Below are positions 1 through 64,000 of a DNA stretch of 64,000 nt, piece by piece. The notes under the pieces are model-generated. The model ran no database searches and was not told the origin of the DNA. It saw only the letters and a program-made list of their open reading frames with translations. The number at the start of each line of letters is the position of its first letter. Position 1 is the stretch's first letter. The position numbers and the translations under genes are program-made. Location of the stretch: assembly GCF_003584645.1 (NCBI RefSeq), contig NZ_AP017928.1:4850833-4914832 (forward strand), given 5' to 3'. This DNA comes from Methylocaldum marinum. Its GTDB lineage: Bacteria > Pseudomonadota > Gammaproteobacteria > Methylococcales > Methylococcaceae.

Positions 1-44
1 GATTCGTTTCATCCGGACTACAGGCGGTGGGTTCGCGGTCGGAG

Positions 45-126
45 TAGCCTGGATGGAGTGCAAGCAGAATGCGGGGACTCCGGGGCTTCGAGCGTCCGGG
101 ATCCCGCTTGCCTCGTATGCGGGCTA
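45..126. repeat. imperfect inverted repeat of the TAGCC-GGAT dispersed type
   Basis: The left arm beginning TAGCCTGGATGGAG at 45 and the right arm ending GTATGCGGGCTA at 126 are imperfect inverted repeats, and both contain GCAAGC or its complement. The ATCCGGACTACA at 11-22 looks like the end of a similar element. Short ORFs can be drawn through this stretch, but none looks like a protein. Apart from this repeat nothing is recognised in bases 1-346. Confidence 0.4.
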
Positions 127-346
127 TGGTTCGGCAAGACCGCGTTTCGGCACGAGAAAGGACCTCAACCTTCCCCTTTACTCGACATTGAAAAATGTAG
201 GGAGCGCTCGAAGTTGTCTTCGTCGCGAATCAAGGGTTTCCAAAACCGCCACTACCAAATTCTGCGGCGACGCTGCGGTTGTCAGGCATCGCTCACGGCC
301 TGTTCGACGCCGCCACAAGCCCGCCATGCCTTGGTGAATATCCTTT

Positions 347-567
347 AGGACCATTCGTTCACCGCAACCATCGCTTTCTTGGGCGGTTTCGACCGGTTCG
401 CGCTGTTGATGAACACCACCGATCCGATGATGATCGCCGACGCCGACAGGATGCGCGGGGTCAAGGGTTCCTGCGTAAACCGGTTGCCGAGGAACACCGC
501 CACCAAGGGATTGACGTAGGCGTAGGTCGCGACCAGCGGGATGGGCGCGTTTTGTAAAAGCCAGGCG
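347..567 (-). pseudogene. duplicated 3' fragment of an EamA/DMT transporter gene
   Basis: This segment is a diverged copy of the last ~230 bases of the intact EamA gene at 4584-5513 (compare 4580-4809). The two share long identical stretches, including GGGATGGGCGCGTTTTGTAAAAG. The copy lacks 9 bases of a GACCGGTTC duplication, and its stop codon has changed from CTA to CCA on the plus strand, so it no longer ends where the gene should. Identity stops abruptly at 567, where the ABC ATPase fragment begins. It is a recombination or duplication scar, not a gene. Confidence 0.8.
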
Positions 568-841
568 CGGTCAAGTGCGGAAACAGCCCTCCTTCCTGGA
601 TGACGTAGCCCATTCGGCGGCGCAGCGCCAGGACCGTAGCTGCGGTAACCGGCATGCCCATCAGCTCGACGGTGCCGCGGTCCGGCCGGACCAGGCCGTT
701 GACCAGCCGGATCAGCGTGGATTTGCCGCAGCCGCTCGCTCCGATGATTACCGTCACTTGCCCCTTCGGAATCGAAAGATCGATCTCGCGCAGCACGGGA
801 ACGCCCTCATAGCTTTTGCTGACTCGTGACAGTTTGAGCAT
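568..841 (-). pseudogene. truncated ABC transporter ATPase (osmoprotectant/amino-acid type), N-terminal part only
   Basis: Translation from the ATG at 841 gives a good ABC ATPase N-terminus. It has a Walker A motif (GASGCGKST, about residues 34-42), then the Q-loop region (GYVIQEGGLFPHLT, about residues 78-91). After that the reading frame runs into the EamA-derived sequence and is nonsense. The signature motif, Walker B and H-loop are all missing, so no ATPase can be made. The IQEGGLFPHLT wording resembles OpuBA/ProV-like ATPases. No permease gene lies nearby. Confidence 0.8.
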
Positions 842-993
842 ACGGGGATCATACCGGCAAACGGCACGATCGGGGATCGATTCCGGTTGGGCTGAGGACT
901 ATGCCGCAGCCGGCACTGACTGAAGGATCAGCAGGCTTACCGCATTCCGGATGCCGTGAAGAACGTCAGGGGTGTCCAACAGAGCGTTCGGAA

Positions 994-1974
994 CTACCGG
1001 CGTCCAGGCCCCAACGCGTGCTGCCGGTATTCCCGCGGCGAGCAGCCGAAGCGCTGCCTGAAAGCCCGGCTGAAATGGGACAGATCGTTGAACCCCCAGC
1101 GGAAGGCGATTTCGGACAGGCTGTGGCCGGCGTGCGCCGGGTCGAGGAGGTCCTTGCCGCACTGGTCCAGCCGGCGCCGCCAGACGTGGCGCATCAGGGA
1201 GGTTTCCTCGTCCTTGAAGAGATCGTTGATATAGCGGGACGACAGGCCCGTGCCCTTCGCCACCGTGCCGGCATTCAGTCCGGGTTCGGCAAGATGGCGC
1301 TCGACGAACGCCTTGACCCGATACAGCGAGTGCGAACGGCTTCGTGAGAGGCTGAAATTTCCCGGACGCACCGAGGTCAGGGCCAGGGTCAGGAGGTCGA
1401 GGGCGTGTCCGGCGAGAGCGGAGAACTCGCGGGAATTCATACGGCCCGCCTGCCCGGCGGACGCACGGAGGAACCGGGATGCCACGGCGCCCATGGCTTC
1501 GGTTCCGGGAATCCGCAGCGCCGTGCAGTGTTCGATTCCGGCGATTCTTTCCCGCAGCATCCCCCGGGGGATGGAGACGATCAGTTTCGAGAAGCTCCGG
1601 GGACAGTGGATGCGATGCGGTCGGGTGGCATCGTAGAGGGTGATGTCCCCGGGCCTCAGAAATACTTCCCGCCCCTGCTGATCCAGGGAGTACCGGCCCG
1701 AGAGCAGGACCACCGCGAAATAAGCGTCCTGATCGGCCCGATAAGGCTCGCCCGGCAGCCGTTCGATGCCGATCGCGTTGGAACGGATCACGGAGAGGCG
1801 CAGGTCTTGCCACGGATGGATCGTCATCTCGTTGAACAATGCGCCGTCGGCCGGCGGGCCGATTTCCACCCTGACGTACTCCCGGCCGATGACTTCCCGC
1901 AGCCAGCCGTGCCTTTCCCGTCTCGGCACATCGGCCGTGGATAGCGTTACGGCCGTACTGTTGGTCGTGTCCAT
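994..1974 (-). CDS. AraC family transcriptional regulator
   Basis: A protein of about 326 residues with the usual two-part AraC layout. The N-terminal ~200 residues are cupin-like, with a typical LRPGDITLYDATRPHRI strand pattern. The C-terminal ~100 residues carry two helix-turn-helix motifs ending in the family signature (AFRWGFNDLSHFSRAFRQRFGCSPREYR). The ATG at 1974 is preferred to an upstream TTG at 1998 because family members start close to this point. The gene stands alone between the ABC pseudogene and a divergent membrane protein gene. The effector and target genes cannot be read from the sequence. Confidence 0.9.
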   Translation of the reverse strand: MDTTNSTAVTLSTADVPRRERHGWLREVIGREYVRVEIGPPADGALFNEMTIHPWQDLRLSVIRSNAIGIERLPGEPYRADQDAYFAVVLLSGRYSLDQQGREVFLRPGDITLYDATRPHRIHCPRSFSKLIVSIPRGMLRERIAGIEHCTALRIPGTEAMGAVASRFLRASAGQAGRMNSREFSALAGHALDLLTLALTSVRPGNFSLSRSRSHSLYRVKAFVERHLAEPGLNAGTVAKGTGLSSRYINDLFKDEETSLMRHVWRRRLDQCGKDLLDPAHAGHSLSEIAFRWGFNDLSHFSRAFRQRFGCSPREYRQHALGPGRR

Positions 1975-2152
1975 GGATAGAGTCCCCGTCGTTCGCAATG
2001 AGCCCGCATGGTAGGCGTGCGGTAAACCGCTGTAAACGGCCGAACCGCCGTTTCAGTCAAGTTTTACTTCCGTTCCGGGCCGGCGAATAAAGGCCGGGGG
2101 ATTGATACTGTGCAGCGCCGATGGGTAACCGGAAAAGAAGAAGAGAATAGCC

Positions 2153-2599
2153 ATGCATCGAGATTCGGAACTTGCGGGGAACGTGATATTGATCAGGGGC
2201 GCCACACTGTGGCTGTTGATGGCCCTGGTGCTAGCCTGGTGCATGGTCGGTCTGGGGTTCGGGGTGCCCGTGCTGCCCACCATTTTCGGGGGCAAGTTCT
2301 CCCGCCTCTTGCAGGCGCACCTGGATTTTCTGCTCATGAGCGCCCTGATTTTCGGATTCTATGCCGCCCGTGTGCCGCTGCCCTGGCACGTGCGCTGGGC
2401 CATGGTGGTCGGCGCATTCACCAATTCCAGCCTGTTCCTGATGCGGGCGATGTTTCCGGTGCTGGATACGCCCGCGCCGACGGAAGGCTGGTTTCAGGCG
2501 GCATTCCGTTCGTATCTGCTGGCTAGCATCGTGCTCACCAGCTACGGTTTCGGCAAGGGGGCGATTATCGTTTTGCGGTCGACTTTCAGAAACGGCTAA
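2153..2599 (+). CDS. small four-helix integral membrane protein
   Basis: A protein of 148 residues with about four hydrophobic segments (roughly 14-36, 54-72, 82-104 and 120-140). The hydrophobicity is sustained and the start is preceded by a purine-rich AAGAAGAAGAGAA. It vaguely recalls the hydroxylaminobenzene mutase-like family of small membrane proteins (GFYAAR...W...GAFTNSSLFL), but the match is not firm enough to name a function. It diverges from the AraC gene at 994-1974, which may control it. The next 600 bases downstream are insertion debris. Confidence 0.65.
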   Translation: MHRDSELAGNVILIRGATLWLLMALVLAWCMVGLGFGVPVLPTIFGGKFSRLLQAHLDFLLMSALIFGFYAARVPLPWHVRWAMVVGAFTNSSLFLMRAMFPVLDTPAPTEGWFQAAFRSYLLASIVLTSYGFGKGAIIVLRSTFRNG

Positions 2600-2626
2600 A
2601 GCCGGCGCGATTCTCATCACGGTTTC

Positions 2627-2697
2627 GAGCACTTTCATATTTACCGTACGGAAACTTGCGAGCAGGTCGGGAATCCTTTTCCGAGGCAACGGGTTGA
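2627..2697 (+). repeat. 5' fragment of the composite REP-like element
   Basis: The leader GAGCACTTTCATATTTACCG followed by GGTCGGGAATCCTTTTCCGA matches the start of the elements at 50618 and 57882. The homology ends where the IS3-type transposase remnant begins, so this copy was truncated at or by that junction. Confidence 0.6.
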
Positions 2698-2970
2698 CCA
2701 ACCGCCTATTGCGAAAGCCTGTTTCGGACACTCAAATATACCCCTGCTTATCCATCGAAGCCCTTCGAAAGCCTCGATGCCGCGCGGCAATGGGTGCACC
2801 GGTTCGTCCAATGGTACAACCATGAACATCGGCACAGCGCCATCCAGTTTGTCACCCCTGCCGAACGCTGGAGTCGGCAGATTCGAAACTGGGACCCTGT
2901 GCGAGAGGTCTGGCTCAATCCGGAAAAGCCAGTCACTACGAACACCGTTCTTGTAAAAAATACAGTGTAG
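2698..2970 (+). pseudogene. 3' remnant of an IS3-family transposase (OrfB, rve domain)
   Basis: A reading frame opens just after a TGA at 2695 and ends with TAG at 2968-2970. It encodes the extreme C-terminus of an IS3-type DDE integrase: AYCESLFRTLKY, then a WVHRFVQWYNHEHRHS block, then TPAERW. The conserved Glu and the WYN..RRHS-like block are clear. Upstream D residues, orfA and terminal inverted repeats are absent. The 5' side is fused to a REP fragment, so it is dead debris. Confidence 0.85.
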
Positions 2971-3192
2971 AAAACGCGGCAACAATCTTGACAATTACCG
3001 TGCTCGGTGAACCTATCGGAAAAAGAAGCCGAATACTTATCAGCAAGCGATAAATGTCTATACTTTCGCTTAAATTGGTGCCCATGTATGGGGTTTTGCT
3101 GCTCTCTATCCATCCTACGCGGGCTTGCTCTGACTCGGTTTAGTCGGAGAGAAAAAAGCTGACATCAGGAAAGTCATTAGAGGGGTTAAGAA

Positions 3193-3426
3193 ATGTCTTT
3201 CGCCGAACTTATAATTTGCGTCGCACTTGCTAGTGCCTTGGTGACTGTCGCGACACTCATACTAAATAGAAGAAAAATACCGAACATAAAGACAGATGAA
3301 GATGTCTTGGAACTGCTAAGCGCAGGGAAACGAATAAAAGCGATAAAAGCATACCGTCAATTGCATAAATCTAGTCTGAAAGTGGCAAAAGCATTTATTG
3401 ATAGCCATCTCCAAACTGAGAAATGA
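3193..3426 (+). CDS. membrane-anchored small protein with a bL12 C-terminal-like domain
   Basis: A protein of 77 residues, with an N-terminal transmembrane helix (about 4-24) followed by a charged segment (about 35-75). That segment reads like the ribosomal protein L7/L12 C-terminal fold found in stand-alone bacterial proteins (VLELLSAGKRIKAIKAYRQ...LKVAKAFID). An AGGGG ribosome site lies just before the ATG. It overlaps the spacer of the next ORF (start 3437), suggesting a two-gene unit. The unit is visibly AT-richer than its surroundings, which suggests transfer. Function unknown. Confidence 0.7.
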   Translation: MSFAELIICVALASALVTVATLILNRRKIPNIKTDEDVLELLSAGKRIKAIKAYRQLHKSSLKVAKAFIDSHLQTEK

Positions 3427-3436
3427 GGTTAGCCTA

Positions 3437-3925
3437 ATGACCAATAGAACATTTTCTGAGGCGTTTGCGGCAAACATGGAAGCATTGGGTCTTCCAGTTC
3501 CGCAGTCATTGTTTGGCACTTTGAATACGACATTAGCGACGGTAGGCGCGATAGCTGGTGGTATAACAATGGTAGGGGCGAGCGCGACCGTGTCGGAGAT
3601 ATTCCTGACAGTTCCAGTCGGTTTGGGGACCGCTGCAACAGCAGCGGCTGTAACTGAAATAGTCGCGGTGGTAGGCGCATGTGCTGCTTCGTTTTACCTA
3701 GGAGCTTGTATTGGCTCAGTTCTTATAGCTGCATATGAAACACTAGATTTGCGCGATCTGGCTAAGGTCGCAAACTGGATGGGTGATCTTGCGGCAGACC
3801 TCAAAAAGGATGTTTCAGACTTCTTGAGGGAAGTCCACGGAAAACATCCTCAACTGTCACCTACTCGAAAAAGTCATGTACTTGCCTTGAGGATGAAGGG
3901 TGCTCCGAATTTTTCAGTCGCATAG
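3437..3925 (+). CDS. hypothetical Gly/Ala-rich membrane-inserting protein
   Basis: A protein of 162 residues from the ATG at 3437, which has GAGG ten bases upstream. A reading frame open from 3398 exists, but that start lies inside the previous gene. Two long Gly/Ala/Val-rich hydrophobic stretches (about residues 30-60 and 65-100) are followed by a charged, basic C-terminal third. The layout resembles pore-forming or colicin-like hydrophobic hairpins, or a small membrane effector, but no family is recognised. It shares the low-GC islet with the bL12-like gene immediately upstream and is probably co-transcribed with it. Confidence 0.6.
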   Translation: MTNRTFSEAFAANMEALGLPVPQSLFGTLNTTLATVGAIAGGITMVGASATVSEIFLTVPVGLGTAATAAAVTEIVAVVGACAASFYLGACIGSVLIAAYETLDLRDLAKVANWMGDLAADLKKDVSDFLREVHGKHPQLSPTRKSHVLALRMKGAPNFSVA

Positions 3926-3993
3926 AATCGGGGCGACAGCATGTTGCCCAGTTCTGCGCTCCAGCCGGCCCATTGTAGAAGTTCTCCAGCGCT

Positions 3994-4518
3994 TCATTCC
4001 GCCTTGACGGAATCGAGTTCGCAAAGGCTCGGCAGCCAGGGAAGGTCGGTGACGCCGTAGTCGTAGCCGAGCCGGCTCAACAGGGCTGTCAATTGCCCGC
4101 GGTGGTGGGTCTGGTGGTTGAAGAGATGCGTCACCAGCAGCCGGAACGGTCGAGTCCGGGTTTTGCCGTCGGAAAGGCTGGTGTAGGTGAAGGGCTGGGC
4201 GAGGCGGTCGGGCGAGAGTGTCCGGGTCCAGTCGAGAATCCGGCGGTCCATGGCTTCGCGTTCCCTCCGCAAGCCGTCGAAATCGGAATGAAGCTCTTGG
4301 TCCAAGGCAGCGCTCGGCAGGGGCTGCCCTGTAAAACGTCCCATCCAGATGATGTCGGCCAGGAGCAGGTGATTGAGCGTGCCGTGTATCGAGCGGAAAA
4401 AGACGCCGAGATCCTTTTTCCGCAGTTCGTCCGGAATCTCGGCGCAGACCCGGTAGAGCTTCTCGTTCATCCAGGCGTTGTATTCGGCTAGGGTTTCGTA
4501 ATAGCCGTGCTCGTGCAT
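3994..4518 (-). CDS. DinB family protein (DUF664/four-helix metal-binding fold)
   Basis: A protein of 174 residues with the DinB-superfamily pattern. An early YNAWMNEKLY helix is followed by SIHGTLNHLLLADIIW with the first ligand His, then the late THLFNHQTHHRGQLTALL helix with the second and third His. These three histidines form the usual divalent-metal site. Members act as bacillithiol- or mycothiol-type transferases or thiol-linked detoxification enzymes, and the substrate here is unknown. It lies 65 bases after the EamA gene on the same strand, so it may be the last gene of the PhzF operon. Confidence 0.9.
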   Translation of the reverse strand: MHEHGYYETLAEYNAWMNEKLYRVCAEIPDELRKKDLGVFFRSIHGTLNHLLLADIIWMGRFTGQPLPSAALDQELHSDFDGLRREREAMDRRILDWTRTLSPDRLAQPFTYTSLSDGKTRTRPFRLLVTHLFNHQTHHRGQLTALLSRLGYDYGVTDLPWLPSLCELDSVKAE

Positions 4519-4583
4519 GGGTAGATTGCTCCATTCCGAAGTTTTTGCCGCCCGTATGCAGGGCGGCGGGATATGGGTAAGGA

Positions 4584-5513
4584 CTATTCGTTCGCCGTAA
4601 CCATCGCTTTCTTGGGCGGTTTCGACCGGTTCGACCGGCCCGCGCTGTTGATGAACACCACCGACCCGACGATGATCGCCGACGCCGCCAAAATCCGCGG
4701 GGTCAAGGGTTCCTGCGCGAACCAGTTGCCGAGGAACACCGCCACCAGCGGATTGACGTAGGCATAGGTCGCCACCAGCGGGATGGGCGCGTTTTGTAAA
4801 AGCCAGGCGTAGGCGACGAAACCGATCATCGAGCCGAAAGCGATGAGATAGGCCAAGGCGAGCCACGAGTCGGTGGAAACCTGCACAAAGCTGAATCCCT
4901 TCAATTCTCCGTTGGCCGCGCTGGCGGCCATCAGGGCGAAGCCGCCGGTCAGCATTTCCGCGCCCGTGGTCATCAAGGCGGACTTCGGCAGGTCGAGGGT
5001 CTTGCCGCAGATCGAGCCGATCGCCCATAGAAAACCGGCGATCAGGAGCGCCGTCACGCCGAAGACGTTCAAATGCAGCCCGTCGGAAAATTCCGAAGGC
5101 CCGACCAGCAGGTAAATCCCGCTGAAACCGATGGCCAGGCCGGCGATGACGCCAGCGGTCGGTCTGCCGCCGTTCGGCCTGAGCGCGTCGGCGATCACCA
5201 TGAACATCGGTACCGCGCCGATGATCAGCGCGGCGATGCCCGAAGGGACGGTCTGCTCGGCCCACGAGACCAGCCCGTTACCGCCGAGGAGGAGCAGGGT
5301 GCCGACAATGGCCGCCGAGCGCCATTGGCGAAGGGTTGGCGGAGCATCGCCGGCCGCGCGTCGCCAGATCAGAAGGATCGCGCCCGAAACGAGAAAGCGA
5401 AGCCCGCCCGACAGAAACGGCGGCAGCGTCTCCACCGCGAAGCGGATCACCAGGTAGGTCGAACCCCAGACGATATAAACCGCCAGCAGCGCAATCCAAA
5501 TTTTCGTCTTCAT
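4584..5513 (-). CDS. EamA/DMT superfamily permease (YedA-like)
   Basis: A protein of 309 residues with ten predicted transmembrane helices in two EamA repeats. The first repeat has the typical IVWGSTYLVIRF start, and the second has LLQNAPIPLVATYAYVNPLVAVFLG. Such permeases export amino acids or other small metabolites across the inner membrane. The ATG overlaps the stop of the upstream aminotransferase by 4 bases (ATGA), implying translational coupling and possibly export of that enzyme's product or substrate. The 3' end has been duplicated at 347-567. Confidence 0.92.
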   Translation of the reverse strand: MKTKIWIALLAVYIVWGSTYLVIRFAVETLPPFLSGGLRFLVSGAILLIWRRAAGDAPPTLRQWRSAAIVGTLLLLGGNGLVSWAEQTVPSGIAALIIGAVPMFMVIADALRPNGGRPTAGVIAGLAIGFSGIYLLVGPSEFSDGLHLNVFGVTALLIAGFLWAIGSICGKTLDLPKSALMTTGAEMLTGGFALMAASAANGELKGFSFVQVSTDSWLALAYLIAFGSMIGFVAYAWLLQNAPIPLVATYAYVNPLVAVFLGNWFAQEPLTPRILAASAIIVGSVVFINSAGRSNRSKPPKKAMVTANE

Positions 5514-6670
5514 TTGGCGAACTCGCCCAAAATTTCCGCGATCAAGGCGACGCCCCGCTCGATGTTTTCCGGCGCCGCATGGCTGAAATTCAAGCGCAAG
5601 GCCGAGTAGCGGAGGGCAGGGGCGGGAAAGAACGGATCGCCCGGCATGAACGCGACGTCGCGCGTCAGGGCCGCGTGCAGCGCCGCCAGGGTGTCGCACT
5701 CGCGGGTCAGTCGCAGCCAGAAGAATAATCCGCCGGCCGGCGCCCGCCACTCGGCGAGTTCCTCGAAATGGCGTTCCAGGGCGGCCTGCATGGCATCGCG
5801 CCGTTCCCCGTAGATTCGGATCATCCGGGCCATGTGTTCGTCGAACCCGGCAGAGCCCAGAAACCGTGCTAGCCAGGCCTGGCCGATCCGGTTGGTGTGC
5901 AGGTCGCTGGATTGCTTCAGCCGAACCAGTCCGGAAAAGAGCGACGGCGACGAAGCGAGATAGCCCACCCGCAAACCCGGCGCGGTGATCTTGGAAAAGC
6001 TCCCGAGATAAACCCAGGGTGCCCGTTCCAGATAGGTGCAGATCGGGGTCCGGTCGACCGGGCGGTAGACCAGGTCCCGGTACGGGTCGTCTTCGACCAG
6101 GGGGATGTCGGTTTCGTCCAGAACTTTGGCTACCGCGCGCCGGATTTCGTCGGTGTAGCAAAACCCGGACGGGTTCTGGAACGTCGGGATGAGGTAGACG
6201 AACGCCGGCCGGCGATAAGCTATGGCACGGCGAAGATCGTCCGGGTCGATGCCGTCGGCGGCCAGCGGAAGCCCTTTGAATTCCGCGCCGTACACCCCGA
6301 GAGCCTGGATCGTCGCGAGATAGGTGGGCGCTTCCAGTAAAACCTTGGCGCCTTCGTCGACGAACAGTTTGCCGACCAGGTCGATGCCCTGTTGCGAGCC
6401 GGACGTCACCAGCACCCGTTCGACGCTGCAATCCATGCCCAGTGTCGACAGGTTTTGCGCGATCAGGCTGCGCAGGGCCGGTTCGCCTTCGCTGGGGCCG
6501 TATTGCCGATAATCGTCGGCGAGGCCTTCGAAATCCAGGGGCGGCATCACTTCGGCGGCCGGCAGGCCGCCGGCGAATGAAATCACGCCGGGCCGCTGGG
6601 TGATTTGCAGAATATCGCGGATCAGGGAGCTGGTGAGCCGTTCGGCACGGCGGGACAATCGAATCGTCAT
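5510..6670 (-). CDS. PLP-dependent aminotransferase, class I/II (2-aminoadipate/LysN-like)
   Basis: A protein of 386 residues with the fold-type I aminotransferase pattern: the SFAGGLPAAE start region, a YGPSEGEPALR loop, the PLP contact region TSGSQQGID, IPTFQNPSG, and the Schiff-base lysine in GSFSKITAPGLR (about K227). This wording is typical of the LysN / 2-aminoadipate transaminase / aromatic aminotransferase subgroup. The N-terminal GntR-type helix-turn-helix of MocR regulators is absent, so it is an enzyme. It overlaps the PhzF gene upstream and the EamA gene downstream by 4 bases each, forming a tight operon. Confidence 0.9.
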   Translation of the reverse strand: MTIRLSRRAERLTSSLIRDILQITQRPGVISFAGGLPAAEVMPPLDFEGLADDYRQYGPSEGEPALRSLIAQNLSTLGMDCSVERVLVTSGSQQGIDLVGKLFVDEGAKVLLEAPTYLATIQALGVYGAEFKGLPLAADGIDPDDLRRAIAYRRPAFVYLIPTFQNPSGFCYTDEIRRAVAKVLDETDIPLVEDDPYRDLVYRPVDRTPICTYLERAPWVYLGSFSKITAPGLRVGYLASSPSLFSGLVRLKQSSDLHTNRIGQAWLARFLGSAGFDEHMARMIRIYGERRDAMQAALERHFEELAEWRAPAGGLFFWLRLTRECDTLAALHAALTRDVAFMPGDPFFPAPALRYSALRLNFSHAAPENIERGVALIAEILGEFAK

Positions 6671-7476
6671 GGGATCGTTGATTCCTCGGTAAAGAATTGA
6701 AGCTGTATTTCGCCTTGCAGGTATTTTACGGCCCGGCCCGAGATGAGAACGCGTTCGCCCCGCAGCTCGCACTCGAGTTCGCCGCCCCGGCTGGACAGTT
6801 GTCGCGCGGTGAAGCGGGTTTTCCCGGTACGCTCCGCCCAGTAGGTCGTCAGCAGGCAGTGCGCCGCGCCGGTGACCGGATCTTCCGGTATTCCGACCTT
6901 GGGCGCGAACATGCGCGAAACGAAATCGACGGTTCGGCCCGGCGCCGTGACGATGACGCCCATCAGGTCGAGCTCCGCCAACGCCGAAAAATCCGGGCGC
7001 ATCGAGCGGATTTCCGCTTCGTCGGCAAATAGGCAAAGGTACATGGCATCGCGCCGGACCTCCAGGGGGCTGCGGCCCAGTCCTTTGGCCAAGAGGTCCG
7101 GGCAGTCGGAGATCCGTCCGCGACTCGCCGGAAAATCCAGGGTCATGAGCCCGTCTTCCCGGCTCACGCGCAGTTCGCCGCTGCGGCTGTCGAAGCGCAC
7201 CTCCCGCAAGCTCGGCTCGATTTCCTGGAACACCACGTAAGCCGAGGCCAGTGTCGCATGGCCGCAGAGGTCCACTTCGACCGTGGGCGTGAACCAGCGT
7301 AAGCGATAGCGCCCGTTTCCGCCGACCAGGAAAGCGGTCTCGGAAAGATTGTTCTCGGCGGCGATGGATTGCAGAACCGCATCGTCCAGCCAGCGCTCGA
7401 GTACGCACACGGCAGCCGGGTTGCCGCCGAACGGGCGAGTGGTGAATGCATCGATCTGAAAAATGGGAATGTGCAT
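6667..7476 (-). CDS. PhzF family isomerase
   Basis: A protein of 269 residues with the diaminopimelate-epimerase-like fold of the PhzF family. It has the N-terminal QIDAFTTRPFGGNPAAVC, the catalytic glutamate in ENNLSETAFL (E46), VDLCGHATLASAYV, and the second-half motif IPEDPVTGAAHC. Length and motifs are complete. Only some family members make phenazines, and no other phz gene is here, so the reaction is unknown. It is the first gene of the operon with the aminotransferase and EamA permease. Confidence 0.92.
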   Translation of the reverse strand: MHIPIFQIDAFTTRPFGGNPAAVCVLERWLDDAVLQSIAAENNLSETAFLVGGNGRYRLRWFTPTVEVDLCGHATLASAYVVFQEIEPSLREVRFDSRSGELRVSREDGLMTLDFPASRGRISDCPDLLAKGLGRSPLEVRRDAMYLCLFADEAEIRSMRPDFSALAELDLMGVIVTAPGRTVDFVSRMFAPKVGIPEDPVTGAAHCLLTTYWAERTGKTRFTARQLSSRGGELECELRGERVLISGRAVKYLQGEIQLQFFTEESTIP

Positions 7477-7534
7477 GGATTTTTTGCCTTCCTAGAGTGT
7501 TTCTTATTGCGGCTTGGCGGTGAGCATCGGAAAT

Positions 7535-7690
7535 GCGTAGGTCGGCAATCCTTTGCCGACAGAACTCCCGCCGACGGGCTGCGTCGGCAAAGGATTGCCG
7601 ACCGACTTCGCGCTCTATGCCAAACCGAAAAATGTTGGTTTAGTAGGCCGGGAATCCTTTCCCGGCGTAACGGCTCGACCAAGCCACCTT
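7535..7690. repeat. cluster of REP-like palindromes
   Basis: Two copies of the GTCGGCAATCCTTTGCCGAC-type palindrome (about 7541 and 7583, in opposite senses) are followed by one GCCGGGAATCCTTTCCCGGC palindrome (about 7648). The same two palindrome families recur throughout the window. Confidence 0.8.
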
Positions 7691-8343
7691 GAGTCGGTGG
7701 GTTACGCTCCGCTATGCCACCACAATAAATGTTCATTCAAATGCCGAATGGACTCTCAGAGTCCGGGCATGCCCACGTAACCGGGCAGGGACCGGATGCG
7801 CGCGATCCACTGTCCGATGTGGGGATAATCGCCCAAGGGGACGCCGCTTTCCGGAGCCAGCGCGACATACGGATAACAGGCGATGTCCGCGATGGTCGGC
7901 CGGTCGGTCGCGAGCCATGGGTTGTTTTCAAGATGGTTTTCCATGACCCCCAGTCCGGATCTTCCCAGCTCCTGGCATTGCGCCGGATCCCAGGGACGAT
8001 TGAATCTGATCGCCGCGCGCGCGCGTGCAAGCCCGTACAGGATTTCGTTTTCCGACAAGGCCAGCCACTGCATGACCTTGGCCATCGCTTCGGGCTCGCT
8101 AGGGAACCAGCGATCGCCGCCGTATTTTCGGGCCAGGTACACCAGAATCGCCATGGAATCCCACACGACGGTGCCGGCATCGTCCAGCACCGGCACCTGG
8201 CCGCGCGGATTCAAGGCCAGGAAGACTGCTTGCTTATGTTCCCCTGTCATCAGGTTGACGGGGATGGATTCGTAGCTCAGCTCCAACAATAGACATTATC
8301 GGAAACCACCTTTCATAACCGGAACAGAGGAAAAGGCCGGCTA

Positions 8344-8757
8344 TCAATAACTCTGGTTTCGGCAGTAGCGCCTGTAATTGTGCAGGCCGCAGGCCAATTC
8401 AATGACGACATCGTCGTAGCCTTCCTTGGTGTTCCTGAACACGTCTTTGACGACGCGGCACCGCTTGATTCCCGAGAGGATGTGTTCGATGATCACGCGG
8501 ATGCTTGAGCGGAGCCGGTTGGCCTCCTGGTCGTCGGCCGAAAGCCGGCCGTTGCGCGGCCTCTTCTTCGGCTGGTGGACTGTGACATTCGCCAGTTCGT
8601 GTCCCTGGAAGCCGCTGTCGCGATACAACTCGACGCCGTCGGGGAACCGGGTCCCTTCTTCGTCGCAGATCTTCTTGTCGTGCTTCTTGCCCTCATGGGT
8701 CGAGCCCAAGTACTTGACCTGCCTGTCCTCCAGGCCGCCGACAAGGTTGTTCTTCAC
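8344..8757 (-). CDS. IS5-family transposase, second frame (OrfB)
   Basis: This is the C-terminal half of the transposase, with the second catalytic aspartate in LYRDSGFQGHE and the catalytic glutamate in IEHILSGIKRCR. The coordinates give the separately open frame. The functional product is most likely made by -1 frameshifting from OrfA at the A8 run at 8767-8774, so the coding sequence really continues from there. All three DDE residues are present across the two frames, so the element may be active. Confidence 0.85.
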   Translation of the reverse strand: MKNNLVGGLEDRQVKYLGSTHEGKKHDKKICDEEGTRFPDGVELYRDSGFQGHELANVTVHQPKKRPRNGRLSADDQEANRLRSSIRVIIEHILSGIKRCRVVKDVFRNTKEGYDDVVIELACGLHNYRRYCRNQSY

Positions 8758-9230
8758 GGTGTGGCATTTTTTTTACCGCTGTAGTGGATGCGTTGCCCTA
8801 GGTTGTTGACGGGGCGGTTGATGCGCCTTTCCGTTCCGTCTATGCCCAAGTCCTGCCGCGTCTCCTGCTCCAGCCTGGACAGCATCTCCTCGGTGAGCCG
8901 GGCGGGCTTGTGCCCGCGGGCGTCAAGTGTCTTGTTGAGCACCCTGCTCAACCGGTGGATCGTGAAGTTGGCCTGGGGTTGGCTCATGCCGAACAGATGC
9001 GCGATGACCTCTTGCAGAGGGTAGGTCTTCAGATAGAACAGGATGAACAGCAGCCGATCGGCCATGCTCGCGATAATCGGCGGACGCCCTCCTTTAGTCA
9101 GGTTCCTGCCGGTTTCTTCGTCCCCTGTCGCCGCAAAAGAAACCAAGCGTTCCTCAAACTCGGAGGCCTTCAGACTGGTCATGGCCATCAATGTCTTCGG
9201 CTTTTGCTTCACGTCTTCGTAGGAAACCAT
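8754..9230 (-). CDS. IS5-family transposase, first frame (OrfA)
   Basis: A protein of 158 residues. It has an N-terminal helix-turn-helix-like region (GRPPIIASMADRLLFILFYLKTYPLQEVIAHLFGMS) and the first catalytic aspartate in DLGIDGTERRI, then ends soon after a lysine codon run. On the coding strand an A8 run (plus-strand T8 at 8767-8774) precedes the stop. A -1 slip there reads GKKKCHTVKNNL into the second frame, which is the canonical transposase sequence. OrfA is therefore probably the upstream part of a frameshifted full transposase. Confidence 0.85.
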   Translation of the reverse strand: MVSYEDVKQKPKTLMAMTSLKASEFEERLVSFAATGDEETGRNLTKGGRPPIIASMADRLLFILFYLKTYPLQEVIAHLFGMSQPQANFTIHRLSRVLNKTLDARGHKPARLTEEMLSRLEQETRQDLGIDGTERRINRPVNNLGQRIHYSGKKNATP

Positions 9231-9600
9231 ACTCTTGCCCTTAGTTCTCTTAAGTTCTCTTCGTTATTCAATGACAGACTGTCATGCTAGTTTCCGATAA
9301 TGTCTAATGAACAAAGCAGTCTGATCTTGTAACAGTTGCCCGATAATTCCATGTCATAAAGTTTCATGATCGTTTCCCGTTAGAATTTGATTTTTCCTGG
9401 CCTTTAATGCCATTAAACGCCGATGTTGCCGCGTTTTGCGACGGATGGCCGCCGAGGTCTGTTCGACTCCCTGAGAAGCGATTCCCCTAGCGTGTTCTCG
9501 TTCCGCGAGGGCCGTACAATAGATCGCCGGTTGCGGACAATACAGATACAGTTGATGATCGGTCCGGCCAACCTGTACCGGTCGCGGAGGCAATACAATC

Positions 9601-11031
9601 ATGAATTCGCTTAATCTCGATCCCCACGACAGCCGCCCCTTGATCGAGCAGATCGTCGCCGGCATCAAGCAGCGCGTCGACGAGCGCGCCCTGCGGCCCG
9701 GCGCGCGCCTGCCGTCAATTCGGCATTTCGCGGAAGACCACCGGGTCAGCAAGTTCACCGTGGTTCAGGCGTTCGACCGGCTGGTGGCGATGGGCTATCT
9801 GAAATCCCGGCAGGGATCGGGTTTTTACGTGGCGCATCGCTCGGAGCCCAGCGGCGCGGCGAATCAATCCTGCCGGCTGGAGCGGGCCATGGATGTGCTC
9901 TGGCTGCTCCGCAACGCCTTGCAGGAACAATCCCATCTCGCCATGCCGGGCGCCGGCTGGCTGCCCGGCGAATGGATGGACGGCGAGGGCATACAGCGCA
10001 GTCTCCGCACGCTCGCCCGCAAAAGCGGTGCCTATCTGACCGGCTACGGCCTGCCGGCCGGTTATGAGCCGCTGCGGGTTTTGCTCGCGCGGCGGCTCGA
10101 GGACCAAGGCATCGGCTGCTCCCCCCGGCAGATCGTCACCACCCGCGGGGCCACCCACGCCCTGGACCTGATCAGCCGGCTGTTCGTCAAACCGGGCGAT
10201 GCCGTGCTGGTGGACGATCCCGGCTATTACACCCTGTTCGGTTACCTGAAGCTTTCCGGGGCGCGGCTGGTGGGGGTGCCCTGGACCACTCAGGGGCCGG
10301 ATACCGCGGCGATGGAACGCCTGATCCGGGAGCACCGGCCCAAGGTGTTTTTCACCAATACCTTGCTGCACAATCCGACCGGGGTCAGCATTACCCAGCC
10401 GGTCGCCCACCGCGTGCTGCAACTGGCCGAGCGTCACGATCTGATGATCGTGGAGGACGATATCTACGGGGATTTGCTGACCGGGCAGGCTACCCGCCTC
10501 GCGACGCTGGACCAGCTGGAGCGGGTGCTGTTCGTCAGCAGCTTTTCGAAAACCGTCTCAGCGAGTCTCCGGGTCGGTTTCCTGGCCTGCAAGTACGAAA
10601 CCGCGGAGAGTCTCACCGACCTCAAACTCCTCACCAGCCTGACCACTTCGGAAATCGATGAGCGCCTGGTCTACGAACTTCTCACCGACGGCTATTACCG
10701 GAAGCACCTGGAAAAACTGCGTTCGCGCCTGCGCAAGGCGCGCGGCGAGGCCGTTAGAAATCTCGAAGCCAGCGGACTCGAAATCTACCAGGATACGGAA
10801 GACGGATTGTTCATCTGGGCCCGGCGCGAAGCCTCGGAGAACGCCACCCACCTGGCCGCGGCGGCCGCCAAGCAGGGCATCATGCTGGCCCCGGGCGCCC
10901 TGTTCAGACCTCAACAGGAAGCTTCGCCCTGGCTGCGCTTCAATGCCGCGGGTTGCGGGAATCCGGCCATTTTCCGGTTTCTGGATGCCGCTTGCGCCAA
11001 CGCGGATTCCGGAACGAATACCGACGACTGA
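9601..11031 (+). CDS. MocR family regulator (GntR HTH fused to aminotransferase domain)
   Basis: A protein of 476 residues. Residues 1-75 form a GntR winged helix (LIEQIVAGIKQRV...ALRPGARLPSIRHFAEDHRVSKFTVVQAFDRLVAMGYL). Residues ~110-470 form a fold-type I aminotransferase-like domain with the PLP lysine in SSFSKTVSASLRVGF (about K317). MocR proteins use PLP to sense a metabolite and bind DNA next to their own gene, often controlling the divergent gene. Here the divergent neighbour, 233 bases away, is the disrupted GST gene. A CGGAGG site precedes the ATG. Confidence 0.92.
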   Translation: MNSLNLDPHDSRPLIEQIVAGIKQRVDERALRPGARLPSIRHFAEDHRVSKFTVVQAFDRLVAMGYLKSRQGSGFYVAHRSEPSGAANQSCRLERAMDVLWLLRNALQEQSHLAMPGAGWLPGEWMDGEGIQRSLRTLARKSGAYLTGYGLPAGYEPLRVLLARRLEDQGIGCSPRQIVTTRGATHALDLISRLFVKPGDAVLVDDPGYYTLFGYLKLSGARLVGVPWTTQGPDTAAMERLIREHRPKVFFTNTLLHNPTGVSITQPVAHRVLQLAERHDLMIVEDDIYGDLLTGQATRLATLDQLERVLFVSSFSKTVSASLRVGFLACKYETAESLTDLKLLTSLTTSEIDERLVYELLTDGYYRKHLEKLRSRLRKARGEAVRNLEASGLEIYQDTEDGLFIWARREASENATHLAAAAAKQGIMLAPGALFRPQQEASPWLRFNAAGCGNPAIFRFLDAACANADSGTNTDD

Positions 11032-11064
11032 AACCGTGCCCGGCGGAAGGCGTTGCCGCTATTC

Positions 11065-11290
11065 GCAGGTTGGCAATCCCTTGCCGACAAAGCCGCTTGA
11101 TCGGGGCATGCCGTCGGGAAAGGCTTCCCGACCTACAGCTCGTAGGATGTGGTGACCGAAGGGAACCGCCCTTCGACTGGGCTCAGGACAGGCATCGTTC
11201 GCGGCGCATCGGTGCGGTTCGTTCCTCACCGCACCCTACGAGTTGCAGGGTGGTACGGCCGTAGGTCGGCAATCCCTTGCCGACATAGAC
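11065..11290. repeat. composite REP cluster with long inner repeat
   Basis: REP palindromes of both families lie at about 11071, 11115 and 11263. Between them, 11139-11250 is a ~110-base block containing CGGTGCGGTTCGTTCCTCACC and CTGGGCTCAGGACAGGCATC. It is present in inverted orientation at 14388-14498, and a shorter piece lies at about 60498-60532. Confidence 0.8.
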
Positions 11291-11319
11291 GCTCACGCCT
11301 CGGGTCCGGGACCGTCACT

Positions 11320-12108
11320 TTATCGTTTATCCACCATTCCGGGACTCACTTCGAAACGCCCGATATTCCTGAACACCGGTGCAGGGTTCACGCCGAAGGT
11401 ATCGCGAAAGCTGTGGCTGAAATGCGTCGCATCGGCGAAACCCGCGTCCAGCGCGGCGCGGGTCAGGCTGTCGCTGGCATGCAGCAGCTCCAGGGCGGAT
11501 ACCATCCGCTTCCACAGCCGGAATCGACGGTAAGGCAGGCCGGTGCACTGGCGGAACAGATGCAGGAATCGGGAGGGTGACAGGTCGACCAGGCGTGCCA
11601 ACTCCTCTTGCGAGAAATTCCGGTCCGGTTCGCGGCAAATCCGCTCGATGACCTGCCGAATGCGTTCATCCAGCTCGACCGGCGTCTGCTCGCGGGTACT
11701 CAGCAGCCGCTCCAGGCGCTGTTCGACCGCGCTGCGGTTCGGGTCTTCCTCGTGTATCCAGCGAAAACATTCGATCGTTTCCGCATCCTCGAAAAACCTT
11801 GCGGTGGTTTCCGAATACGGAAAACGCTTCCGGAACCCTTTCGCATCGGCGCCGGTTCGCTCCACGAACAGTTTTCCGTGCACGCCGCCCGCCATATCCA
11901 GGGCATGTCGAACCCCCGCGGGCACCACCGCGCAACGGCAAGTCCGCCATTCGCCGTCGGCCAATCTGATCCGAAACGGCCTATAGATGCCGACATGCAG
12001 CACGTTGGCGCCATAGACGTGGGGTTCCAGATGCTGGATCGGGCCGCAATAGAGTACCCGTCCGCGCCCCATGTAAAGTTGCGAAGTCCCGGGAAAAAGC
12101 GTGCGCAT
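11320..12108 (-). CDS. AraC family transcriptional regulator
   Basis: A protein of 262 residues from the ATG at 12108 (GTG and TTG starts further up would add an unusual basic leader). The N-terminal half is a small cupin-like sensor. The C-terminal ~95 residues carry the two AraC helix-turn-helix motifs, including ELARLVDLSPSRFLHLFRQCTGLPYRRFRLWKRM and the second motif GFADATHFSHSFRDTFGVNP. It is divergent from the DUF3047 gene across a 161-base spacer, so control of that gene is plausible but not shown. Confidence 0.9.
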   Translation of the reverse strand: MRTLFPGTSQLYMGRGRVLYCGPIQHLEPHVYGANVLHVGIYRPFRIRLADGEWRTCRCAVVPAGVRHALDMAGGVHGKLFVERTGADAKGFRKRFPYSETTARFFEDAETIECFRWIHEEDPNRSAVEQRLERLLSTREQTPVELDERIRQVIERICREPDRNFSQEELARLVDLSPSRFLHLFRQCTGLPYRRFRLWKRMVSALELLHASDSLTRAALDAGFADATHFSHSFRDTFGVNPAPVFRNIGRFEVSPGMVDKR

Positions 12109-12269
12109 AGCCAGTTTATGCAAGTCCTGCCGGTGAAGCGTGGATACAATTCCGAGCGCTGGCCATAGACGGGAAACGATCCGGCGGCTTGACGATCCAT
12201 AGCGGAACGCCAGCTTAGGATAATGAATTCGGACCGGCGTTTTCCAGAACTTTTTCCGGGAGGATTCCC

Positions 12270-13364
12270 ATGAGCGACACACTGCATCGGAACGAATTTC
12301 AAAAGCCCTTCGAGACCCTGCTGAGCCGGCTCTCAAAGGAAGAGTTGAAGGCTCACGCTTTCATCGACGTGCCCTCGGATCGAAAACCCTGGCTGGACAC
12401 CGGCATCGACTTGTCCTCGGGCGAGCGGGTCACGACCTTTGCCGTGGGCAAGACCTGTCTCAAGGGCACGGATCTCTGGTTCGGCGCCGATTTTCAGCTT
12501 TGGTGCCGCATCGGTCCGGACGGCGAGATCTTCCGCGGCACCCGGGCGAGCCACACGTTCGTTGTCGAGAAACCCGGACGGCTCTATCTCGCCAGTTATT
12601 TTCCGGGCGAATGGGCCACCCGAACCGGCGAACTGGCGACGCCGGATGAAGTCTACGAGCAAGCGAGCGGAAGCCTAACGGCCTTGATCTTGTGCTGGCG
12701 GGTCGAACCCCTTGTCGGGCTGAAAAAGCTGGCCGCGCTGGGCGACGTGGACGGCCTGATCGCATCCGAGATCGACCGCCTGAGCGATCCGGTGGTTCCG
12801 CCGGCAGGCTGGAGCTATCTGTGGTTCGTGGGGCCCGCGGAAATCTACCGGCCGTGCCGGACGCCGGAAAAGACATTCGCGATTTGTTGCCACACGCATC
12901 GGGACGTGGGCTTGTTGCAGAAGGACGTTTCCCTGCCGCTCGAGCCGAACACGCGCCTGCGCTGGGCCTGGCGCATGGACCGCCTGCCCTCGGAGGTGCG
13001 CGAGGACACCCTCGCGACCCATGATTATCTGAGCATCGCCGTGGAGTTCGACAACGGCCAGGACATAACCTATTACTGGAGCGCCGAACTGCCCGTGGGC
13101 ACTGCCTTCCGCTGTCCGATTCCCACCTGGACCGCGCGCGAAACCCATGTGGCGATCCGTTCCGGCCGCGAGGGTCTGGGGGAATGGTTCAGCGAGGAGC
13201 GGAACGTTCACCGCGATTACCTGGACTTCATCGGCGGCGCGGCGCCGGCCCGCATCGTGCGGGTGTGGCTGATAGCGCTGAGTTTGCTCCAGGGCCGGGA
13301 AGGAGAATGCCGGTATGCCGACATCGCGTTCGTGACCGACGAAGGCGTGACGCCGATACAATAA
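12270..13364 (+). CDS. DUF3047 family protein with an N-terminal lectin-like region
   Basis: A protein of 364 residues. The C-terminal ~180 residues match the DUF3047 pattern: WAWRMDRLP, HDYLSIAVEFDNGQDITYYWS, and RETHVAIRSG followed by YADIAFVTDEG. The N-terminal ~130 residues are a beta-rich domain (DTGIDLSSGERVTTFAVG...LWFGADFQLWCRIG) resembling the PA-I galactophilic-lectin-like jelly roll, seen by pattern only. There is no clear signal peptide. The start has GGGAGGA eight bases upstream. The LysR gene follows after 26 bases, so the two may be co-transcribed. Function unknown. Confidence 0.75.
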   Translation: MSDTLHRNEFQKPFETLLSRLSKEELKAHAFIDVPSDRKPWLDTGIDLSSGERVTTFAVGKTCLKGTDLWFGADFQLWCRIGPDGEIFRGTRASHTFVVEKPGRLYLASYFPGEWATRTGELATPDEVYEQASGSLTALILCWRVEPLVGLKKLAALGDVDGLIASEIDRLSDPVVPPAGWSYLWFVGPAEIYRPCRTPEKTFAICCHTHRDVGLLQKDVSLPLEPNTRLRWAWRMDRLPSEVREDTLATHDYLSIAVEFDNGQDITYYWSAELPVGTAFRCPIPTWTARETHVAIRSGREGLGEWFSEERNVHRDYLDFIGGAAPARIVRVWLIALSLLQGREGECRYADIAFVTDEGVTPIQ

Positions 13365-13390
13365 GTCCGTTACATCCACGGGACCCTTCC

Positions 13391-14281
13391 ATGCATTTCG
13401 ATCTGCGCGATCTCGAACTATTCGTCGCCGTGGCCGAGGCCGGCAGCATCGCCAAGGCGGCGGAGCACTGCCATACCGTGGCCTCGGCCGTCAGCAAGCG
13501 GCTATCCGATCTCGAAGGGCGGTACGGGACGGCCTTCCTGGCGCGGAGCAGCAAAGGCGTGGCGCCGACCCCGGCAGGTCTTGCCCTGCTCGCGCGCGCC
13601 CGTGCCGTCCTGTATCAGGCCGGGCAGCTGGACCGGGAGCTGCGCGGCTATTCGGCGGGAATCCGGGGACAGGTGCGGGTATTCGCGAACATCTCGGCGA
13701 TCGTGGAATTCCTGCCCGCGGCGCTCGCCTCGTTTCTGTCGGCCCATCCGGAGATTCGGGTACACCTCGAGGAGCACGTGAGCGGCGTCGTTGCCCGGGC
13801 CGTCGCCGAAAATCTCGCCGATTTGGGTATCGTGAGCGATATCGCCGGCGCGGACGGACTCATCATGATCCCGTTCCGCGAAGACGAGCTGGTCCTGATC
13901 GTTCAGCCGGGCCATCCGCTGGCTTCGCGCGAGCGCGTCGATTTCCGCGAGGCGCTGGGCTCGGATCTGGTCGGGCTCCACAGCGACAGCGCCTTGCACT
14001 ACCGGCTGCTCCGCGCCGCCGCCGATGCCGGACGGCCGCTCAATCTCAAGATACAGGTCACCAGCTTCGACGCCGTTTGCGCCATGGTGGCGGCGGGGCT
14101 CGGCATCGGCGTGGTGCCGCGCGCCGCCACCACGCCTTATACCGCGTCGCTGGGACTGGTTCCGGTGGGGCTGAACGATGACTGGGCCAAGCGCCGGCTT
14201 CATCTGTGCGTCCGTTCGCTGGAGGCATTGTCCGCCGCGGCCAGGTTGCTGCTGGATCATCTCGCCGGAGCAACGGCTTAG
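13391..14281 (+). CDS. LysR family transcriptional regulator
   Basis: A protein of 296 residues. The N-terminal winged helix is standard (LRDLELFVAVAEAGSIAKAAEHCHTVASAVSKRLSDLEGRYG), and the effector-binding domain ends with GLGIGVVPRAA. The wording VASAVSKRLSDLE is typical of the subgroup that often sits beside transporters or dehydrogenases. It lies 26 bases after the DUF3047 gene on the same strand. The effector and target are unknown. Confidence 0.92.
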   Translation: MHFDLRDLELFVAVAEAGSIAKAAEHCHTVASAVSKRLSDLEGRYGTAFLARSSKGVAPTPAGLALLARARAVLYQAGQLDRELRGYSAGIRGQVRVFANISAIVEFLPAALASFLSAHPEIRVHLEEHVSGVVARAVAENLADLGIVSDIAGADGLIMIPFREDELVLIVQPGHPLASRERVDFREALGSDLVGLHSDSALHYRLLRAAADAGRPLNLKIQVTSFDAVCAMVAAGLGIGVVPRAATTPYTASLGLVPVGLNDDWAKRRLHLCVRSLEALSAAARLLLDHLAGATA

Positions 14282-14304
14282 AGCATCTACGGTTCTATGT
14301 GGCG

Positions 14305-14862
14305 CCCCGGCTGCCGCAGGTCGGAAACCCCTTTCCGACGCGGCTCCGTCGGCAAGGGATTGCCGGCCCACGACCGTGCCACCCTGTAGCTCGTAGGGTG
14401 CGGTGAGGAACGAACCGCACCGATGCGCCGCGAACGATGCCTGTCCTGAGCCCAGTCGAAGGGCGGTTCCCTTCGGTCACCACGTCCTACGAGCTGTAGG
14501 TCGGGAATCCTTTCCCGACGCCGTGCCCTGATCGAGCGGCTTTGTCGGCAAGGGATTGCCGACCTACGACCGTGCCGCCCTGTAGGTTGGGAGTCCTTTC
14601 CCGACGCAATGCCCCGATCAAGCGTCTTTGTCGGCAAGGGATTGCCGACCTACGACCGTGCCGCCCTGTAGGTTGGGAGTCCTTTCCCGACGCAATGCCC
14701 CCATCAAGCGGCTTTGTCGGCAAGGGATTGCCGACCTACGACCGTGCCGCCCTGTAGGTCGGGAATCCTTTCCCGACGCTGCGCCCCGATCAAGCGGCTT
14801 TGTCGGCAAGGGATTGCCGACCTACGACCATGGCGCTGTAGGTCGCGAATCCCTTCGCGACA
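14305..14862. repeat. long array of REP palindromes with an 86-base tandem unit
   Basis: At 14494-14835 an 86-base unit is repeated about four times (starts near 14494, 14580, 14666 and 14752). Each unit holds one GTCGGGAATCCTTTCCCGAC-type and one GTCGGCAAGGGATTGCCGAC-type palindrome joined by TACGACCGTGCCGCCCTGTAG. A fifth, partial unit at 14841 has GTCGCGAATCCCTTCGCGAC, in which both arms changed together, so the hairpin is kept. Upstream, 14388-14498 is the inverted copy of the 11139-11250 block. Downstream, 14950-14970 forms a perfect 9-bp hairpin. No gene is seen between 14282 and 15051. Confidence 0.9.
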
Positions 14863-15051
14863 TCAAGCCGCTCGATCTGTGCCTTGCCTCTTGATTTCCA
14901 AGACGATATCCGCGACTGGACCATCCCGGCGGTGGGACGTTTGATTCGGGCCATCGCGAACCGCGATGGCGGTATCGCCAAACAACGTTTTTCCTCCATC
15001 CGTTCTTTCGGCATGCTTGCTCGCACCTTTTCACCAAGAGGAGCAAGTACG

Positions 15052-15837
15052 ATGTATCGCTGGAATCCGGAAGATTATTCCCGCCACTCGGCCGGTCAGG
15101 AACGGTGGGCGCGCGAGCTGTTGAGGGGGCTGAACCTGCACCCGGATGACCGGGTGCTGGACATCGGCTGCGGTGACGGCCGCATCACGGCGGAACTGGC
15201 GCAGCGGGTGCCGTTGGGCCGCGTGGTCGGCATCGATCTTTCGGCAGACATGATCGGCTTCGCGGCCAGCCGGTTTCCGGCAGCGGAGTACCCGAATCTC
15301 GAATTCCGCGGGGCGGATGCCCGGACACTGCCTTTCGATGCGGAATTCACCGTGGTCTATTCCAATGCCGCCCTGCATTGGGTGCGGGATCACGGCCCGG
15401 TATTGGCCGGCATCGCCCGTGCGTTGAAGCCGGGCGGCCGCTGCCGGATGGAGATGGGCGGTCGGGGCTCCGCCGCCGCGCTGATCGCGGCGTTCGAGCG
15501 GGTCCTGGGAGAAGCCGCGTGGCGGGACGATTTCCAACGCTTTGAGTGGACTTTCGGTTTTCACGATGCCGAGAGCTATCGCCGCTGGCTGGGGGAGGCG
15601 GGACTGAACCCCGAGCGCGTTCAATTGATCGACAAGGACATGGTGCACGCCGATCGCGAAGCTTTCGTCGGCTGGCTGCGCACGGCCTGGCATCCCTACA
15701 CGTCGCCAGTCCCGGCGGAACGGCGAGGCCTCTTTATCGATGCCGTGGCCGAGCGCTATCTCGCCGGGAATCCGCCCGACGCGGCGGGATGTATCCATGT
15801 CGCCATGGTGCGGCTCCAGGTCGAGGCGAAACGGTGA
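15052..15837 (+). CDS. class I SAM-dependent methyltransferase (trans-aconitate methyltransferase-like)
   Basis: A protein of 261 residues with the Rossmann methyltransferase motifs. Motif I is VLDIGCGDGRITAELA, the next strand acidic residue lies in VVGIDLSADMI, GADARTLPF is the adenine contact, and VYSNAALHWV and LKPGGR follow. The SNAALHWV wording is characteristic of the Tam (trans-aconitate) and related small-molecule methyltransferases. The start has AAGAGGAG twelve bases upstream. It stands alone after the REP array and converges with the TonB receptor gene. Confidence 0.88.
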   Translation: MYRWNPEDYSRHSAGQERWARELLRGLNLHPDDRVLDIGCGDGRITAELAQRVPLGRVVGIDLSADMIGFAASRFPAAEYPNLEFRGADARTLPFDAEFTVVYSNAALHWVRDHGPVLAGIARALKPGGRCRMEMGGRGSAAALIAAFERVLGEAAWRDDFQRFEWTFGFHDAESYRRWLGEAGLNPERVQLIDKDMVHADREAFVGWLRTAWHPYTSPVPAERRGLFIDAVAERYLAGNPPDAAGCIHVAMVRLQVEAKR

Positions 15838-15889
15838 ACGCCGGGTTCAGTCCTCGGACCGGCAGTGTACGTCTCGAATGCGCTGCGTG

Positions 15890-16025
15890 TCGCCCGCGCC
15901 TTAAGTCGTATGATGCTTTTCACCGCCTCGCGCAGCCAGATATGGCCCGGGTCCCAATCTTGGCGCGCATGCCACAGCATGGAAATCGTGAAGGTCTCGA
16001 TCTCGATCGGCTTGGAAATTCCGGC
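15890..16025 (-). pseudogene. possible 3' remnant of a LysR regulator gene
   Basis: On the minus strand one frame reads PIEIETFTISMLWHARQDWDPGHIWLREAVKSII, like the last ~35 residues of a LysR effector domain (WHPR.D.DP.H.WLR). No start, helix-turn-helix or remaining domain is present. It lies just beyond the stop of the TonB receptor gene. This is a short match and could be coincidental. Confidence 0.4.
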
Positions 16026-16048
16026 ATTCTCGCCGTCAGGCCGGCCGT

Positions 16049-18238
16049 TCATAACGCCAGGCGCACGCTGGCTATCAGATTGACACCCCGCGCATCCACC
16101 CCGGAGCCGTGTTCCCGGTAGTTCTTGTCCAGCATGTTCTCCAGGTCCAGTTGCAGCGCCCAGTGCCGATTCGGCTGCCAGCCGGCGCGCAAGTTCAGGG
16201 TTGCCCAGCCGGGGGTGCCGTTCGGATTGATTCTGGGATCGTCCAAGTCGCGGCCGCTGAGATGATTCTGCCGGTCGGCGAAGCGGCAGAAAGTCTCGAC
16301 CCAGACGGCGGGCCAGGGTCGGAAATAGACCCCGAACCGGCCGTTCAATGGCGGAATCCGGTCGGCCGGCAGCGCATCGCCGTCGCCGAAGGTTTCTTCG
16401 CCGAAGGTGTAATTCAAACTGCCGTAGAGCGCCAGCCGGTCGTCGAGCCGATAGCGGGCGCCGACTTCGGCGCCGTGCAGCTCGACCCGGTTGATGTTTC
16501 GGTTCTGTATGACGTTTCGGCCATCCGAGGTGGTTTCCCCGGTCAGCACACTGGTGATCTTGTCGCGGAAATCCGAGACGTAACCGATGGCTTCCGCCTG
16601 TAACCATGGATTCTGGAATTTGAACCCGAAATCCCAGGTCAGGATGGTTTCCGGTTTCAGGTCCGGATTGGCGATGTTGTAACGGTTGCCCGGCCGGGGT
16701 CCTAGCGTGCCCAGGTCGAAGATGTTCGGCGGACGGAAGCCGCGGCCGAAATTGGCGACGAACTTGAGTTCGTCCAGCAGGGCATAAGACAGACCGACGT
16801 TCCCGGTCACGTCGTGATGGTCCAGCTTGGCGCCCACGCCGCGGTCGGCCGCTTCCAGCACCGTGTGATAATGGCTGTAGCGGCTGCCGAACTGTAATTG
16901 CAGGCGCTCGCCCAGGTACAGGGTTTCATGGCCGTACACGGCCACCGAGTCCATCGTCGAGCCGTCGGGAAAACGGCTGGTCGCGGTCGAGCTCGTGCCG
17001 GTGCCGATATCGGTATCGACACGGCTGCTGGCGACTTCATCGTGATAGAACTCCAAGCCGTAGACCAGCTTCCCGAGACTATCCTGCTCCAGCGTCGCCT
17101 GCGCGGTGATCCCGGTCAGCAGGCTGGCGTTGCGCTCCCTGGCTTCGCGGCTGGAACCGTAATCGCGCGTGCGCCGGTCGTCGGTAATCCGCTGGTGGGC
17201 GACGTGAAACTCCAGCGCGTCGAACAGTGCGGTGGCACGGCTGTAACGATACCGGCCATGGAAGAACAGGCGCTCGTTGGGCTCGAAAGAGAACACCGCC
17301 GAGCTCGGTTCGGTCTGTCCGTATCCGGGCACCAACTCGTCGTAGCGCGGTGTTTCCGGCTGGCTGAAGAACTGCATGTCGAACAGCAGTTCGTGGGCAT
17401 CGCCGGGATGATAGAGCAGCTTGGCATTACCGGCCCAGGACTCGAAGCCCGTGTGGCGCTGCCGGTCGCCTCCGCCGGCGATCCGGTCGCCGAAATTCTG
17501 ATAGCCGAAGCTGCCGGTCACGGCCAGATCGTCGCGGCCGCCACTCATGGTCAGATGGGTTTGATAGGCGTTTTCGGCACTGCCATAGCTGTTGTTGAAA
17601 ACGGTCCGCGACTGCCAGGCGGAACCGGAAAACCGGGGAACCGGCGTGAAGACCTGGACGACGCCGCCCATCGCATCCCCGCCGTAAAGCGTCGAAGACG
17701 CGCCGCGTACCACCTCGATCCGGTCGACGTTGAAGGGATCCAGCAGGGCCATGTACTGATTCGGCGCATTGCGGAATATGGCATTGCTGAGCCGCATGCC
17801 GTCCACCAGGTAGAGCACTTCCGACCCTTTCAGTCCGCGCACGATGGGAATGCCCTGGCCGGGCGTGGTCTCCTGCACGTACACGCCGGTTTGCCCGCGC
17901 AGGAGATCCGGAACGATCTGCGGCACTTGCCGTTCGATTTCGGCAGAACTCACCGAAGTGACCGCGGTCGGCACGTCGAAGCTGCCGAGCGGCGCCCGGC
18001 TCGCAGTAATTTGAATCGTATCCATCCATGTCGCCTCGTCCGAGCCGGCCGCCGCCGGCCGGCTGATCGCCCACAGTCCCAGGGCGATCAGCCGGATATG
18101 GGCGATCCCGCCCGGCCGGCAGGACGGCAGCGACGGCCGGGCCGCACCGGCCTTCCTGTGCCGGAATCGGCCGGCCGGGCCGAAAGACATCCGAGCCGTC
18201 GGATGTCCATCCAAGGATGCCAAGAGCCCGTCAATCAT
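16049..18238 (-). CDS. TonB-dependent outer-membrane receptor
   Basis: A protein of about 729 residues. It has a basic, hydrophobic N-terminus consistent with export and a possible TonB box (MDTIQITASR). The plug domain includes SSAEIERQVPQIVPDLLRG, GQGIPIVRGLKGSEVLYLVDGMRL and VRGASSTLYGGDAMGGVV. The 22-strand barrel ends in a typical C-terminal strand (GVNLIASVRLAL). It resembles haem/cobalamin/metal-complex receptors, but the ligand is not readable. The ATG at 18238 overlaps the stop of the cytochrome-dockerin gene (18231), so the two are translationally coupled. It is the last gene of the surface operon that diverges from the isonitrile cluster. Confidence 0.92.
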   Translation of the reverse strand: MIDGLLASLDGHPTARMSFGPAGRFRHRKAGAARPSLPSCRPGGIAHIRLIALGLWAISRPAAAGSDEATWMDTIQITASRAPLGSFDVPTAVTSVSSAEIERQVPQIVPDLLRGQTGVYVQETTPGQGIPIVRGLKGSEVLYLVDGMRLSNAIFRNAPNQYMALLDPFNVDRIEVVRGASSTLYGGDAMGGVVQVFTPVPRFSGSAWQSRTVFNNSYGSAENAYQTHLTMSGGRDDLAVTGSFGYQNFGDRIAGGGDRQRHTGFESWAGNAKLLYHPGDAHELLFDMQFFSQPETPRYDELVPGYGQTEPSSAVFSFEPNERLFFHGRYRYSRATALFDALEFHVAHQRITDDRRTRDYGSSREARERNASLLTGITAQATLEQDSLGKLVYGLEFYHDEVASSRVDTDIGTGTSSTATSRFPDGSTMDSVAVYGHETLYLGERLQLQFGSRYSHYHTVLEAADRGVGAKLDHHDVTGNVGLSYALLDELKFVANFGRGFRPPNIFDLGTLGPRPGNRYNIANPDLKPETILTWDFGFKFQNPWLQAEAIGYVSDFRDKITSVLTGETTSDGRNVIQNRNINRVELHGAEVGARYRLDDRLALYGSLNYTFGEETFGDGDALPADRIPPLNGRFGVYFRPWPAVWVETFCRFADRQNHLSGRDLDDPRINPNGTPGWATLNLRAGWQPNRHWALQLDLENMLDKNYREHGSGVDARGVNLIASVRLAL

Positions 18239-21200
18239 CAGTCGCACATCGCGTCCGGGAACACAGCGATATCAGTTTTCGGGCGTCCTGAGCGGTCACT
18301 TTGCCATCGTGATCGAGGTCCTTGGAATCGCCGATAACGGCGACCGTGTTTTTGGCGGGCAGCAACAGATTCAGATCGTCTCCGTCGACATCGCCGTCCC
18401 CGTCCAGATCGCCGGCTGCCGTTTCGTCATTGTCGAGCACGCCGTCTTTGTCCCGGTCGATACCGATCCTAAGGCCCGAACCCGGCGGTACGCAGGTGTA
18501 GGTCAGGTCGCCTCCGGGCTGCGCGGCACTGGCCCGTAGTTCGCCATCGGACAGCGCGGGCATGTCCTGGCTGGACGGCTGGAACTGGCCGTTGCCCAGA
18601 TACAAAAAGCCGGTGTACCGATTCTTCGCCACCAAATCGCAGGCGTTCGCTTCGGCTTGCGCGACCAGCAAGTCGATCCGGGACGCCGCAAGCTCGGCAT
18701 TGCTCTGGTTTAGCGTGACCTGCTGGCCGACGATGGGGAACAAGTTGCTGTCGAACGCCAGCAGGAAGGCTTCCACGTTGCGTCTTTCGGTGATGCCGGC
18801 CGCGCCGAAATCGAATCCGCCCGGATTGCCGACATTGACTCCGGCCAGCGCTTTTTCGACGGGAGTGCGGGTGTCGGACGGGTCGGTTTCGTCCGCGAAG
18901 AGCGACCGCGCGAATGTTTGTGCGCTCAGGAAGCGGAACAGGGTATCGACGCCGCCGTCGGGGCCGAAACCGAAGCCCCGGATCTGCGGTCCCATATCGC
19001 CGACATTGGCTCTGGGCAGGAAGAAGGTGGATTCCGTGGAATTCGACTGGGGCGCCATGCCGAACATACCCACTTTCTGGTACATGTTGCGCAGGTGCGG
19101 AACCTTGAAGAACTGATTCGTGCGGTCGAAGCTCGAATGGCCGTCGGTACCGAAGAATCCGGGCTTTTTGACCTCGGCGAACTCGGCGTTGCCGTCTCGG
19201 TCCAGAACATGGCAGCCGTTGCAGGCAAAAAAGCTGTCGGAGGGCTCGGCCTTGAAATAGAAGTCGCGGCCCGCCTGCTGCTCCGGCGTTAACGAATTGT
19301 CCAGGTTGCGGATGGGATTGGGCGGGTAGGTCAATTCCAGAATGAAGTCGGTAAACTTCTGCATCTCGTCGGCCGGCAGCATTTCATGCCGTCCCACCAA
19401 ACCGGGAAATGCGACATTGAATTTCCGGAACGCCTTGTCTTCGTCGAATATTCCGCCGTTGGGCTGCACGCTGGGTCCGGAATTGGGCAAGGCATTGGCA
19501 TCGTTGCCGCCGGTGCGGTCGCCGCGCCAGTGCAGCGGACCGTGATTATCCAGGCCGCGCAAGCTTTGCGTGGTCATCGGCCCTTTCATCGGCCGGTAAT
19601 GCTCATTGGTTTCATGTCCCAGGATGATCGCCCCGAGTTGGGGAGGGGTACGAAACGGCCCGGGATTCTCGCCTTCGTCGCCGTCGGGATCGCCCAGATC
19701 CCAGGCCAAGGTGTCCATGTCACCGAAGATATGACAACTGGCGCAGGCCGAGTCGCCGTGGCTGGACGTGTAAGCGGCGTCGTAAAGAAACCGGCGGCCC
19801 TCGACGATGTGCTTGGGTTCCGGATTGAACATCGCGACATGCTTGATTTCGCGTCCGGTCGCCGTGTTGATGATGGAAATCGAATTGTCAAAGCGTGTCA
19901 GCACGTACAGCAGTCCCCGTTCTTCGTCCAGGGCCAGCCCGCTCGGTCCGCCGCCGGTCACGTGTATCTGCGCGGCACTGTCCGGCACGAACCGGTCTTC
20001 CTCCAGCTCCCGGGTGTCGTATCGGGCCACCTCGCTGGTGCCGAATGCGGCCACATAAAGGGTCTTGCCGTCCCGGGTGATAGCCATGTCCAGGGGAAAC
20101 GCGACGCTTTTCTCGTTTTCCGGGTTGGGAATCGGCGCGCAGCAGCGGCTGTAATCGATGTGTTTGTTAAGATGGCGCGGCGTCACCGACTGCTGAGGGC
20201 CCAGCACGGTAATCCGGCTTTCGGCCAAATGGCCTCGGACGGTCTGGCCGTTGCTGTATATGCCTTCGCCCTCGAACCGATTGTGGTTCATGGCCTCCAG
20301 GTTGGAAACATAGACTTTGCCGTTGGCGGGATTGACGACCATGTTGAAGAGCGTGGTACCGACGCCGCGGAAGTCACCGTCGGCTTTTGCCGCCGGCGGG
20401 TTGGCGTTGGCGTCGATGGTGAACACGTCGCGGTCCGGCAGGGAAAACGGCACCATGTCGTCCCATTGCTGCCCGAGTTCGTCGACCCAGTGGCTGCCGT
20501 CGTATTTGACGATCAGGCCGACCTTCGGTTGCGGTTCGCCCGCATAATTCGTCGTCGGTCCCGGATAGACCCGGGTGAAAGGCGGAGCGATGCCGCGTTC
20601 GACAACAGCGTCGTTGAGCGTCATCGTGCCGTTGCCGGTATAGAACCCGGCGGCGTAGACGGTAGAGCCGTCCGGTGTTACGGCCAGCGCGCGCGGGGTG
20701 TCGGTAAACAGGGTCAGCACCGTCAGCGGTACGCCGGCCAGCGTATTGCCCAATTGATCGGCATCGAATACCCAGACGTCGGCGCGGCCGACGCCCGGCG
20801 TGGTTAGCTGCGGATCTCTGCCGGTGTTCTGTCCTCGATGCGCGGTCGTGATGAAGGCCCTGGACTTGTCCGGGCCGGCGAACACGATATCGTGCGGCTC
20901 GTCGCCGACCAGCAAGGTGCGGGTCACTCGTCCGCTGCCGTTGCCGTCGATATGGACGACACTGACGCTGTCCGACAAATGGTTTACCACCCAGACTTCC
21001 TGGCTGTTGCGCACCGCCAAAGCGACCGGCTCCAGCCCTACCGGAACCGAACCGACCGGTTTGAGACTTTGACCGCCGACCTGAAAGATTTCCAGCCGGT
21101 TATCCGGGGTGTTGAGAGCGAACAGCGTGGTGCCGTCCGGCGACAAAGCCAGCGGCCGAACCTGGCCGCTTTCGAACGCGGTAAAGGAAGACTCCGCAAG

Positions 21201-21281
21201 GACCGGCGCCGCGAACGCCATCCATACTAATCCCCAAAGCCGGCTATAGCGGCTGATTGTTGTTTTCTCTGACCTGGTCAT
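18231..21281 (-). CDS. secreted YVTN beta-propeller / di-haem cytochrome with dockerin-like tail
   Basis: A protein of 1016 residues. It has a signal peptide (LWGLVWMAFAAPVLAES), then a YncE/YVTN-type beta-propeller (about 35-490, repeats such as PLALSPDGTTLFALN and DMAITRDGKTLYVAAFG). A cytochrome c peroxidase-like region follows with two haem-binding sites, CASCH (about 510) and CNGCH (about 685). The C-terminus (about 955-1016) has two EF-hand-like dockerin repeats (DLDGDGDVDGDDLNLLL and DLDHDGKVTAQDARKL) and ends in LCSRTRCATDD. The BNR protein upstream ends the same way. Predicted location: periplasm or cell surface. The substrate is unknown. Confidence 0.88.
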   Translation of the reverse strand: MTRSEKTTISRYSRLWGLVWMAFAAPVLAESSFTAFESGQVRPLALSPDGTTLFALNTPDNRLEIFQVGGQSLKPVGSVPVGLEPVALAVRNSQEVWVVNHLSDSVSVVHIDGNGSGRVTRTLLVGDEPHDIVFAGPDKSRAFITTAHRGQNTGRDPQLTTPGVGRADVWVFDADQLGNTLAGVPLTVLTLFTDTPRALAVTPDGSTVYAAGFYTGNGTMTLNDAVVERGIAPPFTRVYPGPTTNYAGEPQPKVGLIVKYDGSHWVDELGQQWDDMVPFSLPDRDVFTIDANANPPAAKADGDFRGVGTTLFNMVVNPANGKVYVSNLEAMNHNRFEGEGIYSNGQTVRGHLAESRITVLGPQQSVTPRHLNKHIDYSRCCAPIPNPENEKSVAFPLDMAITRDGKTLYVAAFGTSEVARYDTRELEEDRFVPDSAAQIHVTGGGPSGLALDEERGLLYVLTRFDNSISIINTATGREIKHVAMFNPEPKHIVEGRRFLYDAAYTSSHGDSACASCHIFGDMDTLAWDLGDPDGDEGENPGPFRTPPQLGAIILGHETNEHYRPMKGPMTTQSLRGLDNHGPLHWRGDRTGGNDANALPNSGPSVQPNGGIFDEDKAFRKFNVAFPGLVGRHEMLPADEMQKFTDFILELTYPPNPIRNLDNSLTPEQQAGRDFYFKAEPSDSFFACNGCHVLDRDGNAEFAEVKKPGFFGTDGHSSFDRTNQFFKVPHLRNMYQKVGMFGMAPQSNSTESTFFLPRANVGDMGPQIRGFGFGPDGGVDTLFRFLSAQTFARSLFADETDPSDTRTPVEKALAGVNVGNPGGFDFGAAGITERRNVEAFLLAFDSNLFPIVGQQVTLNQSNAELAASRIDLLVAQAEANACDLVAKNRYTGFLYLGNGQFQPSSQDMPALSDGELRASAAQPGGDLTYTCVPPGSGLRIGIDRDKDGVLDNDETAAGDLDGDGDVDGDDLNLLLPAKNTVAVIGDSKDLDHDGKVTAQDARKLISLCSRTRCATDD

Positions 21282-21528
21282 CGAGGTTGCTCCGGAAAGT
21301 GTTGCGCGGCATTCGATTTGCAAGAACCGCCCGACCGAAAAGGCCGGTCGATGCGAATGACGTCGACGCTGCTGGTGTTACTGTCGAAACCGTCCGGCTT
21401 ATGCACGGCTGTGCTCTGCGTGTGGGCCGGAGCGCAGGGGCGGCCGCCGGGAGCGGATGGTTTTCAGATCGATGTGGAAATGTCAGCGGGCTCGGTATGC
21501 CGGCAGGGCATCCGGAACGCGGTCTCCA

Positions 21529-22149
21529 CTACAGGTGCGTGACGGATCGATCGCCCACTCCTCCGGCGCTCCGGCGGTCGCGTCCGAACAGTGCGGTCAG
21601 GCCGGTGGCCATGAGCCAGAAAGCGGAAGGCAGCGGAACCGGGGCAACGGTCGCCGAGGAGACGCCGGCGGTCAAGCCGTCGCCATCGGCATCGGCAAGT
21701 GCGTTGACGGCCAGGTTCAATGGGCTGCTGCCGGCTTGCAGGAAAGTGAACGTAACTACCGCCAGGGTAAAACTGTCGGCCTGCAGGGCGTTCAGATCCG
21801 CCGGCGAATCGAAGGACAGCTCGAACAGATTCAATACTCCGGTGCTGCTCAAATCGGCGGCCTGCACGTTCAGTCCGAAGTCGTGAACATCCAGTTCGTT
21901 GCCCAGCGTCGGATCACCGAAACGGGTGCCGACGTACTCCAAATGGCTGCTATCGAAATGCAGATCCAGATCGTAGCTGCCGAGCGAGGGTGCTTCGCCG
22001 GCGCCGAGTCCGAATACCGTGATGCCGACGCCTACCGACGAGGCGGTCCGGGACAGCGGGGTGAGCTCCAGTGTGATCGCGGACTCGGCGAGCCCGGATG
22101 CGGACAATAACAGTGCGCCGATTAAAGATTTGAAATAGGGGTCGAGCAT
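21529..22149 (-). CDS. PEP-CTERM-anchored cohesin-like domain protein
   Basis: A protein of 206 residues with an N-terminal signal peptide (SLIGALLLSASGLAESA). The beta-rich domain resembles the cohesin fold found in exosortase substrates (SLGSYDLDLHFDSSHLEYVGTRFGDPTLGNELDV). The C-terminal sorting tail is VPLPSAFWLMATGLTALFGRDRRS: a VPLPA-type motif, a hydrophobic helix and a basic end. Such tails direct proteins to exosortase processing. It sits between the two genes whose products end in dockerin-like repeats, so it may be their surface receptor. No exosortase gene is in the window. Confidence 0.78.
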   Translation of the reverse strand: MLDPYFKSLIGALLLSASGLAESAITLELTPLSRTASSVGVGITVFGLGAGEAPSLGSYDLDLHFDSSHLEYVGTRFGDPTLGNELDVHDFGLNVQAADLSSTGVLNLFELSFDSPADLNALQADSFTLAVVTFTFLQAGSSPLNLAVNALADADGDGLTAGVSSATVAPVPLPSAFWLMATGLTALFGRDRRSAGGVGDRSVTHL

Positions 22150-22316
22150 ACTGACAGTCTCCTGTTAAGTGGCTTGTTTCGGGAACGATTTAGGGAAACT
22201 CCGATCCGGTTCTGCACCGAGCCCGGGACGATCAGTCCTCGTCGATGGCTCGAACCATGAGCGGAAGCCGGCTTTTCGGAGTTTCCGTAAACGGATTCGG
22301 GTTTGGCATCGGAGCC

Positions 22317-23984
22317 TCACTCGGTCGCGCATCGGGGGCGGGTGCACGACAAGGTCAGCTTGCGGGCATCCAGCATATCGATCGTGCCGTTCCCGTCGAT
22401 ATCGCGGGGATCGTCGGGGCCGGACGCGGGCTGATTCCGGGCGGAGAGGAGCAGGTCGATATCGCGGCGGTCGACATCGCCGTCGCCGTCCAGATCGCCG
22501 GCCAGCCGGTTCGTTTCACAGGCGTCGGGAATGTGATTGGCATTGGCGTCGCTCGCCTTGCCGCTTTCGATATCCCGCACGTCGGACGTCCCGTTTCCGT
22601 TGCAGTCCGGAAATACGTTAAGGTAGTAGACGTCCTGTTCGCCGTTGAAAGTGGCCGCGTAAGCGATATGCGCGCCGTGGCGGTCCGATCTCAGATGGGT
22701 GTAGTCGCCGATCTTGGATGAACGCGCCGGCAGGCCGACATGGGTGTCGAACGGCGGGCTGACCGGCCGGTTCTTGCTCCAGGTGACGCCGCCGTCCCAG
22801 GAATAGGCGTAATACAGCCGGGAGACCTTGTAGTTGCCGCTGTCGCGGGTGTCGTACCAAGCGGCGTCGATACGCGAATTGTCGGCAACGCCCATCATCG
22901 CGAACCACTGCCAGTGGTCGGCTGAAGGCTTGTCGTCGTTGACCCTGACCGGTTCCGACCAGGTCTTGCCGCCGTCGCCGCTGCGGATGAAGTGGATGTC
23001 CAGATTGTCCTCGCCCGGTGGGTCCAGATTGGCCAGGACATAAACATTGCCGCGCATCGGACCCTTGGATCGATCGACGGCAACCTGAGCATCGCCGTTG
23101 GTGCCGAATTTGTTGGGGTTTCGGCCGCCGTGAAACGTGGCCGCCGCGCCGCCCATGTTCAAGGCTTGCACCGAAAAGCTCGGGGTCGCCGAGGCATCCC
23201 GGGCATTTTCCGATTTAAAGAAGAAATAAGGATGGAAGGTACTTCGGCTTGGTACCTCGTCCACGTACTCGTCCAGTTCGTTGCGGCCGACCACGAACAA
23301 TTCGCCGTTGGGTCCGACTGCCAGGGTGCCGAATCCGAACTCGACGGGTATCTTCAACGGTGCATCGAAAGTGGCGCCGGCATTGGTCGAGCGGATGAAG
23401 TTGTTGCCCTTCGGATCGTCCCGCCACGTGCTGTAGATATGGCCGTCGCTGGCGCCGCCGGTCCTGTCGACGATCATCCAGTTCTTGTCGCCGTCGAACA
23501 TATGCACCGGTGCCTGCCAGGACTTGCCGCCGTCTTCCGACTTGAAGACCGAGGTTCCCTTAACGCTGCCGTGGGCCAGCGATTGGTAGTAAAAATTCCC
23601 TGCCGAATCGACATCCAACACCGGATCGGTCCGCAGCTGGCCTTCCAGCGACGGCAAGGTGCCGGGAAAATGCCAGTTCGCGCCGCCGTCGTTGGTGTAG
23701 GCCCAGCCACCCTGCACGTCCGGCGAGGTGACGGTATTGAACTGGCGCCAGCCGATAACGATATTGGCCGGATTCACCGGATTGATCGCGATGGTGGTTT
23801 CGTTGGCCGCATCGCCGGGGATGTTGCGTCCGGCCGCGTCCACATTGACCTGGATGCTGGTGTAGGGACCCTCGGAATATTGAACGGCCGCGGCGTCGGC
23901 GCAGCCGAGCGCCAACAGCCACCCGGCGTACAGGGTGGCATGCCGTTCAGGCAATGAATTGCGCGAATCGGCCGCCCGTGTCAT
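22317..23984 (-). CDS. secreted BNR/sialidase-fold protein with thrombospondin-3-like and dockerin-like tail
   Basis: A protein of 555 residues. A signal peptide (LYAGWLLALGCADAAA) precedes a six-bladed propeller with several Asp-box-like motifs (SEDGGKSWQ, SGDGGKTWSEP, SWDGGVTWSK). Then comes a Ca-binding spacer (DCNGNGTSDVRDIESG...ANHIPDACE). At the end are two dockerin-like repeats (DLDGDGDVDRRDIDLLL and DIDGNGTIDMLDARKL), finishing CTRPRCATE. Glycosidase activity is not implied, because the catalytic Arg triad and Glu/Tyr of sialidases were not located. The ATG overlaps the upstream gene's stop by 4 bases. Confidence 0.85.
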   Translation of the reverse strand: MTRAADSRNSLPERHATLYAGWLLALGCADAAAVQYSEGPYTSIQVNVDAAGRNIPGDAANETTIAINPVNPANIVIGWRQFNTVTSPDVQGGWAYTNDGGANWHFPGTLPSLEGQLRTDPVLDVDSAGNFYYQSLAHGSVKGTSVFKSEDGGKSWQAPVHMFDGDKNWMIVDRTGGASDGHIYSTWRDDPKGNNFIRSTNAGATFDAPLKIPVEFGFGTLAVGPNGELFVVGRNELDEYVDEVPSRSTFHPYFFFKSENARDASATPSFSVQALNMGGAAATFHGGRNPNKFGTNGDAQVAVDRSKGPMRGNVYVLANLDPPGEDNLDIHFIRSGDGGKTWSEPVRVNDDKPSADHWQWFAMMGVADNSRIDAAWYDTRDSGNYKVSRLYYAYSWDGGVTWSKNRPVSPPFDTHVGLPARSSKIGDYTHLRSDRHGAHIAYAATFNGEQDVYYLNVFPDCNGNGTSDVRDIESGKASDANANHIPDACETNRLAGDLDGDGDVDRRDIDLLLSARNQPASGPDDPRDIDGNGTIDMLDARKLTLSCTRPRCATE

Positions 23985-24784
23985 GCGCGGTTCTCCCTGC
24001 TCCGGCCGAATATTCCCAGACCGGCAAATCCGGAAAGCAATAGCCAAACCGCGGCCGGAACCGGCACCACGCTGGTTTGAAAACCGAAACTGCCGACTAT
24101 CGCGTGGGTCGTGCCGTTCAAATGATCGAAACCGGGACCCAATCCGAGATCGCCGAACAAGCTCAGCGTACCCGCGTCGAGCAGCATCTCCACATTGAAC
24201 AGATTGAACGACTCCGACCGGTAGGAATAATGGTTATAGAGCGTCCAACCCGAGCGGCCGGTGTCGGTGTCGATATTGGCCGCGTTGAACTCCAGCGTAT
24301 ATTCGCCCGATACGATCCGGTTGTGCTCCTGGCCGGTATCCACCCGGAAGCGGCTGACGCCGGAAAGGCCGATCGCGCCGTTGACGCTGCCGCCGAAATC
24401 GTCGGGATCGAAGTTCATGGTGGTCGGCTTGGTTCTCCGGCCGAAGGGGACATTGACGGTGGGGCCATTGACGGTGAACTCGAGGCCGGTGGCCGGAATT
24501 TCGACGACGCCCGGCACCAGGTGGTCTTCCAGAAGCTGTGAGGCGGTGCGAACCGCGGAAGCCTCGGCGTCGAAAAACTCTTCCAGATACATGGACGGCG
24601 CATCGGTCGCGTCCAGCGCGATGGCGGCAGCCAGCGCGTCCCGGTCCAGATTCAGGGTCAATTTGCCGCCGGAGACCGTGGCGGCAGCCGCCGTCTCCGG
24701 AAGGAATGCGGATGCCGCGGCCAGACATGCCAAATAGGCGCAGAGGAGTTTGCCAAATCGCGAGCGTGGGGGACGTGTAGTCAT
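23981..24784 (-). CDS. PEP-CTERM (VPxPAAVWLL-type) surface protein, paralogue of the next gene
   Basis: A protein of 267 residues with a signal peptide (LLCAYLACLAAASAFLPETAAA), a soluble beta-rich domain, and a C-terminal sorting tail (VPVPAAVWLLLSGFAGLGIFGRSRENRA). The middle shares ordered blocks with the 24871-25707 product, such as RTKPTTMNFD versus RANKPTTLTWD, SGEYTLEFNAAN versus SGDYSFEYNANR, and SGWTLYNHYSYRSESF versus SGWTLWNNNSFRSSTF. The two genes therefore arose by duplication. Role unknown. Probably the second gene of the surface operon. Confidence 0.85.
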   Translation of the reverse strand: MTTRPPRSRFGKLLCAYLACLAAASAFLPETAAAATVSGGKLTLNLDRDALAAAIALDATDAPSMYLEEFFDAEASAVRTASQLLEDHLVPGVVEIPATGLEFTVNGPTVNVPFGRRTKPTTMNFDPDDFGGSVNGAIGLSGVSRFRVDTGQEHNRIVSGEYTLEFNAANIDTDTGRSGWTLYNHYSYRSESFNLFNVEMLLDAGTLSLFGDLGLGPGFDHLNGTTHAIVGSFGFQTSVVPVPAAVWLLLSGFAGLGIFGRSRENRA

Positions 24785-24870
24785 GTCGATAAAAGTCCGT
24801 AACAGGTCGAAAAGGGGGAAGCGGGTTCCCGGGCGGCTCGGCCACCCGGGAACCCGCCGCCATTCGGCGA

Positions 24871-25707
24871 TCAAGCGGATAGAGCCGCCTGCTGCGCCTT
24901 GCGGCGGGCGCCTGCCAGCAGGCCGAACAAGCCGCTGCCGAACAGCCAGACCGCTGCCGGTACCGGTACCGGGGCCGGCGAAACGAAAGTGAAGGTGCCG
25001 GCTCGTCCGGCGGAGGTCGATCCGTCGCCGCCGTAGAAGAACGCGCTCGAATTCGTCGACCACCAAAGCTCGCCGGTAAACAGCAACTCATCGCCATTGG
25101 TGGTCACGCTGATGTTGCGGGTATCGAAAGTAGAACTTCTAAAGCTGTTGTTATTCCACAAGGTCCAGCCGCTGTTGACGCCGTCGTTTCGATTCGCGTT
25201 GTATTCGAAGCTGTAATCCCCGGACGTCAAGGTGCCGTTGAAATCGCCCCGGGTCATGACGATCCCGTTCAGTCCGACCTGGCCGGTGGCGACAAAGGTG
25301 GACGAATCGACCAACGCGTCCTGACTGGCGTCCCAGGTCAAGGTGGTCGGCTTGTTGGCGCGGCCGCCGCTGCCCGTTGGGATGCCGGTGCCGGTCAGGT
25401 CGGCGGGATTGACGGCGTATTCGAGCGTTGGGGGCGCCGGATAGGTGTTGGTGGGAATTGCGATGACCTCGGCCATGGTCGGGTAAGTATCGGCTACCGC
25501 CTTGGGAAGGAAGTTCGCGACATAGAACTCACCAAATGCTCCCGGACCCAGGGTCAAGCCTTCCAGCAGGTTTTCCGGATGATCATAGGTGACGCTGAAG
25601 GTGCCCCCGTGCAAGACTCCTGCGCTGGCTACATTGGCTAGGGTGAGGGCCGCCGCCGCCAAGACGGTTTGCCGCATCCGCATTCTATTTAGCGCGTTTA
25701 TTAGCAT
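24871..25707 (-). CDS. PEP-CTERM (VPxPAAVWLF-type) surface protein
   Basis: A protein of 278 residues with a signal peptide (MRQTVLAAAALTLANVASA), then a domain containing GPGAFGEFYVANFLPKAVADTYPTMAEV. The sorting tail is VPVPAAVWLFGSGLFGLLAGARRKAQQ. It is a paralogue of the protein encoded at 23981-24784. It is the first gene of the leftward surface operon, starting 880 bases from the isonitrile operon on the other strand. Confidence 0.88.
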   Translation of the reverse strand: MLINALNRMRMRQTVLAAAALTLANVASAGVLHGGTFSVTYDHPENLLEGLTLGPGAFGEFYVANFLPKAVADTYPTMAEVIAIPTNTYPAPPTLEYAVNPADLTGTGIPTGSGGRANKPTTLTWDASQDALVDSSTFVATGQVGLNGIVMTRGDFNGTLTSGDYSFEYNANRNDGVNSGWTLWNNNSFRSSTFDTRNISVTTNGDELLFTGELWWSTNSSAFFYGGDGSTSAGRAGTFTFVSPAPVPVPAAVWLFGSGLFGLLAGARRKAQQAALSA

Positions 25708-26229
25708 GACTCTTTAGTTCCTGTGTTTGAAAGATTTCCAAGACGCCCGCCGTACGGCGGGCATGGTTAAAGCGTCTCATCCTTATAAAGACTGATAGTG
25801 TCCCGAGCCGACGGCCCGGCTAGTGCCGGACCGCCGGTCGCCGCCGATAAGGTCCCGGCCGCAAGAATTAGATAAGGAGCGGCAAGGTGCGCCATTACCG
25901 GACAGCGGCAAGTGCCAATGCAGGTAACATGCCATGAAAAATGGATATTTCGACCTTATCGGGCCGGGATTCAGTTGGGCATTTCGGTTTCGAAGCGCTT
26001 GGAAAATTGGCTAAAGCCGGGCGGAAGTCGACACGCAAATGCGCGCCGATACATAAGCGGCTTAACGGATACGGACGATTAGTATCGATCTTTTGTTACG
26101 AAAGCGTCGTAAATGGAAATGTCCGGGAACCGGGTTCGGCCGCGATCGAAGCTTCGACCGCGTTTTAAAGGGGGCGGGTTAAATACCGCAGTGCAACGCC
26201 ATTCCTCCCACCATAATAGCTTGTCTTTA

Positions 26230-26243
26230 TTGATATAAATCAA
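26230..26243 (+). promoter_or_regulatory. FNR/Anr-type binding site
   Basis: TTGATATAAATCAA is a perfect match to the FNR consensus TTGAT-N4-ATCAA. It lies about 350 bases before the first gene of the isonitrile operon. A near copy, TTGATTGAAATCGA, is at 51322-51335 in the same relation to a similar hairpin. Oxygen- or redox-linked control is inferred from the consensus only. Confidence 0.6.
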
Positions 26244-26250
26244 TCCGCTC

Positions 26251-26282
26251 GCGAAATCCCGCAATCGGCCTCGGCATTTCGC
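26251..26282 (+). repeat. hairpin element with a compensating second copy at 51343-51374
   Basis: GCGAAAT (26251-26257) pairs with ATTTCGC (26276-26282) around a loop containing AATCGG. The second copy has GTGAAAT and ATTTCAC around a loop with the same AATCGG. Both arms changed together, which suggests the structure is selected. The FNR-like site is 7-8 bases upstream in both copies. Confidence 0.6.
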
Positions 26283-26372
26283 TTAGTTTTTGGAGGTAAT
26301 CGAGGACTTTGCCGGAAAGTTTCAAAAAAGAATCACCCTGAGTTCCATTTTATAGGAGAAACTCCCTCGTAT

Positions 26373-26392
26373 TTGTAATCCTAGGATTACAA
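26373..26392. promoter_or_regulatory. 20-bp perfect palindrome, candidate operator of the isonitrile operon
   Basis: TTGTAATCCTAGGATTACAA is a perfect 20-base inverted repeat, about 200 bases before the first gene of the operon. Its length suits a dimeric regulator such as the TetR, MarR or GntR type. No regulator gene lies inside the operon. Confidence 0.5.
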
Positions 26393-26589
26393 GTTGCGTT
26401 TTCGGGTTTTGTGATTCAGAAAATCGCAAAAGCGCTCCAGCCCTTGCCGTATCGGCATTGCGACTCATTCTTCCCTCGCCGGGTCTGCATAATCGATTGT
26501 CGCCTGGCATATCGATTGCACGCCGGATGCTGTTTCAAAGTAGTGACAATTCCGAAATCCGCGGGCCGATAAAACAACTCTTGATATCC

Positions 26590-28164
26590 ATGGATTCGAG
26601 CGATTTTCAGACCCTTGCCGATATGTGCATCCGACAAGCCGAGGTTTTGCCGGATGCTTGCGCCTTTATTTTCGACGACGGCCGAAAAACGTTTCGGCAA
26701 CTCGATTTAGCCAGTAATCAAGTCGGCCGTGGATTGATCGAGGCAGGTATCAAGGCCGGCTCGAGGGTTGCGATAATCGGTCAGGATACCGTGGCCCACT
26801 ATGAGGTTTTGTTCGGCTGCGCCAAGGTCAAGGCGGTATTGGTAAACCTGAATTGGCGGCTCTCTTCGCGAGAGATACTTTATATATTGAACGACAGCGA
26901 AGCCGAAGTGCTGTTCGTGGCGCAGGCCTTTTTCCCGCTGATCGAATCCCTGGTTTCGCAATTGGCGAGCGTCCGGATGATTGTCGCGCTAAAAGGTGCG
27001 CATCCGAATTGGCCGGATTACGCGGAGTGGAAAACCGCGCAGCCGGATATCCTGCCCGTTTTTGATTATTCTGCCGACGATGCCGCCGTGCAAATCTACA
27101 CCAGCGGCACCACGGGCCAGCCGAAAGGCGTGCAACTCGCGAACTACGGTTTTTTTCGGCTGATGCAGGGCATGCGGGCGGGCGGCGATCCGTGGATGTC
27201 GCTGAATGCTGCCGATACCGTGTTGCTGTCCCTGCCGCAATTTCACATCGGCGGGCTCTGGTGGGCCGTGCAGGCTTATGCCGCGGGCGCCGCCGGCGTC
27301 ATCGTCGATACCTTCGTCGGATGGCGGGTCTTGCAGCTCATCGAGCAGCACCGGATTACCAAGGTGGCGATGGTTCCGTCGATGATCCAGCTGGTGCTGG
27401 AGGAGCCTTCCTGCGCCGAGACCGATTTATCGTCGGTAAAGGCGCTGCTTTACGGCGGCTCACCGATCTCCGCGCCGCTGATGCGCAGGGCCATGGAAAC
27501 CTTCGCTTGCGACTTCTTCCAGATCTACGGCATGACCGAGACCGGCAATATGGCGGTCTGTCTACGCCCTGCCGATCATTGCCCGGAGGGCAGTCCGAGA
27601 ATGAAATCCGCCGGCAGACCCCTGCCCGGCGTCGAAGTCAAGATCGTCGACGGGCACGGCCGACTCTTGCCGGCAATGCGCAGCGGCGAGATTTGCATCA
27701 AATCGCCGGCCAATATGCTCGGATATTGGAAAAACGAATCCGCCACCGCGCAAACGCTGAACAGCGGTTGGGTGCGTACCGGCGATGTGGGCTACATGGA
27801 TGAGGATGGCTACATCTATGTCTGCGACAGAATCAAGGACATGATCATCTACGCGGGAGAGAACCTGTTTCCCGCCGAGATCGAAGCCGTACTGAGCGAG
27901 CATGAGGCGGTTGCCGAAGTCGCCGTCATTGGAATCCCCGACCCGAAATGGGGGGAAATCGTAAAAGCCTTCGTCGTACCCCGGCAGCCCGGCGCGCTCG
28001 AGCAACGCGAGTTGATCGATTTCGCCAGAAGCCGAATGGCGGATTTTAAGGTGCCCAAGTCCATAACGTTTGTCGATGCCTTGCCGCGAAATCCGAGCGG
28101 CAAAGTTCTTAAACGCCTGTTGAGAGCGCCGTTCTGGCAAGACCAAGACAGACAAGTCAGTTAA
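26590..28164 (+). CDS. acyl-AMP/acyl-CoA ligase (FadD10/ScoC-like), isonitrile pathway
   Basis: A protein of 524 residues of the ANL adenylating superfamily. The AMP-binding P-loop-like motif is IYTSGTTGQPKGVQL. The later motifs YGMTETGNMAV, GWVRTGDVGYMDEDGYIYVCDRIKDMI and the C-terminal lysine region NPSGKVLKRLLR are all complete. In sco/inl isonitrile lipopeptide clusters such a ligase activates a fatty acid and loads it on a carrier protein. That role is inferred here from the neighbours (ScoE-, FcoT- and ACP-like). The ATG at 26590 fits family length, and an upstream ATG at 26528 would add 21 residues. It is the first gene of the operon. Confidence 0.88.
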   Translation: MDSSDFQTLADMCIRQAEVLPDACAFIFDDGRKTFRQLDLASNQVGRGLIEAGIKAGSRVAIIGQDTVAHYEVLFGCAKVKAVLVNLNWRLSSREILYILNDSEAEVLFVAQAFFPLIESLVSQLASVRMIVALKGAHPNWPDYAEWKTAQPDILPVFDYSADDAAVQIYTSGTTGQPKGVQLANYGFFRLMQGMRAGGDPWMSLNAADTVLLSLPQFHIGGLWWAVQAYAAGAAGVIVDTFVGWRVLQLIEQHRITKVAMVPSMIQLVLEEPSCAETDLSSVKALLYGGSPISAPLMRRAMETFACDFFQIYGMTETGNMAVCLRPADHCPEGSPRMKSAGRPLPGVEVKIVDGHGRLLPAMRSGEICIKSPANMLGYWKNESATAQTLNSGWVRTGDVGYMDEDGYIYVCDRIKDMIIYAGENLFPAEIEAVLSEHEAVAEVAVIGIPDPKWGEIVKAFVVPRQPGALEQRELIDFARSRMADFKVPKSITFVDALPRNPSGKVLKRLLRAPFWQDQDRQVS

Positions 28165-28196
28165 CTCACGATCTGAAAGCAGAGGAATAATCAATA

Positions 28197-29099
28197 ATGA
28201 ACCAACCAGCTTTGAAGTCGAAATTGTCGATCACCGAGGCGGCGCCGGGGGAAATCGGTGCCGAGGTGTTCGGAATGGACGTAACGGCACTGACCCACGG
28301 CTCGCCGGAGTGGGACATGCTCAGGCAACTGATCTATCGGAATAAACTGGTCGTCATCCGCGAGCAATTCGGGCTGACCGAACAGGAGTATGTCGACTTC
28401 ACCCGGAAGCTCGGCCGGCCGCAGGTGTATTTTCAATTCCATTATCATCACCCCGATTTTCCCGAAATCTTCGTGTCCAACAATGTCAACGAAGACGGCA
28501 AGAAACTGGGTGTGGCGGGAACCGGCCGCTACTGGCATACGGATTGCGCCTTCGAGAAAAAGCCGCTGTCTTTCACGTCGATATACCCGCTGATTTTCCC
28601 GCAGTCCGCCCGCGAAACCTCGTACATCGACATGCATCGCGTCTACCTGGAATTGCCGGACGATTTGCGGCGCTACGTGGACGGTGCGATGGCCGTGCAC
28701 GAAGGCCAGATGCGCTACAAGGTACAGGCCTCGGACATCGACCGTTCGCTGCGGGAACTGCTGGACCGCGTCAATGAAGAAGTGCCGCCGGTGACCCACC
28801 CGGCGGTGATCGAACATCCGGTGACGGGCGAAAAAATCCTCTATATCAGCAGCGGTTTCACGACCAAGCTGGTGGGGCTGTCCTATGAAGAGAATCAGCG
28901 GGTGATGCAGGCTTTGTTCGATTTCGTCGAACGGCCGGAGCACATACACACGCATTATTGGGAAGAAGGCGATCTGATTGTCTGGGACAACCGTCCCTTG
29001 ATCCATAAAGCCTCCGCGGTCAAGCCCGGCGAAGCCAGCAGAAGCTATCGCATCGGCATATACGACGATTTGCCGTTTTATATGGGGTTGGAAAAATGA
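28197..29099 (+). CDS. Fe(II)/2-oxoglutarate oxygenase of the ScoE/Rv0097 type (isonitrile-forming)
   Basis: A protein of 300 residues of the TauD/TfdA fold with the iron ligands H114 and D116 (RYWHTDCAF) and a distal H270 (WDNRPLIHKAS). Wording shared with the isonitrile-forming subgroup includes YHHPDFPEIFVSNN, SYIDMHRVY, MRYKVQASD, PPVTHPAVIEHPVTGEKILYIS and the tail YRIGIYD. Family enzymes convert a beta-(carboxymethyl)amino fatty acid to a beta-isocyano acid by oxidative decarboxylation. Placement between an acyl-AMP ligase and a FcoT-like thioesterase matches the sco/inl order and makes this assignment strong. Confidence 0.9.
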   Translation: MNQPALKSKLSITEAAPGEIGAEVFGMDVTALTHGSPEWDMLRQLIYRNKLVVIREQFGLTEQEYVDFTRKLGRPQVYFQFHYHHPDFPEIFVSNNVNEDGKKLGVAGTGRYWHTDCAFEKKPLSFTSIYPLIFPQSARETSYIDMHRVYLELPDDLRRYVDGAMAVHEGQMRYKVQASDIDRSLRELLDRVNEEVPPVTHPAVIEHPVTGEKILYISSGFTTKLVGLSYEENQRVMQALFDFVERPEHIHTHYWEEGDLIVWDNRPLIHKASAVKPGEASRSYRIGIYDDLPFYMGLEK

Positions 29100-29635
29100 G
29101 TACGGCAGAAATTTCCAGGCCGCTGGAAAAAATCAGGATTTCGGATATCGATGATGGTTTTTTGCGGCGTGTCTTAAAACCTTATCGAAGCCACACCTGC
29201 TATTTGAAGCGGTCCAGTTTTCATCAGCAAGATAACCTCGACGTGCGAGGCCTGGTCATGAACGGCGAATTCGCGATAGCAGAATCCTGCTATATCGATG
29301 ATACCGGCCATTTCAACGCCGTTGAATACAATATCTGCTACAACCAGATTGCGTATGTTCATTTGGGCCATTGCATCGAAAACGGGTTTATTCCGGAGCT
29401 GTCGGATTACGATACCGAAGCGTTTTTCGAGAAACAGCTTTCGAATTTTCTGATCGCAAAACTGGAGTCGAGTTTCCAAACCCAACTGAATGCCAAGCAT
29501 TTTTACGGTACTTTCGGAATCAGCTCCATCAAGAAAACTTCGAGATGCACGTTCATCAAGACATATTGCCATTTTTACGATGACGGAAACGGGAGATCCA
29601 AGGGCGAAGTGACGCTCGCGGTACTGGCGCCGTAA
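29096..29635 (+). CDS. FcoT/ScoD-type hot-dog thioesterase
   Basis: A protein of 179 residues whose central block (GEFAIAESCYIDDTGHFNAVEYNICYNQIAY) is the hallmark of the Rv0098/FcoT family. The C-terminal ...GEVTLAVLAP strand also fits. In the characterised pathway this enzyme adds glycine to an enoyl-ACP and releases the (carboxymethyl)amino acid, the substrate of the ScoE oxygenase. The ATG overlaps the oxygenase stop by 4 bases, so the two are translationally coupled. Family recognition is from remembered sequence pattern, with no search made. Confidence 0.87.
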   Translation: MSTAEISRPLEKIRISDIDDGFLRRVLKPYRSHTCYLKRSSFHQQDNLDVRGLVMNGEFAIAESCYIDDTGHFNAVEYNICYNQIAYVHLGHCIENGFIPELSDYDTEAFFEKQLSNFLIAKLESSFQTQLNAKHFYGTFGISSIKKTSRCTFIKTYCHFYDDGNGRSKGEVTLAVLAP

Positions 29636-29680
29636 CGAAGCGCCCGAGTTTTCAGCGACTGAGAAAAACAATAAGAAGTT

Positions 29681-32600
29681 ATGTCTTCCAGCTCGATTGT
29701 TGCCACGTTGCAGCTTGCCCATCCGGCCGACAGAAAGCCGATATTGGGCGCCTATGTCAGGGAGTTATTGGCCAATTTTCTCGGAATGGATAAGCCGGAA
29801 GACATAACGCCCAATCAAAGCTTTATCGAATTGGGTACCGATTCCGTACAAGCCGTGGAATTCAAGTCCAGGCTGGAATCGAAGCTGGCGTGCTCGCTGC
29901 GTACCACTTTGCTGTTTGACCACCCCAGGCTGGATTTGCTGGTCGATTATTTGGTCGACGACATACTGCCGTTGAGTCCGCCGCCCCCCGGCAATGCGGA
30001 CGCCGGTTCATCCTCTCCCGCCGCCGTCGGTACCGATCCGTCTTCCGACGCGCGAACGCAAGCGATCGCCATCATCGGGCTGGCGGGCCTGTTTCCGGGG
30101 GCCGATAACGCGGAATCGTTATGGAACAGAGCCATGGCGGGCGAATGTCTGTGGCTGGATCCGCCCTCGTCGGCGCCGGCCTACGAATACGGCCGCATCC
30201 GGTACTGCGATCCGGCCGAGGAGAACGCAACAGCCGATTCCGGTGATCGCCAAATGCGGCTCCTGGAGCGGCTCATTCGGCAGGTGCAGGACGATTACCA
30301 CATTACCCGGAACATGCTTTCGGCGAATACGACCGGCGTTTTCATCGCTGCTCAAGCGGCGGCGGGTAGTTTCGCATGCGGCGGCCAGCCCTATACGATC
30401 CCGATCGCCAACCGGATTTCGTTTCAATGGGACCTGAAAGGCCCAAGCGAGGTCGTCAATACCTTTTGCACCAGCGTCTACGTCGCGCTGCATCGGGCGC
30501 TGCAAAGCATCCGCGCCGGCGAATGCGAGCAGGCCATCGTGGGCGCCGTCAATCTGATAGACGCCGAAGAATTCGAGAGCGCGGCATTGCACGGCCTCTA
30601 CGACCCGTTGCTCAGCCCGCGCAACCGGACCAGCAGTTTCGGCGAGGAAGCCGATGGTTTCGTCAGAAGCGAAGGCGCCGGGATTGCCGTCATCAGGCCG
30701 TTGCGGGATGCCGTGGCCGACGGCAATCGGGTGCTGGCGATCATCCGAAGCAGCGCGGTACATCACGGCGGTCGCGGTTATTCGCTGGAAGCCCCCAACG
30801 TGCAGGGGCTCAAGCAGGCGATAGCGGCCAGCATCGCGCAGGCGGGCATCAGCACGGATGCGATCGATTATGTGGAAGCCCACGGCATCGGCAACACACT
30901 GGCCGATGCCCTGGAGCTGAACGCGATCAACGATGCTTACCGGCAGTTCAGCGCGAACCCCGATAAGACCTGGTACGTCGGCAGCGTCAAGCCCAGCATC
31001 GGCCATCCCGAAGTCGCGGCCGGCATGGCCTCGCTGATCAAGGCGGTCAAGGCCCTGGAACATCGCGCGATACCGGGCATTGCCGGACTCGGCGAGATCA
31101 ATCGCGAACTGGCGAGCGATCATGCCCTGATCCTGCGGGATCGCTCCGCACCCTGGCCAAATACCGCCGGCCCGCGCCGGGTCGCGCTCAACAGCTACGC
31201 GATAGGCGGCGTCAACGCGCACATCGTGCTGGAAGAGTATTGCGGACAGGCGGCAGCCGATGGGGCCGCGGCCATCGTCCGGCCCGCGCACGCTATGTCG
31301 AGCGCCGGCACTACGATGCCGGCGGCCGGTTTGAACGGGGATCTTCGGGCGGCGCTCGCGAACCTGGTCGCCGAAGTATTCGGCATGGAACTGTCGGACA
31401 TCGATCCATCGCGCTCGCCCGTGCATTACGGTTTCGATTCGATCCAGGTGGTGCAATTCATCAAGCGGTTGAACGAACGGCTGGGTTTGAATCTCAGGGT
31501 TGCCCAGGCGATGGGCGCCAAGAACTTCGGCGAATTTTTCGACATGCTGGCCCGGCAGGCGCAGGGCAGGGACAGCGTGGCGTCCGATGCGCCGCGAACG
31601 GCGGCGAGCGTGCCGACGGCGCCGCAAGCTTTGTCGGAAATCCAGAAAGGCTTGTGGTACATCCAGGAAACTTTTCCCGAGTCCACCGGTTTCAACGTCC
31701 CGCTCATGTTCCGGCTCAGTGCCCCGGCCGACCCGGACTGCCTGCGCCAGGCGCTGCTCGCGGTACTGGAGGAGCATCCCATGCTGCGGTGCCGCTTCAA
31801 GAAGGACTTATCCGGAGAAGACATCGTTCAGACGGTTGCTGCGGCCGGCGATAGCCTTGCGATGGAGCACATGACGCTTCCCGCGGACCAGGCGATCGTA
31901 CCGTTCTTGTGGCGACTGCTGCGGCACCCGTTTGATCTGGAAACCGGTCCGGCGGTTCGGCTGTATTCCTTGGAGCGCCCCCACGAGCAAGTTCACTATG
32001 TCTTCTTCGTCGTGCACCACATCGTCATCGACGGCTTTTCGGGAATCCTGTTCGCTAACGCGTTCTGGGACCGATATCGGGTTTTGTCGGCCGGCGGCAA
32101 ACCGGCCGTTCGAGCGCCCGATACGGCCTTTTTCGACTTCCTTGCCTGGGAGCGGGCCTACCTCGACAGTGGGCGCGCCGAAGCCGATCTGGCGTGGTGG
32201 AAATCCCGTCTGGCCGGCCTGCCGGCAAGCATCGCCCTGCCATACGATACCCTGCCTCAACCGGGCTTGCCCGACCGCGGCATAGGCTGCGAATGCCTGA
32301 CGTTGAACGGCGGAGCCCTGGCCGCGCTGAAATATCTCGGTTCGTCGCTGAATCAGAACCTGTCGGCCTTGTTGCTGGGCGTATTCACGCTTCTCCTGCA
32401 TCGGCTGAGCGGGGACGAAGACATCGCGGTCACCATGCCGGTAGCCGGGAGGCCGATGCAGCGGCATGAGAACAGCATCGGCTGCTACATCAACCTGATG
32501 ATCGTCCGAACCCGCCTCGGCATGGACGACACGTTTCTGCAACTGGTAAAACGGATCGGCGCAAATCTCGCCGAAGGACTGGACCACGCCGATTACCCGT

Positions 32601-34792
32601 TTGCCAGGTTGATGCCCGAACTGGGACTGCCGCTGCTCAACCCGAATGAAGTGCCGTTTCCGGTGTCGTTCACCTACCAGAACATCTTCGACGGCCTGCC
32701 GGGAAATGCGGAACGGCCGGGTGGCGCCGAGCTGTGCTACGACGTCTATCAGGAAACGATGGACAACTACACGCTGGAAGTCTACGACTTTCGCGATAGC
32801 CTGAGCCTGCACCTCAAATACAAGCGCAATTTGTTCGAGACCGCCACGGTCCGCCGCCATCTCGGCTATCTCGAAACGCTGTTGGCGGCTATCGCGGAAG
32901 ATCCCGGCAAACGCATCGGCGACTACGACTGTTTGCCGGAGCATGAAGCGCGCCTGCTGCTGGACGGTTTCAACGCTACCGCCGCAGAGTTCCCGGGGCA
33001 GCTCTGCGTTCACGAACTGTTCGAAGCGCGCGCGGCGGAGGTTCCGGGCAACACGGCCTTGATCTTCGCCGGCCGGCCCATGTCCTACGGCGAATTGGCG
33101 GACCGCAGCCGGCGGCTGGCGCTCCATCTGCAGGCCCTGGGGATGGGACCCGATCAGCGGGTCGCGGTGTGCATGGATCGTTCGGCCGACATGATCGTCG
33201 CGGTTCTGGGCGTGCTGCGCGCCGGCGCCGCTTACCTGCCGATTGATCCGAACAACGGCGAGGATCGCATCCGCTACATGCTGAGCGACGGCGGTGTCGG
33301 CCTCATGCTGACCCAATCCCATCTGCAGCCGCGTCTGGCGGAAACGGCGTCGGCTTGCGGCTGCCGGACCCTGGCGGTGGACGATCCCGCCCGGGCCGAC
33401 GGCGGGGCCGGCGCCGAGCTGCGCCGCGAGGTCGGTCCGCAGCACACGGCTTATGTCATCTACACGTCCGGCAGTACCGGGCGGCCGAAAGGCGTGGTGA
33501 TCGCTCACCGGTCGCTGGTGAATCTTTGCCGCGCGATGACAACGACATACGGCATTACCGACGCCGATAGAATCTTGCAGTTCGCTTCGCTGAGCTTCGA
33601 CATGTCGGTGGAGGAAATCTTTCCCTATTTGGCGGCCGGTGCCGGCATCGTGATCCGCGAAGACGCCGATATCGAAGCGGAGAAGTTTTATCGGGTCGTC
33701 GTCGCCAACGGAGTCTCGATACTCAATCTCCCGCCGCAGTTCTACGGCGTGATCGAAGCGCTGGAACCGGAGCAGCAACAGCGGATTTTCGGTCAGCTGC
33801 GGCTGATCGCATTCGGCGGCGAAGCCTTGCCGGATACGACGCTGCGCGCCGTGCAGGAACGCGGTGTCAGAATATTCAACGCGTACGGTCCGACCGAATA
33901 CACCGTCAATGCCGCCATTGCCGAACTCGGGGCCGGCCGCCGTCCGAGCATCGGCAAGCCGATCGCCAACACCCGCCTGTACGTGCTGGGCAAACACCTC
34001 GAGCTGCTGCCGGTCGGTGTGGCCGGCGAACTTCATATCGCCGGCGAGGGGCTGGCGCTGGGCTATCTCAACAACCCGGCCTTGACCGCGGAAAAGTTCA
34101 TCGACAATCCGTACGCCCCCGGAAAGCTGTACAAGACCGGCGATATCGCGCGCTGGCTGGATGACGGCACGATCCAATACCTCGGGAGAAGCGACGATCA
34201 GCTCAAGATCCGCGGGTTCCGGGTCGAGCCCGGCGAAATCGAACGGGTGCTGGCGGAACAGCCCGGGATCCGGAACGCGGCGGTCGTCGCGCACCGGCAG
34301 CAGTTGGTGGCCTACTACGTCGCCGAGGAACCAGTCGAGCCGGCGGTCCTGGCCGCGGCACTGCGCAAGCGATTGCCGGATTACATGATGCCGTCGGCCT
34401 TCACGCGCATCGACGACATTCCGGTGACCGCGAACGGGAAAATCGACCGGAAAAGCCTGCAGGCGCAAGCCCTCGCCGTCACCGGCCAGGCGGTCTATAC
34501 CGAGCCCCGGAACGAGCTGGAGAGCCGCCTGGCGTCGATCTGGCAGGAGGTGCTGGGCGTCGACCGGATCGGCATAGACGACAACTTCTTCGCACTGGGC
34601 GGCCATTCGTTGCTGGCCGTGCAGATCATTCTGAGAGCGAATAAACAACTAGGCGTCAGCCTGAGCCTGCGCGCCTTGTTCGACGCCGCCGACATCAGGC
34701 ATCTGGCGGAAGCCGTGTCCGGCTCCGCGGAGGCCTCCGCCGAGGACACCCTGGCCGATTTTCAGGAAGACCGGGATCAGTTGATCCTCTGA
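29681..34792 (+). CDS. hybrid PKS-NRPS: ACP-KS-ACP-C-A-PCP
   Basis: A protein of 1703 residues. ACP1 is at about 20-95 (carrier serine S55 in LGTDSVQ). The ketosynthase is at 127-520, with active-site C263 in NTFCTSVYVALH and histidines H401 (VEAHGIGN) and H442 (KPSIGHPEVAAG). ACP2 is at 555-625 (S587 in YGFDSIQ). The condensation domain is at 648-1090 (HHIVIDG at 779-785), adenylation at 1110-1600 (YTSGSTGRPKG, NAYGPTE, KTGD, NGKIDRKSL), and PCP at 1605-1680 (S1643 in LGGHSLL). No AT, KR or DH domain is present. ACP1 replaces the free ScoB/InlB carrier. By-eye alignment to GrsA gives the A-domain positions as D-M-E-Q-I-F-A-V-N-K, and no substrate is claimed. An acidic tail probably docks to the next protein. 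Confidence 0.92.
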   Translation: MSSSSIVATLQLAHPADRKPILGAYVRELLANFLGMDKPEDITPNQSFIELGTDSVQAVEFKSRLESKLACSLRTTLLFDHPRLDLLVDYLVDDILPLSPPPPGNADAGSSSPAAVGTDPSSDARTQAIAIIGLAGLFPGADNAESLWNRAMAGECLWLDPPSSAPAYEYGRIRYCDPAEENATADSGDRQMRLLERLIRQVQDDYHITRNMLSANTTGVFIAAQAAAGSFACGGQPYTIPIANRISFQWDLKGPSEVVNTFCTSVYVALHRALQSIRAGECEQAIVGAVNLIDAEEFESAALHGLYDPLLSPRNRTSSFGEEADGFVRSEGAGIAVIRPLRDAVADGNRVLAIIRSSAVHHGGRGYSLEAPNVQGLKQAIAASIAQAGISTDAIDYVEAHGIGNTLADALELNAINDAYRQFSANPDKTWYVGSVKPSIGHPEVAAGMASLIKAVKALEHRAIPGIAGLGEINRELASDHALILRDRSAPWPNTAGPRRVALNSYAIGGVNAHIVLEEYCGQAAADGAAAIVRPAHAMSSAGTTMPAAGLNGDLRAALANLVAEVFGMELSDIDPSRSPVHYGFDSIQVVQFIKRLNERLGLNLRVAQAMGAKNFGEFFDMLARQAQGRDSVASDAPRTAASVPTAPQALSEIQKGLWYIQETFPESTGFNVPLMFRLSAPADPDCLRQALLAVLEEHPMLRCRFKKDLSGEDIVQTVAAAGDSLAMEHMTLPADQAIVPFLWRLLRHPFDLETGPAVRLYSLERPHEQVHYVFFVVHHIVIDGFSGILFANAFWDRYRVLSAGGKPAVRAPDTAFFDFLAWERAYLDSGRAEADLAWWKSRLAGLPASIALPYDTLPQPGLPDRGIGCECLTLNGGALAALKYLGSSLNQNLSALLLGVFTLLLHRLSGDEDIAVTMPVAGRPMQRHENSIGCYINLMIVRTRLGMDDTFLQLVKRIGANLAEGLDHADYPFARLMPELGLPLLNPNEVPFPVSFTYQNIFDGLPGNAERPGGAELCYDVYQETMDNYTLEVYDFRDSLSLHLKYKRNLFETATVRRHLGYLETLLAAIAEDPGKRIGDYDCLPEHEARLLLDGFNATAAEFPGQLCVHELFEARAAEVPGNTALIFAGRPMSYGELADRSRRLALHLQALGMGPDQRVAVCMDRSADMIVAVLGVLRAGAAYLPIDPNNGEDRIRYMLSDGGVGLMLTQSHLQPRLAETASACGCRTLAVDDPARADGGAGAELRREVGPQHTAYVIYTSGSTGRPKGVVIAHRSLVNLCRAMTTTYGITDADRILQFASLSFDMSVEEIFPYLAAGAGIVIREDADIEAEKFYRVVVANGVSILNLPPQFYGVIEALEPEQQQRIFGQLRLIAFGGEALPDTTLRAVQERGVRIFNAYGPTEYTVNAAIAELGAGRRPSIGKPIANTRLYVLGKHLELLPVGVAGELHIAGEGLALGYLNNPALTAEKFIDNPYAPGKLYKTGDIARWLDDGTIQYLGRSDDQLKIRGFRVEPGEIERVLAEQPGIRNAAVVAHRQQLVAYYVAEEPVEPAVLAAALRKRLPDYMMPSAFTRIDDIPVTANGKIDRKSLQAQALAVTGQAVYTEPRNELESRLASIWQEVLGVDRIGIDDNFFALGGHSLLAVQIILRANKQLGVSLSLRALFDAADIRHLAEAVSGSAEASAEDTLADFQEDRDQLIL

Positions 34793-34822
34793 AACGGCGC
34801 GCGCATTCAAGACACTCGAACC

Positions 34823-37800
34823 ATGAAGAACCTGCTCGCTCGATTGATCAAACAGGGCACTCGCCTGAGCGCCACCGCGGACGGCGATTTGAAAATCCAG
34901 ACCGGCAACCGCGCGCTGTCGGACCAGGATAAAGAGGCGCTGAAAGAGCACAAAGCCGCGATCGTGGCGTTTCTGGACGGCGGCAAACTCGCGTGCCTGT
35001 CCTATCCCCAGGAACGCTTATGGTTCCTGGAACAGATGGGCTACGGATTTCAGTACAACCTGCCGGGCATCGGCCATATCGACGGCGCCCTGGACGTTCC
35101 GGCCCTGCAGCGCGCCATCGAGTTCGTCGTGGCCCGCCACGAAAGCCTACGGACGCTGTTCGTCACGCTGGAGGGCATCGCCGCCCAGCATATCCTTCCC
35201 CGCATGGCCATGCCGTTCGAGCAGCTGGACTTGAGCCGGCTGGACGACCGTGAGCGAGGCGAAGCCCGGAGGCGGCATGTCCAGGCGTTCATCGAGCAGC
35301 CGTTCGACCTGGAACGAGGCCCGCTGATCAGGGCGCTTCTGATCGGACTGTCCGACAGCCGCCATGTCCTGGCTTTCTGTATGCACCACATCATTTCCGA
35401 CGGCTGGTCGATGCGGGTGCTGCTGCGCGATCTCTCGGCCGCCTACGACGCCTACCGGCTCGGACGGAAGCCGGACATGCCGCCGCTGAAGCTGCAATAT
35501 TCGGGCTACGCGCTATGGCAGCGGGAAACCCTGACCGACGCCAAGCTCGCCGGGGAACTTGAATACTGGAAAGCCCGGTTGACCGGATACAGCAATCTGG
35601 ACATGCCCCTGGACTACACTCGTCCGGCGCGTCTGAGCGGTGCCGGCGCCATCACCGACTTCGTCGTGAGCCAGGATCTGGCGCAGCGCATCAAGCAAAT
35701 CTGTCGAGCCCGGAATACCACGCCGTTTACCTTGTTTATGGCGGCGGTGTATGTCCTGCTCAGAAAATACAGCGGGCAGACCGACATCTGCATGGGCATG
35801 CCGGTCGCCAACCGCAATCACCCCGACCTGGAGAACATCGTCGGCTTTTTCGTCAATACCCTGGTGATGCGGTTGAATCCGGCGGACGGACCGGACCCGA
35901 GCCTGGACGCATTGCTGGAGAGCGTCCACCGAACGATCGTCGACGGGCAGGACCATCAAAATCTGCCGATCGAGAAAGTCCTGGAGTTTTTGCAGCCGGA
36001 GCGGGACCTGGGGCGGAGTCCGATCTTCCAGGTGCTCATCAATTACACGCCGCTGGGGGCCGGCAAATTCGAGTTCGGCAATTGCACGATCGAGCCCGCC
36101 TTCGAGTTCGAGAGCCGCAGCGCCAAATTCGAGCTGACTTTCACCTACAACGAATTCGAAGACGGCCGTGCCGGCGTTGCCGTCGAATATGCATCGGATT
36201 TGTTTCATTCCGGCACGATCGCCGCGATGTGCGCGAGGCTGGAACGCATCATCGACGCTTTCGCGGCCAGCCCCGAAGCGCCGCTGTCCGCCCTCGAACT
36301 GGTCACCGCCGACGAACGCCGGCAAGTCCTCGAGACCTGGAACCGTACCGAAGCCGCCTACCCGGACGATGCCTGCCTGCACGAGCTGTTCGGAAGACGG
36401 GCGCGGGCAACCGGCAAGCACATCGCCGTCGCGTACGGCGACGAGCGGCTCAGTTACGCCGAACTGGACCGGAAAAGCGATCGGCTCGCCGCATACCTGC
36501 AGAAGCGCGGGGTAACCGCCGACAGTCCGGTCGGCCTGTGCGTGCCCCGTTCCCCGGAACTGATCGTGGCGATCCTCGGAATACTGAAAGCCGGCGGCGC
36601 CTATCTGCCGCTGGATCCGGAGTACCCGGCGCAGCGTCTCGAAGCCATGTTGGCGGATAGCAGCGTACCGCTGGTGCTGACCATGGGGGAGGCGGCTCGG
36701 TCATTGACCCGGCTTGCCCGCCCCGGCGGCTGCGAACTGCTCGAGCTCGATACCCTGGCAGCCGAACTCGCCGCCATCCGCGAACAGCCGCGACCCGTGG
36801 CCGACCCGCAGCGGCTGGCCTATATGATTTATACCTCCGGTTCCACCGGGCAACCCAAGGGCGTGATGGTCGAGCACCGCAGCGTGGTCAATCACAACCG
36901 GGCGGTGATGGCGGCCTATCACCTGGTTGCCGGCGACAAGGTGCTGCAATTTTCGAGCGTTTCTTTCGACATCTTCGTCGAGGAAGTCTTTCCGACTTTG
37001 CTGGTCGGGGCGACGCTGGTGATGATGGACGGCCGGAAATTCACCGATCCCGACTATCTGTGCGAAATCTTGCGCCGGCACGAGGTCACCGTGATCAACC
37101 TGCCGACCGCCTACTGGCAAACGCTGGCGGAGCGGCGCCTGTCCGGTAGCGGTCTGAGGCTGGCCGTGGTCGGCGGCGAAAAGCTGGACAGCGGCGCAGT
37201 CCGAAAATGGCGCCAGGCCAACCCGGCCGTCCGCTTGATCAATACGTACGGTCCGACCGAAACCACCGTCATCTCCACCCTGTTCGAAATCGGCGATGCG
37301 ACCGATTTGAGCCGGCCCATCCCGATCGGTGCGCCGATCGCCAACACCCGCGTCTATATTCTCGACCGCGATCTCAAGCCGGTGCCGGTCGGCATGCCGG
37401 GAGAACTGTATATCGCCGGCACCGGCCTGGCGCGCGGCTACTGGGGCAACCCCGATCTGACTCGGGAAAGATTCCTGGAGAACCCGTTCGAACCGGGCCG
37501 GCGCATGTACCGAACCGGCGATCTGGCGCGCTGGCTGCCGGACGGCACCATCGCCTATCTGGGCAGAGTCGATCATCAGGTCAAAATCCGCGGATTCCGG
37601 GTCGAACTGGGCGAGATCGAGAGTGCGCTGAGCGCGCTGCCGGAAGTGACGAGCGCGGCGGCGGTCGTGGTGACGCCCCGCTCCGGCGGCAGCCGGCTGG
37701 TGGCCTATTACACGAGCGAGGAGACCGCCGTCGACGGTGAGCTCCTGCGCGAGCAACTGCGCAAGCGCCTGCCCGATTACATGCTGCCGGCCGGGATCTT

Positions 37801-39838
37801 CCGCCTGGAGGCCATGCCGCTGACGCCCGGCGGCAAGATCGACCGCAAGCGGCTGGAGCAAAAACCGGTGGAACTCGATGCCGGCAATCACTATGCCGCA
37901 CCGCAAACCCCGGTCGAACAGCAGCTGGCCCGCATCTGGGAGGAGGTGCTCGGCCGCGAGCGCGTCGGCCTCAACGACAATTTTTTCGAAATCGGCGGCC
38001 ATTCGCTGCTGTCGGTGCAGTTGGCGAACAAAGTCAATCAGCTCCTGCCGTCCGCGTCGATCAGCGTGGTGGATATCATCCGGTATCCGACCGTGCGGGA
38101 ACTCGCCGGACGCATCGACAGCGGCGGCGGCAAGCCGGCCGGATCGCCCTATGTCGCCGGCCTGCGCGACAGCGTGCCCGCTTTCATCATTCCGGGCATG
38201 CCGGGATTGGCCGACGGCTACCACCAGTTGGCGACCGTCATCGGCGAGTGCGGTCCGGTGTACGGCCTGCAGATGAAAGGCTACGGCGGCAGCGAACCGG
38301 CCCGGTCGGTGGAGGACATGGCGGCTCACAATATCGCGCTGATTCGAGACATCAAGCCGGGCGGGTCGATCAGGCTCTACGCCCACAGCTACGGCGGAAC
38401 CGTGGTCTACGAAATGCTCAGGCAACTGCGGGATACCGAGATCCGGGTCGACGACGTGGTGCTGATAGACTGCGGCATCATCCGCCGCCTGGGGCAAATC
38501 GACGTTCCTTCGGTCACCGTCTTTTGCAAGGCGATCTTCGAGAATGCGGGCATCGATCCCGCCGCCCACGAGAAGTCCATCGTAGCCATCTTGGCGAACA
38601 CGCCGTATCCGGCCTGGAAGACCCAACTGGCGGAACTGCTGCACAAGGTCATGGGGATCGCGCCGGACTATTTTCTGGATTTATGGAACGTGGTCGAGAC
38701 CTCCCTGTCGGTCGATTACCGCTATCCGCACGGCAGGCTGCCGTACCGGCCGACGCTGGTCATCGCCGAGGAGAGCCAAAGCTGGCTCAAGCCGAACTGC
38801 TGGGACGATTACTACGACAGCGTACGGGTCGTCCACGCCCGCGGCGCGCACATGTCGGTCATCACCGAACCCTATTGCTCGGAGTGGGTGAATCGGCTGA
38901 GGTCAGGGCCGGGCGGCGAGGGCGCCGCAACGCGGCAATCCGGTGTCTCTCCGGGGCAGACTTTGTTCAGTATCCGGGATCTGGAAAAGAAGTACCGAAA
39001 AGTCACCGCGGTCGACGGCATCAGCTTCGATATCAGGGCGGGGGCGTGTTTCGGCCTGCTGGGACCGAACGGGGCCGGCAAAACCACGACCGTGGAAATG
39101 CTGGAAGGCATCATTCGGCCGACTTCGGGCAGCATCCATTTTTGCGGCCGACCGCTGGATGCCGAATATCGGAAACGCATCGGCATTCAGTTCCAGCAGA
39201 CCGCTTTGCAGAACCACCTGACCGTCCGGGAAACCCTGCAATTGTTCCGCAGCCTGTATCGGACCGGCCCGGCACCGGATGCGCTGATTGCCGCCTGCTC
39301 GCTGCAAGAATTCGCGGACCGGGACAGCGGAAAGCTTTCCGGGGGCCAGCGGCAGCGATTGCTGCTGGCCATCGCCCTGGTCAACGATCCCGACGTCGTG
39401 TTCCTGGACGAGCCGACCACCGGCCTGGACCCCCAGGCTCGCCGCCATTTCTGGGAATTGATCGGCGAAATCAAGAAACGTGGCAAGACCATCGTGCTGA
39501 CCACCCACTACATGGAAGAGGCTGAACAGCTCTGCGACGAAATCGCGATCATGGATCATGGCCGCATCCTGGTGCAGGACGCGCCGGCGGCCTTGATGCG
39601 CCGGCATTTCGACGGCATCGCGATCCGTCTGCCGGCGGGCAGCGGCCTGGCCGAAAGGAGCGAATTTCCTTACCCGGTCACTAAGGTCGGCGACACGCTG
39701 GAGTTCGTTACGCCGGACGTCGAACAAGCGATCGGGCATCTGCTGCAGCACCAGGTGCCGTTCGAAGGACTGCAGGTCGCCGCTCCCAACCTCGAAGACC
39801 TATACCTGAAACTCACCGGCCATTCGCTGCGAGCCTAA
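34823..39838 (+). CDS. NRPS (docking-C-A-PCP-TE) fused to an ABC transporter ATPase
   Basis: A protein of 1671 residues in one uninterrupted frame. It has a TubC-like docking domain (1-55), a condensation domain (56-480, HHIISDG at 188-194), an adenylation domain (505-1010, YTSGSTGQPKG) and a PCP (S1061 in IGGHSLL). The thioesterase spans ~1117-1360, with a likely triad S1189 in AHSYGG, D1216 and H1343. A full ABC ATPase follows at ~1380-1671: Walker A GPNGAGKTT (1414-1422), Q-loop FQQT (Q1459), LSGGQ (1505-1509), Walker B VVFLDE (1525-1530) and H-loop H1562. The ATPase resembles DrrA/ABC-2 NBDs, and its permease begins two bases after the stop codon. By-eye A-domain positions are D-I-E-A-A-V-T-V-I-K. 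I know of no described NRPS ending in an exporter ATPase. Confidence 0.92.
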   Translation: MKNLLARLIKQGTRLSATADGDLKIQTGNRALSDQDKEALKEHKAAIVAFLDGGKLACLSYPQERLWFLEQMGYGFQYNLPGIGHIDGALDVPALQRAIEFVVARHESLRTLFVTLEGIAAQHILPRMAMPFEQLDLSRLDDRERGEARRRHVQAFIEQPFDLERGPLIRALLIGLSDSRHVLAFCMHHIISDGWSMRVLLRDLSAAYDAYRLGRKPDMPPLKLQYSGYALWQRETLTDAKLAGELEYWKARLTGYSNLDMPLDYTRPARLSGAGAITDFVVSQDLAQRIKQICRARNTTPFTLFMAAVYVLLRKYSGQTDICMGMPVANRNHPDLENIVGFFVNTLVMRLNPADGPDPSLDALLESVHRTIVDGQDHQNLPIEKVLEFLQPERDLGRSPIFQVLINYTPLGAGKFEFGNCTIEPAFEFESRSAKFELTFTYNEFEDGRAGVAVEYASDLFHSGTIAAMCARLERIIDAFAASPEAPLSALELVTADERRQVLETWNRTEAAYPDDACLHELFGRRARATGKHIAVAYGDERLSYAELDRKSDRLAAYLQKRGVTADSPVGLCVPRSPELIVAILGILKAGGAYLPLDPEYPAQRLEAMLADSSVPLVLTMGEAARSLTRLARPGGCELLELDTLAAELAAIREQPRPVADPQRLAYMIYTSGSTGQPKGVMVEHRSVVNHNRAVMAAYHLVAGDKVLQFSSVSFDIFVEEVFPTLLVGATLVMMDGRKFTDPDYLCEILRRHEVTVINLPTAYWQTLAERRLSGSGLRLAVVGGEKLDSGAVRKWRQANPAVRLINTYGPTETTVISTLFEIGDATDLSRPIPIGAPIANTRVYILDRDLKPVPVGMPGELYIAGTGLARGYWGNPDLTRERFLENPFEPGRRMYRTGDLARWLPDGTIAYLGRVDHQVKIRGFRVELGEIESALSALPEVTSAAAVVVTPRSGGSRLVAYYTSEETAVDGELLREQLRKRLPDYMLPAGIFRLEAMPLTPGGKIDRKRLEQKPVELDAGNHYAAPQTPVEQQLARIWEEVLGRERVGLNDNFFEIGGHSLLSVQLANKVNQLLPSASISVVDIIRYPTVRELAGRIDSGGGKPAGSPYVAGLRDSVPAFIIPGMPGLADGYHQLATVIGECGPVYGLQMKGYGGSEPARSVEDMAAHNIALIRDIKPGGSIRLYAHSYGGTVVYEMLRQLRDTEIRVDDVVLIDCGIIRRLGQIDVPSVTVFCKAIFENAGIDPAAHEKSIVAILANTPYPAWKTQLAELLHKVMGIAPDYFLDLWNVVETSLSVDYRYPHGRLPYRPTLVIAEESQSWLKPNCWDDYYDSVRVVHARGAHMSVITEPYCSEWVNRLRSGPGGEGAATRQSGVSPGQTLFSIRDLEKKYRKVTAVDGISFDIRAGACFGLLGPNGAGKTTTVEMLEGIIRPTSGSIHFCGRPLDAEYRKRIGIQFQQTALQNHLTVRETLQLFRSLYRTGPAPDALIAACSLQEFADRDSGKLSGGQRQRLLLAIALVNDPDVVFLDEPTTGLDPQARRHFWELIGEIKKRGKTIVLTTHYMEEAEQLCDEIAIMDHGRILVQDAPAALMRRHFDGIAIRLPAGSGLAERSEFPYPVTKVGDTLEFVTPDVEQAIGHLLQHQVPFEGLQVAAPNLEDLYLKLTGHSLRA

Positions 39839-39840
39839 CC

Positions 39841-40851
39841 ATGCGTCACTTCTTCGCGATACTGAGAGCGCGCAATCTCGAACTGATCCGCGACCATGCC
39901 ACCTGGATCTGGAACATCGTATTTCCGATGTTGCTGGTGCTGGCCATCGCAACCCTGTTCAACGACGAGGACAGCGCCATTTTCCAGGTCGGGGTGGTCG
40001 ACGACAGCCCCGGGCAACTGGCGGACCTCAAGCAGATCGAGCATATCCAGTTCGTCGAATACAGGGATCTGGACATCGCGCTGCAGAAGCTTCGTCACCA
40101 TCAGCTGGATATGGTTCTGCAAGGCGGCACCGCGCCGGGCTACTGGCTGAACGACACCTCGCCCAAAGGCTACCTGCTCGAAAAGGTCGTGGCGGGCGTC
40201 CGGCAGGGCGCGAATGCGCTGACCCGGAATGCCGTCAGCGGCCGGGAGATCCGCTACCTGGACTGGGTGCTTCCCGGCGTCATCGGCATCAACCTCATGC
40301 ACAGCGGCTTGTTCGGAGTCGGCTACGTCATCGTCCGCTACCGCAAGAACGGCGTGCTCAAGCGTTTGCAAGCCACGCCGCTCGGCGCTTTCGAATTCCT
40401 GAGCGCCCAGGTGGTCTCGCGTCTCGGCATGCTGCTGATCGTGACGGTCGCGCAATTCGCCGCGATGAACCTGATTTTCGATTTTTTCACGGAGGGCTCT
40501 TGCTGGCTTCTGCTGTTGATCGCAGCCCTGGGGGCCATGGCGATGATCAGCCTGGGCCTGTTGATGGCGAGTCGTACCAGCAGCGAAGAATTGGCCGGCG
40601 GACTGCTGAACCTCTTGACCTGGCCCATGGTATTCCTGTCCGGCGTCTGGTTTTCCCTGGAAGGCGCGCCGGCAGTGGTGCAGAAACTGGCCCTGATCTT
40701 TCCGCTGACCCACACCATAACCGCGGCCCGCAACGTCATGCTGGACGGCGCCGGTCTCGCTCAGATCGCGCCGGAAATCGCGGCCTTGTGCACGATGACG
40801 CTGGCGTTTTTGCTGATCGCCTCGTTCCGCTTCAAATGGGGAGAAGACTGA
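39841..40851 (+). CDS. ABC-2 type transporter permease
   Basis: A protein of 336 residues. One N-terminal transmembrane helix (about 24-44), a soluble periplasmic loop (VGVVDDSPGQLADL...), then five helices ending near LLIASFRF give the standard ABC-2 permease layout. It starts 2 bases after the NRPS-ABC stop, so it almost certainly pairs with the fused ATPase domain, as a homodimer or pseudo-homodimer. The likely cargo is the lipopeptide released by the adjacent thioesterase. Confidence 0.9.
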   Translation: MRHFFAILRARNLELIRDHATWIWNIVFPMLLVLAIATLFNDEDSAIFQVGVVDDSPGQLADLKQIEHIQFVEYRDLDIALQKLRHHQLDMVLQGGTAPGYWLNDTSPKGYLLEKVVAGVRQGANALTRNAVSGREIRYLDWVLPGVIGINLMHSGLFGVGYVIVRYRKNGVLKRLQATPLGAFEFLSAQVVSRLGMLLIVTVAQFAAMNLIFDFFTEGSCWLLLLIAALGAMAMISLGLLMASRTSSEELAGGLLNLLTWPMVFLSGVWFSLEGAPAVVQKLALIFPLTHTITAARNVMLDGAGLAQIAPEIAALCTMTLAFLLIASFRFKWGED

Positions 40852-40897
40852 TGGAAGCAGGTTTCGCCCCGCCTATTACTATCATGAGGAGATTCTG

Positions 40898-41734
40898 ATG
40901 GATCGACGAAGTTTCACCAAGCTGGCGTGCCTGGGCGGCTGCCTGGCGTCGTTCAAGGCCGTCGCCGAGTCGCCGGCCCTCCGGGAGGCCCGAAGAAAGC
41001 AAAGCCTGGAAGTGTCGCGCAAGGCGCACGAAGCCATCATGTCCTCGGAAGGCCTGAAGATGACCGGCAGCGAACGGATCGCGATGCTGATGTATCCGGG
41101 GTTTACCGCGCTGGATCTGGTCGGGCCGCAGTACATGCTGGCATCGATGATGGGCGCCGGGATTTACCTGATTTCTTCGACCAACGACCTCAACCCCGTA
41201 AAGAGCGATACCGGTCTCGCCGTCGTGCCGACCCACACCTGGGACGACTGCCCGGAGTCCCTGGACATGCTGTTCGTGCCGGGCAGCGCGCTTGGCGTGC
41301 TGGAAGCGATGCGGGATGCCAAATTCATCGGATTCATCAAGGCCAAGGCCGCCGTTTCGAAGTACGTGACCAGCGTCTGCACCGGCAGCCTGCTGCTCGG
41401 CAAGGCCGGGCTGCTGAAAGGCAAGAAGGCCACCTCGCACTGGGTCACCCTGGACTTGCTGCCGAAATTCGGCGCGACGCCGGTCAAGGAGCGGGTGGTC
41501 TGGGACGGTAATGTGATTACCGGCGGCGGCGTCACCGCCGGCATCGATTTCGGCCTGCAGATCATCGCCGCGCTGCGGGGCAGGGTCTACGCCGAAACCA
41601 TCCAGCTTCAGGCGGAATACGATCCCCATCCGCCGTATGACTCGGGTTCGCCCGAAAAGGCCGACGTTCTGGTCAGAGACAGTCTCAGAGGCATGTTCGA
41701 ACCCCTGCACGTCGATCTCGAACTGGAAATCTAA
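40898..41734 (+). CDS. Tat-signal DJ-1/PfpI protein, isonitrile hydratase (InhA)-like
   Basis: A protein of 278 residues with a twin-arginine signal (RRSFTKLACLGGCLASF at the N-terminus) and a DJ-1/PfpI domain from about 58. The Pseudomonas isonitrile hydratase InhA uses an Asp and a nucleophilic Cys-Thr. Here the equivalents are D73 (MYPGFTALDLVGP) and C161-T162 (VTSVCTGSLLLGKAGLLKGKKATSHW). InhA itself is cytoplasmic, so a Tat-exported version is unusual. Inside an isonitrile-forming operon it could protect the periplasm or hydrate the isocyano group for uptake or turnover. Other DJ-1 activities cannot be excluded. Confidence 0.8.
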   Translation: MDRRSFTKLACLGGCLASFKAVAESPALREARRKQSLEVSRKAHEAIMSSEGLKMTGSERIAMLMYPGFTALDLVGPQYMLASMMGAGIYLISSTNDLNPVKSDTGLAVVPTHTWDDCPESLDMLFVPGSALGVLEAMRDAKFIGFIKAKAAVSKYVTSVCTGSLLLGKAGLLKGKKATSHWVTLDLLPKFGATPVKERVVWDGNVITGGGVTAGIDFGLQIIAALRGRVYAETIQLQAEYDPHPPYDSGSPEKADVLVRDSLRGMFEPLHVDLELEI

Positions 41735-41784
41735 CCACACCCGATACACTCGGTCCGGCCGTCGGCCGAGCCCGGAGCGCATGC

Positions 41785-44511
41785 ATGGAAAACTTCTTGT
41801 TGAAAGTGGGCCGGTTCTTTTTCGACCTGCCCGACCGTATTCTCCGCTTCAAATGGCCGATCCTGATCGCGCTGATCGGCGCGTCGGCGGTGATGGTGCT
41901 GGGCGCGCTCACCCGCCTGCACGTCAATACCTCGGCGAACAGCTTTCTCGCACCCGATGATCCGGCCATGGTGGCCTTGGACAACTTCCGGGCCCAGTTC
42001 GGCGGCGACGATACCGTGGTTCTGGTCTACCGGGCCAGGAACGGCGACGTGTTCTCCGGGGAGGCGTTAACGGCGGTCCAGGCGCTGACCGAAGATTTGC
42101 TGAACTGGCAGGATCTCGAACCGGGCGGCTACACCGATGCCAACGGGCGCCCCGTCGACCTAACGGAGCTGAAGCACATTCGAGATGTCCGTTCGCTGAG
42201 CAACATCCGCGTTCAATCCGCGCAAGGCGATACCCTGCGTTCGGAGCGGCTGCTGCCCAGGCACATACCCGAGACGCCGGCCGCTCTGTCCGAAATCAAG
42301 GCCAAGGCCATGGCCAAGGACTACTATCGCCTGGCCTATTTTTCCAACGATGGCCAGTATGGCGCCGTCGTGATCAAGACCGATTTCGGCGTCATTCCGG
42401 AAGACGGCTATGTTCCTGCAGTCGACGGCTCGGAGGTGTCGCTGGATGACAGCCTGGCCTTGCCGGGCGCGGCGGACCCGGGCTATGACGCCGATGCGGA
42501 CTTGGGCAAGGTGGTCTACAAGAAAACCACCAACGGCGAATATGCCCGTTTCGTGAAAAGCCTGAAAAGTGTCTACGCCAAGTATGACGGCACTTTGGAC
42601 TTCTACCCCGTCGGCTATCCGCCGCTGATGGAATTCGTCCAGAAAGTGCTGAATCAGGCCGTCGGATTGAATATCGGCATGGTGTTGATCAACGTCGTGC
42701 TGTTGTGGTTGCTGTTCCGCTCCTTCAGCGCCGTGCTCTGGCCGATGGTGACCATTATCCTCAGCATCGTCTGGGTGTGCGGCGCCGCCGCCTGGTCGGG
42801 AACCCAGGTCTCGACCATGATCACCTTGGCCCTGATGCTGGTGTTCGTGTGCGGAATCGCCGATTGCGTGCACGTGATGAACGCCTACCTGCTGCATCGC
42901 CGCGCCGGCCTCGCTCACCGGTCCGCGCTGTCCACGGCTTACGGCGAAACCGGGCTGCCGATGTTCGTCACCAGCGTGACCAATATGGTCGGCACCTGCG
43001 CGCTGGTGCTTTCGGATCTATTGCCGATCCGGGTATTCGCGGTCTTGTCGACCCTGGGCGTGGGCATGGCCTATCTGTTCACGCTGGTCCTGCTGCCCAT
43101 CCTGCTGGACATCTGGCATCCCGTCAAAGCCCATGCGCCAACCCGTAGCGGCCGGCTGGACCGGCTGGCCGCCGGCTGGCGCGGCCTGTCCGTCGCCGTC
43201 AAACTGCCCCTGGCCATCGGCTATTGCGGATTGCTGATCGTTCTGGGCGGACCTGAGCTGGGCGGCTTCATCGCGACGATTTCGCTGATGACCTATTTCA
43301 CGGTGGCCGCCCAGACCCGGCTGTTCGAAGGGCTTCCCGGCCTGGCCGCCCGCCATTCGTTCAAGATTCTCGTGATTTTCGCCGTGGTGTTCGCCGCCTG
43401 CCTGTACGGCAAGAGCCAGGTGCGGGTCGATTCCAGCCTGGTCGAACTGACCCGCGAGGGAAGCGACATCCGGGTCGCTTACGAAACCGCCGACCGGCAC
43501 ATGGCCGGTACCCAGACCATGGAGATCATGATCGATACCGGTGCCAGCGAGGGCATTCTGAATCCGGCCCTGCTGGCCCGAATGGATACCTTGCAGCGCA
43601 GGGTTCTGGCCCGGTATCCGGAGGAAATCAGCCGGACCTTCTCGCTGGCCGACATCGTCAAGGAGACTAACCAGCTAATGCACGGCGACGATCCGGCCTA
43701 TTTCAGCATTCCGGACTCGCAAATACTGATTTCGCAGCTGCTGTATCTCTACAACAGCGCGAATCCCAGCGATCGGCGCAGCCTGGTATCCGACGATTAC
43801 AGCCAATCGCACATCGCGCTCAATGTCTACAGTGCCGGCTCCTACCAATACAAGCGGTTTTTCGCCGAACTGGGCGCTGAAATCGACCGGACCTTCGCCG
43901 ACCTGAAAGCGGAACTTCCGGATCTGAAAGTGACCCTGACCGGCTCGGTGCCGTTGATGATGCGTACCCAGGACATCATCGCCACCTCGCAGTACGGCAG
44001 TTTCATGCTGGCCCTGGCGGTGATCAGCGCGATCATGGTGCTGACCCTGGGGTCGTTACAGGCGGGGCTGCTGGCGATCATCCCGAATCTGATCCCGTCG
44101 CTGTTCACCTACGGTCTGCTGGGCCTCCTGGGCATACCGCTCGACACCGACACCTTGCTGCTGGCGCCGGTGATCATCGGGCTTTCGGTGGACGACACGA
44201 CGCATTTCATCACTCATTACCGCATGGCACTGGTCAAGACCCGCGATATGACCGAAGCCCTGAGAGGCACCATCGTCGAAGTCGGGCCGGCGGTGGTGTC
44301 CACCGGGATGGTGTTGGGTCTCGGGTTCGGCATTCTGAGTTTTTCCGACTACCTGGGCACGGCGAAAATGGGCTTTTTCGGCGCCCTGTCGATATTCGTC
44401 GGCGTGTTGTGCGAACTCTTCCTGCTGCCCGCCTTGTTGCTGATTTTCAAGCCTAAATTCGGCTTGAAGGACCTTGCCGCCACTTTCGACTTGCAGAGGC
44501 AATCCGTATGA
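41785..44511 (+). CDS. RND superfamily exporter (MMPL-type)
   Basis: A protein of 908 residues with one N-terminal transmembrane helix, a large periplasmic domain (NTSANSFLAPDDPAM...FGGDDTVVLVY), five further helices around 290-430, a second periplasmic domain and a second set of helices near the C-terminus. It is of the HpnN/MMPL group of lipid and hydrophobic-compound exporters. The SVDDTTHFITHYR segment corresponds to the proton-relay region. The following two genes overlap by 4 bases each, and the three form a recognised exporter trio. Confidence 0.9.
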   Translation: MENFLLKVGRFFFDLPDRILRFKWPILIALIGASAVMVLGALTRLHVNTSANSFLAPDDPAMVALDNFRAQFGGDDTVVLVYRARNGDVFSGEALTAVQALTEDLLNWQDLEPGGYTDANGRPVDLTELKHIRDVRSLSNIRVQSAQGDTLRSERLLPRHIPETPAALSEIKAKAMAKDYYRLAYFSNDGQYGAVVIKTDFGVIPEDGYVPAVDGSEVSLDDSLALPGAADPGYDADADLGKVVYKKTTNGEYARFVKSLKSVYAKYDGTLDFYPVGYPPLMEFVQKVLNQAVGLNIGMVLINVVLLWLLFRSFSAVLWPMVTIILSIVWVCGAAAWSGTQVSTMITLALMLVFVCGIADCVHVMNAYLLHRRAGLAHRSALSTAYGETGLPMFVTSVTNMVGTCALVLSDLLPIRVFAVLSTLGVGMAYLFTLVLLPILLDIWHPVKAHAPTRSGRLDRLAAGWRGLSVAVKLPLAIGYCGLLIVLGGPELGGFIATISLMTYFTVAAQTRLFEGLPGLAARHSFKILVIFAVVFAACLYGKSQVRVDSSLVELTREGSDIRVAYETADRHMAGTQTMEIMIDTGASEGILNPALLARMDTLQRRVLARYPEEISRTFSLADIVKETNQLMHGDDPAYFSIPDSQILISQLLYLYNSANPSDRRSLVSDDYSQSHIALNVYSAGSYQYKRFFAELGAEIDRTFADLKAELPDLKVTLTGSVPLMMRTQDIIATSQYGSFMLALAVISAIMVLTLGSLQAGLLAIIPNLIPSLFTYGLLGLLGIPLDTDTLLLAPVIIGLSVDDTTHFITHYRMALVKTRDMTEALRGTIVEVGPAVVSTGMVLGLGFGILSFSDYLGTAKMGFFGALSIFVGVLCELFLLPALLLIFKPKFGLKDLAATFDLQRQSV

Positions 44512-45404
44512 CAGACAAGACCTGCCGTTTCCTTCTGAAAACCTTCTTATCGCTTGCATTGCTGACCGCCGCTTCCTCGGGCGAAGCCGCGACCGGCCGC
44601 GAAATACTGGAGAAGATGGAGGAATACCAACGCAGCATCACCGATTCGGCCTTCGTGAAATCCCGATTGTCGAGCTGTAAGTACGGCCTCAAGGACAAGA
44701 AGATCACCTGCGCGGAAAGCCCGCGGGTGAAGATCCTGGAAGCGGTCGGCATCAACGACGGCGCGGAACGCAAGGACACCAAGTCGGTTACGCTGGTGCT
44801 GGCACCGCCGGCCGAAAAGGGCATAGGCATGCTCAATTTCACCTACGACGAGGCCGGCCGGGACAACGAAACCTGGCTGTATCTATCGGCCCTGGGGGCG
44901 GTCAAGCGGATTGCCAACGGCAACCCGGACGAAGACTCCGAATCGGCCTCGATCTTCGGCTCGGAGTTCACGGTCGAGGACCTGGATACCGGCAAGCTGG
45001 ACGAATATGAGATCAATATCCTGGAGGAAACCACCGAGGGCGGACGCGAGGTCTGGAAGATCGAGACCGTTCCCAACCCCGACAGGGCGAAGAAAACCCG
45101 GTACGGGCGCCGGGTCCTGTACGTGGACAAGGAACGTTACGTGCCGCTGCGGGTGGAGCTGTACGACAAGCAGGGCAAGGAAATCAAACGCCTGCTTTCC
45201 TCGAATATCGAGCAGATAAACGATGTCTGGATCGCCAAGTCGCAAACCATGATGAATCTGGTCGACGACCGGCTGTCCAACCTCGCCAGATTGAAAATCA
45301 ACATCGGCGTGTCCATCCCGGACGGATTTCTGAGCCAGCGCACGCTGACCGATGCCGCCTTCCGAGAGGCCAAACTGGGAGTCCTCCGAACCCAAGTCGA
45401 ATGA
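44508..45404 (+). CDS. LolA-like outer-membrane lipoprotein-sorting family protein
   Basis: A protein of 298 residues with a signal peptide (LLKTFLSLALLTAASSGEAA) and the single-domain LolA-like fold. It has TGREILEKMEEYQRSITDSA at the start, DNETWLYLSALGAVKRI in the middle and YVDKERYVPLRVELYDKQGKEIK late. Proteins of this group sit between RND exporters and DUF1302 proteins and are thought to carry hydrophobic cargo across the periplasm. Its ATG overlaps the exporter's stop. Confidence 0.85.
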   Translation: MTDKTCRFLLKTFLSLALLTAASSGEAATGREILEKMEEYQRSITDSAFVKSRLSSCKYGLKDKKITCAESPRVKILEAVGINDGAERKDTKSVTLVLAPPAEKGIGMLNFTYDEAGRDNETWLYLSALGAVKRIANGNPDEDSESASIFGSEFTVEDLDTGKLDEYEINILEETTEGGREVWKIETVPNPDRAKKTRYGRRVLYVDKERYVPLRVELYDKQGKEIKRLLSSNIEQINDVWIAKSQTMMNLVDDRLSNLARLKINIGVSIPDGFLSQRTLTDAAFREAKLGVLRTQVE

Positions 45405-46882
45405 CCCGGAGCCGGAAGAATCGCGGCAGCCTCGCGGTCGGCCTTGGCATCCTGCTTGCCGCAATGTCGAATACATCGCGCGTTTTTTCGACGGAGACCG
45501 ATGACGAATTTACCATTGAGCTTCCCATGGACGACCCGCAATCCGCCGGAGCGGAGGATGGCGGCGGTATCGACGAGGTGCAATTGCCCGGCTCATTCGC
45601 CGCCGAATCGGCCCGCGGCCTGTTTCGCGATTTCACTTTCAAGCTGAGCCATCAGTTTTATGCCCAGGTCAATCCGCATACGGTCTTTCCGAACAACGCC
45701 CAGCCGGTCAGAAAGCCGGAAGACATCGAGAACAACCGGTTCAGCTTGCTGATCCGGTATCAAAATCCGTTCGCGCGGGGCTGGGTCATCCAGGGCAACG
45801 CCCAGGCCAAAGCCTATTTGCCCGGCGATTACGAACACGGCACTCGCAACAAGACCCTGCACATGGAATACCGGCTCGGCGATACCGAGTACCGGATCAA
45901 CGAATTGTTCGTTCAGAGAAGTTTCGCCAGCCACAGTTTCAAGCTGGGCCGGCAGACCGTCGTTTGGGGCGAAACGCTGGGCAACTCGGTCCTGGACATC
46001 ATCAATACCAGCGACTTCCGCGATTCGAGCATCATCGAGATCGAAGACGCCCGGCTCAACCAGTGGATGCTGTCCTGGGACTACTATTGGAACGACAAGC
46101 GGTTGTCGACGTTCTTCAATTTTTATCCGGAATTCAATCCGCCGGCTCGGCGAGGCAGCCCCTTCCATGTGCCGGGGACTCCTGCGCTGCCCGATCCGGA
46201 GCGCGATGAGCCCTTGTTCGAAGTCGGCAGCCAGTTGCAATGGACCGTGGAAGGAAGCGATTTCGCGCTGATGGCCGCCTATTTGTACGAAAACCAGTTG
46301 CGCTACGAGTTATCGCGGACATCGCCGGGGAAGATCCTGGCCAAGAAAAACGATTATTGGCTGCTGGGGGCGAGCGCCAACCGCGCCTTCGGCAGGCTGA
46401 TGCTGAGACTGGATCTGGCCTACAGCCACGGCGTGCTGGCCGATACCCTTTTGGCCCCGCAAGCGCCGTTCTTCGTGTCTCTGCCTTCCAGCTTGCCTAA
46501 GAATCAGCTGGGCACTTCGTTCGGATTCGAATATGCGATCGATAACGATCAGCGCATCAGCGTTTCCATCCTGGCCCGATATTTCCTGAACAAGCAGAGC
46601 GGGCTGTCTCCCGGCGAGAGACTCGCAACCGACGACATTTTCGGCACCTGGCTGATCCGCTACAGCTACAGTTTAATGAACGGGGACCTCCTGCTTTGGT
46701 CCACGATGAACGGAACGCTGAACGGCGATCGGGCACTGATCAGCGGCGCCGCCACTTATACGCTCGACGATCACTGGTCGGTGATGGCGCAAGCCATTGG
46801 GACCTGGTCGTCCCCGAGCAGCGCCACCGCCTTATTGGACAGGGACATACGCCTGGGGTTTAACGTCAGCTACTCGTTCTGA
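45401..46882 (+). CDS. DUF1302-like outer-membrane beta-barrel
   Basis: A protein of 493 residues with a signal sequence (LAVGLGILLAAMSNTSRVFS) and alternating amphipathic strands ending in VSYSF, a typical barrel C-terminus. The segment FKLGRQTVVWGETLGNSVLDIINTSDFRD, then a PEFNPPARRGSPFHVPG region, fits DUF1302. It overlaps the LolA-like gene by 4 bases. It probably completes the RND export route to the cell surface and ends the operon, since the next gene is on the other strand. Confidence 0.85.
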   Translation: MTRSRKNRGSLAVGLGILLAAMSNTSRVFSTETDDEFTIELPMDDPQSAGAEDGGGIDEVQLPGSFAAESARGLFRDFTFKLSHQFYAQVNPHTVFPNNAQPVRKPEDIENNRFSLLIRYQNPFARGWVIQGNAQAKAYLPGDYEHGTRNKTLHMEYRLGDTEYRINELFVQRSFASHSFKLGRQTVVWGETLGNSVLDIINTSDFRDSSIIEIEDARLNQWMLSWDYYWNDKRLSTFFNFYPEFNPPARRGSPFHVPGTPALPDPERDEPLFEVGSQLQWTVEGSDFALMAAYLYENQLRYELSRTSPGKILAKKNDYWLLGASANRAFGRLMLRLDLAYSHGVLADTLLAPQAPFFVSLPSSLPKNQLGTSFGFEYAIDNDQRISVSILARYFLNKQSGLSPGERLATDDIFGTWLIRYSYSLMNGDLLLWSTMNGTLNGDRALISGAATYTLDDHWSVMAQAIGTWSSPSSATALLDRDIRLGFNVSYSF

Positions 46883-46909
46883 TCTCTGCGCGGAACCGTA
46901 GCCGGCGGA

Positions 46910-48430
46910 TCAGAACTTGACCATCCATTCCATACGGAATCCGTACGCAAATCCCAGTCTTTCCTGCCCGGCCTGGAAGGCATCCAGGCGGAGTACGTGG
47001 CGCCGTCCGATGGCGCGCTGGTAGCGGGCGCCGAAGCCGATGGCACTTCTATCGGGGCCGCCATGGATACGCGAGCGGGCGCCGATTTCGAAAATGAGCT
47101 GACTGTCGATGCCGTCGAGAAACATCTGATAGCCGAGGGTGGCGCCGAGGCTGTCCTCGATGGATTGTCCCAGGGGAATGCCGTAGCGTCCCATGCCCAC
47201 GGGGTTGTACAGGATGCCGAGATTGGCCACGGGGCTTCCCTGATCGGGACCGCGCGCCGCGGACGTAAAGCGGCCAATATTTCCGAAGGTGTTGAAATAG
47301 ACCAGATGATCGGAACCCGGCAGCGTGCGGGAGAGTTGCGAGAGCAACAGCACCCCCCGGCCGACCGTGGGTGACCGGCCTCCTTCCGGGATGGATGCGT
47401 TGATCCGGAAGGTCGAATTCAGCGCGCCGAAGCGCTGCGTGCTGGACACGCCCGCATACCAGGCGTTTTCATCATGGCTGTCCCGCACGTAGAGAAGGTC
47501 CAGAGACAGGGTATTGTCCAGGGCGGTGTCGGCCTGGGCGAGCAAGCCGAGAACCGTCGCCGAATGCGGTTTCGTATAGGCGCCCTCGTTGTTGCCGCGG
47601 ATAACATGGTCCCAGGCATAGAGGCCGGTCAGGCGCAGGTTCGCCAGGCCCGGAAGCGTCAGGGAATTTCGGGTAATGCCGACCATGTCGACGATGTCGT
47701 TCGCCAGCATGCCGTCCTGCAGGCGCAGGGTCTGGCGGCCCACCGAGAACCCGATGTCATAGGTATGGGAATCGTCGGGATCGAGGCCGGGAACGATCTC
47801 CCCCAAATCGCCTTCGAAGAACAACTGCGTTAATCGGGGGTTGAAATCCTCCTGCCAGCCCCGCTCGTCATCGGGCTCGAAGCTGTAGCCGCTGTAGCGG
47901 CCCGACCGATGATCGAGCGGCCGCATCGAGAACAACAGGCGCTCGGTGCCCGATAGGTGAAGGTTGCCGTGCAGATCGAGCCGATTGGCCCATTCGGAAA
48001 TGCGTTTTTGTCCGTCGTCCAGGGTCTGCAAAGCGGTTCGAAAACTGCCGAACAGCAGGAACGAGGGCTGCAGCATCTGCCCGAACGGCGTTTCCAGCCC
48101 GGGTCTGATCGGGCCGTTCCCGAGAAACGGATCGCCCGCTTCGAAAAGCGGCTGCAAGCGATCGACCCGCGCCGCGGGGTAGGGGACGCGCTTGTCGGAT
48201 AGACGCCACGGGTCTTCGCCGTTGAGCGCGCGGGCCGGATGGAACTCGACCGCATCGCGTCCCTCGGTAACGGGCGTGTCGCCGGTTCGAACCCCGGCCG
48301 CTGCCGGCGTCTGCGAAGTCGCGACGGCGCCGCTCGGTTCGGCGGCCACCGCCATGTGGCCCAGCAGCGCGAGGGTTGCCAGCCAGGTTCTGCGCCGCCG
48401 CGCGACGGGCTTATTCGATTTCAAGGTCAC
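46910..48430 (-). CDS. outer-membrane beta-barrel protein coupled to the multihaem cytochrome
   Basis: A protein of 506 residues from a GTG at 48430 overlapping the cytochrome stop (48411). This start places a signal peptide (TWLATLALLGHMAVAAE) at the N-terminus, whereas an upstream frame would bury it. The body alternates amphipathic strands and ends in WMVKF, a barrel-type C-terminus. The family is not named. The tight coupling to a six-haem cytochrome suggests a porin-cytochrome pair, but the barrel could equally be an independent porin. Confidence 0.75.
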   Translation of the reverse strand: MTLKSNKPVARRRRTWLATLALLGHMAVAAEPSGAVATSQTPAAAGVRTGDTPVTEGRDAVEFHPARALNGEDPWRLSDKRVPYPAARVDRLQPLFEAGDPFLGNGPIRPGLETPFGQMLQPSFLLFGSFRTALQTLDDGQKRISEWANRLDLHGNLHLSGTERLLFSMRPLDHRSGRYSGYSFEPDDERGWQEDFNPRLTQLFFEGDLGEIVPGLDPDDSHTYDIGFSVGRQTLRLQDGMLANDIVDMVGITRNSLTLPGLANLRLTGLYAWDHVIRGNNEGAYTKPHSATVLGLLAQADTALDNTLSLDLLYVRDSHDENAWYAGVSSTQRFGALNSTFRINASIPEGGRSPTVGRGVLLLSQLSRTLPGSDHLVYFNTFGNIGRFTSAARGPDQGSPVANLGILYNPVGMGRYGIPLGQSIEDSLGATLGYQMFLDGIDSQLIFEIGARSRIHGGPDRSAIGFGARYQRAIGRRHVLRLDAFQAGQERLGFAYGFRMEWMVKF

Positions 48431-50531
48431 GCTCCCACAGCACCCGGTACAGTTCGACCAGCTTGTCGCCGATCGCCCGCGCGGATAAGCCGTACTCGAA
48501 CCCCACGCCGGAAATCGCATGGATCAGATGCGGAGGCAGTTGGCCCGCCACCAGCTTGATGTTTAATCGATACGGTTTCTTGCCGGATAGCGTCTTCGGA
48601 GGCACCCGGTAATGCGCCCAGCGATGGCCCAAGGCCTCGATACTCTTCTTTTGCAGCCGCAGATCGGAAATACCGCCGTACAAAAGCGACGGCGTTTCGG
48701 AAGGACGCATGAAAATCAGGGGATTCAGGGAATAATTGGCCGGCAACAACTGTTCGCGGTCGCCGCCGTGGATCGTTCCGATCAGGATGGGCGAACGCAG
48801 ATTGAAGAGTTGTTCGTCCAGCGGCAGCTCGCCGTTGTCCACATAACGGGAGTGCGGATCGCGGACGTCGCCGTTGGGGTCGAGGTCGCCGGAACGGAAC
48901 AGCGGGGTTCCGTCGGCGTCGCTGACCTTGATCTGAAGGAATACGTTGCGTTCGGCGATCAGTCCCGAGGGCACGCTATGGCCGTCGGTCAGGTTTTTGA
49001 CTTCCACCTCGAATTCGAGCCCTTTGTCCTTCTCCAGGAGGCGGACTTCGCCCAGCCCATAACCGTTACGCATCAACTCGGTCGCCAAGCGCCGGTTTTC
49101 CGCGAGCAATTCCAGTTGCTTGTCGATGATCCCCCGGGCAGCCCGCCGCTCTTCCGGATCCGCCCAGATGTCCGGGAATTTCGTGCCTTTCGGTACCTTG
49201 CTCTCGAAACGCTCGGTTCCCCAGCCGGCGTCGACGTCGAAACTCAGCCATTCCTCGGGTGTCGCGAATGCCTGCGCTTCCGGATTGATCGGAAAGATGC
49301 CCGGATGGACCAGGGAACTGTCCGGACCCGGGAACATATGATTGGTGCGCCGGGCGGGACGGGTGGGTTCGCCGCGCACGATGGCCGCGGGCGCGGGCGG
49401 GTAGTCGGCGGCGATTCCCGGCTTCGGTCCCATGTGACAGGACTGGCAGGTCGCTCCCCGCTTGGCCGCCGGGGTCTGCTTGTATTCGCTGAACAGATCT
49501 TCGAAACGGACGCCGTTGACCAGCCGGACATCATGGCAGCGGGCGCAGAATCCGGGTTGCCGCACCTGTTCCAGGAGCCGCGCCTCCCGGTGGGTTTTGG
49601 GCGGGTCGTCGGCGTGCGACTCGAGGACCCGCTTGAGTTCGCTGCCTTCCCGGGGGCCGTAGATCGGGCCGGTGATATCGCCCGGTTCCAGCGGAAAACG
49701 GCCGGTAATCTTGCCATAGGGCTTCGGAATCCGGTGGCAAACGACGCAGGTAATGCCTTCCAGGGCCACCTTGGAGCGCTCGCGGTTTTCCGTGAGGATC
49801 GGTTCGCCCCGATACATGCCGACCTGGGAATGGCAGCGCTGGCAGAAATCGCCCAGGGTGCCCTTGGTCAGATTCACCAGAGTGGCCTGGTAGGCGAGGA
49901 AGGTCGGGCTGATTTGCGCGAATGCGTGGCGGGATGCGGACCATTCCCGATAGATTTGCAGATGACAGCGCCCGCATTCCTGGGCGGATGGAAACTTGGC
50001 CTCGTCGAACAGTGCTGCGTGGGGTTCGTCGTCGAGGGATGCAGCAGGCTTCCCGGCGGTGCCGGCCGTCTTTTCCGTAGGCGGGGCGATTTGTCCGAAT
50101 TCGGATCTGAGAAAATTCACCAGATGCCAGACATCGTCCTCGTCGAGGGCGGTCCGGAAACTGGGCATGCTGCCGCGGCCGGTTCTGATTTTGTAGAAAA
50201 CGGCGCCGTCGGTCTGCTCCTGGGTTTCGGCACTTCCCAGGTTCGCGACCCTGGTTCCGATGTAGCCGGCCATGGGCCCATCTCCCTGGCCGCTTTCCCC
50301 GTGGCATTGGAGGCACTCCCTTGAATACAGTTCTTTCCCCCGCGCTGCGGACTCGGTGCTGAGGGGAATGGGATTCTGCATCCCGGCAAGACGGGGAGAG
50401 ACACGCCAGCGCGCGACGCTTGTGGCGTCGGCGGAAAAACAGCTCGCTGCCGGAAGGAGGCTGAGGAAAAGCAGAACCGTTAAGGCTCGATAGGTCGGAG
50501 ATAATCGGCTTTCCGCCGGAAATTTAGACAT
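48411..50531 (-). CDS. secreted six-haem c-type cytochrome
   Basis: A protein of 706 residues with a signal peptide (ALTVLLFLSLLPAASCFS). It has six CxxCH sites: CLQCH in an N-terminal monohaem cytochrome c domain (about 50-145), then CGRCH, CQRCH, CVVCH, CARCH and CQSCH in a cytochrome c554/NapC-like pentahaem section (about 180-380). A C-terminal beta-rich region (about 480-706) has no haem site. The surface-associated multihaem cytochromes of methanotrophs have a comparable layout. Maturation requires the ccm genes found at 58-63 kb. The downstream barrel gene overlaps its end. Confidence 0.88.
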   Translation of the reverse strand: MSKFPAESRLSPTYRALTVLLFLSLLPAASCFSADATSVARWRVSPRLAGMQNPIPLSTESAARGKELYSRECLQCHGESGQGDGPMAGYIGTRVANLGSAETQEQTDGAVFYKIRTGRGSMPSFRTALDEDDVWHLVNFLRSEFGQIAPPTEKTAGTAGKPAASLDDEPHAALFDEAKFPSAQECGRCHLQIYREWSASRHAFAQISPTFLAYQATLVNLTKGTLGDFCQRCHSQVGMYRGEPILTENRERSKVALEGITCVVCHRIPKPYGKITGRFPLEPGDITGPIYGPREGSELKRVLESHADDPPKTHREARLLEQVRQPGFCARCHDVRLVNGVRFEDLFSEYKQTPAAKRGATCQSCHMGPKPGIAADYPPAPAAIVRGEPTRPARRTNHMFPGPDSSLVHPGIFPINPEAQAFATPEEWLSFDVDAGWGTERFESKVPKGTKFPDIWADPEERRAARGIIDKQLELLAENRRLATELMRNGYGLGEVRLLEKDKGLEFEVEVKNLTDGHSVPSGLIAERNVFLQIKVSDADGTPLFRSGDLDPNGDVRDPHSRYVDNGELPLDEQLFNLRSPILIGTIHGGDREQLLPANYSLNPLIFMRPSETPSLLYGGISDLRLQKKSIEALGHRWAHYRVPPKTLSGKKPYRLNIKLVAGQLPPHLIHAISGVGFEYGLSARAIGDKLVELYRVLWERDLEIE

Positions 50532-50617
50532 TATTATTTTTTATCCCGCCTCCGTAATCCGGAGGTCTTCGATTTCTTATCGTGTAACGAACCGTTCAGC
50601 GCGGTTCCGAACGGGCA

Positions 50618-50878
50618 AGAGCATTTTTATATCTACCGTATAGGCACTCGCGGGTAGGTCGGGAATCCGTTCCCGACGCCATGGCCCGACCGAGCGTCTG
50701 CGTCGGCAAGGGATTGCCGACCTACGACCGTGCACCCGGTAGGCCGGGAATCCGTTCCCGACGCCATGGCCCGACCGAGCGCCTTCGTCGGCAAGGGATT
50801 GCCGACCTACGAGGACTTGAGTCGATTTGCCCTGGCGGAAGGCGCCAACGACTTCCGCCAGGGCAAATGGATTAATGA
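50618..50878. repeat. full copy of the composite REP element
   Basis: The leader GAGCATTTTTATATCTACCG is followed by two REP pairs, with palindromes near 50660, 50703, 50743 and 50790 (88-base spacing). A strong hairpin, TTTGCCCTGGCGGAAG...CTTCCGCCAGGGCAAA, closes the element (about 50828-50871). The same order, with a degenerate 3' hairpin, is found at 57882-58130, so the element has defined ends. Confidence 0.75.
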
Positions 50879-51312
50879 TCGATTTCCCGAAATGGTTGCG
50901 CGGATGACGCGTGCCCGACCGCCGGCCGCCGCCGATTGGTTCCTCCCCCCCACAACGGTGACGGAACGGTTCGGCGAGCGGCGCAATTACCCTTGCAGTA
51001 CGCGCTGTCGTTGCAGTTGCCGTGCCATTGGGTTCTCGTATCCCAGGGGCTCGAAACTGGACTCGGCTGCCGATCCGGACTTCGGAGTTACTCTCATGTA
51101 CAGGACGTTGAAGCCGTCGGCGGTTGGGCTAACTGCCTAAACCATGGTGCAGATCGGCGAATGCAGGGGGCATGACGATGCCTTGTCTGCAAGGACGGTT
51201 AATGGATGAATGTCCAGACATCCGAACCGGACATGACGACGCAACGGAGAAAAACCCTTCGATGTGTAGGGCAGATGACCCAGTCTACGGCATTCAGTGA
51301 AATTGCAAATGA
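50879..51312. other. intergenic region without recognisable gene
   Basis: Several short frames can be drawn, but none has protein-like composition or a known motif, and no clear promoter or terminator was seen. The region separates the composite REP element from the second copy of the FNR-site/hairpin element. Confidence 0.5.
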
Positions 51313-51440
51313 TTGTCTTTATTGATTGAAATCGATCAGGTGGTGAAATCCCATAATCGGCTGAGGCATTTCACGAAGCTATTGACCGATAATCGATCAG
51401 TTTTGAGAAAAACTTCGGCTGGGTTCCGATTCCGCAGACG
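51313..51440 (+). repeat. second copy of the FNR-like site plus hairpin element
   Basis: Shares TGTCTTTATTGAT, an FNR-like TTGATTGAAATCGA (51322-51335), the hairpin 51343-51374, TAATCGA and a GGTTCC end with the 26221-26345 region, in the same order. Unlike that copy, no rightward gene follows. The nearest gene (51605-53317) is convergent. Confidence 0.55.
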
Positions 51441-51604
51441 ACGTCGGGCACGGTGCAGGCGTCCGGCACGAGCGACCGGGTCGCGCGTCGAGCGCGGCTC
51501 CCTGTCGATCGATGCCGGCCCGCCGGTCTTCGTGGATCAGGTGGTAGAACGGCGTGAGCGCGTCGTAGAAAGCGGCGGCGGACATGCCTTGCCGGATCGG
51601 CCCG

Positions 51605-53317
51605 TCAAAGGCGCTCCATCCGGACGGGCTCGCCGCGGTCCGCCCGCGTTTTTGCCAATCGCCGTTCCGCGTCCGCTGCGGCGCTGTCCTTGCCCTGCTT
51701 TCGATACACCTCCGCCAGTGCCCAGAGCGCCCAGGCATCGTTCGGTGCAGCCCGAAGCGAGGCATCGAACTCCCGCTCCGCCCCGGCCGGATCGCCCTGA
51801 AGAAACCGCAGCGCGCCGACCGACCGGCGCACCGGGTAGTACCAGTACGGCGGCTCCATGTAAGGCAGCTTTTCCTGAAGCGCCGCCGCTTTCTCGAAGG
51901 TCGAGGCGGCGGTTGCGAGATCGCCCTCGGCTTGAGCGATGCGGCCCGAAAGAACCTCCTGGGCGATCCGCAGGATGTCCGCCGCGGGGACGCCGGCTTC
52001 CGTCAATCCGGACAAATCCGCTGTCTTGGCGATCCCGGTCAGGGCGTCGAGTTCGGCCCGCGCGTCCCGCGGTGCTCCCTTGGCCGCCGCCGCGACGCCT
52101 CGGGCATAGCGCCACATGGCTTGCACGTACGGGAACTCCGAGCCCGGATCGGCCAGCTTCAAGACGGTCTCGGGCGGGCCGAACTGGGCGTGGGCGAAGT
52201 ATGGCGCGGCCTTGACCGGCTGTATCCAGGGTACCGCCCGGACGGTTTCGTCCGAGAGCACCTTCCCGAGCTTGCCGGCCGCAGCGAGCGCGGTTTTGCC
52301 GTCGCCCGCCATTTGTGCCGAGACCATCAGGAAATGAACGTTGTGCGGATAATAGCCTTGCGCGTAAATGCCCTTGGCGCCGGTTTCCTTTAGATAGGCC
52401 TCGTCCGCTTCGATGGCTGCACGGTTGGCTTCGAGAGCGTCCCGGTAGCGTCCGAGCCGGTAGTACAGATGCCCCGGCATGTGCACCAAATGTCCGGCTC
52501 CCGGCATCAGGCCGGCGAGGCGTTCGGCATGAGGTTCAGCCCGTTCGGGCCGGTCGGAGGCCTCCATCATATGGATGTAATAATGGATCGCGCCGGGATG
52601 GTCGGGGCTGTTCGCCAGCACCGTCTCCAGGACCTTCACGATTTCCGCCGTGTTCCCCTTGGGTTTGCGGCCTTGGTCCGCCCAGTAATCCCAGGGGGAA
52701 AGATCCATCAGGCTTTCCGCGTACAGCGTGGCGATATCCTCGTCCTTGGGAAAACGCTTGGCCAGCTTGCCCATTTCCGCGGCATAGGCCTGGTCCAGCC
52801 GCTTGCGGTCGGCCTTGGGATCCTTGGCATAGCGCTTCGAAAGCGCCTCGATCAATGCTTTTTCCCTGGGGCTCGCGTGCTTGGCGAGCGTTTTCGCTTG
52901 GCTGATCGCGCTCCAGGCCGGGCCAACCGCGGAAGTCTCCATCGGCGCGTTGATGTTCGGTCCCAGTACCAGGGCTTCACCCCAGAAACACATGGCGCAC
53001 TTGGGATCGAGCTTCTGCGCCATGCGGAAGGCCCGCTGCGCCTCCAGGTGATTGAAGGCATAGGCGAGTCGCAAGCCCTGATCGAAAAATTGCTGGGCGC
53101 GAGCGTTGCTCGTGGTGATCTTGTAGCTCAGCGTACCGAGGTTGTCCCACAAGGGCGGTTCGCTGTCGACGTAAGCGGCCTGGGCGGCAGCGGTTTCCTT
53201 GGGATAATGGCCGGCCTCGGTGTGGACATGGCCGGCCGGTTCGGCGGCAAGTGCCGGCTGCGCGCCGACCAGCAGCCAGGCCAGCAGGCCGATGCCGATG
53301 GTATCGGAAAATGTCAT
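51605..53317 (-). CDS. secreted tetratricopeptide-repeat protein
   Basis: A protein of 570 residues with a signal peptide (IGIGLLAWLLVGAQPALAAE). Helical TPR-type repeats run through most of its length, for example LEAQRAFRMAQKLDPKCAMC, RYRDALEANRAAIEADEAYLK and GAEREFDASLRAAPNDAWALWALAEVYRKQGK. The region around LVHMPGHLYYRLGRY is conserved in a family of exported TPR proteins of unknown role. It is single, with a REP-free gap on both sides, and probably periplasmic. Confidence 0.85.
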   Translation of the reverse strand: MTFSDTIGIGLLAWLLVGAQPALAAEPAGHVHTEAGHYPKETAAAQAAYVDSEPPLWDNLGTLSYKITTSNARAQQFFDQGLRLAYAFNHLEAQRAFRMAQKLDPKCAMCFWGEALVLGPNINAPMETSAVGPAWSAISQAKTLAKHASPREKALIEALSKRYAKDPKADRKRLDQAYAAEMGKLAKRFPKDEDIATLYAESLMDLSPWDYWADQGRKPKGNTAEIVKVLETVLANSPDHPGAIHYYIHMMEASDRPERAEPHAERLAGLMPGAGHLVHMPGHLYYRLGRYRDALEANRAAIEADEAYLKETGAKGIYAQGYYPHNVHFLMVSAQMAGDGKTALAAAGKLGKVLSDETVRAVPWIQPVKAAPYFAHAQFGPPETVLKLADPGSEFPYVQAMWRYARGVAAAAKGAPRDARAELDALTGIAKTADLSGLTEAGVPAADILRIAQEVLSGRIAQAEGDLATAASTFEKAAALQEKLPYMEPPYWYYPVRRSVGALRFLQGDPAGAEREFDASLRAAPNDAWALWALAEVYRKQGKDSAAADAERRLAKTRADRGEPVRMERL

Positions 53318-53586
53318 GTTCCCTCCTCGTCAAAACACTGGGATGGCTGCGTTCGCTCAAACGGGAAACGCAAAACAATCGTTATTTATTTAGGCAGAAG
53401 AACCGAACCCTCTAGCTCCGAGCTTCGTGATCTCCGCTCGACTCACTGTTTGCCTTATATACCGATATACTGGAGCGGTCTTATGGCCGCAGTGAGATTG
53501 TAACAATGGCTTGCACGAAAAGACCCCGCTGAGCCAGAATAACCCTTCAACACGCTCTGAATATTTACTCGTCCCCAATCCGGTCC

Positions 53587-53691
53587 ATGACCCTCCGTCA
53601 CTTCGCCATTCTTCGCATCGTCGCCCTCGTGGTGGTCGTCGTCGTGCAAGTGGTGGTGACGCGCGCGCCGTCGTGGGTTGGTGATGAATAA
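53587..53691 (+). CDS. ivbL: ivbL-like leader peptide (branched-chain amino-acid attenuator)
   Basis: A 34-codon frame from the ATG at 53587 to TAA at 53689-53691. Its middle holds a run of six valine codons, then Gln, then three more; in all there are 11 Val, 3 Leu and 2 Ile. It lies about 100 bases before ilvB and is followed by a terminator hairpin, the arrangement of the enterobacterial ivbL-ilvB leader. Ribosome stalling at Val/Leu codons when charged tRNA is scarce would prevent the terminator. It is too short for routine gene calling. Confidence 0.8.
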   Translation: MTLRHFAILRIVALVVVVVVQVVVTRAPSWVGDE

Positions 53692-53710
53692 GTAAACGAT
53701 CTGATTCAAC

Positions 53711-53747
53711 AACCCCCGCCGGCGCAAACCGGCGGGGTTTCTTTTTT
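53711..53747 (+). terminator. attenuator terminator before ilvB
   Basis: The stem CCCCGCCGG / CCGGCGGGG around CGCAAA is followed by TTTCTTTTTT. It lies 20 bases after the leader-peptide stop and about 40 bases before the ilvB start, the expected place for a transcription attenuator. Confidence 0.85.
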
Positions 53748-53787
53748 GGGGCCTCCGCCGGACTCCGGCTCCACCAAGGAGAACCCC

Positions 53788-55455
53788 ATGACCATACTTT
53801 CCGGCGCTCAACTCACCGTTCGCCTTCTCGAGCGGCAGGGGGTGCGCTTTGTCGCCGGCATTCCGGGCGGCGCCAATCTGCCGATCTACGATGCCTTGTC
53901 GAAATCCGCGCAAATCCGCCACGTCCTCGCCCGCCACGAACAGGGCGCCGGTTTCATCGCCCAGGGCATGGCAAGAGTCGATGGCACTCCCGGCGTGTGC
54001 ATGGCTTCCTCCGGACCCGGAGCGACCAACCTGCTGACCGCCATCGCCGATGCCAAGCTCGATTCGATCCCGCTGGTGGCCATCACCGGCCAGGTGCCGC
54101 GCGGGATGATCGGTACCGACGCCTTCCAGGAGGTGGATACCTACGGTTTGACCATCCCCATTACCAAGCATAATTTTCTGGTCGACTCCGCGGCGGAGTT
54201 GCTCGAGGTTTTGCCGGACGCTTTCCGCATCGCGTGCTCCGGGCGGCCGGGTCCGGTGTTGATCGATATTCCCAAGGATGTGCAGACGGAGTCGATCGAT
54301 GTGAGCGCGTGGCCGGAACCCGGCGCGCCGGACCCGGCTCCGCCGCTCGATATCGCGCTCGTCCAGCGGGCGGCGGACCTGATCGAGGCGGCGGAGCGGC
54401 CGGTTTTGTATCTGGGGGGAGGCGTCATCCATGCGGGGGCGTCGGGGCTGGCGTCGACGCTGGCCGAAAAAGCGTCGCTGCCGACCGTGATGACCTTGAT
54501 GGCGCTTGGCGCGTTGCCGGCCGACCATCCGCTGTCGCTGGGCATGCTCGGCATGCACGGGGCGCGCTGTACCCATCTGGCGCTCGACGAATGCGATTTG
54601 CTGATCGCCGTCGGCGCCCGCTTCGACGACCGGGCGACGGGCAGGGTCGCGGAATTCTGTCCGCAGGCAAAAATAATCCACATCGATATCGATGCGGCCG
54701 AGCTGGACAAGATCAAGACGGCGCACGTCGGCATCCGGGGCGACGCAACCGCCGTGTTGCAGGCACTGCTGCCGAGAGTGCCGGCGCAAGACCGTGACGC
54801 GTGGATGGCCCGAATTGCCGAGCTGAAGCGGATGTTTCCCCTGAACACTCCCGGTATCGATGACCCGCGCACCCATTACGGCCTGATACGCGCCGTGGCC
54901 GAGAGCCTCGGCGACGAGGCCATAGTCGCGACCGACGTCGGCCAGCACCAGATGTGGGTCGCGCAAAGCTATCCTCTGCGCCGCCCGCGCCGCTGGCTGA
55001 CTTCCGGCGGTCTGGGCACCATGGGCTTCGGCCTCCCGGCGGCGATCGGCGCGGCGCTGGCCGAACCGGACGCAACCGTGGTCTGCTTCTCCGGCGACGG
55101 CAGCATTCTGATGAACCTGCAGGAACTGGCGACCGCCGCCGAGGAGAACGTCAACGTCAAGGTGGTGCTGATGAACAACAACGCGCTCGGCCTGGTGCGC
55201 CAGCAGCAAACCCTGTTTTACGGCAAGCGCATCTACGCCTCGCGGTTTCGCGCCGCGCCCGATTTTGTCCGGGTCGCCGAGGGTTTCGGCCTGCGCGCGG
55301 TCGACCTCGATACGGCGGAAAATCCTAAGGCGGCTTTGCGTGATGCGCTAGCCTGGCGCGGCCCCTGTCTCATTCACGCCGGTATCGACGTGGAGGCCCA
55401 GGCCTTGCCCATGGTGCCGCCGGGTTGTTCCAACAAAGAAGTGATCGGAGGCTGA
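53788..55455 (+). CDS. ilvB: acetolactate synthase large subunit
   Basis: A protein of 555 residues with the complete ThDP-enzyme layout. The catalytic glutamate E51 is in LARHEQGAGF. FAD/pyruvate-region motifs such as SSGPGATNLL and GTDAFQEVD are present. The ThDP motif starts at GDGSILMNL and continues to NNNALG, and a substrate-loop YGKRIYASRF is present. It makes acetolactate or acetohydroxybutyrate for Val, Leu and Ile synthesis. AAGGAG lies seven bases before the ATG. Expression is probably attenuated by the upstream leader. The small subunit gene that should follow is broken. Confidence 0.95.
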   Translation: MTILSGAQLTVRLLERQGVRFVAGIPGGANLPIYDALSKSAQIRHVLARHEQGAGFIAQGMARVDGTPGVCMASSGPGATNLLTAIADAKLDSIPLVAITGQVPRGMIGTDAFQEVDTYGLTIPITKHNFLVDSAAELLEVLPDAFRIACSGRPGPVLIDIPKDVQTESIDVSAWPEPGAPDPAPPLDIALVQRAADLIEAAERPVLYLGGGVIHAGASGLASTLAEKASLPTVMTLMALGALPADHPLSLGMLGMHGARCTHLALDECDLLIAVGARFDDRATGRVAEFCPQAKIIHIDIDAAELDKIKTAHVGIRGDATAVLQALLPRVPAQDRDAWMARIAELKRMFPLNTPGIDDPRTHYGLIRAVAESLGDEAIVATDVGQHQMWVAQSYPLRRPRRWLTSGGLGTMGFGLPAAIGAALAEPDATVVCFSGDGSILMNLQELATAAEENVNVKVVLMNNNALGLVRQQQTLFYGKRIYASRFRAAPDFVRVAEGFGLRAVDLDTAENPKAALRDALAWRGPCLIHAGIDVEAQALPMVPPGCSNKEVIGG

Positions 55456-55458
55456 GCG

Positions 55459-55534
55459 ATGTACGGACCGTTTTTATCCGAACAACGCGGCTCGGCGCGC
55501 GGTGCTGGAGCTGGACCTCGTCAACCATCCCGGC
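55459..55534 (+). pseudogene. ilvN: ilvN stub cut off by REP repeats
   Basis: Three bases after ilvB an ATG opens MYGPFLSEQ. One frame away the sequence reads NAARRAVLELDLVNHPGV, the normal start of the acetolactate synthase small subunit (ACT domain). A one-base shift and then a REP array (from ~55535) end the gene after about 25 residues, and the rest of the ACT domains are missing. If another ilvN or ilvH is not present elsewhere, the enzyme would lack valine feedback. Confidence 0.75.
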
Positions 55535-55731
55535 GTCGGGAAAGGATTCCCGACCAACAGGGCGGCACGGTCGTAGGTCGGCAATCCCTTGCCGACGAAG
55601 ACGCTCGGTCGGGCCGCGTGGTGTCGGGAAAGGATTCCCGACCTACAGGGTGCACGGTCGTAGGTCGGCAATCCCTTGCCGACGAAGGTGCTCGATCAGG
55701 CCGTGTGGCGTCGGGAAAGGATTCCCGACCT
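55535..55731. repeat. REP array interrupted by the IS110 element
   Basis: Palindromes alternate at about 55535 (GTCGGGAAAGGATTCCCGAC), 55577, 55622, 55665 and 55708, with the linker CTACAGGGTGCACGGTCGTAG between pairs. The last linker is cut after CT at 55730-55731. Its other half, ACAGGGCGCACGGTCGTAGG, resumes at 56951. Confidence 0.85.
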
Positions 55732-56933
<1,202 letters not shown>

Positions 56934-56950
56934 CCCGGATAACAGTATCT

Positions 56951-57040
56951 ACAGGGCGCACGGTCGTAGGTCGGCAATCCCTTGCCGACGAAGGCGCTCG
57001 ATCGGACCGTATGCCGCCTGGAACGGATTCCCGACCGCGA
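56951..57040. repeat. right half of the split REP array
   Basis: ACAGGGCGCACGGTCGTAGG continues the linker interrupted at 55731. It is followed by GTCGGCAATCCCTTGCCGAC (about 56971) and a degraded GGAACGGATTCCCGACC (about 57019). From 57041 to 57314 nothing recognisable is seen. Confidence 0.8.
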
Positions 57041-57314
57041 GTGCCGATTCCCCGGTTGGGCGGGTCCGGCCTCGGCTGCAAGAAATCGGAACGATGCGGC
57101 CGAATCGCGAGCCTTGCCGAGCCGGGATCGCAAGCGTAATCTGACCCCGAGCCGCCGGCCGAAAGTCAATAACGGAGCCAGGCTTGGCAAAGTGTAGGAA
57201 CTCGTAAGGTCAGGAGGGACTCCAAGTCTGCGGGGCTGCGTGCCAGGGAAGGGCGTTATCGACGGTCCGTTGCGGCTGTTTGCAGACCAACCTTCGAAAC
57301 ATAAGGAGTTTGCC

Positions 57315-57767
57315 ATGTACACCAAGTTCGCTCCCAGGCTTGGCCGGTCCACGTCGTCTCTTTTTCTGGCGGCCGTGCTGTCTTCCGCGAGTTCGATGGC
57401 AGCCGGGAAGGAGTGCTGGCTCGATCTTTACGACAAGGCCGATTATCAGGGTTCCCATGTTCGCCTGAAAGGGCCGGCCGAGCTGTCCAACCTCAAGTCA
57501 CTGAACGGCGAGGACTGGAGCAACCGAATCGAAAGCCTGGTTGTCGGTCTGGACGCCGAGGTTTATGCGTTTCGGCAGGAAGGATTCAAGGACGATCCCG
57601 AGGGGCCGATCAACCATCCTTACGAGCTCCAGGCCTGGGGCGAAAAGGACATCGCGAGTGCCCAGGATCTGAAGATCACTTTCGGACCCGGTGCCAAGCA
57701 ACATCACCTTGGCGACCTGAATTTTCACCGCAACATCAATTCATTGAAGCTAAAGTGCCGGAACTAA
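57315..57767 (+). CDS. secreted beta/gamma-crystallin-like protein
   Basis: A protein of 150 residues from the ATG at 57315 (AAGGAG nine bases upstream). It has a signal peptide (SSLFLAAVLSSASSMAAG), then a beta-rich domain (CWLDLYDKADYQGSHVRLKGP...LNGEDWSNRIESLVVGLDAEVYAFRQEGFK). The Y..ADYQG pattern and the later DWSNRIESL strand are typical of beta/gamma-crystallin Greek-key domains. Such domains often bind calcium. It has no operon partner. Confidence 0.75.
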   Translation: MYTKFAPRLGRSTSSLFLAAVLSSASSMAAGKECWLDLYDKADYQGSHVRLKGPAELSNLKSLNGEDWSNRIESLVVGLDAEVYAFRQEGFKDDPEGPINHPYELQAWGEKDIASAQDLKITFGPGAKQHHLGDLNFHRNINSLKLKCRN

Positions 57768-57881
57768 GCGGGTATCGCGCAATCTGAAGACGCATTTTTC
57801 GGCAAAGGGAGGCGACCGACGGCGGTTTGTCCGCTCTGACAACAGTTCCCAGGGGTGCTACGGCAAACCGAAAAGCGGCCT

Positions 57882-58130
57882 AGAGTATTTTTATCTCTAC
57901 CCTCCGGGAACGTGCAAGGGCGGGAGTCCGTTCCCGGCGCCGTCGTTGGGCCAATGGGTTTGTCGGCAAAGGATTGCCGACCTACGACCGTGCACCCGGT
58001 AGGTCGGGAATCCTTTCCCGACGCCCCGGCCCGGCCGAGCGTCTGTGTCGGCAAGGGATTGCCGACCTACGAATTACTCGAGTCGATTTACCCTGACCGA
58101 CGGCGCCAACCACTTCCGCCAAGCCCGTTA
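57882..58130. repeat. second full copy of the composite REP element
   Basis: The leader GAGTATTTTTATCTCTACC precedes palindromes at about 57923 (GGGAGTCCGTTCCCG), 57960, 58001 and 58048, then TACCCTGACCGACGGCGCCAACCACTTCCGCCA. That 3' part corresponds to the end hairpin at 50828-50871 but has lost its symmetry. Confidence 0.7.
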
Positions 58131-58156
58131 GGCCGTATGAGCGAGATGAAAACGGT

Positions 58157-59359
58157 CTAGCGCCCCGGCTCCTCACCGACGACCCGGTCGACGACGATCT
58201 TGTAGTTTCCCTGGTCTTCCGGAGCCAAGGCTTCGCTCATTCCCTGCAGATCGCCGGCTTCGGCCTTGGGTTGTCCGCTCTTGGAAATGCGTGCACCGAC
58301 CACGATGCGGTCGACCGAGGAGAGCGTCATGCCCTGCATCATGGACATGGAGTCGTCCAGCACCACTTCCACCGGCAGGTCCTTGGCCTGCTTGCGGACC
58401 ACCGCCAAAGGCATGGGCGGACCTTCGGCCGCGCGGGCGAAAACGAACAGGGCATCGTCCGGCGAAACCCGGGTTTTGAGGTTTTCCGCCAGGCTCACCG
58501 TAACGCGGATCTGTTTGCCCGCAGCAGCTGCCGCGGGTGCCGGCGGCTCGGCCGGCGCGGAGTGGCCCTGGACCTGAGCGATGTATCCCGCGATCTGCTT
58601 GGCCTCTTCGCTGCCGGGCGCGAATTGCTTTTTCAGCCGTTCCCAGTATTCCACGGTCTTGGCCGAGTCCTTCCGTTCGGCGGCGGCGATTCCGGCCATC
58701 CAGAGCGCGGTCTGGTGATCCGGATTCTTCTTAAGAATTTCGTCGACGATTTCGGTCGGCTTGCCGGCCATGCTGCCCTGGTGGGTTTCCGCGAGTGCCT
58801 GGGCATACAAGGCCTTGACGTCGAGGTCCTCGGGCACGAGCTTCATGGCGAACTCATAGGCCGTCACCGCCTTGTCCGGCTGATCGGTCGCCTGCAGCGA
58901 GCGGGCCAGCAATACCCAGCCCTCCGGATCGTTCGGCTGCTTGGCCAGCCGTTCCGCCAGTTGGCGTATGCTGTCCTGGACCTCGGCCATGTTGTTCGGC
59001 GCCGGTGCGCCGATCAGGTCGATGCGGCCGAGCGCGAGGTAAAGCGTCAAGGCCAATACCGGCACGACCGCGAGACTGGCGAGGACGGCCCGGCGTCCGC
59101 GGGTGCTCGACGGCGCTTTCGCTTCTTCGGCAGCCTCGAGATCCCCGAGCAGATTCCGCTCGGATTCCGCGGTCAGGCGTTCCAGGTCCTCGGGGCTTGC
59201 CGCTTCCTGGGCGAGCTCGGTTTGCCGCTGCCGGTGGAGGAGGAGATTGAGTTTCGCCCGGTTGATCCGCCCGCCGTCGGTCTTGCCGAGGATGGCCGGA
59301 AGAAAAAAGACGTAGCCGAGCGTCAAGAGCAGTATGGCCGAAAGCCAGAACCCCATCAT
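58157..59359 (-). CDS. ccmI: cytochrome c maturation protein CcmI (apocytochrome chaperone)
   Basis: A protein of 400 residues. It has an N-terminal transmembrane helix (SAILLLTLGYVFFLPAIL), a cytoplasmic loop, a second helix (AVLASLAVVPVLALTLYLAL, about 92-111) and a periplasmic TPR region (EGWVLLARSLQATDQPDKAVTAYEFAMKLVP). The C-terminal CcmI domain (about 280-400) is rich in beta strands. It hands apocytochrome to the CcmF/H haem lyase. It is the last gene of the leftward ccm operon, 6 bases after ccmH. Confidence 0.93.
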   Translation of the reverse strand: MMGFWLSAILLLTLGYVFFLPAILGKTDGGRINRAKLNLLLHRQRQTELAQEAASPEDLERLTAESERNLLGDLEAAEEAKAPSSTRGRRAVLASLAVVPVLALTLYLALGRIDLIGAPAPNNMAEVQDSIRQLAERLAKQPNDPEGWVLLARSLQATDQPDKAVTAYEFAMKLVPEDLDVKALYAQALAETHQGSMAGKPTEIVDEILKKNPDHQTALWMAGIAAAERKDSAKTVEYWERLKKQFAPGSEEAKQIAGYIAQVQGHSAPAEPPAPAAAAAGKQIRVTVSLAENLKTRVSPDDALFVFARAAEGPPMPLAVVRKQAKDLPVEVVLDDSMSMMQGMTLSSVDRIVVGARISKSGQPKAEAGDLQGMSEALAPEDQGNYKIVVDRVVGEEPGR

Positions 59360-59365
59360 CGATAT

Positions 59366-59818
59366 TTACCCTTCGAGATTGTTTCGAAGCCGCTCCAGGC
59401 GCTTCTTTTCTTCATCGGTCAGTTCCAGGTCTTCGCCGGTGTTACGGCGCTTCACCTGGCGCCAGAGAAAAGCGCCGCCGCCGGCCAGAAGCAGGAACGG
59501 GCCGATCCACAGAAAAGCCGTCGTCATCTTGAACGGCGGGCGGTAGAGCACGAAATCGCCGTAGCGGTCGGTCAGGAATTTGACCGCTTCCTGTTCGCTC
59601 TTGCCGCTTTGGATGATGGTGTAGACCTCGTCCCGCAGGTCCCTGGCAAGATCCGCGTCGGAATCGGCCAGGGATTGGTTCTGGCAGACCAGGCAGCGAA
59701 GCTCTTCGATCAGGTTTTCGTAGCGCTGTTGCTTGGCCGGATCGTCGAACTCGCGGATCTCGATGGCTTGAACGGTGAAGGGAAGAATCAGAAGGAACGG
59801 CAGTAACCGGTGCATCAT
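59366..59818 (-). CDS. ccmH: cytochrome c maturation protein CcmH
   Basis: A protein of 150 residues with a signal peptide, then the redox motif LRCLVCQNQSLADSDADLARDLR (cysteines C42 and C45) that reduces the apocytochrome CxxCH. A C-terminal transmembrane helix (AFLWIGPFLLLAGGGAFLW) anchors it. Its length is that of the short CycL form. Its start overlaps the ccmG stop. Confidence 0.95.
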   Translation of the reverse strand: MMHRLLPFLLILPFTVQAIEIREFDDPAKQQRYENLIEELRCLVCQNQSLADSDADLARDLRDEVYTIIQSGKSEQEAVKFLTDRYGDFVLYRPPFKMTTAFLWIGPFLLLAGGGAFLWRQVKRRNTGEDLELTDEEKKRLERLRNNLEG

Positions 59819-60345
59819 GAAGATTTGGACTGTAATTGGCGGATCAGGGGCAGCAGTTTGTTTTCCAGGATTTCCGGCGTGATCGGCCCGGTCTGTTTAT
59901 GGCGGATGATGCCGTCGCGATCGACGACGAAGGTTTCCGGCACGCCGTACACGCCCCAGTCGATGCCGGTCTTGCCTTCGGGATCGAAGGCGCTGGCGGT
60001 ATAGGGATCGCCGAAGCGTTGCAGCCAGGCGAGGGCGTTATCCCGCTCGTCCTTGTAGTTGAGGCCGTAAATGGGAACGATGTTTTGCCTGGCGAGTTGC
60101 AGCAGCACCGGGTGCTCTTCCCGGCAGGAGGTGCACCAGGACGCCCAGACGTTCACCAGGCTCACCTGGCCCTTGAGATCGTCGGTGCCCAGCGTCTTGC
60201 CGGCGTCCGCCACCTGGGGCAGGGCGAACGCGGGCGCGGGTTTGCCGATGAACGGCGAGGGTACCTCCCTGGGGTTCAAGGTCAGACCGATGCCGAGAAA
60301 GATCACCATGACGGCGAACACGGCCAATGGAATGAGATAGCGCAT
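59815..60345 (-). CDS. ccmG: thiol:disulfide interchange protein CcmG/DsbE
   Basis: A protein of 176 residues with an N-terminal membrane anchor (LIPLAVFAVMVIFLGIGLTL) and a thioredoxin fold with active site WCTSC (C71 and C74). YGVPETFVVD carries the cis-proline. The usual family motif is WCPTC, so Thr-Ser replaces Pro-Thr, a mild change. It keeps CcmH and the apocytochrome reduced. It overlaps ccmH by 4 bases. Confidence 0.93.
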   Translation of the reverse strand: MRYLIPLAVFAVMVIFLGIGLTLNPREVPSPFIGKPAPAFALPQVADAGKTLGTDDLKGQVSLVNVWASWCTSCREEHPVLLQLARQNIVPIYGLNYKDERDNALAWLQRFGDPYTASAFDPEGKTGIDWGVYGVPETFVVDRDGIIRHKQTGPITPEILENKLLPLIRQLQSKSS

Positions 60346-60578
60346 GATGGGTTATGAAGATGCGGTTACGAGATGGGACGTACGATCTATAAATCGGCAA
60401 AAATAGTTGGTGAGTATACGCTCGTTCCCAATCTCCCGGCTGGGAACGCTACCCTGGAAGCGTTCGCTTCCCGAACGACAGCAAGCCGGAGCAAGATCGG
60501 TGCGGTTCGTGCCTCACCACACCCTACGTGACTACAAACGGGTGGCTTCCCCATGCTCAACGCTGGTGATCTTTACGC
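60346..60578. repeat. repeat-containing gap inside the ccm operon
   Basis: A 233-base gap separates ccmF from ccmG, although the other ccm genes overlap or nearly touch. It contains GGTGCGGTTCGTGCCTCACCACACCCTACG (about 60498-60528), a fragment of the block seen at 11139-11250. It also contains a GTTCCCAATCTCCCGGCTGGGAAC inverted repeat (about 60424-60447). No gene is seen. Confidence 0.7.
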
Positions 60579-62555
60579 TCACGCCGGCTTGCTTTCCGCC
60601 GACGCGCTCCAGGCTTCCGCCGGGCGGGTCGCCAAACGGTAGCGGCGATCCGCGGCGGAGAACAGGCCGCCGGTCATCATCAATAATCCGCCCAGCCAGA
60701 TCCAGCGGATGAACGGCTTGTAATAGAGCCGCACGCTCCAGGCGCCGGCATCCATGCGCTCGCCGAGCGCGACATAGAGATCGCGGGTAAGGCCCGGATC
60801 GATCGCCGCTTCGGTCATGGTATTGCGCTGTACGCGGTAAACACGCTTTTGCGGCCGGAGTTCGGCCACCTCCCGGTCGCCTCGCTGCACACGGAAGTCA
60901 CCTTGCTGAGCGATGAAATTGGGGCCTTGCACCTCGGTCACGCCCTTGAAGGTGAACGTGTAATCGCCCAGCGCCGAGGACTCGCCCGGCGCGAGCCGCA
61001 CGATTTTTTCCTCGCTGTAGCGGTCGGACAGGACGACGCCGGTGAGAAATACCGCGATGCCGATATGGGCCAGGGTCATGCCGTAGACGCTGCGGGACTG
61101 CGTCTTGAGGCCCTGAATCGCGGATTCGCGCAGACGGACCCGGTTCCAGAGGCTTAACAGTGCGCTGGCCGCGAGCCAGAACGCCATGCCGAGTCCCGCC
61201 ATGGTCTTGATGTCCTTGGCGTCCCAGAATAGCGCGGTGGACACCACGCCCAGCACCAGACTTCCGAGCAGCACATAGCGCACGCGCCGCCCGATCTTGC
61301 CGAGGTCGGCCTCGCGCCAGGCGAACATCGGCGCGATGCCGGCCAAAAGAAAAATAGGCGCCATCAGCGGGCCGAACACGCTGGCGAAATACGGCGAACC
61401 GACCGAAATCTTGCCGAGTTGCAAGGCATCGAGGACCAGGGGATAAAGCGTTCCGAGCAGAATGCTGGCGGCGGCCGTGACCAGCAGGACATTGTTCAGC
61501 AGCAGAAGATTCTCCTTGGACACGAAGCTGTAGCGCACCCGGTCCTTGACCGTCGGCGCCCGGGCCGCGTAAAGCAGCAACGAGCTTCCGACGACGATGG
61601 CCAGGAAAACCAGAATGAACAGCCCGCGCGCCGGGTCCGAGGCGAAGGCGTGCACCGAGGTCAGAACGCCGGAACGGACCAGGAAGGTTCCGAGAAGGCT
61701 CAGCGAAAAGGCGAAGATAGCGAGCAGCACGGTCCAGGCCTTGAAAGCGCCGCGCTTTTCGGTGACTGCCAGCGAGTGGAGCAGGGCGGTCGCGACCAGC
61801 CAGGGCATGAACGAGGCGTTTTCCACCGGGTCCCAGAACCACCAGCCGCCCCAGCCGAGTTCGTAATAGGCCCACCAGGAGCCGAGCACGATGCCGAAGG
61901 TCAGGAACACCCAGGCGATCAGGGTCCAGGGCCGCGACCAGCGCGCCCAGGCCGAATCCAGGGAACCGCCGAGCAGGGCCGCGATGGCGAAGCTGAAGGC
62001 TACCGAGAGCCCGACGTAGCCCATGTACAGCATCGGCGGATGAACCGTCATGCCGACGTCCTGCAGCAGCGGATTGAGGTCGTTGCCGTCGGCGGGCGGC
62101 GGGAAGTGGCGCTCGAAGGGATTGGAGGTCAGCAGGATGAACAGCAGGATGCCGACGCTGATCAGCCCCATGACACCCAGGACGCGCGCCAGGAACTCCT
62201 CGGACAGGCTGCGGCTGAAGATCGTCACCATCACCGTCCATAGCCCCATGATCAACGCCCAGAGCAGCATCGAGCCCTCGTGGGCGCCCCAGGTGGCCGA
62301 AATGCGGTAATAAAGGGGCAGGGCGGTATTGGAGTTCCGCGCCACGTAGAGCACGGAAAAATCGTGGTTTACGAAACTCCCGATCAGACAGACAAAGGCC
62401 GCGGCCAGGAAGAAAAACTGAGCACGCCCGGCGGCGCGTCCCATCGCCATCCACACCGGCACGCCCCGGGCCGCGCCCAGCAGCGGAAACACCGACTGCA
62501 ACAGCGCCATGAACAGCGCCATGATCAAGGCGATATGCCCCAGTTCCGCGATCAT
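60579..62555 (-). CDS. ccmF: haem lyase subunit CcmF
   Basis: A protein of 658 residues with about 15 transmembrane helices. The haem-binding tryptophan-rich WWD segment reads [20 protein letters not shown] (about residues 232-251). Periplasmic histidine loops ([24 protein letters not shown]) and the C-terminal periplasmic domain are present. With CcmH/CcmI it attaches haem to apocytochrome c. Its ATG overlaps ccmE's stop by 4 bases. Confidence 0.95.
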
Positions 62556-63007
62556 TTCCGGTAATCCTTATAACTGCCGGACATCTGACCGCTTTGCTTC
62601 AGCGCGTCGGCAACTTCGGGCGGCATGTAATTTTCGTCGTGCTTGGCGAGCACTTCGCTGGCTTCGAACACGCCGGCCGTATTGATTTGTCCGACCGAGA
62701 TGATGCCTTGGCCTTCCCGGAACAAATCAGGCAGGATTCCGCTGTAATGGATGGGAACCGTAGAGGTTCCGTCGGTGACGGAGAAGCGTACCGTCAGGCT
62801 GTCCGGTTCGCGCTGGACGCTGCCCTCGACCACCAGTCCGCCCACGCGGAACGGGTAACCCGTTGGCGCCTCGCCGGCGGCAACCTGGGACGGCGTATAG
62901 AAATACAGCAGATTCTTCTGGAATGCGGTGAGGGCGAGAAACGTCGCCAGGCTGACGCCGACCAGAATCAGCCCGACCACGACCATGCGGCGGCGGCGCG
63001 GGGTCAT
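62552..63007 (-). CDS. ccmE: periplasmic haem chaperone CcmE
   Basis: A protein of 151 residues with an N-terminal membrane anchor ([20 protein letters not shown]), an OB-fold beta-barrel ([38 protein letters not shown]) and the covalent haem-binding histidine H123 in AKHDENY with the axial Y127. It overlaps both neighbours. Confidence 0.95.
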
Positions 63008-63174
63008 GTCCGTCTACCCTCCTGCTTCGCCCGGCGCGCGATGCTCTTGATGACCTCGGATTTCCGGCGAACCGCCCAGAACAGATTGAGGCCCAAAACG
63101 ACAAACATCAAACCGTAGGACGTCCACACATAAAAGCCGTAGCCGCCCATGGAAAAAAAATCTTGCCAATTCAT
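63004..63174 (-). CDS. ccmD: haem exporter protein CcmD
   Basis: A small protein of 56 residues from the ATG at 63174. It begins [20 protein letters not shown], followed by a transmembrane helix ([16 protein letters not shown]) and a basic tail ([21 protein letters not shown]), the classic CcmD pattern. Its TGA overlaps the ccmE start by 4 bases. It is the first ccm gene here. ccmABC do not precede it in this window. Confidence 0.92.
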
Positions 63175-63508
63175 GGAATCGATTGAAGCTCGTTAAGACT
63201 TTAGCCCGCTATTAAATCATATCGAGACGATAATAATGGCTCGACAGACGTAAATCCCGGAAAACGGATGGATTCGGATATTTCCCGAAAAGTCGATCGC
63301 TCGATCGGACTGTCTAGGACCCGAACAGTTCCCCGTGCGTTTGCCGACAATAACTCACGTTTCACAAGGAAACGATTGTAGAGTGGGTCGGGCGCGCACT
63401 GCCACAACCTTTTTATGCTCGCCGGATTTTCCGCGCGCCGCAACTCGTCGGTTCCGCGGCCGCACCCGGCCGTAGCTTATTCCATTCGGCATTTGAGAGA
63501 ACCTTAAT

Positions 63509-63656
63509 CGGATGGGTAGAGCGAAGCGAAACCCATCGATGGCGGTTTAGCCCTTCGACAACAGGCTCAGGACAGGCCCTTCGACAGGCTCCGCATAACC
63601 CACCGAGTGACGTCGAATCGGTGGGTTATGGCCTTGCGGCCTAACCCACCCTCTCA
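63509..63656. repeat. dispersed repeat with YCGATTCGGTGGGTTA-type inverted arms
   Basis: GGGTAGAGCGAAGCGAAACCCATCGATGGC, then CCCTTCGACAACAGGCTCAGGACAGG and CATAACCCACCGA...TCGGTGGGTTATG form a repeat cluster of common proteobacterial type. The final pair is a clear inverted repeat (about 63595-63629). From 63175 to 63774 no gene is seen. Confidence 0.65.
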
Positions 63657-63774
63657 TAGCCCAGTCAAGTCCCAAATTTCTGGTTTCACGGGGTCCTCTT
63701 TGGCAGCACGAAACCTGGGCGCCTTCAAAAACCTACACCGGAATCGGAACTTGACGCCTCGACCGAACAGTTCC

Positions 63775-64000
63775 TTAGCCGGGTTTCTCGAAAGCCAGCA
63801 CCAAATAGCGCAGAAGCCCCAGGCGGCTCGCCCATTCGGCGAACAGGGTCTCGATGATGGCCGACACCGTTTTTACGTTCATGTCCTTGGCCAGCTTCCG
63901 CACGAAATCGTAAGTGGGCAAGGTGTTGGAGGTAATGTCCTGTTCGTGCCGAACGATGAATCCGGTTTCCTCGGCCAGGCGGCGATAGTCCCGCAAGGTG
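63775..64000 (-). CDS. C-terminal part of a SAM-dependent methyltransferase (runs off the window)
   Basis: The frame is open to the window edge and ends at 63775. The visible ~74 residues read LRDYRRLAEETGFIVRHEQDITSNTLPTYDFVRKLA... and end LRYLVLAFEKPG. An RRLAEETGF...DIT..TLPTYDFV block followed by a YLVLAFEKP strand is the usual C-terminus of class I methyltransferases acting on small molecules. The start and SAM motifs lie outside the window. Confidence 0.65.
   Translation of the reverse strand, partial: TLRDYRRLAEETGFIVRHEQDITSNTLPTYDFVRKLAKDMNVKTVSAIIETLFAEWASRLGLLRYLVLAFEKPG

Follow-up and report, generated by a model that had tools for sequence, protein, structure and literature searches.

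To our knowledge, how nonribosomal products pass from their synthetase to an exporter is mostly unknown. For ribosomal peptides, peptidase-containing ABC transporters (PCATs) combine the last processing enzyme and the exporter in one chain. Contact between a nonribosomal synthetase and its transporter is described for cereulide, where the ABC ATPase CesC binds condensation domains of the NRPS, anchors the synthetase to the membrane, and is indispensable for production (PMC7527721). These data suggest that membrane attachment of a synthetase can be provided by its transporter.

In the window, as we call the whole stretch of 64,000 nucleotides analyzed here, one gene encodes an NRPS whose terminal thioesterase (TE) continues in frame into the ATPase of an ABC transporter. 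While all of its domains are known, the TE-ABC domain order and its conservation appear to be undescribed. The first-pass annotation of this DNA knew of no NRPS-TE-ABC fusion, and among the papers listed in our searches of the open-access literature, judged by titles and abstract openings, none names one either. Such a covalent fusion lets the question of synthetase-to-exporter passage be tested with one gene, and the surrounding cluster hints that methane oxidizers may secrete a metal-binding product.

A thioesterase and an ABC ATPase in one reading frame

The gene is a single open frame of 1671 residues whose only stop is terminal, with the Pfam domain order TubC_N-C-A-T-TE-ABC (Table 1). 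Its TubC_N domain presumably docks onto the KS-NRPS encoded upstream. The TE is an alpha/beta hydrolase that follows the last carrier domain, as in type I NRPS thioesterases, and has its Ser-Asp-His triad in the motifs AHSYGG (S1189), LIDCG (D1216), and GAHMSV (H1343). In the ATPase, ABC_tran is found at residues 1398-1533 (107.5 bits, cut-off 25), with Walker A as GPNGAGKTT at 1414-1422, the Q-loop as FQQT from 1457, the signature as LSGGQ at 1505-1509, Walker B as VVFLDEP at 1525-1531, and the H-loop as TTHYM at 1560-1564. Translation, Pfam, and motif positions thereby bear out the in-frame fusion, the motifs, and the coordinates of the first-pass annotation, and the permease gene indeed begins two bases past the stop (which ends at 39838, with the permease starting at 39841). 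That annotation also held that the fusion "physically ties product release to export": the covalent tie is there in the sequence, while its functional side is something we only infer.

An AlphaFold model of the TE-ABC part (29-row alignment; mean pLDDT 84.1) predicts two folded domains and a disordered linker at residues 1361-1373 (pLDDT <50), with an uncertain placement of TE versus ABC (pTM 0.54) that counts against the explanation preferred below. The alignment was made without L041, a free-standing ATPase of Thiocapsa roseopersicina (10031-10903) with a stop in the matched frame that its near twin L040 does not have. A structure search with the ATPase part alone (model residues 274-567) returned 4yer as best match (Z 32.3, rmsd 2.0, 269 aligned residues), adding the ABC fold to the five motifs that characterize an ABC transporter ATPase. 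The best-scoring ABC models were drrA (231.8 of 312.45 bits) and nodI (NF010060; 227 of 521), neither of which reached its curated cut-off. An ABC-2 permease partner beside the ATPase, as in DrrAB and NodIJ, is present, and the permease lies within 2 bases of the fusion gene in all six fused loci, with a one-base overlap in a locus of a Methylococcaceae MAG (L034).

Table 1. Features of the fusion gene and its cluster in the window.
Feature	Coordinates	Strand	Evidence
Acyl-CoA/ACP ligase, ScoC/FadD10-like by position, first gene of run	26458..28164	+	PF00501
ScoE-like Fe(II)/alpha-ketoglutarate oxygenase	28197..29099	+	NF049937 266.7 bits, cut-off 400; PDB ScoE 6dch 4.9e-63
ScoD/FcoT-like enzyme	29096..29635	+	PF10862; NF049938 132 bits, cut-off 250
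ACP-KS-ACP-C-A-T protein upstream of fusion (KS-NRPS)	29681..34792	+	Pfam; three carrier sites, KS C/H/H motifs
NRPS-TE-ABC ATPase fusion, 1671 aa	34823..39838	+	Open frame, Pfam domains, TE-ABC join in 6 genomes
TubC_N docking domain, residues 2-51	34826..34975	+	PF18563, 26.2 bits, cut-off 26
Condensation domain, residues 58-502	34994..36328	+	PF00668; HHIISDG at residue 188
Adenylation domain	36395..37837	+	PF00501 AMP-binding 525-874, PF13193 AMP-binding_C 931-1005
Carrier (T) domain, residues 1033-1098	37919..38116	+	PF00550 PP-binding; GGHSLL at 1058
Thioesterase domain	38135..38890	+	PF00975 at 1121-1217, 43.1 bits, cut-off 26.4; S1189/D1216/H1343
Linker, ~23 residues	38891..38959	+	Poorly conserved, predicted disordered
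Complete ABC ATPase domain, DrrA/NodI-like	38960..39835	+	PF00005 ABC_tran, motifs, ABC fold
ABC-2 permease	39841..40851	+	PF12698 and PF01061 above cut-off
DJ-1/PfpI protein like isonitrile hydratase InhA	40898..41734	+	3non InhA 4.7e-53; 3ewn better, 4.3e-69
MMPL/HAE3 RND transporter	41785..44511	+	PF03176; 2A067 198 bits, under its cut-off
LolA-like outer-membrane lipoprotein-sorting protein	44508..45404	+	PF17131
DUF1302 protein	45401..46882	+	PF06980 42.7 bits, cut-off 23.2

Occurrence and history of the fusion

A search of 311 Methylococcales genomes with TE-ABC (E <= 1e-62, 4 candidates scored per genome) gave 14 genomes that matched the window's TE. Six of these matched over TE and ATPase joined in frame (G000, G165, G166, G167, G223, and G259); in the other eight, the match was confined to the TE (G058, G080-G084, G092, and G189). 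The first-pass annotation had reckoned with a frame error at the junction or with homologues that consistently keep two genes. Neither is what we found, since TE and ATPase are joined in the same frame in each of the six genomes with a match over both, and we thus rejected an assembly or sequencing error at this position. Nor is the fusion confined to the window genome, as it is also present, without having been remarked upon, in Methylomonas koyamae SM2, in other Methylococcales, and on a Tsukamurella plasmid. In four of the six genomes, the whole C-A-T-TE-ABC stretch is encoded without interruption in a frame of about 1670-1695 codons; the fusion of G259 is cut by a contig end, and in the draft genome G223 apparent frameshifts disrupt the NRPS ahead of the TE. 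Scanning contigs with TE-ABC yielded two loci that matched almost the whole query, L034 and L035 (M. koyamae SM2), which are apparently contigs of G259 and G166, respectively, and four loci (L036-L039) that matched over the TE only. In G164, ScoE and ScoD genes are present and a contig end falls inside the KS-NRPS.

All six fused proteins align across the junction without a stop and keep the TE triad, with linkers that are 9-19% identical to the window's in the five others. Among three Methylomonas genomes, dN/dS was 0.16-0.20 for the TE, 0.06-0.12 for the ABC domain, and 0.28-0.62 for the linker, which is short and offers few sites. Within this one genus, these ratios show purifying selection on both the TE and ABC domains.

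In the eight TE-only clusters, the TE sits immediately after the final carrier domain of the KS-NRPS, i.e., of a different NRPS from the one that carries the fusion. Neither the second NRPS nor a related ATPase or permease is found in the fetched stretches of these clusters, which extend past the TE by ~0.5 kb in G092 and by 3 to 11 kb in the others. With eight of 14 related clusters lacking it there, the ATPase is therefore not needed in the pathway as such, which counts against the explanation preferred below. In the one TE-only Methylobacter cluster that we checked for this (L039), a gene for an outer-membrane efflux protein (10785-12254) comes right after the TE and possibly provides an alternative export route.

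In a tree of 74 ATPases (six fused and 68 of 77 from other loci, with >240 aligned residues; all trees were midpoint-rooted for drawing only), the fused ATPases form one clade with support 98/90 that adjoins free-standing ATPase/permease pairs of Thiocapsa, Aeromonas, Shewanella, and Ferrimonas. This topology makes a single fusion event in Methylococcales the simplest history. The window's TE and KS-NRPS are closer to those of the TE-only clusters (64-75% and 63-74% identical, respectively), whereas its second NRPS, its ATPase, and its permease either cluster with or most resemble their counterparts from the fused clusters. Most simply, a fused ancestor would have given rise to a Methylobacter-type lineage that lost the ATPase and permease along with the second module. 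Alternatively, recombination may have occurred at two points.

Among 72,556 plasmid records, 1081 matched the window query, and one matched at least 80% of it in one place. This record, a Tsukamurella tyrosinosolvens plasmid, encodes an NRPS (WP_074850851.1) with three C, three A, and three T domains followed by TE and ABC_tran, and a permease gene overlaps the end of its gene. Its TE and ATPase are each only about a third identical to those of the window, which is why we take it as an independent case that probably arose by a separate fusion. With the Tsukamurella TE-ABC as query, six plasmid records contained no less than 80% of it at a single place, namely its own record and five from Streptomyces. 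On the latter, an ATP-binding cassette gene is annotated as a feature separate from an adenylation or NRPS gene, with 34 bases between the TE and ATPase genes in the one record examined (L145). The second TE-ABC fusion in Tsukamurella supports the explanation that we prefer, whereas its Streptomyces relatives, which work, if at all, as separate genes, speak against it.

Of 396 genomes in the phylum of G1055, to which an actinobacterial locus had led, a single one (G1105, actinobacterial) gave a match to the Tsukamurella TE-ABC at E <= 1e-95; there, TE and ATPase are parted by a single in-frame stop, and the ATPase itself contains a frame shift. When 398 genomes of the window's phylum were sampled, 63 gave hits to a TE-ABC profile at E <= 1e-70, but the TE was covered only by the window's own match, with the other 62 beginning at profile position 253 or later (in the ATPase part); three candidates were scored per genome in this survey, so weak fusions could be missed.

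Cluster neighbors and the candidate product

The fusion gene is part of a gene run (26458-46882) with gaps of at most 50 bases and three 4-base overlaps. No AT, KR, or other PKS domains appear in the Pfam result for the KS-NRPS. The DJ-1 protein, whose better match 3ewn is an uncharacterized structure, has a twin-arginine-like N-terminus by eye (MDRRSFTK) and perhaps works in the periplasm on the product after its export. The downstream DJ-1, RND, LolA-like, and DUF1302 genes, considered as a candidate general export route, are not a fixed part of fused clusters: in the fetched stretches of the five other fused loci, a relative of the RND transporter was found in one (G223) and relatives of the remaining three in none (E <= 1e-15).

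At 22317-25707, the reverse strand encodes a pair of related secreted proteins whose tails are VPLPA/PEP-CTERM-like, with a score above the cut-off in one and below it in the other; this pair and a BNR-repeat protein upstream of the cluster have relatives beside the fused Methylomonas clusters. About 8 kb upstream of the cluster lies a TonB-dependent receptor gene (16049-18247, reverse strand) that is closest to heme-receptor models yet under their cut-offs, and an IS110-type transposase gene is found downstream (55923-56933). Elsewhere in the genome, a much larger NRPS locus (G000:C1:1208778-1255644) has open frames of 5610, 5180, and 3487 codons.

The ScoE-like and ScoD-like proteins remain under the cut-offs of their equivalog models (266.7 of 400 and 132 of 250 bits), and the FcoT domain is present. 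Used as a query against 369 genomes of the class, the ScoD-like protein matched the window's own genome only. Four Methylomonas clusters (L130, L132, L133, and L161) have two ScoE-like genes in tandem. The methanotroph ScoE-like enzymes keep the HxD...H and arginine ligands of Fe and alpha-ketoglutarate in 18 of 18 aligned rows, which include close strains and duplicated genes. As counted by eye on this alignment, the residue matching ScoE R195 is Q in all 18 rows and the one matching Y97 is F in all 17 readable rows, and these two residues mark the methanotroph enzymes as a subclass. In ScoE itself, product formation was lost with R195Q and reduced with Y97F (PMC7949033). With Q in the place where ScoE needs R195, the product is uncertain; judging by these substitutions, it would be isonitrile-like at best and possibly made from a different substrate.

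A literature search on isonitriles in methanotrophs brought up no paper on this cluster. Methane oxidizers depend on copper for their particulate methane monooxygenase. Two AMO/pmoA matches in the window genome indicate that the organism is probably a methanotroph. Mycobacterial diisonitrile lipopeptides are chalkophores (PMC9600254), and a copper role of the product of this cluster is a guess.

Explanations for the fusion and comparison with described systems

The observed fusion, its conservation, its intact motifs, and the adjoining permease suggest that making and pumping out the product are physically linked. We consider it rather probable that the fusion is functional and that it tethers the terminal module of an isonitrile-lipopeptide-like assembly line to its own ABC-2 exporter, with release at the pump. 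Further points in favor are the monophyly of the fused ATPases, the purifying selection on TE and ABC domains in Methylomonas, the two predicted folded domains joined by a disordered linker, the lack of an internal start common to all six, and the cereulide precedent. Past its releasing TE, the protein would carry the ATPase half of this exporter, with the separate permease translated beside it. On a permease dimer, the ATPase domains of two fusion proteins would come together, so that each pump would hold two synthetase chains at the inner membrane, each TE sitting ~23 flexible residues from the pump motor. The product freed by the TE would then appear at the pump and be exported, and the cytoplasm would be spared a reactive, metal-binding compound. 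Membrane localization, substrate identity, hand-off by the TE, and the coupling of release to export are what we infer here; the fused ATPase could also serve an unrelated substrate, and since CesC did not bind a TE, such a hand-off is without direct precedent. More tentatively still, the protein might be viewed as a nonribosomal processing-exporter that arose at least twice (in Methylococcales and Tsukamurella), in which the TE releases a lipopeptide to the pump on the same chain as one membrane-bound machine, and which may secrete an isonitrile-type copper-binding compound.

Alternatively, a stop between neighboring co-translated genes may have been lost neutrally, which would fix their stoichiometry or do nothing at all, without channeling. 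This seems unlikely to us but carries some weight, because the linker is short and poorly conserved and because actinobacterial TE and ATPase genes lie so close together (34 bases in L145, a single stop in G1105) that one small change suffices. However, the join has been kept in three genus groups (g33, g37, and g42) beside the window's own while the TE diverged to 47-53% and the ATPase to 63-65% identity, and not one of the 14 clusters was seen to be split back into adjacent genes. We see less reason to expect a membrane tether as in cereulide, with the ATPase docking and organizing the synthetase at the membrane and product transport being secondary. Loss of the CesC/CesD transporter abolishes cereulide synthesis, but CesC bound C domains and not the TE (PMC7527721). 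A complete permease gene moreover adjoins the fusion in all six fused loci, as expected of a working pump, though this reading does overlap with that of a functional fusion.

It appears very improbable that proteolysis or internal initiation frees the ABC domain to form an ordinary ATPase/permease pair in cells. The predicted disorder of the linker would make it cleavable, and an in-frame TTG (38963) lies close to the beginning of the ABC domain in the window. Yet in-frame starts near the junction occur at no position shared by the six fused genomes, and none in the linker is common to them all, which argues against a conserved internal start; an internal start for a free ATPase is thus not favored. 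That the fusion is an assembly or sequencing artefact is scarcely conceivable: the draft relative G223 does show apparent frameshifts in its cluster, but the junction frame is the same in six assemblies, and that of the window is a single contig of 6.09 Mb.

Compared with described systems, the locus resembles the DrrAB and NodIJ exporters in pairing an ATPase with an ABC-2 permease and differs from them in that an NRPS carries the ATPase as its C-terminal domain, with scores under the curated cut-offs. With the isonitrile lipopeptide clusters of Streptomyces coeruleorubidus (ScoA-E) and mycobacteria (Rv0096-Rv0101) it shares a close run of ligase, ScoE-like, ScoD/FcoT-like, and NRPS genes; unlike in these clusters, its carrier domains are in the KS-NRPS, a TE followed by an ABC ATPase serves for release, and the oxygenase has F at Y97 and Q at R195 of ScoE. 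PCATs combine a peptidase with a complete transporter for ribosomal products, whereas the product here is nonribosomal, the permease is a separate gene, and Pfam finds no peptidase or transmembrane domains in the fusion chain. Cereulide CesAB and CesCD are alike in that an ABC ATPase is encoded with the NRPS and physically bound to it, with the transporter needed for synthesis; NRPS and ATPase are separate polypeptides there, with contact via condensation domains and not the TE (PMC7527721). The Tsukamurella NRPS differs in having three modules, in being actinobacterial, and in having no Sco-type neighbors in the annotated stretch, but like the protein described here it ends in TE-ABC and is followed by a permease gene, which overlaps in Tsukamurella.
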